From the NCBI RefSeq assembly GCF_003290025.1, contig NZ_QNHG01000004.1, forward strand, positions 49,687 to 90,991: a stretch of DNA of 41,305 nucleotides, in the 5' to 3' direction. Below are positions 1 to 41,305 of the stretch, one piece after another; position 1 is the stretch's first letter, and each line of letters begins with the position of its first letter. The translations under genes and the position numbers were made by a program. This stretch comes from Pseudogemmobacter bohemicus. GTDB lineage: Bacteria > Pseudomonadota > Alphaproteobacteria > Rhodobacterales > Rhodobacteraceae. The notes beneath the pieces are model-generated. The model was not told the origin of the DNA and ran no database searches. It was given only the letters and a program-made list of their open reading frames with translations.

Positions 1-40
1 GGGTTGAGACGGCAGCCCATTGCGCCAGGAATGATCCCGA

Positions 41-439
41 ATGTCCGACAGCCTGCCCCCCTATTACTTCCGCATCCGCGAGAATGGCGCCTCGGTCTGT
101 CGGGTGGATACGGAAAACCGTCAGCGCCGGATCGAGCTGGAAGAGATCGCCAGCGTCAATGTGAAGAACGGAAATATCCGCCCGCATGGGGATCGGGAGC
201 TGTCCGAGCCCGATCTGGAGGCGATCCGCAGCTGGCTGGGGGAAAGGCGCGCGTTGCTGGAAGCGCGCGAGACGGATGACATCCTGCGCACGGTGGATCA
301 CCTGAACCTGACCTCACAATGGGCACAATCAAAGGCCAGCGACGCGCAGCTGGAAGAGGTCACCGATGCCCTGCTGCTGGCCATGCATGACCTGCGCAGT
401 GTGCTGGTCAGAAAGAAAGCCGAACGCCTGAGCGAATGA
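41..439 (+). CDS. Conserved hypothetical protein, 132 aa
   Basis: Small soluble protein with no signal peptide or membrane segment. The N-terminal half (about residues 8-50) looks like a short beta-rich segment, and the C-terminal half (about 55-128) is helical and charged, rich in Leu, Glu and Arg. I do not recognise a catalytic motif. Codon use is that of the GC-rich core genome. It ends about 50 bp before a strong AT-rich bidirectional terminator and converges on the ferredoxin gene. Function unknown. That it is a real gene is likely, because GC-rich third positions match this frame and the antisense frames are poor. Confidence 0.7.
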   Translation: MSDSLPPYYFRIRENGASVCRVDTENRQRRIELEEIASVNVKNGNIRPHGDRELSEPDLEAIRSWLGERRALLEARETDDILRTVDHLNLTSQWAQSKASDAQLEEVTDALLLAMHDLRSVLVRKKAERLSE

Positions 440-486
440 TGCGCTCCACCCGCCAAGGGGGTGCCGGAATTCAGCGAATTCCGGTC

Positions 487-531
487 AAATTTCTTTCAAG
501 AAATTTTCTAAGATTTTTTGAAAAAATCTTA
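487..531. terminator. Two AT-rich perfect hairpins between convergent genes
   Basis: Two consecutive inverted repeats lie between the convergent genes. The first has 9-bp arms (AAATTTCTT, 487-495, and its complement, 498-506). The second has 11-bp arms (TAAGATTTTTT, 509-519, and its complement, 521-531) around a single G. Both carry T-rich runs on either strand, so together they look like a bidirectional intrinsic terminator serving the 132-aa gene and the ferredoxin gene. The AT-richness stands out sharply from the surrounding sequence. Confidence 0.7.
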
Positions 532-561
532 GCCCGCATAGTGGCAGGCGGTTGGGCCAGG

Positions 562-1234
<673 letters not shown>

Positions 1235-1873
1235 ATGATCTCCTCCTTGCTGCCCTGCTTCCTTGCACCGCATAAACAGCGCAGCCGAAGACCCCCCGTA
1301 AGCCTGCCAAGCCGCCGCCTCCCCGCTCTTCCGATCCCCTCATTTCTCATCCCCACATTGCTGATACCCGCATTTCTGATCCTCGCCGCCTGTGACGACG
1401 GATCGGTGCCCACCGGCCCGACACGCGCCGATTTCTCGGCCGAGATCGTCGATCTCAAGGGAAAACCCGGCCCTCCCAAAGGCCCGGAAGGCGCCTGCTG
1501 GCAATCCGACATCCGCCCGGCCGTGATCGAGACGGTTACCGAACAGGTGCTGGTCAGCCCGGAAACCCGCGATGAGGCCGGCACTCTCCTGAGCCCGGCC
1601 CGCTTTGCCTCGGAAGCGCAGCAGCGCATCGTCTCGGATCGCAGCACTGTCTGGTTCCGCATTCCCTGCCCCGATGTTATGACACCTGAATTCATCGCGA
1701 CCCTGCAAAGGGCGCTGAAAGCGCGGGGCCTGTATCTCCTGCCGCTGACCGGCGTGATGGATGCGCCGACCCGCACGGCCCTGCGCGGCTGGCAGCAGAG
1801 CCGGGGGCTCGATTCCGATCATCTCTCGCTGGCGGCCGCGCGTGAGCTGGGCCTTGTGATCGGAAATTTCTGA
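1235..1873 (+). CDS. Putative lipoprotein with peptidoglycan-binding-like C-terminus
   Basis: Protein of 212 aa. A basic N-terminus is followed by a proline-broken hydrophobic stretch ending in LAAC, with Cys53 as the likely lipidated residue of a type II signal peptide. The C-terminal ~70 residues (TPEFIATLQRALKARGLYLL, then GVMDAPTRTALRGWQ) have the helical pattern of peptidoglycan-binding domain 1: a first helix, a G.MD..TR.AL..WQ core and a final helix. The protein is therefore probably a periplasm-facing envelope lipoprotein that touches peptidoglycan. The long pre-lipobox region (about 50 residues) is unusual; a later start or a long n-region is possible. The ATG at 1235 is preferred over a GTG at 1208 that lacks a ribosome site. 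Confidence 0.65.
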   Translation: MISSLLPCFLAPHKQRSRRPPVSLPSRRLPALPIPSFLIPTLLIPAFLILAACDDGSVPTGPTRADFSAEIVDLKGKPGPPKGPEGACWQSDIRPAVIETVTEQVLVSPETRDEAGTLLSPARFASEAQQRIVSDRSTVWFRIPCPDVMTPEFIATLQRALKARGLYLLPLTGVMDAPTRTALRGWQQSRGLDSDHLSLAAARELGLVIGNF

Positions 1874-1926
1874 CCCGACAGGCTTCTGCCCGTGCGGGGC
1901 AGAGCCATGGGCGCCTGGTCCCTGCG

Positions 1927-1955
1927 AAAAAGGCGGCAGGGTTTCCCCCGCCGCC
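1927..1955 (-). terminator. Intrinsic terminator of the Deg protease gene
   Basis: On the minus strand a GC-rich stem (GGCGGCGGGG pairing with CCCTGCCGCC, one mismatch) with a short GAAA loop is followed directly by TTTTT. It sits just after the stop codon of the protease gene. Confidence 0.75.
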
Positions 1956-1983
1956 CCCTTTATCCGAGGCCTTGCAGCCGGGA

Positions 1984-3474
1984 TCACTGTATAAGCAGTG
2001 CCACGAAGCGCAGATCGCCGCCCCGGCTGTAGCGCAGCAGGACCGATTTGCGGCCCGCTTTTTTGGCATCCTCGATCCGGTCCTTCAGATCCTGGGCCCG
2101 GACGATCTTCTGCTGGCTGACCTCGGTGATCACATCGCCCTCGCGCAGGCCCTTGGTCCAGGCCTCGGAGGCCTGGTCGATACCGGCAACTATCAGCCCC
2201 TCGGTCGAGGCGGGGATCCCAAGCTGATCGCGCAGCGCATCGGTCACCAGATCCAGCTGCATCCCGAGGATGTCCAGCTGCGCCTGGGGTGCCTCTTCCT
2301 GATCGGCCGAGGCCGGATAGGTCTTGGGCTCTGCCTCTTCGCGCCGCCCCAGCGTGACATTCAGCGTCTCGGAGCCGCCCTCGCGCAGGACGACCACCGG
2401 CACCGCCTCACCCACCGGCGCATCGGCGACGCGGCGGGTCAGGTCGCCGGCATTCCTGACCTCCTGGCCGTTGAAGAGCTGGATCACATCGCCCGCCAGC
2501 ATGCCGGCATCTTTGGCCGGGCCATCCGGAACATCGGTCACCAGCGCGCCGCTGGCAGCCGCCAGCCCCATTGCCTCGGCAATATCCGGCGTCACATCCT
2601 GGATACGCACACCCAGCCAGCCGCGCCGGGTCTCGCCGAATTGCTTCAGCTGATCGACAACCTTGGTCACCACATTCGACGACATCGAGAACCCGATCCC
2701 GATCGAGCCGCCGGTCGGCGACAGAATCGCGGTATTCACCCCGATCACCTGGCCATCCATATTGAACAAAGGCCCGCCCGAATTGCCGCGGTTGATCGCC
2801 GCATCGGTCTGCAGATAATCGTCATAGGTGCCCGAGAGCTCGCGGTTCCTGGCCGAGACGATCCCGGCCGAAACCGAGAAGCCCTGGCCCAGCGGGTTCC
2901 CCATCGCCACCACCCAGTCGCCAACCCGGGCGAGGTCGGAATTGCCGAAGCTGACAAAGGGCAGCGGCTTGTCGGTCTCGACCTTCAGGAGCGCGATATC
3001 GGTCTGCGGATCGGTGCCGACCAGCTTCGCCGGCAGCTTCTCGCCGCTGAAAAACTCGATGGTGATCTCATCGGCGCCTTTGATCACATGGTCATTGGTG
3101 ACGATATAGCCGTCTTCCGAGATCACGAAACCCGAGCCGAGCGCCTCTGAGCGCTGCGGCCCCTGATCGCCCTGGCCGCCGAAATCCTTGAAGAAATCCT
3201 CAAGCGGGCTGCCCTCGGGCGCCACCGGCCCCCCATCCGAGGGGCGCGAGACCATCGACGAGGTGGTGATATTCACCACAGACGGGCTGATCTTCTCGGC
3301 AAGATCAGCGAAAGTATCGGGGGCACCGAAGGCCATGACCGGGGCCGGCGCGGTAAAGGCAAGCCCGGCGCCAAGCGCGAGGGCCAGCATGGTGCCATTG
3401 AGCAGCCCCGTCCTGAGGCCCGTCCGGAGGGATGGGCGCGCAGGCAGCGGCGAAACAGTGTGGGAGCGGGACAA
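1984..3474 (-). CDS. degP: Deg/HtrA-family periplasmic serine endoprotease (Do)
   Basis: Protein of 496 aa that degrades misfolded envelope proteins in the periplasm. The order is signal peptide (about 1-48, ending AAPVMAF-like), trypsin-like protease, PDZ1, PDZ2. The catalytic triad is visible: His129 in TNDHVIKG, Asp159 in TDIALLKV and Ser232 in GNSGGPLF. Two PDZ domains follow (about 285-380 and 405-496, each with an (L)GV/(L)GM binding-loop entry). The start is a TTG at 3474 preceded by AAAGGAG seven bases upstream; the frame is open further upstream, but that part has no ribosome site and overlaps another gene. It lies downstream of hflK-hflC on the same strand, a common alphaproteobacterial arrangement of membrane and periplasmic quality control. 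Whether it is DegP or DegQ cannot be decided. Confidence 0.95.
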   Translation of the reverse strand: MSRSHTVSPLPARPSLRTGLRTGLLNGTMLALALGAGLAFTAPAPVMAFGAPDTFADLAEKISPSVVNITTSSMVSRPSDGGPVAPEGSPLEDFFKDFGGQGDQGPQRSEALGSGFVISEDGYIVTNDHVIKGADEITIEFFSGEKLPAKLVGTDPQTDIALLKVETDKPLPFVSFGNSDLARVGDWVVAMGNPLGQGFSVSAGIVSARNRELSGTYDDYLQTDAAINRGNSGGPLFNMDGQVIGVNTAILSPTGGSIGIGFSMSSNVVTKVVDQLKQFGETRRGWLGVRIQDVTPDIAEAMGLAAASGALVTDVPDGPAKDAGMLAGDVIQLFNGQEVRNAGDLTRRVADAPVGEAVPVVVLREGGSETLNVTLGRREEAEPKTYPASADQEEAPQAQLDILGMQLDLVTDALRDQLGIPASTEGLIVAGIDQASEAWTKGLREGDVITEVSQQKIVRAQDLKDRIEDAKKAGRKSVLLRYSRGGDLRFVALLIQ

Positions 3475-3682
3475 ATCTGGTCTCCTTTGGACATGCAGCC
3501 GGATCGCCGGGGATTGGAGTCGCCTGTGGCCGGTCCGGTTCAGTGCATAAGAAACTCTGAGCCAAAGCCGTGCGCAATGCAAACCCTGTCGCGGCCTGTC
3601 AAAGCAGCGTGAACAGATCGGATTGAACGGGACCAGGCTCGGAAAAAACCTGCGGCTCGCAGCGCAGCAAGAGTATGAAATC

Positions 3683-3717
3683 GCTCTGTATACAGAGCCG
3701 GTCTTCGGGTCACCCGA
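3683..3717. promoter_or_regulatory. Two palindromes upstream of a small gene, possible operator
   Basis: A perfect 16-bp palindrome (GCTCTGTATACAGAGC, 3683-3698) is followed seven bases later by a second dyad (TCGGGT-C-ACCCGA, 3705-3717). They lie in the 262-bp region between the divergent deg gene and the small gene starting at 3737, with the second dyad about 20 bp before its start codon. Dyads of this size are typical binding sites of dimeric repressors. The regulator is unknown. Confidence 0.4.
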
Positions 3718-3736
3718 GAAGGAAGGAAATCCTGCG

Positions 3737-4060
3737 ATGCCATTTGGATATACCAGGTTCATCAATAGCCAGCGTGGAAGTTGGATCGTCCGCGTCCTCG
3801 AATTGCCGCAGAACCGCGATGCAATGATCGCCAGTGCGGCCAGGGAGCGTCCTCCTGCCGAAGCAATCGACGCATTGCCAGAGATCATCGAGATGCAGCC
3901 AGATGCCAAAGAGAGAACACTGATCGGGCGTGCGATCCGGCCCATAATGGAACGTGCCGGCTGGACGGTCGGCACGCCGCGACAAAGCATGCCCTTTCCT
4001 GGTGTCACCTTCGGTTCGGGAACACTTTACCACCGCGCAACGGGAACGGGGAACGACTGA
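3737..4060 (+). CDS. Hypothetical protein, 107 aa
   Basis: Short open frame with an AAGGAA ribosome-binding site ten bases before the ATG. Composition is mixed and soluble, with no signal peptide or membrane segment. The central part is predicted helical (NRDAMIASAARERPPAEAID and onwards) and the C-terminus is Gly-rich. I do not recognise the family. It is transcribed divergently from deg and ends just before the hflC terminator. Base composition is a little lower in GC than its neighbours, so it may be a recent acquisition. The call rests mainly on the ribosome site, the upstream palindromes and the absence of any competing gene. Confidence 0.5.
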   Translation: MPFGYTRFINSQRGSWIVRVLELPQNRDAMIASAARERPPAEAIDALPEIIEMQPDAKERTLIGRAIRPIMERAGWTVGTPRQSMPFPGVTFGSGTLYHRATGTGND

Positions 4061-4103
4061 GCGTGCCGGCGCGACCACTGGCCTGACATTTCACCGAGAC
4101 CGC

Positions 4104-4135
4104 AAAGAAAAGGGCCGGCACATGGCCAGCCCTTT
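4104..4135 (-). terminator. Intrinsic terminator after hflC
   Basis: On the minus strand the stem AAAGGGC(T)GGC / GCC(G)GCCCTTT with a short loop is followed by TTCTTT. It lies about 40 bp downstream of the hflC stop codon and ends the hflK-hflC transcript. Confidence 0.75.
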
Positions 4136-4172
4136 CCCCCGTGTCTTTCTGCCTCGCATGCGAGGGTTTCGC

Positions 4173-5144
4173 TTACTCCACCGGAGCCGGAGCCGGAACC
4201 GGCTGCGGCGCGGGTTGCGGCGCCGGGGTCACCTCTTCCGGGCTGGGCAGGGTTTCCGGTGTCTCGACCGGCGTATAGGCAGAGCTGCCGGGCGAGCGCA
4301 GGTAAGAGAAGAAATCGCTGTCCGGCTCCATCACGATCGAAGAATTCGACCCCTTCAGCGCCTGCTCATAAGCCGTGAGAGAGCGGATGAAGGCAAAGAA
4401 TTCCGGATCCTTGCCATAGGCCTCGGCGAGGATGGCGTTGCGTTCCGCATCGGCCTCACCCCGGATCACCGAGGCACTCCGGCGCGCAAGCGAGGTCTCT
4501 TCGACCACGGTGCGGTCTGCGGCTGCGCGCACACGTTGCGCGGCCTCGCCACCCCGGGCGATCTCGTCTGCCGCCTCACGGTCCCGCTCGGACCGCATGC
4601 GGTCGAAGGTGGCCTTGAGGTTGGCATCGGGCAGGTCGGTGCGGGTCAGCCGCACGTCGATCACCTGAACGCCCATCGACTGCGCCTCGCGCCGCGCAAT
4701 GGTCAGGATCTCGTTCATCAGCGCGGAACGGTCCTGGCTGAGCACGCGGTCCTGGGTGGTGTTACCCAGCACCTCGGGGATCGCCTGCTGCAGGATGTTG
4801 TTCAAAAGCGCCTGGGCGCGTTCCTCGGCTCCGGCACCAACCGCCTGGCGGAAGGCCTGGAGATCCGAGATCCGCCAGCGTGCGAAAGCATCCACCACCA
4901 GCCGGCGATCCGACAACAGCGTCACCTCGATCGGCGCGGTTTTCAGGCCAAGGATCCGGTCTTCGTAATAGACCACTTCCTGAATGAACGGCATCTTGAA
5001 GCCGAGGCCGGCATCTTCCTTGATCTGCCTCACCTGGCCAAATTGCAGCACCAGCGCCTTCTTACGCTCATCCACGATGAAGACCGAGGACAAGGCCGTG
5101 ACGACAAGGGCGATCAGGACGGGAACAATGACAATCGAGCGCAT
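4173..5144 (-). CDS. hflC: Protease modulator HflC
   Basis: Protein of 323 aa, SPFH/prohibitin family. One N-terminal membrane anchor (about residues 4-24) is followed by the periplasmic band-7 domain (about 25-200), a charged coiled coil rich in Ala, Glu and Arg (about 215-270), and a Pro/Ala/Val-rich tail (about 295-323). HflC pairs with HflK to form a large ring-shaped inner-membrane complex around the FtsH protease and limits its access to membrane substrates. Its ATG shares one base with the hflK stop (TGATG), so translation of the two is coupled, as expected for subunits of one complex. The Pro-rich repetitive tail is longer than in E. coli. Confidence 0.95.
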   Translation of the reverse strand: MRSIVIVPVLIALVVTALSSVFIVDERKKALVLQFGQVRQIKEDAGLGFKMPFIQEVVYYEDRILGLKTAPIEVTLLSDRRLVVDAFARWRISDLQAFRQAVGAGAEERAQALLNNILQQAIPEVLGNTTQDRVLSQDRSALMNEILTIARREAQSMGVQVIDVRLTRTDLPDANLKATFDRMRSERDREAADEIARGGEAAQRVRAAADRTVVEETSLARRSASVIRGEADAERNAILAEAYGKDPEFFAFIRSLTAYEQALKGSNSSIVMEPDSDFFSYLRSPGSSAYTPVETPETLPSPEEVTPAPQPAPQPVPAPAPVE

Positions 5145-6367
5145 CAGTTGGTCCCTCCGCCGGCTGCCGCAGGTGCGGCGGGCGTCGCGGCAGTGCCGCG
5201 TCCCAGTTCATTGAGCGGCAGGAAGGGCAGCACGCCCTGGCCATTGGCTCCGCCACCGACCCCGTCAAGGATCACCTTGTTCATGCCCCCATAAACCCGT
5301 TCCATCGTCTCAAGATAAAGCCGGCGGCGGGTGATTTCGGGCGCCTTCACATATTCGGTATAAACCGAGAGGAAGCGCGCGGCCTCCCCTTCGGCCGAGT
5401 TGACGGCTTCGGCGCGGTAGGCTTCGGCTTCTTCGGTCAGGCGGGCTGCCTCACCGCGCGCGCCGGCGGTGACGCGGTTGGCGTAACCATCCGCCTCGTT
5501 TTCCAGCCGCGAGCGTTCGGCCTGGGCCGATTGCACGGCGCGGAAAGCATCGGCCACATCCGATGGCGGCTGGGCGCGGCGAAGGTTCACACGGATGACC
5601 TGGATGCCGGCATTATAGGTATCAAGGGTGCCCTGCACCGCCGTCCGCAGATCCGAGGAAATCGCCCCCCGGTCGCGGTTGAGAATCGGCGACAGTTCCG
5701 AGCGCGCGATGATGTCGCGCATCGCGGATTCCGACACGGCGCGGATGGTTTCCTCGGGATCTGCGAGGCTGAAGAGATAGGCCTCCGGATCGGTGATGTT
5801 CCACACCACCTGGAAGCCGATATCAACCACATTCTGGTCACGGGTCAGCATCAGCTCGCCGGCATTGCCATCGACAGCACCGATATCGGTGGTGCGCTCG
5901 CCCGTCACCTGGACTTTTTCATAGGTCACAATCGGCCAGGCGGCAAAGTTCAGACCGGGATTGCCGATGCCCGAAGCCTCACCGAGGAACAGCTCGACCG
6001 AGCGCTCTTCCGGGCGCACGGTGTAGAAGGACATGAAAGCCCAGGCCGCCACCGCCGCCAGGGCGCCGAAGACCAGACCCTGTTTCGTAAAAATCGGACC
6101 AAGGCCCGGACCCTGCGGCCCGCGCGGACCGCCGCCGCCGCCATTACCCCTCTGGCCGCGCCCGCCCATCAGGACACGCAGCTGCTCCTGCCCCTTGCGC
6201 AGAAGATCGTCCACTTCGGGGATCTGCGGGCCACCCTCACCCGGGCGGCGCCCGCCATTGGGGCCACCATTGGGCCCCCCGTTCGGATTGCGACGTCCAT
6301 CATCGTCGTCGGAACCGCGGTTGCCGCGACCATCATCGCCACCTCCGCCCCAGGGACCTCCTGCCAT
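5144..6367 (-). CDS. hflK: FtsH protease activity modulator HflK
   Basis: Protein of 407 aa. A Gly/Asn/Asp-rich cytoplasmic N-terminus (about 1-95, many GGPNGG and DDDG runs) precedes one membrane segment (about 98-118), the SPFH band-7 domain (about 120-300) and an Ala/Glu-rich coiled coil. The Gly-rich N-terminus is typical of HflK and not of HflC. It is the first gene of the hflK-hflC unit, with deg further downstream. Upstream, 116 bp separate it from gor, so it may have its own promoter. Confidence 0.95.
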   Translation of the reverse strand: MAGGPWGGGGDDGRGNRGSDDDDGRRNPNGGPNGGPNGGRRPGEGGPQIPEVDDLLRKGQEQLRVLMGGRGQRGNGGGGGPRGPQGPGLGPIFTKQGLVFGALAAVAAWAFMSFYTVRPEERSVELFLGEASGIGNPGLNFAAWPIVTYEKVQVTGERTTDIGAVDGNAGELMLTRDQNVVDIGFQVVWNITDPEAYLFSLADPEETIRAVSESAMRDIIARSELSPILNRDRGAISSDLRTAVQGTLDTYNAGIQVIRVNLRRAQPPSDVADAFRAVQSAQAERSRLENEADGYANRVTAGARGEAARLTEEAEAYRAEAVNSAEGEAARFLSVYTEYVKAPEITRRRLYLETMERVYGGMNKVILDGVGGGANGQGVLPFLPLNELGRGTAATPAAPAAAGGGTN

Positions 6368-6483
6368 CTATACGTCCTTTTCCTTCACAATATCACGGTC
6401 TCAATTGGGCATCCCGGCCGGAATTTCAAGCCGGAGCGATGCCGCAGCCCCACACCTTTGCGGGAAATTCAGCTTTCGCCGCG

Positions 6484-7920
6484 CTACCTGCGGACCGGGT
6501 TGCGCATGGTCACCAGTTCCTCGGCCATGGTCGGATGCACGGCACAGGTACGGTCGAAGTCTTCCTTGGTTGCCCCCATCTTCACCGCAATGGCGGCAAG
6601 CTGGATCATCTCGCCCGCTTCGGGCGCAACGATATGGCAGCCAAGAACCCGGCGGGTCTCAGTACAGACGATCAGCTTCATCAAAACCCGCGCATCCGAT
6701 CCGGCAAAGGCCGAGCGCATCGGGCGGAAGCTGGTCGCATAGACTTCGATCGGGCCCTGGTCGCGGGCCTCTTCCTCGGTCATCCCCACCGCGCCGAGTT
6801 CCGGCTGGGTGAAGACGGCGGCGGGGATCAGCGCGTGATCAACCGGGGTCGGGCGGGCATGGAAGACGGTCTCGACAAAGGCCATACCCTCACGGATCGC
6901 CACCGGGGTCAGGTTCACCCGGTCGGTGACATCGCCAATGGCATAGACCGAAGGCACCGCCGTCTGGCTGTATTCATTCACCTCGACCTGGCCGCGCCGC
7001 CCGATGCCGATACCGATCTCTTCCAGCCCCAGCCCGTCGCTGTTCGGGCGCCGGCCGGTGGCAAAGAGCACATGATCCACCTCGCACAATTCGCCGGTGG
7101 TCGAGCGGACCGCACAAGGCCCGGAGCCCGACAATGCGCCCGACAATGCCCGCCGCGCATCCAGCTGCAATTCCGCAGCCGGCGCCGCGAAACCGTCATC
7201 CAGCGAGCCCTTCGGCCCCATCGCCGCGATATTGGTGCCGACGCGCAGACTGATCCCCGAGGCCCGCATCGCCTCGGCCACGAGGCCGCGCGCCTCATCG
7301 TCGAAGCCGCGCAGGATCTGGGCGCCGCGGTGGAATTGCGTGACCCTGACGCCAAGACCCTGAAGGATGCAGGCCATCTCACAGGCGATGAAACCGCCGC
7401 CAACGATCAAAAGCCGCTCGGGCAGCTTTGCGAAGTTGAAAATATCGTCCGAGACAAGGCCCAGTTCGGCGCCCGGCAGATCGGGCCGCTCGGGCCGCCC
7501 GCCGGTGGCGATCAGGATATGTTTCGCGGAAATCCGGCGCCCGTCGGCCAGCGCGACCTCATGCGGATCAACCAGCCTCGCGCGGCTGTCATGGATGGTG
7601 ACGCCCGAGCCATCCAGCAGCCGGCGGTAAACGCCCTCCAGCCGGTCCAGCTCGGTATGAAGGCGCGCCCGGAAGGCCAGCCAGTCGAAATGGCCCTCGG
7701 GAATGTCCCAGCCATAGGCGCGGGCCTGCGAGGGCAGCTCGCGGAAGGAAGAGGCGAAAACCATCAGCTTCTTCGGCACACAGCCCCGGATGACACAGGT
7801 GCCCCCCATGCGGCTTTCCTCGGCCAGCTGCACACGGGCACCGGTCGCCGCCGCCATCCGCGCCGCCCGCACACCACCCGAGCCGCCACCGATGACGAAA
7901 AGATCGCAGTCGAAAGCCAT
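6484..7920 (-). CDS. gor: Glutathione-disulfide reductase
   Basis: Protein of 478 aa, cytoplasmic flavoenzyme reducing glutathione disulfide with NADPH. The FAD site GGGSGG is at residues 11-16, the redox-active disulfide is Cys42 and Cys47 in GGTCVIRGCVPKK, the NAD(P) Rossmann motif GGGFIACEMA is in the middle, and the C-terminal catalytic His is His462 in the HPT motif. GGTCVIRGCVPKK with two Arg/Lys-rich flanks fits glutathione reductase better than lipoamide or mercuric reductase, though related disulfide reductases cannot be fully excluded. The start codon overlaps the rpiA stop by one base, so it is cotranscribed with rpiA, which in turn supplies pentose-phosphate flux tied to NADPH. 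Confidence 0.92.
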   Translation of the reverse strand: MAFDCDLFVIGGGSGGVRAARMAAATGARVQLAEESRMGGTCVIRGCVPKKLMVFASSFRELPSQARAYGWDIPEGHFDWLAFRARLHTELDRLEGVYRRLLDGSGVTIHDSRARLVDPHEVALADGRRISAKHILIATGGRPERPDLPGAELGLVSDDIFNFAKLPERLLIVGGGFIACEMACILQGLGVRVTQFHRGAQILRGFDDEARGLVAEAMRASGISLRVGTNIAAMGPKGSLDDGFAAPAAELQLDARRALSGALSGSGPCAVRSTTGELCEVDHVLFATGRRPNSDGLGLEEIGIGIGRRGQVEVNEYSQTAVPSVYAIGDVTDRVNLTPVAIREGMAFVETVFHARPTPVDHALIPAAVFTQPELGAVGMTEEEARDQGPIEVYATSFRPMRSAFAGSDARVLMKLIVCTETRRVLGCHIVAPEAGEMIQLAAIAVKMGATKEDFDRTCAVHPTMAEELVTMRNPVRR

Positions 7921-8705
7921 CAGTCGAGATCCGCGAAAATATTGTCGGTAGGGGCGAAATGGATCTGATCATCGCTGACCGAGCCGGTATTGATATCGCG
8001 GACCGAGACCTTGCCATCGGGCGATCCGATCACCACGATGTCGCAAATGTCGATGAAGAGCCCGTTCTCGACCACACCGGGGATCTGGTTCAAAACCAGT
8101 GCCAGCTGGCGCGGATTGCCGATCCGGCCCAGATGCAGATCGAGAATGTGGTTCGCCTCATCGGTGACCAGAGCGCGGTCACCGGTCAGCCTGAGGCTCA
8201 CATCCCGCGTCATCACATCCATGGCAACGAGGGTTTCCTCGATCAGCGCCTTGGTGGTCTGCCAGCCAAAGGGAATCACCTCGACCGGCAGCGGGAAAGC
8301 CCCCAGACGCGAGACCTCTTTCGCGGCATCGGCGATGACGATCATCTGATCCGAAGCCGTGGCGACGATCTTTTCCTGCAACAGCGCGGCGCCGCCGCCC
8401 TTGATCAGGTTCAGATCGGGGTCGAACTCATCGGCGCCATCAATGGTCAGATCCAGCCAGCGCACCTCATCGAGCGTGCGAACGGTGAGCCCAAGGCTGG
8501 TCGCCAGTTCCGCCGTGCGGCTGGAGGTTGCGACCCCGGTGACCCGCAGCCCCTCCTCGCGCACCCGCTCGGCCAGACAGCGCACCATCCAGGCCGAGGT
8601 CGAACCGGTTCCGAGCCCAAGCTTCATCCCGTCCTCGACGAATTCAACCGCACGTTTCGCGGCAACGAATTTGGCTTTGTCGATGGGGTTCAGATCGGCA
8701 GGCAT
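7920..8705 (-). CDS. rpiA: Ribose-5-phosphate isomerase A
   Basis: Protein of 261 aa interconverting ribose 5-phosphate and ribulose 5-phosphate in the pentose phosphate pathway. The family motifs are clear: the phosphate loop GLGTGSTSAW near residue 30, DGADEFD (catalytic Asp cluster) near residue 91 and KGGGAALLQEKIV near residue 105. Length is slightly above the usual 220-230 because of a C-terminal extension (SPDGKVSVRDI to the end). It is followed with a one-base overlap by gor, indicating one transcript. Confidence 0.97.
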   Translation of the reverse strand: MPADLNPIDKAKFVAAKRAVEFVEDGMKLGLGTGSTSAWMVRCLAERVREEGLRVTGVATSSRTAELATSLGLTVRTLDEVRWLDLTIDGADEFDPDLNLIKGGGAALLQEKIVATASDQMIVIADAAKEVSRLGAFPLPVEVIPFGWQTTKALIEETLVAMDVMTRDVSLRLTGDRALVTDEANHILDLHLGRIGNPRQLALVLNQIPGVVENGLFIDICDIVVIGSPDGKVSVRDINTGSVSDDQIHFAPTDNIFADLD

Positions 8706-8807
8706 GTGGGTCTCCGGGCTGTGGAAGAGGCGCGCGGCCTGGACCCGGGCTTACCCCAATCGCGGCGGAAGGGCAAAAGGCTTTTGGCCGCAACAGAGAG
8801 GGGGCCC

Positions 8808-8915
8808 TGCCCCCTCGGCTCCTTCAGAGCCTCACCCCCGGGATATTTAGGGACAGATGAAAGAAGCAGCCCATTTCATCTGTCTCTTAAATATCCCCGC
8901 CGGAGGCTTCCGAAG
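8808..8915. repeat. Long imperfect inverted repeat between sdaA and rpiA
   Basis: The core arms are GGGATATTTA-GG-GACAGATGAAA (8840-8862) and its complement (8874-8897), with one small internal bulge and an 11-base loop. Weaker complementarity continues outward (GAGCCTC with GGAGGCT), giving about 40-bp arms. It lies in the 229-bp gap downstream of sdaA and upstream of rpiA, both on the minus strand, so it could end the sdaA transcript. Sequences of this kind (CCCGGGATATTT...CAGATGAA) are, to my recollection, frequent between genes in Rhodobacterales and may be a dispersed repeat family. Confidence 0.6.
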
Positions 8916-8934
8916 CCAGCCAGAGGCGCGACCA

Positions 8935-10314
8935 TCAGCAATTGGGCACATTGACAGCCAGACCGCCCAGTGAGGTTTCCTTGTATTTCTCATGCATATC
9001 ATGGCCGGTCTGACGCATGGTCTCGATACAGGCATCGAGGCTGACGAGGTGCTGGCCGTCCCCGCGCAGGGAGAGCGAGGCGGCGGAGACCGCTTTGATC
9101 GCGCCGAGGCCGTTCCTCTCGATACAGGGCACCTGGACGAGGCCCTTCACCGGGTCGCAGGTCATGCCGAGATGATGTTCCAGCGCGATTTCGGCTGCGT
9201 TTTCGACCTGTTCCGGTGTCCCTCCCATCACCGCGCAAAGACCCGCTGCGGCCATGGCGGCGGCAGAGCCGACCTCGGCCTGGCAGCCGCATTCCGCCCC
9301 GGAAATCGAGGCATTGTGTTTGCACAACCCCCCGATGGCGGCGGCGGTCAGCAGGAAATCTCCCACTTTCGACGGCGTCGCCCCCGGCACATGATCAAGC
9401 CAGTAGCGGATCACCGCCGGCACCACACCGGCCGCGCCATTCGTCGGCGCCGTTACCACCTGGCCACCGGCGGCGTTTTCCTCATTCACCGCCATTGCAT
9501 AAAGCGACATCCAGTCATTGATCGTATGCGGTGCCACCAGGTTCAGCCCTCGCTCGGCCTGGAGCGCGTCATAGATGCCCTTCGCGCGCCTGCGCACCTT
9601 CAGCCCGCCGGGCAGGATGCCCTGACCTTCGATACCACGGTCGATGCAATTGTTCATCACCTCCCAGATCCGCGACATGCCGCGTTCCAGATCCGGAGCG
9701 GAACGGAATTTCAGCTCGTTCTGGCGTTTCATCGCCGCAACCGAGAGACCGGATTTTTTAGACATCTCCAGCATTTCAGCCGCCGACTCGAAGGGCCAGG
9801 GCACATCCGCCTTCACCTTTGAACCGCCCCCGGCAAGGTCTGCCAGCTCGCCCGCAGTCAACACGAAGCCACCGCCGATCGAGTAATAGATCTCCTCAAA
9901 AATCACGTCGCCCTCGGCATCGGTCGCCTTCAGAACCATGCCATTGGCATGGCCCGGCAAGGAAGGCCCGAAATCGAAGCTCAGATCATTGGCCGGATCG
10001 AAGACCAGCGCCGGCAGGCCCGGCGGCGTCACCGTTTTCGTCGCACGGATTTGTGCCAGCGCGGCCTCGGCCTTGTCGTGATCATAGCTTTCCGGCTCGA
10101 ACCCGGCGAGGCCCAGCACCGTTGCGCGGTCGGTCGCATGCCCCACCCCGGTAAAGGCCAGCGAGCCATGCAGCACCGCCCTCACCCCCTTCACCTGAAA
10201 GGGCGAACCGCGCAGACGGTCGAGAAAGCGGGCGCCTGCGACCATCGGGCCCATCGTATGGCTCGACGAGGGGCCGATCCCCACTTTGAACATATCGAAA
10301 ACCGAAAGAAACAT
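8935..10314 (-). CDS. sdaA: L-serine ammonia-lyase (one-chain, 4Fe-4S)
   Basis: Protein of 459 aa converting L-serine to pyruvate and ammonia. The N-terminal domain begins with the typical [20 protein letters not shown], and the C-terminal alpha domain carries the cluster cysteines in [21 protein letters not shown] and [10 protein letters not shown]. Both domains are in one chain, as in E. coli SdaA. The start at 10314 matches the family N-terminus. The frame is open for 31 codons further upstream, but that part is not family-like. The gene is divergent from purA across 221 bp. Confidence 0.96.
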
Positions 10315-10535
10315 GCGCGCGTCCTGGCCAGTTGCTGGGGGCAGAATGACCGCCCCCGCGACAAGAGGTAAGCGAGAAAACGACAGAAGCAATCCTCTGA
10401 GCGGCACTCATCTTTGCCCGCCTTTGCGTCAGGCACCGCTGTCGTGTTTCGCCCTCCGGTTTTTCCTGTTTCCCCCGCCCGACACAGCCGCTATAGCTCA
10501 GCCGCATTTTTTCTATCAAAAGGCAGGCTCGGATC

Positions 10536-11828
10536 ATGGCCAATGTGGTTGTCGTGGGCGCCCAATGGGGCGACGAAGGTAAGGGCAAGATCGTCGACTG
10601 GCTCTCGGAGCGCGCCGATATCGTCGCCCGCTTTCAGGGCGGCCATAATGCCGGCCATACGCTGGTGATCGACGGCAATGTCTACAAGCTGTCGCTGCTC
10701 CCTTCGGGCATCGTGCGGGGCGGCAAGCTCTCGGTGATCGGCAATGGTGTCGTGCTGGACCCCTGGGCGCTTCTGTCCGAGATCGACAAGCTGGCGGGCC
10801 AGGGCGTCGAGATCAACCCGGAGAACCTGATCATCGCGGAAAACACGCCGCTGATCCTGTCGATCCATGGCGAGCTGGACCGTGCCCGCGAGGCGCAGAA
10901 TTCGGTCTCAAAAATCGGCACCACCGGGCGCGGCATCGGGCCGGCCTATGAGGATAAAGTCGGGCGCCGGTCGATCCGCGTGGCGGATCTTGCCGATGAG
11001 GAAACCCTTGATACCCGTATCGAGCGCCTGCTGACCCATCACAATGCGCTGCGCAACGGCCTTGGGCTGGAGCCGGTCGATGTGGTGGCACTCAAAGCGC
11101 AACTGCAGGAAGTTGCAGGAAAAATCCTGCCCTATGCGAAACCGGTCTGGAAACATCTGACCGAGGCGCGCCGCGCGGGCAAGCGCATCCTGTTTGAAGG
11201 CGCGCAAGGCTCGCTGCTGGATGTCGATTTCGGCACCTACCCCTATGTGACCTCGTCGAACACCCTTGCCGGCATGGCTGCGACCGGCGTGGGCCTTGGA
11301 CCGACCTCGATTGATTTCGTCCTTGGGATCGTCAAGGCCTATACCACCCGCGTCGGCGAAGGCCCCTTCCCGACCGAGCTTTTCGACGAGGATGGCGAGC
11401 GTCTTGGCACCCGTGGCCATGAATTCGGCACCGTCACCGGGCGTAAGCGCCGCTGCGGCTGGTTTGACGCGACGCTGGTGCGCCAGACCTGTGCGACTTC
11501 GGGCGTGTCGGGCATTGCGTTGACGAAACTCGACGTGCTGGACGGATTCAAGACACTGAAAATCTGCGTCGGCTATGATCTCGACGGCGAGCGGTACGAC
11601 TATCTGCCGACGGCTGCGAAGCTCCAGGCCCGCGTCACGCCAATCTATGAAGAAATGGAAGGCTGGAGCGAATCGACGCAAGGGGCGCGCTCGTGGAATG
11701 ATCTGCCGGGTGCGGCGGTGAAATATGTCCGCCGCATCGAGGAACTGATCCAGTGCCCGGTTGCGCTTCTGTCGACCAGCCCCGAGCGGGACGACACCAT
11801 CCTCGTCACCGACCCTTTCGCGGACTAA
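10536..11828 (+). CDS. purA: Adenylosuccinate synthetase
   Basis: Protein of 430 aa catalysing the GTP-dependent joining of IMP and aspartate, the first committed step to AMP. Signature motifs: the P-loop-like GDEGKGK at residues 12-18, the [10 protein letters not shown] segment near 34-43 and the GIGPAYEDK motif near 130. Full length for the family. It starts a plus-strand group with two small genes only a few bases behind it. Confidence 0.98.
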
Positions 11829-11832
11829 GCCG

Positions 11833-12087
11833 ATGGCGCTCAGCTACAAGAAACGCAAACGACTGGCGCTCCTGATCCTCGTGGTCGGGCTGCCGATCTA
11901 TTGTGTGGTGACGCTGGCGCTGATCGGGCTGGCGAATGACACCTGGTGGTCCCGTCCCGGCGAGCGGATGCCCCTGTTCATGGAGGCGGTGATCTTCATC
12001 GGCCTCGGCCTTGCCTGGGCGCTGCCTTTGCGGAAAATCTTCCTCGGGATCGGCCAGCCCGATCCTGACGCGCCAAAGGAGCCCTGA
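11833..12087 (+). CDS. DUF2842 small membrane protein
   Basis: Protein of 84 aa with a basic N-terminus and two hydrophobic segments (about 12-34 and 50-70), ending in GIGQPDPDAP. The length, the two membrane segments and the IGQPDPDA ending match the DUF2842 family of alphaproteobacteria, whose function is unknown. It begins four bases after the purA stop and ends one base before the next gene, so the three genes are probably one transcript. The ATG at 11833 is chosen because upstream codons lie inside purA. Confidence 0.85.
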   Translation: MALSYKKRKRLALLILVVGLPIYCVVTLALIGLANDTWWSRPGERMPLFMEAVIFIGLGLAWALPLRKIFLGIGQPDPDAPKEP

Positions 12088-12088
12088 C

Positions 12089-12373
12089 ATGCTGAAAGTC
12101 ATCGCCCAGGATTTCATCCGCGCTGAATCAATTGCCGAAGCGCGCCTGCTCTACGCAGAACTGGTTCAGCTGAGCCAGGCCGAACCGCTCTGCATCAGTT
12201 ATGATCTTTTCACCGATCAGAAAGATCCCGGCCATTTCATCTTTGTCGAGACCTGGCCGGATCGCGCCGCGCTTGATCTGCATTGCGAGACCGAGCATTT
12301 CCGCCGTCTGGTACCGCAGATTGATGCCCACCGGCGGCAGGAAGGGACATTCCTGCTGATGGATGCCTTCTGA
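12089..12373 (+). CDS. Antibiotic biosynthesis monooxygenase (ABM) domain protein
   Basis: Protein of 94 aa forming a single ABM (dimeric alpha/beta barrel) domain. Visible features are the first strand LKVIAQDFI, the acidic helix, the EPLCISYDLF strand, the FIFVETWPDRAALDLHCETEH core with Trp and two His, and the final strand. Family members include quinol monooxygenases such as YgiN and several uncharacterised proteins; the substrate here is unknown. It starts one base after the DUF2842 gene (TGACATG) and is followed by a strong terminator, so it ends the purA transcript. Confidence 0.85.
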   Translation: MLKVIAQDFIRAESIAEARLLYAELVQLSQAEPLCISYDLFTDQKDPGHFIFVETWPDRAALDLHCETEHFRRLVPQIDAHRRQEGTFLLMDAF

Positions 12374-12394
12374 CCCTGGCGACGGAACATCAAC

Positions 12395-12430
12395 AAAGGC
12401 GCGCGAGGGAAACCCCGCGCGCCTTTTCAT
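12395..12430. terminator. Strong hairpin ending the purA group and facing the permease
   Basis: The stem AAAGGCGCGCG / CGCGCGCCTTT (12395-12426), extended by GGG/CCC around a short loop, is followed by TTCATTT on the plus strand. On the minus strand it lies just after the stop of the permease gene and may terminate that transcript as well, but with a weaker T run. Confidence 0.8.
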
Positions 12431-12439
12431 TTCAGCCGC

Positions 12440-14044
12440 TTACAGCGTGAAATACATATTCGAGGCTGCCGCCACCGCCACACCGGCGGCAAGCACCAGG
12501 TAAGGCAGGATGCCGGCCTTCCTCTCAAGCATATCACGCGAGGAAACGCCCAGATCTTCCAGCATCCGGTCGGGGAATTTGCCCTTGTCGGTGACATAAT
12601 GGCGGAAGGCGAAGACCGGGATGATCAAAGCCGCCGCCACGATGCCGGACATCAGCGTCCCCGCCCCCCAGACATTCGCCCCTGCCCCCAAAAGCACCAT
12701 ATTGACGAAGCTGAGCGCGACACCTGCCGCCATCAGGATGGTCGGGCAGCGCCAGGGCCGCGGCACATCGGCATTGTCGATGCGATGGATCCAGCCGGAA
12801 TTGAGGTTGAGGAAGTTGAAGATCAGGTAGCAGCAATTCGACACGGCCAGCACGAAAAGGTAATCCGACATCATCAGAAGGATCAGGTTGAAGGCCAGAT
12901 CCGTCCACATCGCGGTCACCGGCGCGCCGTGCTCGTTGACGCGGCTGAGATATTTCGGCAGCCAGCCATCGACCGATCCCTGATAGAGCGTTCTGGACGA
13001 CCCCGCCATCGAGGTCATAATCGCCAGCATGGTCGCAAGGATCAGCAACACCACCATCAGTTTGGTGATGAAGGCGCCGCCTCCGACCATCTCGCCCATC
13101 ACCTGGGCGACGCCGGTGCCATCGACGATCCCCGGCTCCATGATGCCGGCGGTGCCGAGATAGCCCTGGAAGGCCAGCGGCACCAGGGTGAAGATCACCA
13201 CGCACAAAAGGCCGGAATAAAGGATCGCGCGCACGGTATCATGCTCCGGGCGGCGGAACTCGGAGGTGTAGCAGATCGAGGTTTCGAACGCATAGGTCGA
13301 CCAGGCCGCGATGAAGAGACCTCCAAGAAACAGCGTGATCCCCTGACGGTCCCACAGCCCTTCGACCACATTCCCCGCCTCATCTGTCGCCAGCGGCGTC
13401 AGGGGAAACAGGTTATCGGCCGAGACATTGCCGGTCAGGAACGGCACGATCCCCACGACCAGCAAGGGCACGATCACCGCGACGCCGATGATGGTCTGGA
13501 TCCGCGCGGTCGACAGGATGCCGCGATGCTGGATCGCAAAGACCACCAGCAGCACCGCCACACCGATGAAGAAGGTCGCGTTGATCCTGAGCGAGATCCC
13601 CTCTTTCAGGAATCCAAGATCGAGGAAGGTGATCTGCCAGGTCAGCAAAGCCGACTCCGCCGGCGCGAAGGTGGTCAGGATATAGCCCGCCGCCAGCCCC
13701 GATCCGATCGCCAGCACCGGCGTCCAGGCCAGCCAGTTGCACCAGACCGACAAAGGCGCGATCACCTTGGAATAGCGCACCCAGGCCGAGGCGCCGTAAA
13801 CCGAGGCGCCGCCGCTTTTCGACGGGAAAAGCCCCGCGATCTCGGCATAGGTATGGGCCTGGATGAACCCGAACGCGACCGAGATGATCCAGATCACCCA
13901 GCTTGGTGTGCCGACGGTCGCCGCGATACCGCCGATGGAAAACAGAACCAGCGCCGGCACGCCGGCGGCAACCCAAAAGGCCGCAGGCCAGCCGATCACC
14001 CGATGGAGCGTATTCTCCTGACGCCCCGTTCCCGCATCATTCAT
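12440..14044 (-). CDS. APC-family amino acid/amine permease
   Basis: Protein of 534 aa, inner-membrane secondary transporter of the amino acid-polyamine-organocation superfamily. About 12 hydrophobic segments are seen. TM1 carries the unwound FSIGGIAATVG Gly-rich motif and the loop has the IAGLFPSKSGGASVYGA motif typical of APC proteins. Length fits the family. The substrate cannot be read from sequence. The ATG at 14044 follows AGGAGGGGG at eight bases; an in-frame TTG two codons earlier is possible. A 700-bp region without genes precedes it. Confidence 0.88.
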   Translation of the reverse strand: MNDAGTGRQENTLHRVIGWPAAFWVAAGVPALVLFSIGGIAATVGTPSWVIWIISVAFGFIQAHTYAEIAGLFPSKSGGASVYGASAWVRYSKVIAPLSVWCNWLAWTPVLAIGSGLAAGYILTTFAPAESALLTWQITFLDLGFLKEGISLRINATFFIGVAVLLVVFAIQHRGILSTARIQTIIGVAVIVPLLVVGIVPFLTGNVSADNLFPLTPLATDEAGNVVEGLWDRQGITLFLGGLFIAAWSTYAFETSICYTSEFRRPEHDTVRAILYSGLLCVVIFTLVPLAFQGYLGTAGIMEPGIVDGTGVAQVMGEMVGGGAFITKLMVVLLILATMLAIMTSMAGSSRTLYQGSVDGWLPKYLSRVNEHGAPVTAMWTDLAFNLILLMMSDYLFVLAVSNCCYLIFNFLNLNSGWIHRIDNADVPRPWRCPTILMAAGVALSFVNMVLLGAGANVWGAGTLMSGIVAAALIIPVFAFRHYVTDKGKFPDRMLEDLGVSSRDMLERKAGILPYLVLAAGVAVAAASNMYFTL

Positions 14045-14050
14045 GCTCAA

Positions 14051-14565
14051 ATCCCCCTCCTGTTGGTCAGAGTTGATGGGCCCGCTCTGTTATTATGCGT
14101 GGCCCGTTTGGATGGTGGCGCTCAGAAGCCACCTCTTGCGCGGCCGGGGTCTTTCCCCGACCGGAAGACATGCCGCATCGCAGGACGGCAGCCGGGCTTC
14201 GCGGCTGCGAAACGTCCGGTCTGGCGGTTGTGACGGATGGCGGAAATAAAAGCGCCAGGCCCCGGGACGCGAAAGCAGGGTGTCCCGATGACAGAAGGCC
14301 CTAAAACAGAAGGCCCGAAGACTGGGGCAACAGCAGAAGGATAAGCCGAAAACAAGGACCCTGCCCTCCCCGGCGCCGCCCTCTGGGCGGCCATCTGTGC
14401 CCGTCTGCGCGGCGGAGCTGTGAAATATCCCGGGAACGATGCGGGTTTCGCCCCGATTCGGGAAGCTGAATTTTATTCTCAGGAAATTAATTCCCAGAGT
14501 ATGAAACATCTGCCCGCTTTGCCGGCGAATCGCCGCACAGATCCGCAGCGGTTCCGCCGCCGATG
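14051..14565. other. Gene-free stretch upstream of the permease
   Basis: About 500 bp with no credible gene on either strand. It contains a short direct repeat (ACAGAAGGCCC twice, near 14289 and 14306) and an AT-rich island near 14468-14505 that could hold the permease promoter. No riboswitch or RNA gene is recognised. Confidence 0.4.
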
Positions 14566-14645
14566 CCCAGTCGATCTGATACCCAGTCGATCTGATACCC
14601 AGTCGATCTGATACCCAGCCGATCTGCTGCCCTGCCGATCTGCGG
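14566..14645. repeat. Tandem 16-bp repeat, five copies
   Basis: Unit CCCAGTCGATCTGATA, three perfect copies (14566-14613) followed by two diverged copies (CCCAGCCGATCTGCTG and CCCTGCCGATCTGCGG, 14614-14645). It is non-coding, lying between the permease promoter region and the terminator of the downstream minus-strand gene. Since 16 is not a multiple of three, the repeat shows the same peptide pattern in all frames, which argues against coding. Confidence 0.85.
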
Positions 14646-14694
14646 ATCTCCCGCGCGCGACGCCATCGCTCCGCCGGGTCGGCACCGCGCAAGC

Positions 14695-14729
14695 AAAAGG
14701 GCCGGTCCCCTTCCGGAACCGGCCCTTTT
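14695..14729 (-). terminator. Intrinsic terminator after the 1127-aa gene
   Basis: The stem AAAAGGGCCGGT / ACCGGCCCTTTT (12 bp) with an 11-base loop. On the minus strand it is followed by a T-rich run (TTTTGCTT), and it is about 28 bp beyond the stop codon of the minus-strand gene ending at 14757. Confidence 0.8.
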
Positions 14730-14756
14730 GATCATGGGTTAATGCCCGCGCGGAGT

Positions 14757-17700
14757 TCAGCCGAGGATGCGGCGCGCCTCTGCCAGCACTGCCGAAGTCG
14801 GGGCTGCGGCATATTGGCCGCGACGCAGCTTGACCAGCCGGCCCTCGCGCAAGAGGGTGCCAAAGGCCCTCAAACCTTCCTCACGGGTGAAGATCTCGCC
14901 CAACTCGCCCGCGATCACCCGGCTCATCAGCCAGGGACGGGTGAAATGCTCGCGCTTTTCGACACAGACAGCCCAGGCGGCAGCGGCCTCCATCAGATCG
15001 GGCAGCGAGCGGGCGCCAACCTCTTCGGTAAAGGCTGCGAATTCGCCATTGGTGGCAAAGATATTGCCGGCCTCGGCCTCATCCTCATCCGGCTGACCGG
15101 CGATGTCATCGGCCAGATCGTCATCAGCCAGATCATCCTGAGCCAGATCGCCCTCCGACAGGTCAGCCGTGAAATCGACGACGGGCGCCGCATCGACGGG
15201 GCTGACCAGGCCAAGGATGTCCCCGGCCTCTTCAGCAGCGCTTTCCGCCTCGGCCTCGAAATGACCAAGCGGCGTTGCGACAGCGGCGGAACCATGCACC
15301 AGATGCGGGCGCGGCCCTGCCTCGCGCAGGTCACTGCGTTTCGACTGGTCGATCCGTTGTTCCGAGACCAGCACCAGCGGAGCGGGACGCGATGGGGCCG
15401 GCTGTTCCGGCCGGACCTCCGAAATGGCCCTGGCAACCGCACCCGGATCATGCGAGATGCCGGGCGCCGCAACAGTGCCGGTCGCCAGGGCCGTTTCGCC
15501 ACCCCGGACCGGACGCACCGGGCGCACCGGACGAACCGGGCGCGGCGCCGGCGCATGGGTCACCGACTGCGCGAGATCATCGCGGTAGGCATCCTCACGC
15601 TTGCCGGGATCTTCCGGCGTCACACCGGCGCGGCGATCCGCAATCGCGGCGGCCACGGCGGCTTTCAGATGCTGGATCGAGGCGATCCGGCGTTTGTTTT
15701 CCGGCCCGGCCATCTCGTCATCCGCCTGTTTCATCAGGCGGGCGAGATCCTCATCCGAATGCGGGCGATCGGCTTCCGGCGCGGGGGCGGTGCCCGCCAC
15801 AGGCTTCACAGCGACGGGCTGCGGCTCTGCCGGCGTCTCAACCGGCGCAGCAGCGGCGGCATTGACCGGGTTGTCGACACGGCGGATCCGGATCACCCGG
15901 GCCCGGGCGCGCTCCAGCCGCGCCGCCGCAGCGGGTTCCAGCGTGGTTGCATCGGAGGCAGGCATGGATCCGGCGAAGGCTGCGGGCTGATGCCCTGCTT
16001 CCGGCGCGCCGGGATTGACTGCGTCTGGATTGATTGCGCCTGGATTGATTGCGCCGGTTTCCGGTTTGATATCATCGGCATCCGACGCGGCCGAGGTCGG
16101 GGCCTGCGCGGATAGATCCGCGGCGGCGATACCGGTTTCGGCAGCCTCTTTGACCTCGCTCAGCGCATCCTCAACCTGCTCCTGACGCTCGGCCGAGACC
16201 GCGCGGACCCGGTTTTCCGCCGCTTCCGCCGCATCGCGCAGCCGGTCGTCCGCCTCTTTGGCGACATCCCGGATCGAGGAGCCGAGCGCATCGGCCAGGG
16301 CAGCAGCATCCGCCGCAGCCCCCGCCTCTTCCTGTTCGTCGGCCTTATCCTGTTGATCCGACACAGCCGGAGCCGAAGCGGTCACGACCCGCTCCTCCTC
16401 GGCCAGGACATCGACGAGGCCGGATTCAAAGCCGGTGTCAACCGAAAGGGCCGCAATCAGATCCGCCGCGTCCTCCCCCGATTGCGCAGAGGGTTTTGCG
16501 GCCCCGGTCACCGGGCCCAGTTCGTTCTCGATCTGCGCCAGTTCGGCGCGCAGATCCTGGTCGAGCCCGGCAATCACATCGTCAGGCGACAGGTCATCTG
16601 CCTGTGCCGAAGCCTCGGCCGCCGGCAGGACATCGTCAAGCGCGGCCTCCCAGGCGGCTTCGCTGTCGTCATAATCGGGGTCATCGGCAAAGGCATCGCC
16701 GGCGATTTCTGCGGCCCTGGTCTTTGCCCGGCTGGCGGCCTCCTGCGCATCCGCCGCGGCCTGAACCGCAGCCGCAGCCGCCGAGGCGGTCTCTTCCGGT
16801 GAGGCTTCGCGCGAAAGGCTGGCGATCAGGCTGCCGATCCCGTCATCTTCCGCCGTATCGGCAGCAGGCGCAGCCGCCTTATGGTCCTGATCCTGAGCCC
16901 CGGCAGCCGTGCCGGTCAGCTCTGCCGCCAGTTCGCGCAATTCAGCCAGGGCCGCCGCGCTGGTGCCCTCGGCACGCGGCTGTGCCGCAACCGGCGCCGC
17001 AGCGGCCTCGATATCCCCGGCGTCGAAATCCCCGGCAGGCGTCACATCATCGGCCACGAAGAGGATATCCGCCCCGGCAGCACCGGCAGCCTCAGCCCCT
17101 GCGGGCTCTGCCACCGGCTCCGCTGCAAGGGCATCCCCCCCGGCACGCACGGCCTCGGCAACCCCGGCCCCGGCAACTGCTTCAGACGCCGTTTCCGGAG
17201 CTTTCTCTGTCACATCGGCGACAGACTCATCTGCCTCTTCGGTAAAGGCCGCGCGCAGTTCCTCATCGGCAGCGACAAGCGCGCCGTCTTCCGACACATC
17301 GCCCAGCTCCGGCTCGAACTCATCATGCTGTACCCCGGCATAGCCAGCGGTCGCAACCGGATCGTTCTCTTCCTCGATATCGGCAAATGCGGCGGCAGCC
17401 GCCGCCGCCAGCGGTGCAGCCGCAGCCTCTTCGGCCCGCACACCCGGCTCGACCGAGCGGCGCAGGCGGGCGAGTTTCGCCGCCACGCCTTCGGGGATCG
17501 ATTCGCGCAACGCGGGCGCTGCCGGCGCTTCGGTCTCTTCACGCCGCGCCTTCGGTCCCTGAGCGGCAACCGGAGCAGGAACGTCGTCGGTCAGCTCGTC
17601 GGCGCTCAGTGCGGGGTTCCCGGCAGTGGCACGCGCAACGGCCTCACGGGCGGCCCGACGCTCTTTTCCGGTGATGGCGGGGGCCACCGGCTCTGCCGGG

Positions 17701-18140
17701 GTTTCCTCGGCGACCGGAACCTCAGCGACCGGAGCCACCGGCGGCCGGTGTTTTTTTACCTTTGCAACCGGCGCCTCGCTTTCGCGGGCAGGCTCAACGG
17801 GGGCGGGCTCAACGGGAGCCTCAGCAACCGGGGCGGCCACAGCAGCGGCCGGCGCAGGCGCAGCGGCAGATTCGCCCTCTTCCTCATCGCCCGCACGCAG
17901 CACCAGGCGGTTATCAGTGATCCTCGCCTCGACCCGGCGCTGGATCTCCCGCTCGGCGATCCGGTGCAGCATCGCGGCATCGGGCTGCGGCGGCTCGGCA
18001 CCGAAATAGCGATCCTCTGCCGCGAGATCCCGGAAATATTCGGCAATAGCCCGCATCGTGTTAAAGGGCTCGTCAAAGCCCTCGAGCGTGCAGCTGAAGG
18101 TCCCATAAGAGACGGTCAGGATCTTGCTGGCATCATTCAT
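14757..18140 (-). CDS. Large low-complexity acidic protein with conserved ends, function unknown
   Basis: Protein of 1127 aa. Residues 1 to about 95 ([20 protein letters not shown] and onward, containing [20 protein letters not shown]) and the last ~95 residues ([20 protein letters not shown] through a [20 protein letters not shown] segment) look folded. The ~900 residues between are Ala/Glu/Asp/Pro-rich and almost certainly disordered. No signal peptide or membrane segment. From memory, proteins of this architecture occur across Rhodobacterales and are sometimes labelled chemotaxis protein CheA, but none of the CheA domains (Hpt, dimerisation, GHKL, CheW) is present. The ATG at 18140 has GAGG nine bases upstream; longer starts lack one. 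It is divergent from the thiamine pyrophosphokinase gene. Confidence 0.85.
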
Positions 18141-18187
18141 CGACGCGGACCTCATACTTTCCATGGAGGAAACATTGCCGGTGCTTT

Positions 18188-18266
18188 GTTCGAATCCATG
18201 GACAGACCGGGGTAATTTGAAGGATTGATTGTGTCCGCCCATCATGGGCTTTGCCTTAATTCGAAC
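18188..18266. promoter_or_regulatory. Inverted GTTCGAAT boxes in a divergent promoter region
   Basis: GTTCGAAT (18188-18195) and its exact complement ATTCGAAC (18259-18266) sit 63 bp apart in the 135-bp gap between two divergent genes. They could be operator half-sites or part of two promoters. This is weak evidence based on the dyad alone. Confidence 0.25.
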
Positions 18267-18275
18267 AGTATCCGC

Positions 18276-18968
18276 ATGAAATCACCTCTTGTTCAATGCC
18301 CTGATCAATGCCCTGGACTTCACTTCTGCGATGGGATCACCCTGGTCGGCGGCGGCCCGGCGAGTGCGCGCGATCTGGCGCTGGCGCTGCGCCTGGCGCC
18401 GGTGGCAGTGGCGGCGGATGGTGGTGCGGATCGGTTGATTGCGGCGGGGATCACCCCCACTGCGGTGATCGGAGACCTCGATTCGATCTCGTCCGCAGCG
18501 CTGGCGCGGGTGCCCTCCGAAAGGCTGCACCGCATCGCAGAGCAGGATTCCACCGATTTCGACAAGGCGCTCAGGGCGCTGACGGCGCCGGTGATCCTGG
18601 GGCTGGGCTTTACCGGCGCGCGGATGGATCACGGGCTGGCGGTTCTGAACAGCCTCGTGCGCCATGCAGAGAAGCCCTGCCTTGTTCTGGGGCCGAAAGA
18701 CGTGGCCTTCGCGCTGCCGGCGGGTGAGACACGGCTGCGGCTCGGCCCCGGGGACCGGGTCTCACTGTTTCCCTTTGCCCGCGTGACGGGCACGAGCCTG
18801 GGGCTGGAATGGCCGCTGGACGGCCATGTCTTTGCCCCGGACGGCTTTATCGCCACCTCGAACCGGGCTTCGGCGGCGGATGTGGTGCTGCGGGTCGATC
18901 AGCCGGGCATGGTGGCGATCCTGCCCCGCAACCGGCTGCGTCAGGCGATCCGGGCGGTCTCGCGCTGA
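18276..18968 (+). CDS. Thiamine pyrophosphokinase
   Basis: Protein of 230 aa transferring pyrophosphate from ATP to thiamine to give thiamine diphosphate. Family motifs are visible: the LVGGGP loop, [17 protein letters not shown] and [11 protein letters not shown] (metal and ATP-binding Asp residues), then the C-terminal thiamine-binding beta domain. Length fits the family. The start is uncertain: there is no clear ribosome site, and the ATG at 18276 is the first reasonable one before the conserved part. Its 3' end overlaps the convergent exporter gene by 28 bp. Confidence 0.9.
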
Positions 18969-19924
18969 GCGGCGCGCTGGCGGATGGCGATCCGCTCGCG
19001 ATGCACGAGGTAGAGGCCCGAGGCGATGATGATGGCGATGCCGGTAAAGCTGAGCCGGTTCGGCAGGTCGTGGAACACGAGGTAGCCAAGGATCACCGCG
19101 ATGACGATCTCGAAATAATGCAGCGGGCCCAGCGTGGCCGAGGGCGCATAGCCCAGAGCCATGGTCATACACATATGGCTGATGCAGGCCCAGAAGCCGA
19201 CCCCGATCAGCCAGAGCCAGGTGATGCCTTCGGGCATGACAAAGGCCAGTTGCGGCAGCGGCCCGTTCCACATCACCATGAGCACCGGCAGGCAGATCAC
19301 CACCCCCGCCCAGCTGGTATGGAACTGCATGGCGACCGGATGCATGAAGGATGACATGCCGCGCGTGACCAGCATGTAAAGTGCGAAACCGAAGGCGGTG
19401 CCCAAGGGCCAGAGCGCCATCAGCCCGAACACCGTCAGCGAAGGCTGGATGATCAGCAGCGAACCGGCAAAGCCGACGATACAGGCGGCGATCCGGCGCG
19501 GGCCGACCTCATCGCCGAAAATCCAGTGGCCGAGGATCAACAGGATAAAGGGCTCCAGAAAGGCCACGGCGAGGGCATCGGCGATGGGCATCACCGTCAA
19601 ACCCGAGACGAAGGAAAAGGTCGAAAACGCCAGCAGAATGGCGCGCAGGAAGACAAGACCAAGCGCGCGGGCGCCAAGCACCGGCGACAGGCCCATCAGC
19701 AGGATCACCGGCGCCATCATCAGCCCCTGGACGATGAACCGTGCCGCCGTGATCCAGCCGACCGGGATCCCGGCCTGGGCCGCCAGTTTCGACGACACAT
19801 CCAAAAGCGGCGCCAGGGTGCAAAAGGCCAGCATCAGGATAATGCCGGGCAGGATGCGGTCGGTGGCGCGGACGGAGTGCGATGTCACGGGCGCGGATTG
19901 GGAAAGGGCCTTGGTCATGCCCAT
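18941..19924 (-). CDS. EamA-family (DMT) exporter
   Basis: Protein of 327 aa with about ten hydrophobic segments in two five-helix EamA repeats (about 25-165 and 175-310), the layout of drug/metabolite transporters such as RarD, YdcZ-like and S-adenosylmethionine carriers. The substrate is unknown. Two ATGs (19924 and 19918) compete without a strong ribosome site; the longer is given. Transcribed toward thiamine pyrophosphokinase, with a 28-bp tail-to-tail overlap. Confidence 0.85.
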   Translation of the reverse strand: MGMTKALSQSAPVTSHSVRATDRILPGIILMLAFCTLAPLLDVSSKLAAQAGIPVGWITAARFIVQGLMMAPVILLMGLSPVLGARALGLVFLRAILLAFSTFSFVSGLTVMPIADALAVAFLEPFILLILGHWIFGDEVGPRRIAACIVGFAGSLLIIQPSLTVFGLMALWPLGTAFGFALYMLVTRGMSSFMHPVAMQFHTSWAGVVICLPVLMVMWNGPLPQLAFVMPEGITWLWLIGVGFWACISHMCMTMALGYAPSATLGPLHYFEIVIAVILGYLVFHDLPNRLSFTGIAIIIASGLYLVHRERIAIRQRAAQRETARIA

Positions 19925-20310
19925 GGCTAGCCCGCGCGGATCGCAGCTGCCATGCTGAAAACGACAGCAGGCTGCCCGATTTCGCGGCAATGATTCTGGG
20001 GGCCGGTTCAGCGGCCATCCCGGATCTGCCCGGCCATTGCACCACGCCGGCCCGGCCCGGCCCGGCCCGGGACGAGACGGGCCAGTCAGCCCAGTCACCA
20101 GCGCTACAAAGCGGACCGGCCGGATCAGACGATCAGCGGCATCGCGCTTGCAAGGCCCAGGGGCCGGCGGTGCAAACCGGGCGGACCGGATCAGACCAGG
20201 AGCGGCCCGGTTCTCGCAAGGCCTTGCTGAACAGGGTGAAAACCGGGTGGGCCGGGCTGGCCCGCAGCCTCCCGATCCGCCAGGAATTACCCGCCCGCCC
20301 GGGCGGCGGC
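19925..20310. other. GC-rich gene-free stretch with short repeats
   Basis: About 390 bp without a credible gene. It holds a (CCCGG)n run near 20049-20070 and two related blocks around CGGACCGG.CGGATCAGA and GGCGGACCGGATCAGACC (near 20112-20200). Open frames through it are GC-driven. The promoter of the exporter gene should lie near its left side. Confidence 0.4.
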
Positions 20311-20856
20311 TCAGCCGAAATGCCGGATGCCGCTTTCCGTCACCATCACATCCAGCCGCTGATCGGTGCTGTCGATCGGCACTTCGGCCATTTCCTGGGC
20401 GTCAAAGGCAAAGCCCACGGCGAGCGTCGGGCGCCTTGTGCGCAGCATCTCCAGCGTGCGGTCATAAAAGCCGCCGCCATAGCCCAGCCGGTAGCCGCGC
20501 GCGTCAAAGGCCAGCATGGGGACGATGACGACTTCCGGCTCAAGCCAGGCGCCTTCGGCCGGGATCAGCGCCTTGAAGGCACCCTCGACCAGCGCTGCGC
20601 CGGGTGTCCATTCGCGAAATTGCAGCGGCATGTCGCGGCCCGGGATCACCGGCAGCCCCACCGGCCCCTGATGTGCCGCCATGGCAGGCAAAGGGTCGAT
20701 CTCGGTCCGGAAGGGCATGTAACCCGAAAGGACCTTGCCGGCATGGGCGGCAAGGAAATCCGCCAGCAGTGCAGCCGCCTGCCCCTGCCCTTTCGCGAAG
20801 GCCTCTGCCCGGGCCGCCGTTGCCGCCGCGCGCGCCGCCGCCTTGATCTCTTTCAT
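20311..20856 (-). CDS. 5-formyltetrahydrofolate cyclo-ligase
   Basis: Protein of 181 aa converting 5-formyl-THF to 5,10-methenyl-THF with ATP. The hallmark LGYGGGFYDR motif (residues about 123-132) is present, with the basic N-terminal helix and the conserved SGYMPFRTEIDP segment. Length is typical. Its ATG overlaps the mgtE stop by four bases (ATGA), so the two genes are cotranscribed and translationally coupled. No ssrS (6S RNA) sequence, often adjacent to this gene, is recognised here. Confidence 0.95.
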   Translation of the reverse strand: MKEIKAAARAAATAARAEAFAKGQGQAAALLADFLAAHAGKVLSGYMPFRTEIDPLPAMAAHQGPVGLPVIPGRDMPLQFREWTPGAALVEGAFKALIPAEGAWLEPEVVIVPMLAFDARGYRLGYGGGFYDRTLEMLRTRRPTLAVGFAFDAQEMAEVPIDSTDQRLDVMVTESGIRHFG

Positions 20857-22223
20857 AGCAATATCACCGTCGCGAGGCCCAGAAACGCAAAGAAACCGAT
20901 CACATCGGTCATTGTCATCACGAATGTGCCCGAGGCAAGCGCCGGGTCAAAGCCCAGCCGCTCCAGCCCCAGCGGCACCAGGATTCCCGCCAGCGCGGCC
21001 ACCAGCAGGTTGATGACCATCGCCATCGCCAGCACCAGCCCCAGCCAGGGCATGCCCAGCACCAGCCACCCCGCCAGCCCCATCAGACAGGCAAAGACCG
21101 CGCCATTGATCAGCCCTGCCAGCGCCTCGCGCCGGATCACCCGCATCGCATTCGAGACCGTCAGATCCCGGGTCGCCAGCGCCCTGACCGCAACCGTCAG
21201 CGCCTGCGTCCCCGCAATCCCCCCCATCGAGGCGATGATCGGCATCAGCGCCGCCAGGATCACGATCTGGCCGATGGTGCTTTCAAACTGCCCGATCACC
21301 AGCGCCGAGATATTCGCCGTGATCAGATTTATGAAAAGCCAGGGGATGCGGCTTTTCACCGTCACCAGCACCCCGTCCTGGATCGAGGCCTCATCCGACA
21401 CGCCCGCGAGGCGCAGCATGTCCTCTTCATGCTCTTCATCCAGCACATTCATCGCATCGTCGATGGTGATGACACCCACGAGCCGCCCGTCTTCATCCAC
21501 CACCGGGCAGGAGATCAGGTGATACTGGTTGAAGTAATAGGCGACATCGGCCTCCTCATCGGTGGCCTTCACCGTGCGGAAACTGTCCTCGGTGATATCT
21601 TTCAGCTTCGCGTCGCGCGCGGCCGAGAGGATGCGGCCCAGGGTGACATAGCCCGTCGGGCGCATCCTCGGATCGGCAAGGATCACATGGTAGAACTGAT
21701 CGGGCAGCCATTCGGCGCCGCGCAGGAAATCAATCGTCTCGCCCACATCCCAGTGTTCGGGCGCGACCACCACCTCTCGCTGCATCAGGCGCCCGGCGGA
21801 ATATTCCGGATAGGACATCGCCTGTTCGACCGCGACACGGTCGGCATCTTCCAGCGCATCAAGGATCTTTTCCTGCGCCGGCTCGTCGAGGTCTTCGAGA
21901 ATATCGACCACGTCATCGGTGTCGAGTTCACGGACCGCCTCGGCCACCACCTCATCGGGCAGCGCTTCAATGACCTCTTCCCGGATCGACTCGTCGATCT
22001 CGGACAGCACATTGCCGTCGATGCCACCATGCCAGAGCGCCAGCAGCCCACTGCGGTCGGATGAGGAAATCTGTTCCAGAAGGTCGGCGATATCGGCGGC
22101 GTGCAGCGGATCCAGCAGCGCGTCCAGCCGCTCGGTATCCTTCGCCTCAACGGCGTCGAGCACCTGATCCAGGCGTTCGGCGGCCATTTGCTCCTCGTCG
22201 CGCTCTTCGACCGTTTCCTTCAT
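20853..22223 (-). CDS. mgtE: Magnesium transporter MgtE
   Basis: Protein of 456 aa, homodimeric Mg2+ channel of the inner membrane. Order: acidic superhelical N-domain (about 10-140, with LHAADIADLLEQ), two CBS domains (about 145-270, with VGVITIDDAMNVL) and five C-terminal membrane helices (about 290-456) including the pore-lining ALMPIIASMGGIAGTQAL segment. In known MgtE the N and CBS domains close the pore when cytoplasmic Mg2+ is high. Cotranscribed with the cyclo-ligase gene and divergent from guaD. Confidence 0.95.
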   Translation of the reverse strand: MKETVEERDEEQMAAERLDQVLDAVEAKDTERLDALLDPLHAADIADLLEQISSSDRSGLLALWHGGIDGNVLSEIDESIREEVIEALPDEVVAEAVRELDTDDVVDILEDLDEPAQEKILDALEDADRVAVEQAMSYPEYSAGRLMQREVVVAPEHWDVGETIDFLRGAEWLPDQFYHVILADPRMRPTGYVTLGRILSAARDAKLKDITEDSFRTVKATDEEADVAYYFNQYHLISCPVVDEDGRLVGVITIDDAMNVLDEEHEEDMLRLAGVSDEASIQDGVLVTVKSRIPWLFINLITANISALVIGQFESTIGQIVILAALMPIIASMGGIAGTQALTVAVRALATRDLTVSNAMRVIRREALAGLINGAVFACLMGLAGWLVLGMPWLGLVLAMAMVINLLVAALAGILVPLGLERLGFDPALASGTFVMTMTDVIGFFAFLGLATVILL

Positions 22224-22390
22224 GGACGCTCCTTCACCGCATTCTGCGGTTTTACCGGAAGCCGTTTGCGGGAAACAGGGGCAAGCGGCGGATTTCCTTT
22301 CGCAGATGAAGGCTTATTGTAACACCGCAAACAAGAAATGTGCGAAGCGGGGCGCCTGCGCACCGGCGCATGCGCGAACCGGAGGGACAA

Positions 22391-23668
22391 ATGGCGGATC
22401 TTCTGCTGGGTCAGGTGCTCAGTTTCCGGGATGACCCGTTTGAGATGGGCGAAGCGGCGGCGCAGCATATCGAACAGGGCGCGGTGCTGGTCGAGGGTGG
22501 GCTGATCCGTGCCATCGGCGAAGCGGCCGCGCTGCGGGCGGCCCATCCGGGCGCGCGGCTCCATGATTACGGGCGCGACCTGATCTCGGCCGGGTTCATC
22601 GATGCCCATGTGCATTATCCCCAGACGGCGATCATTGCCTCCTGGGGCAAGCGGCTGATCGACTGGCTGAACCTCTATACTTTCCCAGAGGAGATGCGCT
22701 TTGCCGATCCCGCCTATGCGGAAGAGATCGCCGGGCGCTATCTCGATCTGGTGCTGGCAAGGGGGACGACGAGTATCTGTTCCTATGCGACGATTCACCC
22801 CGCCTCGGTCGATGCGATTTTCGGCGCGGCAAAAGCGCGCGGAATGCGGGTCTGGGCCGGCAAGACCTGCATGGACCGCAACGCCCCCGAGGGCCTGCGC
22901 GACACCGCGCAATCCGCCTATGATGACAGCCGCGCGCTTTTGCAGAAATGGCATGGGATCGACCGTCTCTCCTATGTGATCACGCCGCGTTTCTCGCCCA
23001 CCTCGACGCCCGAACAACTGGCGGTGCTTGGCGCCCTTTGGCGTGAGAACCCGTCCTGCCTGATGCAGACGCATCTGTCGGAACAGACCGACGAGATCGC
23101 CTGGGTGAAAGAGCTGTTCCCGCAATCGCGCGACTATCTCGACACTTATGAGGCCCAGGGCCTCTTGCGAGAAGGCGCGGTCTACGGCCATGCGATCTGG
23201 CTGACCGGGCGCGAGAAGGCGCGACTGACCGAGGCCGGTGCCAGCCTCGTCCATTGCCCGACCTCGAACACCTTCATCGGATCGGGCCTGTTCGACATGG
23301 GCCTTGCGCGCAGCCTGCGGGTGGGTCTGGCCACCGATACCGGCGGCGGCTCGTCCTTCTCGATGCTGCGCACCATGGCCGCCGCCTATGAGATCGCCCA
23401 GCTGCGCGGCGAGGCCCTGCACCCGGCGCAACTCTGGTGGCTTGCCACCACCGGCTCCGCCCGCGCATTGCATGCCGAGAGGCAGATCGGCAATATCGCC
23501 CCCGGCATGGAGGCCGATCTGGTGGTGATCAACCTCGCCTCCACCCCGGCAATCGCCCAGGCCAGCACCCGCGCCGAAACCCTCTGGCAAGCCCTGTTCC
23601 CGACCATAATGATGGGCGACGACCGTGCGATCCGGGATGTCTGGCTCGGGGGAAGGCGGTATTCGTAG
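22391..23668 (+). CDS. guaD: Guanine deaminase
   Basis: Protein of 425 aa hydrolysing guanine to xanthine and ammonia. It is an amidohydrolase-superfamily barrel; the zinc ligands HVH are at residues 73-75, and the downstream motifs TRFSPT-like, QTHLSEQ, HCPTSN and DTGGGSS are all present and specific for guanine deaminase. The ATG follows GGAGG. It is the last core gene before the island; sequence character changes within a few tens of bases after its stop. Confidence 0.95.
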   Translation: MADLLLGQVLSFRDDPFEMGEAAAQHIEQGAVLVEGGLIRAIGEAAALRAAHPGARLHDYGRDLISAGFIDAHVHYPQTAIIASWGKRLIDWLNLYTFPEEMRFADPAYAEEIAGRYLDLVLARGTTSICSYATIHPASVDAIFGAAKARGMRVWAGKTCMDRNAPEGLRDTAQSAYDDSRALLQKWHGIDRLSYVITPRFSPTSTPEQLAVLGALWRENPSCLMQTHLSEQTDEIAWVKELFPQSRDYLDTYEAQGLLREGAVYGHAIWLTGREKARLTEAGASLVHCPTSNTFIGSGLFDMGLARSLRVGLATDTGGGSSFSMLRTMAAAYEIAQLRGEALHPAQLWWLATTGSARALHAERQIGNIAPGMEADLVVINLASTPAIAQASTRAETLWQALFPTIMMGDDRAIRDVWLGGRRYS

Positions 23669-23689
23669 CGGTGTGTCGGCAGCAGTTGC

Positions 23690-24207
23690 CAAAAAAAGGA
23701 GAAGACGGCGCAACCGCAAGGAATAGCGTGCGCAAGGGCGTCAAGTGAAATCGGACAGCCTGCCCAGAACTGTTCCAAAATATGGGCAATCGCAGCCCGA
23801 TCATAGATCCCTGCACTCCCGCCAACCGGCGCAATCCCCTCGTCTTCCAGCACAGCCGTCAGTTCATCCCAGGCAAGGCCAGCCCTGACACCGAGATTGC
23901 GAAAACTGATATAGTTCTCCAGAAAGACTTTCCTGTCCCCCGTTGAAAGCCGTGACTGGGCACCGCCCCTTGGCCCCTTGACCCTGCGATGCGGCAAATC
24001 ATTCCTACGACAGAACGTTGAGAGTTCAGTCGTGCGAAGTCCCAGACCCACCGCAAAGGCCTCCATCGAAATCGCCTCATCCTCCTGGGCGAGATGGCAA
24101 CGGTTGACCAGCACGGAAGCGAAACCTGTCTTCGGAACATATTTCTCGGTCCTCACCCGCAGAGAGCCCAGGAAAGTAGCGTATATGGAGCGCCCAGCAA
24201 TCGCCAC
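23690..24207 (-). pseudogene. TniQ-like protein remnant (C-terminal part only)
   Basis: The open frame reads for about 170 residues as two helix-turn-helix-like repeats: an SLRVRTEKYVPKTGF..LV segment, then SMEAFAVGLGLRTTELSTFC, and later NLGVRAGLAWDELTAVLEDE followed by IYDRAAIAHILEQF. This pattern resembles the C-terminal region of TniQ/TnsD-type target-selection proteins. The expected N-terminal zinc-binding domain is missing, and the frame runs on into the antisense strand of guaD, so both ends look truncated. It is probably a scar of a Tn7/Tn5053-like transposon. Family assignment is by pattern only. Confidence 0.45.
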
Positions 24208-24246
24208 TCCCAGGAACCGTAAGCAGCGGAAGCAGCGGAAGCAGTC

Positions 24247-24339
24247 GGTTAGTGTCGCGGCATCGATCCGCCCGCAAACACACCTGCGCTCGCGTCACAA
24301 ATCTGCTTTTAAAGCAAGCAGCAAATGGTTAGTGTTGCG
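24247..24339. repeat. Direct repeat GGTTAGTGTYGCG, two copies 80 bp apart
   Basis: The 13-bp sequence GGTTAGTGTCGCG (24247-24259) recurs as GGTTAGTGTTGCG (24327-24339) exactly 80 bp later, between the TniQ-like remnant and the methyltransferase. Spaced short repeats of this type are seen at the ends of Tn7-like elements as transposase sites; they could instead be operator sites for the methyltransferase gene, as the second copy is 15 bp before its start. Confidence 0.4.
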
Positions 24340-24353
24340 CCGAGATCAGGGAA

Positions 24354-26030
24354 ATGGGAATTATAGTGTCTCAACCAGACGCGCGTCGTGCAAAAAAAGA
24401 CCTTGGTGCGTTCTATACTCATCAAGCGCTGTCAGACTTAATTTGCAAATGGGTGATCCAATCACCCGACGAGAGCGTGCTCGAGCCGAGTTTCGGAGGC
24501 TGCGGATTCATAAGATCAGTCAGGGACAGGCTCAGCGCAATAAGAGAAAATGCGTCTCTGAGTAAACTATACGGCTGCGACATAGATCAAAGCGCATTTG
24601 CACACCTATCTGAGATATTTGAACAACCCGTGGATCTCTGCCGATTCCATGATGGCGACTTCCTAGCACAGGACTTTCCACAATCTTGGCCAAGAGAATT
24701 CGACGTTGTGGTAGGTAACCCCCCCTATCTGGCATATCAAAAGCTAGACGTACAACGTAGAGAGGATGTCCTTTCTCAACTTAAAACTTCAGGCCTCAAT
24801 CTTGACCGTCGCGCAAGCCTTTGGGCTTACTTTGTCGCCCTTAGTGTTCTTTACACGGCTAAAGGGGGGCGAAATGCATGGGTTCTGCCTAGTAGCTTTC
24901 TATACGCAAACTACTCCAAAGCGCTGCGAGTATTTCTTTCGCAAAGCTTTACTAGATGTTGCGCATTCGAACTGAAGGAACGTCAGTTCCTCCTAGAGGG
25001 TACTGAGGAGAAGTCCATTGTACTTTTGTGCGAAGATAGAAAATCTCTTGCGAATGATAGCCGCACCATCGATATCCCATTGGTCCGGTGCGATGGTGTC
25101 AAGGATGTTGACATAGCTATCAAGAGCTGGAGCCTTCGCCTGCCAAGAAGATCTGCACATTGCGGATCTTCAGTTTTTGATAGCCTCTCCGTAGGGCAAC
25201 AAAGGATCTTCCAGCGCATTGAATCAAATCATAATGCGCGGTCGCTTGGCGACTATCTGTCCGTCAGAATCGGTCTTGTTACAGGTAATAATCGCTTCTT
25301 TCTCTTGAATGAAGAAGGCAGGCTAAAAGCAGCTCTGCGCAAAGACGAACTGTGTGAAGTTCTCCCGAGATTTCAATTCGCCTCGGGAGTAAGTTTCTCC
25401 ACCGACGACCACGACGCGCTTATTTCTGGTGGAGGTAAGGGCTACTTGGTAAGTGTTTCCGATAGTACTGCGAGTTCATCGGAGATGAAGAATTATCTGG
25501 AGATGTACCCCGACGAAGATATCGCCGCATGCTCAACGTTTAAGAAAAGAGCAATCTGGAGCAATGTCGAGGACGGCTCACCTCCAGATGCGTTCCTTCC
25601 GGTCATGCAGCACCATGGGCCGCGTTTAGTGCTCAATCTCAGTGGCGTCAATTGCACGAATTCGGTATACAGAGCATATTTTAAAGATAACCAGACTTTA
25701 GCAGAACGGAAGCTTCTGTCACTTTCACTTCTCTCAACATTTTCTCAGGTTTCTTCGGAAATGTGCGGGCGGTCGTATGGATCCGGCGCCTTGAAGCACG
25801 AGCCTCGGGAGGCAGAGAGGATCAAGGTATTGATGCCGCGAATTGGCCAGAGAGCAGTAAATTTGGCATTCTCGCAGGTAGACCGAATTTTAAGAGGCGG
25901 TAACTTGGTGGAGGCGCGACAGTATGTCGACAGAATACTTCTGAAAGCACTCGGGGGAGTTGACGTCGGTTCGACGGCAGCAATATTGGATTCGAGTCTA
26001 CAAAAAATGAAAGCCCACCGCCACAGATAG
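24354..26030 (+). CDS. N6-adenine DNA methyltransferase (Eco57I/type IIG-like)
   Basis: Protein of 558 aa. Motif X LGAFYT (17-22), motif I LEPSFGGCGF (43-52), motif II CDID (75-78) and catalytic motif IV NPPY (122-125) are in gamma-class order. A C-terminal half beginning about residue 290 contains SVRIGLVTGNNRFFLL, the usual entry to the target-recognition domain of Eco57I-like enzymes. No nuclease motif is in the chain, so it modifies DNA and would need a separate restriction partner. It converges with the three-gene signalling operon. The ATG at 24354 has AGGGA very close; a GTG at 24366 with better spacing (GGGA-N6) is an alternative start. GC is clearly lower than in core genes. Confidence 0.85.
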   Translation: MGIIVSQPDARRAKKDLGAFYTHQALSDLICKWVIQSPDESVLEPSFGGCGFIRSVRDRLSAIRENASLSKLYGCDIDQSAFAHLSEIFEQPVDLCRFHDGDFLAQDFPQSWPREFDVVVGNPPYLAYQKLDVQRREDVLSQLKTSGLNLDRRASLWAYFVALSVLYTAKGGRNAWVLPSSFLYANYSKALRVFLSQSFTRCCAFELKERQFLLEGTEEKSIVLLCEDRKSLANDSRTIDIPLVRCDGVKDVDIAIKSWSLRLPRRSAHCGSSVFDSLSVGQQRIFQRIESNHNARSLGDYLSVRIGLVTGNNRFFLLNEEGRLKAALRKDELCEVLPRFQFASGVSFSTDDHDALISGGGKGYLVSVSDSTASSSEMKNYLEMYPDEDIAACSTFKKRAIWSNVEDGSPPDAFLPVMQHHGPRLVLNLSGVNCTNSVYRAYFKDNQTLAERKLLSLSLLSTFSQVSSEMCGRSYGSGALKHEPREAERIKVLMPRIGQRAVNLAFSQVDRILRGGNLVEARQYVDRILLKALGGVDVGSTAAILDSSLQKMKAHRHR

Positions 26031-26202
26031 TCGAAAGCCCACCAGTTAATTAGAAGCTGTATCCGTGAGGCCCCTAGGATAGTTATATGGTAAAGCTTTC
26101 CAGAGCTTTCCTCTGGCCACAACGAGGATGACAGTGGCGGATCGCTCACTCATTTCAGCGAATGATTGATTACTATAGGTCCCCTGACATGCGAAGCAAT
26201 AT

Positions 26203-26889
26203 CTAAATCCAGTGGTCATTCCAGCAGCTTCGAAGAAACGTTAAGTCCCTTCCCTTTGCAGGGTCACTGAAATACTGCTGCATTCGCAACATTAGAGGAT
26301 TGAAGCAAAGGCCTTCACTAGTTTTTACATGTTTCAGAATTGTGCGATCTTCGCGCAATATTTCTTTCCATCTGTCTTCAAAAAAGTTTGCCGCCACGAT
26401 CTCAAGCAAGAGTACCGTATCAAGGGGGAAGGCCGCCCATCGAGGAACCTTAAATGAAGCATCTAGGCTTCTATCCTCATGGTGGTGCCCACCATACTGC
26501 ATGTGCAACCTTGGACCAGGCTGACCAATGTTTCCCACGTCGAAGTGCCATCTCGGGCATTCCCTATCCCGATCCTTGTACTCTAAGACAAGAACCGTCA
26601 CCCAATCTTGGTAGGGAAACTCTTCCTGCGTCCTCACACAAATCTTCTCCACCATAATCAGTGGATGAAAACTACTTCCATCACGCCGATCTTTGCACTC
26701 ATTGAACTTTATGGGCTCGCCTTTAGATATACTATACTGCCATGCTGGGCTTGTTTTCGCTTGCCTTAGCTGGGCAACGGCAGGTGCAACAGCGTTGCAA
26801 CTCTCCCCATCTAGAATCCCTGCCTCAACATACTTCCATACCGATGACTCAATCGCTGAGGCCATGTCACGACCGTGAATTATCGGCAT
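26203..26889 (-). CDS. Unknown protein with HxD and HxQxGG motifs, third gene of the kinase operon
   Basis: Protein of 228 aa, cytoplasmic, no signal or membrane segment. The middle (about 95-135) has strands followed by WHFD (114-117) and LHMQYGG (128-134), then HHH. The His/Asp/Gln spacing suggests a metal or nucleotide site. After it comes VPRWAAFPLDTVLLLEIVAANFF, a helix ending in the pattern of a small family I recall only vaguely from other bacteria (WHFH.D...HLQFGG...PR...P...). I do not assign a function. Its ATG overlaps the receiver gene's stop by one base (TAATG), so its output is tied to the kinase and receiver, and it is a natural candidate for the effector. Confidence 0.8.
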   Translation of the reverse strand: MPIIHGRDMASAIESSVWKYVEAGILDGESCNAVAPAVAQLRQAKTSPAWQYSISKGEPIKFNECKDRRDGSSFHPLIMVEKICVRTQEEFPYQDWVTVLVLEYKDRDRECPRWHFDVGNIGQPGPRLHMQYGGHHHEDRSLDASFKVPRWAAFPLDTVLLLEIVAANFFEDRWKEILREDRTILKHVKTSEGLCFNPLMLRMQQYFSDPAKGRDLTFLRSCWNDHWI

Positions 26890-27995
26890 TATCGCGCAAT
26901 CCTTCCGGCAACGACATCCGCAGCGATTTCCAAATCACTTTGATCTATAGCGAGGTGCGGACTTCTGTCCAATTCTCCTCGAACATAGCAGTCAAAGCAT
27001 ACTCTCTTTTTTTCGGCATAAGGCAGAAGATATTTATCATACAGAGAGAGTGAGTTTCTCCTCTCTGAAGGAGATCCGCATACGGTGCACGCAAATGCAA
27101 ATAGCTCATCAGAGCTATTACTCCATTTCGAGACAGCGGGCTTTAGATCCAAGCCAAGGGCCTTTGAAATTACTTTAGCTCGGTCTGCGCCTTTTATGGA
27201 CGTCAAAGGCGATCCGATTTCTCGATCCGCCCATGCTTCGAGCCTATGTCTCCACAAACGCGTCCATCCATCGCTGAACACCCCAGAGTAACCCATCCCC
27301 AAAGCGACTAGCTTCTCCACCGCAGCTGAAACTTGATTAGGCTCGTTCTCAATCCCTAATCTAGCTGAGATGTCGCGAGGCGAAAGCAGCGGTCCAGGTC
27401 GTTCGATGAGTTGCCTCAAGACTAATCGCGCAACAACATGTGTCACTGAGTCCGCGTTTAGAACATCGATTGCAAACCCGTGCAGTGGCATTGTTTCAAA
27501 TTCATCCACGCTCAAAGCAAGTAAGGAGGCCGCACCACCCTGCCCGAGCAGACAAGCAGCTATATCCTTGTAACCTTTCGCTAAACCTCGCATCTGTCGG
27601 TGGCATTCGGCACGATAACCGCGATCACTCAAGCGTCCCTTCATATACTTCTGGTCAAAAAGATCGTGAGATGTCTTATCTATACTGAAGATCCGCTTGA
27701 TATTCTCTTCGGTGGAGACCAGAATAATAGGAAAATCCAATTCTGGGCGTTCCAAGAGTGACTCTCTCAAAATTTGCGCGAGTGCACCTGCTTTATAGTT
27801 GTTCTCCTCAAGATTCTCGTCGTCTAGCCTAAAGTCGAGCGCGACAATACAAGGAGCCTTCTCCAGCAGGGCGTCACGTAACTTCATAGGCTCAACTGGT
27901 TCAAACTGATCGTCGATCATCATTCCATGCTGGCTGAGGAGCCGCGAAATCCTTGTCCTGTCTTCAGCATTATCATCTATAAAGAATCCAAGCAT
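26889..27995 (-). CDS. Receiver-domain protein with C-terminal Cys4 zinc ribbon
   Basis: Protein of 368 aa. The first ~120 residues form a CheY-like receiver. All canonical positions are present: Asp7 and Asp8, phospho-acceptor Asp54 in VALDFRL, Ser94/Thr95 in ILVST and Lys116 in FDQKYM. The usual Pro after Lys is missing, and the sequence around Asp54 is followed by an acidic insertion (DDENLEEN). A middle winged-helix-like stretch (about 185-265, with RPGPLLSPRDISARLGI and GVFSDGWTRLWRH) follows. Then comes a Cys4 ribbon (Cys303, Cys306, Cys333, Cys336). It starts one base after the kinase stop and overlaps the next gene by one base, so it is the cognate partner of the kinase. It is not a standard OmpR or NarL regulator. 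Confidence 0.85.
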   Translation of the reverse strand: MLGFFIDDNAEDRTRISRLLSQHGMMIDDQFEPVEPMKLRDALLEKAPCIVALDFRLDDENLEENNYKAGALAQILRESLLERPELDFPIILVSTEENIKRIFSIDKTSHDLFDQKYMKGRLSDRGYRAECHRQMRGLAKGYKDIAACLLGQGGAASLLALSVDEFETMPLHGFAIDVLNADSVTHVVARLVLRQLIERPGPLLSPRDISARLGIENEPNQVSAAVEKLVALGMGYSGVFSDGWTRLWRHRLEAWADREIGSPLTSIKGADRAKVISKALGLDLKPAVSKWSNSSDELFAFACTVCGSPSERRNSLSLYDKYLLPYAEKKRVCFDCYVRGELDRSPHLAIDQSDLEIAADVVAGRIAR

Positions 27996-27996
27996 T

Positions 27997-30264
27997 CTAA
28001 CTCAACTTCTTAAAGGTTACTTCTATTCTTGTGCAATATCCGCTTGAAGCATGACTGCACACTCTCGCCTCGCCCCCATACGCAGATGCGATATCGCTGA
28101 CAATTTTCAATCCAAGGCCAGTCCCAATGCCTGAGATACTATCGCCATCAGCCTCGGTGGTGGTGAAGAAGGCATCGAATATTCTTGCTCCAACCTTCGG
28201 ATCGATCCCAGCTCCATTATCCTCGAACGACAACACGATAAAGCCACTAATTTCACGAGCTTGCACCTTAATTCTAGGAATAATCCCGCGACACTTTTCC
28301 ATAGCCTTGACTGAATTGGTAAGAAAATTGAAGAGAATTGAATCGATCTCAGAGGCATGCATTTGGGGAGTTCTGAGGTCGAGCGGGACAACATCCACAT
28401 CAAACTCAATGTGCCGTTTTTGAAGATAGGATTGAAATTGCGCGAAGAATCTTCTCACCGCCGCATCAATATGGACCTCAGTTAGCTGTCTCGAGCGCGT
28501 TTTAGAGACGAGACTTTCGACATAACTTCCTAAGTCAAACATTCGATCAGTAGCAGACTTGAGTGATAGGATATCCTTCTCGATTTGGCCCCGCTCCAAT
28601 TCATCGCTCAGAAGCTCAGCATCAAGTTCCGCAATAGCCAAGCTATTATCTACGGCGTTGGTCGCACTTTTAATCTCATGGCCGAACAAACTAATCGATA
28701 TCCCAAGCGATGCCAGAATCCTGAGCATATTCTCGTACTCTATAGAAGTCTCGAGCTTCTCGTCCACTTGGTTCTCGAAATCCTTTTGTCTTTTGTAGAG
28801 GTCTTCAAGGAAGGTTTCGGGCACGGCGGACTCTTTTATGTCACCGCTGGATTCGTCCTGACCCTCTACCGAACGCTTCCCACCGCGTTCGCTTTCCAGC
28901 ATCTCAAGGATGACCTCGGATGGTCTTCTAGTATATCTCGGTTCGAAACCTTGCTGCGACGCAGTTTCCTTCCGCTTACGGGAAGATGCTATTCTCAATG
29001 CGGCCCATTCCACACACCTTCGACTGAACACTCTCAGATCTTCGAAGGCTTCATTTTCTACGAAGCCCTCACGCGAACTTGTTTCTTCCAGAAGTGGATT
29101 GTCTTCTCCAACTTCCACATGTCCGAAAAAGTTAAAATTATTCGCCGGAACAAGGAGATTCCTACGTGCGGAATCGTATGAAAGCGTTAGCCAGTCGTCA
29201 TAAGGCTCACCATAAGGCAATACGCGGAAGCCGTTGCGGTAGACACGTATGCCACCGTACTTATGCCCCATCTCGTGGGCCATTTTGACTGAGATCCCTG
29301 ACATATACTGCGAGAGATAGATAAAGTATGAGGTCTCGAGTTCTACAGGGCCGACAAGAAGATACTTGTTTTCCGAATGATGCGTTTCATCTATTCCAAG
29401 CTTCTCTGACACCACTCGAAAAGTCGCATTTCCATTCTGATCGATCGTTCCATAAATTTTAGCAATCGCGCTAGTAAGAAAGCTCTCTTCTATATTGAGG
29501 TTAATTCTGTGCTGCCTGCTGGAAACGCCGTTGATGAGAACATTGAAGTCACCCGACACCCGTTCATTTGCCTTATGCTGAAACGGAGGCTGCAAGAAGA
29601 GGACCGACTTCCAAACACGGGAAATCGCCGTTTCTGTCCATCTATCTCGCAAATCATAAATCTTGAGCGTGGTGCCGGACTGATTCAGATCCTTATCGAA
29701 AACCTCCACCTCATGCCAGACTTGGCTTAAATTCACACCTGCCCGAAAGTCCTCATCCCAATGAAAAAGGACACGATGGCCTTGCACTTTACCCGATTGT
29801 GATGTTTCGAGTGTCAGTGACTTCCCTAGGCGCTGAACAGCGAACCTTCCAATGCCTTTCTTTCCCGCTCGTCGTCTCCCATAGATTTTTGACAGCGGGT
29901 TATCACCTTTGTCGTTTGTAGAGAGGCGCATCCACGACTTCCGGATCGTTTCGATATCCATTCCGAGCCCGTCATCGGAAATGATTAGCTGCCCTCCGGG
30001 CTGGTCGAAATCCAAAAACTGGATACTGACTTCTTTCGCGTCGGCATCGTATGCGTTCTTCACCAGTTCCGAGAGTGCGGTTTCCTGCTTTCCGACGAGC
30101 TCAAGTCCTAGGCGGTTAATGTGCTGGGCATCGACGGTAAATCGCACAGATCCCTCTGTAGCGTCCAGAAGAGCGTCCGCCAATTCGCCGATCCGCTTAG
30201 GGTCAGGCATATCCTTGTTTAGTTCAGCGGACAGCGCCCGTTGGATCTCATTGGATTGTGTCAA
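27997..30264 (-). CDS. Double-GHKL protein: MORC/MutL-like ATPase joined to a histidine kinase
   Basis: Protein of 755 aa. N-terminal module: a Bergerat ATP site with ELVKNAYDAD (Asn70), DDGLGM (97-102) and GKKGIGRFA (135-142), plus a following S5-like domain, as in MORC/MutL/Hsp90-type ATPases. Middle: a polar linker and coiled coil (about 430-520). C-terminal module: His529 in a HisKA-like GHEIK motif, N-box NFLTNSVKAM, DNGAGI (682-687) and GTGLGLK (714-720). No membrane segment, so it senses something in the cytoplasm. Prokaryotic MORC-like ATPases have been reported near restriction-modification genes; here a methyltransferase gene converges on the operon. A TTG at 30264 with GGGGA six bases upstream is chosen; a GTG at 30303 would lie upstream of the promoter's start site. 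Confidence 0.85.
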   Translation of the reverse strand: MTQSNEIQRALSAELNKDMPDPKRIGELADALLDATEGSVRFTVDAQHINRLGLELVGKQETALSELVKNAYDADAKEVSIQFLDFDQPGGQLIISDDGLGMDIETIRKSWMRLSTNDKGDNPLSKIYGRRRAGKKGIGRFAVQRLGKSLTLETSQSGKVQGHRVLFHWDEDFRAGVNLSQVWHEVEVFDKDLNQSGTTLKIYDLRDRWTETAISRVWKSVLFLQPPFQHKANERVSGDFNVLINGVSSRQHRINLNIEESFLTSAIAKIYGTIDQNGNATFRVVSEKLGIDETHHSENKYLLVGPVELETSYFIYLSQYMSGISVKMAHEMGHKYGGIRVYRNGFRVLPYGEPYDDWLTLSYDSARRNLLVPANNFNFFGHVEVGEDNPLLEETSSREGFVENEAFEDLRVFSRRCVEWAALRIASSRKRKETASQQGFEPRYTRRPSEVILEMLESERGGKRSVEGQDESSGDIKESAVPETFLEDLYKRQKDFENQVDEKLETSIEYENMLRILASLGISISLFGHEIKSATNAVDNSLAIAELDAELLSDELERGQIEKDILSLKSATDRMFDLGSYVESLVSKTRSRQLTEVHIDAAVRRFFAQFQSYLQKRHIEFDVDVVPLDLRTPQMHASEIDSILFNFLTNSVKAMEKCRGIIPRIKVQAREISGFIVLSFEDNGAGIDPKVGARIFDAFFTTTEADGDSISGIGTGLGLKIVSDIASAYGGEARVCSHASSGYCTRIEVTFKKLS

Positions 30265-30285
30265 GGCAAATCCCCATTTTGACCC

Positions 30286-30314
30286 AAAATATGCGGATCC
30301 CACTTAGTTTTCAA
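30286..30314 (-). promoter_or_regulatory. Sigma70-like promoter of the kinase operon
   Basis: On the minus strand, TTGAAA (30314-30309) and TATTTT (30291-30286) are separated by 17 bases. The expected start of transcription, about seven bases further, lies some 15 bases before the TTG start codon at 30264, leaving room for the GGGGA ribosome site and little else. This supports the shorter protein. An imperfect dyad (GTTGACTG-GCT-CAGTCGAC, near 30372-30390) lies about 60 bp upstream and could bind a regulator. Confidence 0.5.
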
Positions 30315-31061
30315 TGGCCAACTCAGCGAACACGTGAGGCCTTTCTTGCTACGTACGAGGCTCGTTAAACGGTTGACTGGCTCAGTCGACGTGTGAACTG
30401 TTGTCGCTCTACAGCGCCGTAAATTTCTTATGCTGCGCTGTCCCATCCAGAGTGTTCAGAACACCTGTAATGCTATGTTGAGACCTTTCAGAGAGGGAAT
30501 GGAGACAGCCGATGATCGTCTCTAATTGGACCTAGCCCTCCGCTAGCGGATACTGCCCGCCATGTAGCCTTAGGCGGAATACAATGACCTTGCCTGCTGC
30601 AGTATCCTTGGACAACGTGTTAAGTTATCGTGGCGTGAACTGCATCATGTGCCGAACGTCCGCTTCCAGTTACGCCGCCACACCGCATCGTCGGGGCTCG
30701 ACCTGCTGGTAAGGGCCGTGCATCGCCTGCCGGGAGCGGCGGGACCGTTGATGGCGCCGAACCGGCCAGTTACTGTGCCGCAACATGTTGCTCGGAGCTC
30801 AATCAGCGACACGCGCGCGCGGTGCAGCATGAAACGCTGGGCCTGCGGGAAGAGCCTCCCTCATAGGGAGGGCCCTTTGGGTCAGATTTGCATGAGTTCC
30901 GCGATCACGACGACGTCTTCCAATTCAGCGTCAAGACGTTGAGCCGAACGCTCCGTCTTGGCATGATCTTACGACAAGTGACTGGCGTGCAGGCTGCCTG
31001 CAAATCATTTCTAGGCACAGGAAATAATCCCGAGACGGAACCATTTAGATAGGGCTCGCCA
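30315..31061. other. Gene-free island spacer with repeat copy A and a small hairpin
   Basis: About 750 bp with no credible gene. The left part is upstream of the kinase operon promoter. From about 30650 to 30840 lies copy A of the island repeat: a CTGTGCCGCAACATGTTGCT segment and CTCGGAGCT near 30773-30800 match copy B near 32850-32876, and GAACGTCCGCTT and AAGGGCCGTG match the pattern of copies B and C. A 7-bp hairpin (CCTCCCT-CAT-AGGGAGG, 30855-30871) follows. Confidence 0.5.
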
Positions 31062-32474
31062 CTAACGTTTTTTCCAGAACTGGATCGCCGGACCTTCAAA
31101 ATCCGCGAGCGCTTGAGCGACATTCACGCCGCCTAGGATTTCGGTACTTGATGCCAGGGGATGGAAGCGCGGGGCTGTTGTTGTCCAGTTGCCTTCCGCG
31201 TCGCAATGGTGATGCGCGGCCCCAGGTATGAGGTGTTCCGCAAGCGGCATGACGGCGCGCGGGTTATGATAGACGTTGAGGCCTTCTACCCAGCTCTCAT
31301 GGTACCCTTTGGCGTTCACAATCGCCTTGAAGAGCAGCGGGTTCGTCGCTTCGGGGTCGGGGTCTACGACAGTGCCAGTGCGCGTCATCAAAACGTCGCC
31401 CGCGTCGAACCCGGCCAGAATCCCCATTCGATTGAATTTTGAGATCGTGCCCGCTGTGGTGGAGATAACGGCGCTGACATGTTCCGAGTCCGGAATGTCA
31501 AAGAAGCCAGATGGCACCACCTTCTCCCCCCAACGGTGCTCAATGATCTTTACGGGCTTTGCTACGACTTTTCCTTGCTCGTCGCGCGCCTCCTCAAAGG
31601 AGAACCCGTAGAGATATCGCGCGAGTGCGGATCGGGTATGGATCATGGAGCCGGGCGATGAAAAATCCGCGATTGCAAACACCAGCGGTACACCAGCGAT
31701 CTGCTCCTTCTCCCAGTATTTCTTCCCTAGCTTGCTGAACAATGGGCTGCCGAACTTGATCGGCATATACTCCCGCAGATACGCTTCCATCTGTTCCTCG
31801 GTCTCAACGGGCGGTGGCGGAACGATATCAGCGCCTCGCCGGGTCGGTCCAACCGTCACCGCTTCGATGGCGATGGAGCCGAACAAGCTTTTGCCGATGA
31901 AGTCGGGCACAGCGTGCGTCGATTCCAAGGAAAACCCGAGTTCTATGAGCGTCGCAAAAAGGTAAAGTTCCCAAATCCGCTGGTCGAAAGCGGTGGACTG
32001 GAACTGTTCTACGAAGTTTCCATCGAGATCTTCGTGCCACCGCATCATGGGTTCGATTATACCTCGGGCAGGAAAGAACCCAATTTCGGAAGCGACCTGC
32101 TGAAAGTCTGGGTGCAAAACTTCTGTTGGGTGTACCGGAGTGAAGAAATCGACCGGCTCACCCTTTTCATCTCCTTGGCGATGAAACTCGTCCGGCTCAT
32201 CGTGCAAATTGGTCATCAGTTCCGCCAATGCGTCGTGCGCGAGTTCCGGGCTCTCGAGGAAATCGGTCATAGAAGTCCACCGGAAGCGCAGTTTCGCGTC
32301 GCGGCCAAAGGCCATTCCTGCGAAGTCACGGTCTGTCCGGTCCCTGACGAGCAGGCCGAGAATGCTCCCATCCTCTGCCTCGTAGTAAGCCAGTTCCTCA
32401 CCAGTCAGCGCCGCCCTCGGGTGCCGGGCATAGCCGGCAATTGCGTTGAAGCGGATTTCAGAAATTTCTCTCAA
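31062..32474 (-). CDS. Uncharacterised protein with degenerate PD-(D/E)XK-like motif
   Basis: Protein of 470 aa. In the middle, QRIWELYLFATLIELGF (Glu169) is followed by VPDFIG (Asp191) and IAIEAVTV (Glu204): the helix, strand-D, strand-E order of PD-(D/E)XK nucleases, but the usual Lys two residues after Glu is Val. It may be an inactive fold, a variant site, or a chance resemblance. The N-terminal ~100 residues and the C-terminal ~200 (with HVSAVISTTAGTISKFNRMG) are not recognised. No signal or membrane segments. The start is a TTG with AAAGGA six bases upstream. It stands alone between repeat copies A and B. Confidence 0.65.
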   Translation of the reverse strand: MREISEIRFNAIAGYARHPRAALTGEELAYYEAEDGSILGLLVRDRTDRDFAGMAFGRDAKLRFRWTSMTDFLESPELAHDALAELMTNLHDEPDEFHRQGDEKGEPVDFFTPVHPTEVLHPDFQQVASEIGFFPARGIIEPMMRWHEDLDGNFVEQFQSTAFDQRIWELYLFATLIELGFSLESTHAVPDFIGKSLFGSIAIEAVTVGPTRRGADIVPPPPVETEEQMEAYLREYMPIKFGSPLFSKLGKKYWEKEQIAGVPLVFAIADFSSPGSMIHTRSALARYLYGFSFEEARDEQGKVVAKPVKIIEHRWGEKVVPSGFFDIPDSEHVSAVISTTAGTISKFNRMGILAGFDAGDVLMTRTGTVVDPDPEATNPLLFKAIVNAKGYHESWVEGLNVYHNPRAVMPLAEHLIPGAAHHHCDAEGNWTTTAPRFHPLASSTEILGGVNVAQALADFEGPAIQFWKKR

Positions 32475-33014
32475 AGCAAATCCTTTAGCGCTGCCATTGA
32501 TACTCCCGCAACGTGTCAGATCGAATGGGGGGTTGCCAATGTCGGCTTTGGACCGGCCTTCTGGTCGCAGTAGAGGGCTTCGCCTCAACTGAGTAGGTCC
32601 GTTCCCGCGCCATCGGAGAGCTGCCCGAGGTAACGTGGGCAGCGGCATTGCGCCTGCAACGAACAGCTGGAAGGTCGGCATCGCAGACGCTCCGAATCTC
32701 GAATTGCTGCGCCCCGTTTCCAACGGTCGGTTCGGGGAATGCTGCCGCGCAGCATCGGCGAGGCTCGACCGGCAGCTATGGGCCGCGTCATGCTCCAGCC
32801 TAGCCTGTCGTAGGAGCAGGTCAGGATGAAGGCACCTAGCCTGCGGGTCGCTGTGCCGCAGCATGTTTCTCGGACCTTGCAGCGACTGTTCGGCATCAGC
32901 GAGAGCGTGCGCGCCTGCCCAGCCCAAAGCGCTCATGGACCAACGGATACTCCCGTCGAGCGATATCGCTCCAGAAGACTTGCCGACAACACCCGACATC
33001 GGCCTAGCAGACTT
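32475..33014. other. Gene-free island spacer with repeat copy B
   Basis: About 540 bp without a gene. Copy B of the island repeat covers roughly 32700-32930: it shares ACCGGCAGCTATGGGCCG (near 32768-32785) with copy C and a CTGTGCCGCAGCATGTTTCT block (near 32851-32870) with copy A. The minus-strand frame of the 470-aa gene stays open through it, but there is no ribosome site and no recognisable protein. Confidence 0.5.
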
Positions 33015-34232
33015 TCATTCATATCTGACTGTGTCATCCCACCGAATCTCTTCCCTGTATTGTTCATGGGCTCTGCGTATCTGACTTCCTTTGGCCATCT
33101 CTAAAAACGGCAGCCACTCACCAAGGACAACGTCCTCCTTGAATACATTATTGTGGCTTAATAGTGCGCTTTGGATCTGTTGAAAGCGCTGATGCTCCAT
33201 TGAAAACCCGGTGCAGCCGGCATCGCCGAACAGCGGGTCTTTTGCGAGCATCGGCACCCCACCATTGGGCAGAAACTTCACCCACTCGTCATTAGTAGAA
33301 ATTGTATTTAGAATGCGTCCGACCACCGCATTGTCCAATAGAGGTTTCCAATTATAGTTCTTATTGAGGATCGATCCGCAAAGGATCACGGCGTCGAATT
33401 TCTCCGTAATATCGTTTGCCTCCGTCAGATATCGCCCAATTACGTAGGTGCCGAACGAATGCGCGATGACTGAAATGGGCCCAGTGTACTGACGCCGAAC
33501 CTCGATCAGCCAATCCCGGAAGCCTTCGACGACACCGGCCTTCTCCGCCTCAGATCTTAGGATTGAGACTTCGCGGTAACCATAGATGTATGGCGCGATA
33601 GCCCAACCTGACGCGCTCGCCGACAGGCAAAGGTGTGGAAGCCAGCCTTCGGCATGCGTACGAATTCCGTGGATGGGTATGATAACGCCCTTGGGCCTCT
33701 GCTGTTGGGACCAGCGTCGCCCCAGATAAGAGACTTTCACTATCTCGAGGTCAGGTGACGATTCCTTAGGACGGTAAAATGTTTGAACAGTTGAGTGCAG
33801 CTTTATCTGGACAAGCCCATGTGGCACTTGGGAACGCGTGGTGGCCAGCAGTTCAAGATAGGCAGCCACGATAGTGTCCTGATCCTCCGCCAAAAGTTGT
33901 ACATCGAGCGTGACGCCGTTGACATCGTAGCGCTCGTTGGACTTGGGAATCTGATCGGAACGCGCAAATAGGATTACGATGTCGATGTCGGATGGAAACT
34001 CTTTGCTGGATATGAATGAACCTCCTACGACTATTGATCTTGCCCCAGCATCTTCCGCCCATTCCACAATGTCTGAAAAGGGCTTGTAAAAGTCGCTGCG
34101 TGCCGCCTCTTCGTAGCGTCCGATCTTTCGTTTGCTGTCGCTGCAAAATGTCTGCAAAAATTCGTCTAGCGATATCACATGTGTACCGGGCACCAGCAGA
34201 CCCTCATCAAACGTCAATCCCTTATTTGACAA
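33015..34232 (-). CDS. Nucleotidyltransferase fused to alpha/beta-hydrolase
   Basis: Protein of 405 aa. N-terminal module (about 50-170): GGS at 70-72, then DID with Asp82 and Asp84, and a third Asp110 in TLDVQLL, the catalytic triad order of DNA polymerase beta-type nucleotidyltransferases (DUF6932-like). C-terminal module (about 180-405): HGIRTH (from 188) as oxyanion region and AHSFGTY with nucleophile Ser259, then candidate acid (Asp315 or Asp337) and His (347 or 364), the plan of an alpha/beta-hydrolase or lipase. No signal or membrane segment. In known CBASS systems, nucleotidyltransferases activate separate lipases; one chain with both is unusual. The start is TTG with a perfect AAGGAGG six to seven bases upstream. 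Confidence 0.8.
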   Translation of the reverse strand: MSNKGLTFDEGLLVPGTHVISLDEFLQTFCSDSKRKIGRYEEAARSDFYKPFSDIVEWAEDAGARSIVVGGSFISSKEFPSDIDIVILFARSDQIPKSNERYDVNGVTLDVQLLAEDQDTIVAAYLELLATTRSQVPHGLVQIKLHSTVQTFYRPKESSPDLEIVKVSYLGRRWSQQQRPKGVIIPIHGIRTHAEGWLPHLCLSASASGWAIAPYIYGYREVSILRSEAEKAGVVEGFRDWLIEVRRQYTGPISVIAHSFGTYVIGRYLTEANDITEKFDAVILCGSILNKNYNWKPLLDNAVVGRILNTISTNDEWVKFLPNGGVPMLAKDPLFGDAGCTGFSMEHQRFQQIQSALLSHNNVFKEDVVLGEWLPFLEMAKGSQIRRAHEQYREEIRWDDTVRYE

Positions 34233-34704
34233 CAGTTCCCTCCTTAAATCCTCAAATTGCTTTATGTCATCGAATCATGAAGAGACAACAGCTGGGAGTT
34301 AGATAAACCTACCGTGTAAGTACTCGACGTGGATTGTGCTGCGCTTTCGCGTTTGATCAAGACTCGATGAGCTTCACGGGTACGACCTAGAACGGACTCC
34401 TTCGAGGCAGTCCACTTGAGACGATCATACTCGCCCGAGCTTTGCTACGGCAAGTGTCGAACGGCGGCTTTGCGGAACACGGCGTGGCAGCATCCCGTCC
34501 GGCTCACCGGCAGCTATGGGCCGTTTCTGTCTCTGCGGGCGAGCGATCTGTGATCAGAAACACCTTCGTGGACGTTTATGAGCGCCCCAATGGAAATCAC
34601 AGGGGTGTGCCAAATGATACCCAAACGATACCCCAAGCAGTATGCCGGAGATACTGGCGCAGCCTAAAACTGCATAAAAATCTTTTGTTATCATGTAGAT
34701 ATAG
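34233..34704. other. Island right end, gene-free, with repeat copy C
   Basis: About 470 bp between the fusion gene and tRNA-Phe. Copy C of the island repeat lies around 34450-34525, with GGCAGCATC and ACCGGCAGCTATGGGCCG matching copy B. A short run of related direct repeats (TGATACCC, CGATACCC near 34613-34640) follows. No integrase or partial tRNA is seen. Confidence 0.5.
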
Positions 34705-34780
34705 TGGTGCCCGGAGACGGATTTGAACCGCCGACACGCGGATTTTCAATCCGCTGCTCTACCAACTGAGCTATCCGGGC
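34705..34780 (-). tRNA. tRNA-Phe (GAA)
   Basis: On the minus strand the gene begins GCCCGGATAGCTCAGTTGG and ends with the T-loop GGTTCAAATCC, the closing CCGGGC and an encoded CCA. The acceptor stem GCCCGGA/TCCGGGC, D-loop, anticodon stem around TTGAAAA (anticodon GAA) and T-stem are all complete, 76 nt including CCA. Its 3' end faces the island, a common integration point. Confidence 0.97.
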
Positions 34781-34942
34781 AACCTTTGGTGGCGGGGTGA
34801 TACCTAAGGCATCCGACGCTGTCCAGAGGGAAAACGAATTAGTTTTCCGAAGCGCGAAATCCCTGGTGCAGAACGAAGTTTTGCCTGTCTTCGCTCGCGC
34901 AGCCGGCACGACGCGATCAGCCAGACACCGCCCGCGAATGCG

Positions 34943-35128
34943 TCAGTTCGGGCGGTCGGGGTGATCTTCGGGGCCGCTATCCGCCTCATCGGGCAGCGAA
35001 TCCTCCTCAGAGCCACCGATGCGGTAGCCATCCCCCAGCCAGCGCGCCAGATCGACATCGGCGCAGCGTTTGGAACAGAACGGACGCCAGGCGGCTTCGG
35101 GCTTGCGGCCGCAGATCGGGCAGCTCAT
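34943..35128 (-). CDS. yacG: DNA gyrase inhibitor YacG
   Basis: Protein of 61 aa. A Cys4 zinc site is visible (CPICG near the N-terminus and FCSKRCADVDLARWL), followed by WLGDGYRI and an acidic tail. YacG binds GyrB and inhibits gyrase in E. coli. Its ATG overlaps the rng stop by four bases (ATGA), so it is the last gene of the infA-maf-rng-yacG unit. Confidence 0.93.
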   Translation of the reverse strand: MSCPICGRKPEAAWRPFCSKRCADVDLARWLGDGYRIGGSEEDSLPDEADSGPEDHPDRPN

Positions 35129-36165
35129 GGCCAGAGCGCGCTCAGCGCGAGGCGGTCGCGGCGGCGGGTCAGCTCGAAAAGGCCCAGTCCGCTCCAACCC
35201 GCAAGCGTGGTTTCGCCGCCGGATTTGAAGGCGGCGCGGATCACCTGGTCAAGGATATTGCGGTCGCGTTTCGGCATCGGCGCGAAGTCGATCACCACCT
35301 GGCCGCCAAGCCCGCGCAGCCGCAGCTGGCGCGGCAGTTCACGCGCGGCGGCGATATTGATCTTCAGCGCGGCGGCGGGCGAGGTATCGGGGCCGGTATT
35401 CACATCCACTGCCACCAGGGCGCGGGTCGGCTCGATCCAGAGATGGCCGCCCCCCTGCAGATCAACGCGCGCCCCGGTCAGCTGGTCCAGCTGATCGGCC
35501 ACGCCGAGATCCGCGAAACTGCCCTGCTCCTCGATCACCTCATCGGGGGCGGGATCGCCCCAGTCGCGCCAGGCCAGTTCATGCGCGCCGGGCGCATCGA
35601 CCAGAAGCTCCGGCCCGCCGGTCAGATCGGCCAGCACCGCCTCGGTCAGACCGCGCAGGCCGGCAATGTCTTCGGCAATCTCGTCAGGCGCCGCACCGTC
35701 ACAGACCGAGCGCAGGATCAGGCCCAGATCGGGCGCCGCCCCCGCCATCGCCCCGGCCGCCAGCGCCTCAAGCGCGGCGCGCCGATCCTCGTCGCGGATG
35801 CGGCGCGAGACATTCAGCCCCGGCGCGCCGGGGGTCAGAATCGCATGGCGGGATTTGAACAGCACGCGGGTGGAGACCGGCAACGCCTTGCCGGGTTCAG
35901 CCGGGCCGGTGACCTGGACGATCAGCCGCTGGCCGGGCGCAATCCCCGAGACCTGGCGCAGAAAGCCGCTTCCCCCATCGGGGAGCTTGACGAACAAACC
36001 GCCCTGCCCCTTGACCGGACGGTCGGCAATGGCGCGGCAGATCGCGCCGGGCGCCAGCGCGACATTGCCGGCGTCGATCGCGATCTCTTCCAGCAGGCCA
36101 TCGACCATAAGCGCCGCAGCCTCGCGGCCCTCGATCATATCAAGAAGGACGACACGGCCTTTCAT
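35125..36165 (-). CDS. rng: Ribonuclease E/G family protein
   Basis: Protein of 346 aa, shorter than E. coli RNase G (about 490). It keeps the S1-like N-terminal part (about 25-100), the RNase H-like and DNase I-like region with [10 protein letters not shown] (catalytic Asp) and VVIDFAPM, but the zinc-link and small domains of RNase E/G are absent or reduced. Endoribonuclease activity on single-stranded RNA is likely. It overlaps maf upstream (ATGA) and yacG downstream by four bases each. Short forms of this type are usual in this operon of Rhodobacterales as I recall. Confidence 0.88.
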
Positions 36166-36737
36166 TCGCGACTCCAGACCGGGTAACCGGCGCTTTGCAG
36201 AAGGGCGGCGGTCTCAGTGACGGGCAAGCCGACGATGCCGCTGAAACTGCCGGAAATCCAAGGGAAAAACGCACCGGCGCGGCCATGGATGCCATAAGCG
36301 CCGGCCTTGCCCTCCCATTCGCCGCTATCGAGATAGGCGTTCAGCTCGGCATCCGAGAGACGCTTCATCTTCACCGCGCTGACCACTTCGCGCGCCCAGA
36401 CCCGCGCACCCCGGCGCACGGCGACGGCGGTGATCACCTCATGGCGGCGCCCGCCCAGCAGCGTGAGAAAGGCCGCAGCCTCTGCCGCATCCGCCGGTTT
36501 TCCAAGAATACGCCGCCCAAGCGCCACCGTCGTATCGGCCGAGATCACGATATCATCGGGATCCGCCGTGATGGCGAGGTTCTTTTCGCGCGCGACGCGG
36601 GCACAATAGGGGCGCGGCAATTCGCCCTTTCGCGGATCCTCATCAATATCGGGCGAGAGGATCAGGTCGGGGATGATCCCGATCTGCGCCAGAAGATCCT
36701 TCCGGCGGGGCGAGGACGAACCGAGGATCAGTCGCAA
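36162..36737 (-). CDS. maf: Maf-family nucleotide pyrophosphatase
   Basis: Protein of 191 aa. Motifs: [10 protein letters not shown] at the N-terminus, [13 protein letters not shown] with catalytic Asp, and [12 protein letters not shown]. Maf proteins hydrolyse non-canonical or pyrimidine NTPs to monophosphates and are linked to septum control. The start is TTG at 36737, fixed by the conserved N-terminus; the ribosome site is weak, in keeping with coupling to infA ten bases upstream. The [10 protein letters not shown] form suggests the dTTP/UTP (YhdE-type) subfamily, not certain. Confidence 0.93.
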
Positions 36738-36746
36738 GGCGGATGC

Positions 36747-36965
36747 TTACTTAAAGCGGTAGTTGATGCGGCCTTTCGACAGGTCATAGGGGGTCATTTC
36801 CACCTGCACCTTGTCGCCTGCCAGAACACGGATGCGGTTTTTGCGCATCTTGCCTGCCATCGTTGCGATCAGTTCATGGCCATTATCGAGTTCGACCTTG
36901 AATGTCGCATTGGGCAAGAGTTCCTTCACGACACCGGGGAATTCGAGAATGTCTTCCTTGGCCAT
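36747..36965 (-). CDS. infA: Translation initiation factor IF-1
   Basis: Protein of 72 aa with the S1/OB-fold pattern [20 protein letters not shown] and the ending KGRINYRFK, full length and typical for alphaproteobacteria. Binds the 30S A site during initiation. The ATG at 36965 is preceded by GGAG; a GTG two codons upstream is not needed. First gene of the infA-maf-rng-yacG operon. Confidence 0.97.
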
Positions 36966-37387
36966 GTTCACTCCGAATGGGAAAGGGCCCGCGGGAAACG
37001 CAGGCCTTCTGGGCTGGGCATATGCGCCTTACCGCCCGGTTTTACAAGCCCGGTTTTACAAACCCGGTTCCGCAAGGGGCATCGGAGGGCTTCTGCGGGG
37101 CCTGACCTGGCTCTGCACTGCATTCCCGCAGGTGGCGCGATGCGGGCAGCCGCCCCCGGTCCTGCCCCGGCCCTGCTCTGGCCCTGCTCTGACCGTCCAG
37201 GGCCGGGTTGCCGGGACAGAATGCGCAGCCCTGTCCCTCGATGCGGCGCCCCCATCGGGCCAAGCGGCGGCATCGGGCGCGGCGGCAGGCGCCCCCAAAA
37301 GGTTTCGCGAAAGGCCACGCCCCGGAACGTTGACTCGCGCGCGGGCTGCGCTCATAGCACCTGCGTCACCAGAGGAAGGCAGGCGCC
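36966..37387. other. Divergent intergenic region with tandem 14-bp repeats
   Basis: Between infA and purC, 422 bp. It holds three tandem 14-bp units (GCCCGGTTTTACAA twice, then ACCCGGTTCCGCAA, 37034-37075) and a CCCTGCTCTGG-type repeat near 37170-37195. Promoters for both operons must lie here; none is convincing by eye. No gene seen. Confidence 0.5.
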
Positions 37388-38368
37388 ATGTCGATTGATC
37401 TCTCCCGCGTGCTGAACGAGGCCCGCATCCCCGAGCTGCCCTCGCCCTATTTCGGCAAGGTGCGCGACTGCTATGATCTGCCGGCCACGGCGGAATTTCC
37501 GGACGGTCGGCGGATCCTGATCTCGTCGGACCGGATCTCGGCCTTTGACCGCATTCTTGCCGCGATCCCGTGGAAGGGCCAGGTCCTGACCCAGGTGGCG
37601 CGCTGGTGGTTCGACCGCACTGCGGATATCTGCCCCAATCATGTCACCGCCTATCCCGACCCCAATGTGGTGATCGGCCGTCGCGTCACCATCCTGCCGG
37701 TCGAGGTCGTGGTGCGTGGCTATCTGGCCGGCACCACCTCCACCTCGGTGCTGACGCAATACAAGGCCGGCCTGCGCGAGATGTATGGCCACCGCCTGCC
37801 CGACGGGCTGAGGGATAACGAAGCCCTGCCCCATGCCATCATCACCCCCACCTCGAAAGCCTTTGACGGCGGCCATGACGAGCCGCTGACGGCATCCGAT
37901 ATCGTCTCACAGGGGTTGCTGACCAAAGCCCAATGGGAGGAAGTGTCGGACAAGGCGCTGAAACTCTTTGCTTTCGGCCAGAAACTCGCGGCAGAGCGCG
38001 GGCTGATCCTGGTCGATACCAAATATGAATTCGGGCTGGACGATCAGGGCCGCATCCTGCTGGCCGACGAGATCCATACCCCGGATTCCAGCCGTTACTG
38101 GATCGCGGATGGCTATGCCGCGGCGCTGGAGACCGGCAGCCGGCCGCCCTCTTTCGACAAGGATGTGATCCGGGCCTGGGTGGCGGCGCGCTGCGACCCC
38201 TATAAGGATCCGGTGCCGGACATCCCGGAAGAGATGATCGCAAAGACCTCCGCCGTCTATATCGCGGCCTATGAGCGCATCACCGGCGAGACCTTCCGCC
38301 CCGACAGCTCGGGCGAGACGCCGCTGGAGCGGGTAAGGGCAAATCTGGCACCCTATTTCACCGCCTGA
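37388..38368 (+). CDS. purC: SAICAR synthase (phosphoribosylaminoimidazolesuccinocarboxamide synthase)
   Basis: Protein of 326 aa joining CAIR and aspartate with ATP in purine synthesis. Motifs: [40 protein letters not shown] and [14 protein letters not shown]. It is the longer form (about 300 aa, as in yeast Ade1) and not the ~240-aa E. coli form. The ATG has GAGGAAGG upstream. Divergent from infA. Confidence 0.97.
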
Positions 38369-38419
38369 CAGCGGGATACTGTTTGCGCTAACAAAGGGCG
38401 GAAAAATCGGGAGGCTGCG

Positions 38420-39355
38420 ATGATTCTCTGCTGTGGTGAGGCGCTGATCGACATGCTGCCGAGGGTCTCGACGGCGGGCGAGCCCTGTTTCGCGCCCTAT
38501 GCCGGCGGCGCGGTGTTCAACACCGCCATCGCGCTCGGACGGCTGGGCACGCCGGTCGGGTTCTTCTCGGGCGTCTCGACCGATATGCTGGGCGAGATCC
38601 TTGCCGATACGCTGGCGGCGTCAAATGTCGATACCGGCCTGCTGGCGCGGTCTGCGCGGCCGACCACGGTGGCTTTTGTCAAGCTGACCAATGGCCAGGC
38701 AAGCTATGCCTTTTACGATGAGGCCACGGCTGGCCGGATGCTGGCGCCCGGTGATCTGCCGGTGCTGCCCGATACGGTAGAGGCGCTGTTTTTCGGCGGC
38801 ATCTCGCTGGTCAATGACCCGGCAGCCTCAAGCTATGAGGCGCTGCTTGCCCGCGAATCCGGGCGGCGGCTGATTATGATCGACCCGAATATCCGCCCGG
38901 GCTTCATCGCCGGTAACGAGGACGCCTACCGCGCCCGCATCACCCGGATGATCGCACAAAGCGATATCGTGAAGCTCTCGGATGAGGATCTGCACTGGCT
39001 GGAGGGCCGGGGTGACACCGCCGCGCTGGCCGCCGGCCTGCTGGCAAAGGGGCCGGCGCTGGTGCTGATCACTGAAGGCGCGGAGGGCGCCCGCGCCTTT
39101 GCGCATGGGACCAGCCGCCACCGCCCGGCGGGGCGGGTCGATGTGGTCGATACGGTCGGCGCCGGCGATACGTTCAATGCGGGCTTCCTTGCCGGTCTCG
39201 CCCGCCAGGGCGCGCTGAGCCGGGCCGGCCTTGCGGCGCTGAGCGGCAGCGAGATTGACGCCTGCCTTGACCTTGGCATCCGCGCCGCCGGCGTCACCGT
39301 CTCGCGCGCGGGTGCCAACCCGCCCTGGGTGCATGAGCTGGAACCCGCATCGTGA
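38420..39355 (+). CDS. PfkB-family carbohydrate kinase (fructokinase-like)
   Basis: Protein of 311 aa, ribokinase fold. Starts [11 protein letters not shown] (fructokinase-like), with [15 protein letters not shown] sugar-site segment and the C-terminal signature [13 protein letters not shown] holding the catalytic Asp. GGAG is nine bases before the ATG. The substrate may be fructose; sequence alone does not prove it. Its stop overlaps the dtd GTG start by four bases (GTGA). Confidence 0.9.
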
Positions 39356-39612
39356 GGGCCGTCCTGCAACGCATCACCCGGGCCGAGGTCGCGGTCGGGG
39401 GCGAGGTGGTCGGGCGCTCGGGCCCTGGTCTGATGATCCTCGTCTGCGCGATGCAAGGGGATGATGAGGCAGTGGTCGCGAAGACCGCCGCCAAGATCGC
39501 GAAGATGCGGATCTTCCGCGATGACCAGGACAAGATGAACCTCTCGGTCAGGGATATCGGCGGCACGGCGCTGGTCATCAGCCAGTTCAAACTTGCTACC
39601 ACATTAAATTAA
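39352..39612 (+). pseudogene. dtd: D-aminoacyl-tRNA deacylase gene, cut in half by a mobile element
   Basis: The first 79 residues ([13 protein letters not shown] through [10 protein letters not shown]) match the N-terminal half of Dtd, which removes D-amino acids from tRNA. Family proteins are about 145 residues and end with the Gly-cisPro loop (NxGPVT); here the frame breaks exactly after SQF of the conserved SQFTL motif (residues 77-79) and runs eight codons of foreign AT-rich sequence to a stop. The catalytic Thr that follows SQF and the whole C-terminal half are missing, so no working enzyme is expected from this copy. GTG start overlapping the pfkB stop. Confidence 0.9.
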
Positions 39613-39629
39613 CCACTAACACATTGATT

Positions 39630-39965
39630 TTACTTACCACCCGGCCCCTGCCCCATCAGCCGCAACAGCAGTTCTTTCGGGTTCATCCGGACAAGCGCCA
39701 TCGTCAGCCCGTCCAGCGTGAGCGCCAGCAGGAAGATCATGCCTATCAGCAGGTCTGGGGGCAGGCCGAACCACAGCAGAGCCGCAGGCCCAAGCAGCAC
39801 GGCCCCAACCACAGACACAAAAAGCGTGATCAATAAATCAGTGGCAAGGCACAAACGCTCTTTCCTGATCCGACTGACTTTCCGATTTCTTACTGCCAGT
39901 AGCCCCCCGGCAACCGCGACAACCCAATGGCTTAACTCAATACCAAAAAACAAATAATCAGCCAT
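39630..39965 (-). CDS. Holin-like small membrane protein
   Basis: Protein of 111 aa with three hydrophobic segments (about 13-27, 43-70, 72-92) separated by short charged loops and a basic C-terminus. The N-terminus is short (MADYLFFGIELSHW). Size, three-segment layout and its place at the end of a phage late region suit a holin, which forms membrane lesions at lysis; the sequence family is not recognised. CAGGAG lies eight bases upstream of the ATG. A terminator precedes it, so it may be transcribed separately or by read-through. Confidence 0.6.
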   Translation of the reverse strand: MADYLFFGIELSHWVVAVAGGLLAVRNRKVSRIRKERLCLATDLLITLFVSVVGAVLLGPAALLWFGLPPDLLIGMIFLLALTLDGLTMALVRMNPKELLLRLMGQGPGGK

Positions 39966-39980
39966 AGGCGAAACTCCTGA

Positions 39981-40024
39981 TAAAAAAGACGCCCAATGCG
40001 GAAGGGGATACGCACTGGACGCCT
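39981..40024 (-). terminator. Intrinsic terminator between tail-type gene and holin
   Basis: On the minus strand a 13-14-bp stem with G-U pairs (AGGCGTCCAGTGCG pairing with CGCATTGGGCGTC) is followed by TTTTTT. It lies 30 bp after the stop of the 247-aa gene. Confidence 0.8.
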
Positions 40025-40054
40025 AACTCTAAATAGCGTTTCAGAGAGTTTTGT

Positions 40055-40798
40055 TTATGGAAATAGAGTTTGATCCACCAGCCCAATGAAGCCTCTTGCA
40101 TACGGATTGCGCAGATGCACGGGTAATACATCGGTCGTGGCGGCAGACCACAGAAGCCGCCTGGTATAACTTTGTGCTGAGTTAATCCTAACCCCCGTGG
40201 GATGAAGAAGTTTAGTCGATGCATCCGGAACCTGCCTCAATGCAGCACTGCCATCAAAAAAGAAAAATGGAGTATACCCGCTCGGATTGTTGATGACATT
40301 TGTTCCATTGATGTTTCCCGTTACTCTCAACACTTTTGAATCAGAATGGAATGCAATATTTCCCGCCGCATCATAAGCAACCAATCCATGCCCAGATTCA
40401 GCATTATCGTTTGGCTTGATCGGTCTCGCCACCGCCATCGTTATTGTTGGCTGATCAGAACGGAACTGAGCCGCGTGTTGATAGTGAACATCCCGCGCGA
40501 AAATACTTCCACCATAAGCGCATGTCACGCCGATGAACATATCAGGTTCCAGAACGAAACCCGGCGGATAACCAACGGAATAAAGATAATGAAACGTGCC
40601 ATCAGCCCGCCAAATTTCTACATTTGGTTCTCCATATGCCTGCCCTGTTTGAGTCATATCCCAGAAATCGAAGGCTCGCCAAGCTGTAACCCGGTCATAC
40701 CAACTAACACTAAAAATGTTGGTGATTGCCAATACTCTATCTTCTGATGACGCTGCAATCACCCCATCAGAATTAAAAATTTGAAATCCGTAACTCAT
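40055..40798 (-). CDS. Phage virion/tail-type protein, 247 aa
   Basis: Starts MSYGFQIFNSDGVIAASSED, a beginning like small phage tail-associated proteins (DUF6453-type, by recollection), followed by beta-rich, aromatic, Asn/Ser-rich sequence without membrane segments. It overlaps the upstream paralogue by four bases (ATGA) and shares its MSYG opening. Probably part of the tail-tip or tail-fibre region. Exact role unknown. Confidence 0.65.
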   Translation of the reverse strand: MSYGFQIFNSDGVIAASSEDRVLAITNIFSVSWYDRVTAWRAFDFWDMTQTGQAYGEPNVEIWRADGTFHYLYSVGYPPGFVLEPDMFIGVTCAYGGSIFARDVHYQHAAQFRSDQPTITMAVARPIKPNDNAESGHGLVAYDAAGNIAFHSDSKVLRVTGNINGTNVINNPSGYTPFFFFDGSAALRQVPDASTKLLHPTGVRINSAQSYTRRLLWSAATTDVLPVHLRNPYARGFIGLVDQTLFP

Positions 40799-41091
40799 GC
40801 TGAAACACCCCGGAAGAAATAGACATAGAAATTTGAGGAATGAACCCTTCCGCCAAATGCAGCATCCCGAATCCAGACAAAGGATTTTGTTGTGTTATTC
40901 CAGGCAACCGCCTGTTCAAAAACACTATCACCAATCACAAGATGCCAGAACCCAACATCCGAATTGAATTCTGGAATAGTTGCCGATCCCGTTTCAGTCT
41001 GGCAATGCAATATTTTTACAATACCATAGGTGTTGAGCGTGTCAGAACTCATCTGGCCAGTTGAAGTCATAACCTGAACGCCGTAAGACAT
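40795..41091 (-). CDS. Phage virion-type protein, 98 aa, paralogue of the next gene
   Basis: Starts MSYGVQVMTSTGQMSSDTLN, clearly related at its N-terminus to the 247-aa protein downstream (MSYGFQ.....G....S). Beta-rich and aromatic, ends FYVYFFRGVSA. GGGAGG is nine bases upstream. The two adjacent paralogues suggest duplication in a tail or fibre module. Confidence 0.65.
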   Translation of the reverse strand: MSYGVQVMTSTGQMSSDTLNTYGIVKILHCQTETGSATIPEFNSDVGFWHLVIGDSVFEQAVAWNNTTKSFVWIRDAAFGGRVHSSNFYVYFFRGVSA

Positions 41092-41096
41092 CTTGA

Positions 41097-41291
41097 TCAG
41101 CCTCCCGTTTCGAAATTGATTTCAATTTCTTCCGGCTGATATTCAGCATCAGGCGAAACCGGATCATCAATAACAGGCTCAACAATCCGGGTTTCATCTT
41201 CAACCACTTGTTCAACGTAATGAGGCAGAATCGAAATCCGATTGGCAATAAGGATGTTATCTCTGCAATCTGAGCAAAAGCAGATCGGCAT
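41097..41291 (-). CDS. Small acidic phage protein with an N-terminal CxxC-type motif
   Basis: Protein of 64 aa: MPICFCSDC near the start (Cys4, Cys6, Cys9) and a strongly acidic second half. The three closely spaced cysteines may bind metal. It stops five bases before the next phage gene, so it belongs to the same transcript. Not recognised; the start is near the window edge but an ATG is present. Confidence 0.5.
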   Translation of the reverse strand: MPICFCSDCRDNILIANRISILPHYVEQVVEDETRIVEPVIDDPVSPDAEYQPEEIEINFETGG

Positions 41292-41305
41292 TTGCTTTTG
41301 AACCT

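Follow-up and report, generated by a model that had tools for sequence, protein, structure and literature searches.

Detocs is a defense system in which a kinase and a receiver bring about cell shutdown, and its receiver is fused to a phosphorylase-type effector. Soluble kinases with HATPase_c_3, HEF_HK, and HATPase_c domains were surveyed together with their Response_reg_2 partners in 2021 (91.6% linked, 644 regions); according to the available text, these pairs are enriched near restriction-modification (R-M) genes, and the authors speculate on a role in R-M control (PMC8011034). MORC-like ATPases have been described in R-M operons (PMC2292703, published in 2008), and in VcSduA, a GHKL-type Shedu protein, the GHKL ATPase is reported to be needed in phage restriction, the E27A variant being inactive (PMC12137116, published in 2025). 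The combination Helicase + DUF2290 is reported to inhibit phage T7 (PMC9122126, published in 2022), and DUF2290 is given no function in the available text of PMC10952713, PMC9122126, and PMC12278908. In the accessible part of a BREX survey (PMC12839542), a histidine kinase appears once, fused to Schlafen RNases. In the main text of a phosphorothioation survey (PMC10853773), the terms GHKL, MORC, DUF4007, two-component, receiver, and histidine kinase do not occur, and under these terms the genes described below are unmentioned there.

The window analyzed here, i.e., the whole stretch of 41,305 nucleotides of Pseudogemmobacter bohemicus (contig NZ_QNHG01000004.1), contained three successive open reading frames (ORFs) on the minus strand (hereafter referred to as the trio), encoding a kinase (30303-27997, 768 aa), a receiver (27995-26889, 368 aa), and a third protein (C3; 26889-26203, 228 aa), the latter being a distant relative of DUF2290 and a candidate effector. 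As reported in a preliminary description of this locus, the kinase and receiver genes were separated by one base, and the receiver and C3 genes overlapped by one base. The kinase harbored an N-terminal MORC-like HATPase_c_3 domain (residues 74-174, 29782..30084, minus strand; Pfam PF13589, E 2.8e-22), a region containing His542, and a C-terminal HATPase_c domain (residues 652-762, 28018..28350, minus strand; Pfam PF02518, E 7.3e-25), which confirmed the two Bergerat ATPase domains recognized earlier; no obvious membrane segment was found, the highest 19-residue Kyte-Doolittle mean being 1.33. His542, located in an FGHE motif (codon 28678..28680, minus strand), is the predicted phosphoacceptor of the kinase by analogy with HEF_HK proteins (PMC8011034). 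The receiver comprised a REC domain, helices with a probable winged helix, and a Cys-rich end, with Asp54 as its predicted phosphoacceptor (codon 27834..27836, minus strand). Phosphotransfer from the kinase to the receiver is predicted. The true start of the kinase may be a TTG near 30264 instead of the GTG at 30303, because its close relative L013 begins at the corresponding residue. The promoter previously placed at 30314-30286 did not stand: it is a 9-of-12 match, the stretch has five such sites against a mean of 5.4 in shuffles, and it was not counted as evidence because such sites are no more frequent than in shuffles.

The trio resembled the HEF_HK pairs in its HATPase_c_3 domain, conserved His-Glu, HATPase_c domain, adjacent receiver with a conserved Asp, and nearby R-M genes, whereas it differed from them in the length of the trio receivers (about 330-410 aa) and in the C3 gene that follows. 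In addition, HEF_HK (PF19191) was not matched by the window kinase at E values up to 1, and Response_reg_2 (PF19192) was not matched by the window receiver or by 77 trio receivers at E 0.05; a Response_reg_2 scan of five genomes gave no match anywhere, controls included, and is therefore uninformative. None of the libraries scanned, including Pfam, PADLOC, and NCBIfam, names the trio system, in line with the preliminary description, but kinase-receiver pairs of this general kind had already been published (PMC8011034). The long-receiver branch, the DUF2290-like protein, and a switch from methylation to phosphorothioation were not found in the open-access literature searched.

The window kinase shared an N-terminal GHKL ATPase, intact motifs, and an R-M-like neighborhood with MORC/paraMORC proteins. 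Unlike these, it continued into a histidine kinase and was paired with a receiver, which the available text of PMC2292703 never mentions. VcSduA is similar in that a GHKL ATPase gates a phage-restricting effector, but it is one protein with a fused PD-(D/E)XK nuclease and no phosphorelay. As in Detocs, a cytoplasmic kinase and a receiver are proposed here to drive defense, whereas C3 is encoded separately and belongs to another family, and a DNA-modification gene lies beside the trio. Membership in Detocs was dropped, since no phosphorylase-type domain was detected in the window receiver or in 77 trio receivers. The window shared with classical type II R-M systems the presence of a dedicated methyltransferase. 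Assignment of the kinase as a BbrUII/HgiDII restriction enzyme was rejected, with NCBIfam NF050001 scoring 79.4 bits over residues 54-230 against a cut-off of 550; the PADLOC REase_II matches of the kinase were likewise confined to the shared ATPase part.

Relatives were gathered by tblastn in plasmids, by kinase searches, and then by profile searches with kinase alignments. The single receiver relative found in plasmids by tblastn was from Hymenobacter sp. PAMC 26628, in which kinase, receiver, C3, and an annotated N-6 DNA methylase occurred in succession. Kinase searches in plasmids retrieved a trio followed by a GIY-YIG gene in Rhizobium sp. TH2 and a trio in the archaeon Halomicrobium sp. 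LC1Hm. The C3 gene of the latter (L007, 9385-10194, plus strand) is unannotated in the record. The profile search yielded 79 viral-contig loci and the best 80 genome loci. Searched individually, C3 gave nothing at 1e-5 by tblastn in plasmids (one chance match, E 3), and the window receiver alone gave no match in viral contigs.

For a census of the trio, HMMs of the kinase, receiver, C3, and methyltransferase were run over all ORFs, with a C3 cut-off of E <1e-5, and the window and its own genome (L001) were counted separately. C3 was thereby detected in 81 further loci (3 plasmid, 17 viral-contig, and 61 genome loci). The expectation that the three genes recur together was borne out, as a receiver (≥300 aa) and a kinase adjoined C3 on the same strand in all 81, a figure that is biased because the loci were mostly collected by kinase similarity. 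Two tests were less biased: the C3 profile gave two matches in 398 genomes of the window's phylum, namely the window's genome and one more trio, and C3 was present exactly once in each of the 22 trio genomes searched (L142 is absent from this count), at coordinates agreeing with those of the trio's C3. Of the 170 kinase loci, 81 were the trios, 15 had <2.2 kb of sequence after the kinase gene, and 74 lacked C3 despite sufficient room; a receiver was recognized in 15 of these 74, of which 12 were short (209-229 aa) and three were longer (L006, L042, and L064).

Trios were found in Bacteroidota, Pseudomonadota, Verrucomicrobiota, Planctomycetota, Actinomycetota, Campylobacterota, and other taxa, and also in the archaea Halomicrobium, Halostagnicola, and Methanoperedens. 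Many of the genomes were metagenome bins, and the 82 trios (window included) do not represent 82 independent events, because five pairs of C3 proteins were at least 80% identical, two of these pairs being identical. The window receiver was found in one of 100 related genomes, the window's own, so that the island is not a heritage of the lineage. By eye, seven viral-contig loci (L017-L020, L023, L040, and L041) resembled P2-type prophage ends with an integrase; P2-type hotspots are known to carry defense genes (PMC9122126). An ordinary regulator in a housekeeping setting was dropped as a candidate.

The eight annotated non-trio loci inspected contained an MBL-fold gene in three (L003, L005, and L012), an HNH gene in two (L004 and L011), and neither in the other three (L006, L008, and L010). 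Because the MBL-fold and HNH genes occupy the position after the receiver beside short-receiver kinases, these loci suggest that third parts are exchangeable among related kinases. In Clavibacter (L006), the kinase fell inside the trio branch and was accompanied by a long receiver, with no C3.

Residue conservation was counted over 79-80 distinct sequences per family (79 trio kinases, 80 receivers, and 80 C3 proteins, L143 being excluded from the C3 alignment for its short ORF). In the kinase, E79, N83, D110, G112, G114, and H542 were present in 79/79 sequences and E543 in 77/79. In the receiver, D8 and D54 were conserved in 80/80, and position 7 was D or E in 80/80. The canonical receiver residues listed in the preliminary description were thus correct for D7, D8, and D54, while T95 and K116 had been misassigned: the conserved residues are S94 (S or T in 76/80, against T at position 95 in 21/80) and K119 (K in 68/80, against K at position 116 in 18/80). 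The zinc-ribbon output described for the receiver also stood in part, since a C-terminal CxxC with a second Cys/His pair was found in a minority of receivers (13/80) and C303 alone was general (79/80); a plain zinc-ribbon output was therefore dropped for the receivers as a whole.

The AlphaFold model of the receiver had a pLDDT of 93, and the REC fold was recovered by Foldseek and VIA-align. The helix order of the model and a sub-threshold match to MarR_2 (E 0.0015) indicate that the receiver probably contains a winged helix. MarR_2 was matched by 1/77 trio receivers, and the classical Response_reg family by 6/77, in a scan with 17 families listed at E 0.05. The receiver may bind DNA, a property just as compatible with a transcription factor.

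The WHFD and LHMQYGG motifs noted in C3 were present and formed the most conserved part of the family, the core motif (HxD, P, HxQ, and PR) spanning residues 115-150 (26440..26547, minus strand). Among 80 C3 proteins, H129 was found in 80, D117, P126, and R150 each in 79, and H115 in 76, whereas Q131 was found in 49, with H at that position in 15. The conserved residues of the three proteins indicate that phosphorelay chemistry has been kept and that C3 has a conserved polar center.

None of Pfam, PADLOC, and NCBIfam gave a family match for the window C3 at E values up to 1. Among 76 C3 proteins, two weakly matched the Pfam family DUF2290 (best E 0.038), and two matched the PADLOC profile DUF2290 (best E 7.3e-4). 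C3 proteins were then compared with ten DUF2290 sequences, three from genomes and seven from plasmids; all seven plasmid genes lay directly after a gene for a protein with an ATP-binding domain. Alignment of the C3 family with the ten sequences by hhalign gave a probability of 90.3% (E 1.7e-7, 201 columns), and with only the three sequences 54% (E 1.3e-4). Controls gave E 0.4 and 0.006 for reversed profiles and 0.84 for the receiver family, so that E-values of single comparisons are optimistic, yet the match between C3 and DUF2290 is well clear of the controls. By profile comparison, C3 is a distant homologue of DUF2290 and not a member of that family. Similar to Helicase + DUF2290 (PMC9122126), a DUF2290-type protein directly follows an ATPase gene set in the trio; unlike in that pair, the genes before C3 encode a receiver and then a kinase, with no helicase, and DNA-modification genes accompany the trio. 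A scan of the viral contigs with the DUF2290 profile gave no relative. The AlphaFold model of C3 was confident (pLDDT 90.2). As structural searches with this model gave no solved match and family scans gave no nuclease signature or motif, C3 is perhaps not the effector.

Beside the trio in the window, a gene encoding an Eco57I-type DNA methyltransferase (558 aa, 24354-26030) was identified on the plus strand, convergent with the trio (PADLOC MTase_II PDLC03267, E 4e-74; Pfam N6_Mtase and Eco57I). This protein was 38% identical to the methyltransferase beside the trio of Rhizobium sp. TH2. The three-gene unit proposed previously was retained as such, but the methyltransferase gene, which lies outside it, also belongs to the module. 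On the other side, the trio adjoined a gene for the anti-phage protein PD-T7-1 (31062-32999, minus strand; PADLOC PDLC04073, E 4.2e-181), the start of which is probably further in because the match covers residues 177-622 of the longest ORF. The trio thus lies beside defense genes, which supports the earlier reading of it as a probable defense system. No restriction endonuclease or nuclease family was detected among the scanned neighboring proteins of the window. Upstream of PD-T7-1, a DUF6932 protein was encoded (33015-34232, minus strand; weak PADLOC candidate PDC-M63A, E 2.6e-7). The island was flanked by housekeeping genes, which encoded SAICAR synthetase and a PfkB kinase on one side (37388-39355, plus strand); those on the other side (8935-22223) encoded MgtE, EamA, and serine dehydratase.

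Modification genes were found beside 77 of the 82 trios, window included, often within a few tens of bases; 66 trios had a methyltransferase and 11 had the Ssp phosphorothioation genes. In 60 of the 81 loci, a methyltransferase no more than 500 bp away had been detected by a first automatic pass, and the remainder were labeled from ORF lists. Five labels (L007, L103, L140, L147, and L158) were set by hand, because ORFs overlapped or were truncated or because gaps measured 0.8-1 kb, and that of L100 was set by motif only; the methyltransferase profile, which was built from trio neighbors, was weak on the downstream Bacteroidota type (E 1e-4 to 1e-15 for many). The methyltransferase gene was located downstream on the same strand in 33 of the 66 trios, upstream in 22, convergent in eight, divergent in two, and was of the C5 type in one. 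Neither mark was seen in five trios (L013 and L016, both of which end at a contig edge, and L132, L144, and L154). The trio and its mark are a recurrent mobile module of four parts, i.e., mark, kinase, receiver, and DUF2290-like protein.

The Ssp genes were identified by PADLOC in L129 (SspC, E 0; SspD, E 5.3e-91) and L145 (SspC, E 0; SspB, E 3.1e-95; SspA, E 1.5e-161, with DndA equally good), and by phmmer in the remaining nine loci. SspC and SspD were present in all 11 Ssp loci and SspB in 10. With SspABCD phosphorothioation systems, which also include SspE and other restriction parts, the trio has in common the marking genes next to it at these 11 loci; in the window, by contrast, the mark is methylation. 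Other possible restriction parts were present in seven of the 11, namely a PbeC-like gene (L121, L131, and L148) or a gene for an 800-aa GHKL protein. The latter protein, with a weak HATPase_c_3 match and no PADLOC match, was encoded in L127, L129, L137, and L145 (7458-9848 in L145).

The trio is probably a defense system directed at unmarked invaders that leaves the cell's own, marked DNA untouched, because this mobile trio adjoins DNA-marking enzymes in many unrelated microbes. In the proposed mechanism, the methyltransferase, or elsewhere the Ssp phosphorothioation genes, would mark the cell's own DNA. The MORC-like ATPase of the kinase would serve as a clamp that, driven by ATP, closes on DNA lacking the mark, and closure would switch on the C-terminal histidine kinase, so that phosphate would pass from His542 to Asp54 of the receiver. 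The receiver, by a changed interface or through its probable winged helix, would then release or load C3, the putative effector, which would most likely act on nucleic acid. The gating step of the ATPase is suggested by analogy with VcSduA (PMC12137116); the direction of sensing, the effector role of C3, and the antiviral role of the whole are likewise proposals. We consider the chances about even that the trio and its mark form such a phosphorelay-gated restriction module. The adjacency of the three genes in 81/81 C3 loci, the two less biased C3 tests, the conserved residues, the modification genes beside 77/82 trios, the nesting of the Ssp-linked kinases in one group, the relation of C3 to DUF2290, PD-T7-1 next door, and the VcSduA precedent support this module, while Clavibacter L006 without C3, the lack of a nuclease signature or structural match for C3, the possible DNA binding of the receiver, the collection of loci mostly by kinase similarity, and the other restriction parts in several loci (TH2 and 7/11 Ssp loci) count against it.

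The module reading has two main rivals: transcriptional control by a two-component system, and cutting by a separate nuclease that is unlinked or variable. In the former, the winged helix of the receiver would bind a promoter, phosphorylation would tune the methyltransferase or Ssp genes, and C3 would be an accessory, e.g., a co-regulator. The combination of a REC domain and a probable winged helix is typical of transcription factors, and control of R-M genes is likewise what the authors of the 2021 survey speculate on in its available text (PMC8011034); the winged helix is, however, weakly supported by MarR_2 matches (1/77), C3 was kept in 81/81 C3 loci although the modification genes vary in position, strand, and chemistry, and a regulator would not be expected to have a partner resembling DUF2290, which is known elsewhere from a pair active against phage, and we regard this rival as rather unlikely. 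No more probable in our view is that the kinase-receiver pair and C3 serve for loading or licensing and that cutting falls to a separate nuclease. This would account for the GIY-YIG gene beside the TH2 trio, for the PbeC-like or large GHKL genes in 7/11 Ssp loci, and for the absence of a nuclease motif from C3 in family scans, whereas the near-invariant H, D, H, and R residues of C3 and the lack of any nuclease family among the scanned neighbors in the window argue against it. Abortive infection, in which the kinase would sense infection directly rather than the mark, C3 would be a toxin, and the methyltransferase a frequent island neighbor, is improbable: kinase-receiver defense by cell shutdown is known from Detocs, and the trio occurs in a defense island in the window and in viral contigs, but modification genes beside 77/82 trios, often within a few tens of bases, would seem to exceed what island company suggests.

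If the module reading is correct, the published kinase-receiver pairs beside R-M genes would gain a concrete architecture and a candidate effector. Further, recognition of unmarked DNA would be coupled to a reversible switch, i.e., one open to dephosphorylation, instead of to a bare nuclease, which is testable. Through the link between C3 and DUF2290, an uncharacterized part of an anti-T7 system demonstrated by experiment, findings on one of the two proteins would bear on the other. The sensing of altered DNA or infection put forward in the preliminary description would more likely take the form of reading a missing self mark, because the trio is linked to two different DNA marks. The pairing of two different marks with one trio also suggests that what the trio reads is not methyl groups but an outcome shared by both marks, e.g., a site left unmarked or a modification complex that has stalled. 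A joint reading, in which the sensor-effector core of a restriction system run by a histidine-aspartate phosphorelay (MORC-like kinase, receiver, and DUF2290-like effector) is indifferent to the chemistry of the mark, working with methylation in some hosts and with phosphorothioation in others, and C3 and DUF2290 form one effector superfamily across unrelated defense architectures, is tentative, and we place it somewhat below even chances.

A quick kinase tree was constructed with 98 rows (the 82 trios, the Clavibacter kinase, and 15 other kinases), in which the outgroup branches were long. The 82 trios and the Clavibacter kinase were separated from the 15 other kinases (SH-aLRT 100). All 11 kinases linked to Ssp genes were from Bacteroidota and were placed in one group of 13 (SH-aLRT 100), the others being L144 and L154, and this group was nested among methyltransferase-linked kinases, so that the tree needs one change of mark. 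Because the Ssp-linked kinases form one nested group, the simplest reading of the tree would be that phosphorothioation replaced methylation once while the trio was retained. Such an exchange within one branch would provide a natural experiment for asking which feature the ATPase recognizes.

Two trios had additional neighbors. The Sphingopyxis trio without a seen methyltransferase (L132, 4791-9775, minus strand) adjoined DruA-like (DUF4338) and SspF-like genes, and the Hymenobacter plasmid trio (L002) adjoined a gene with a Piwi domain and a large DNA methyltransferase gene (2791-8428, minus strand).
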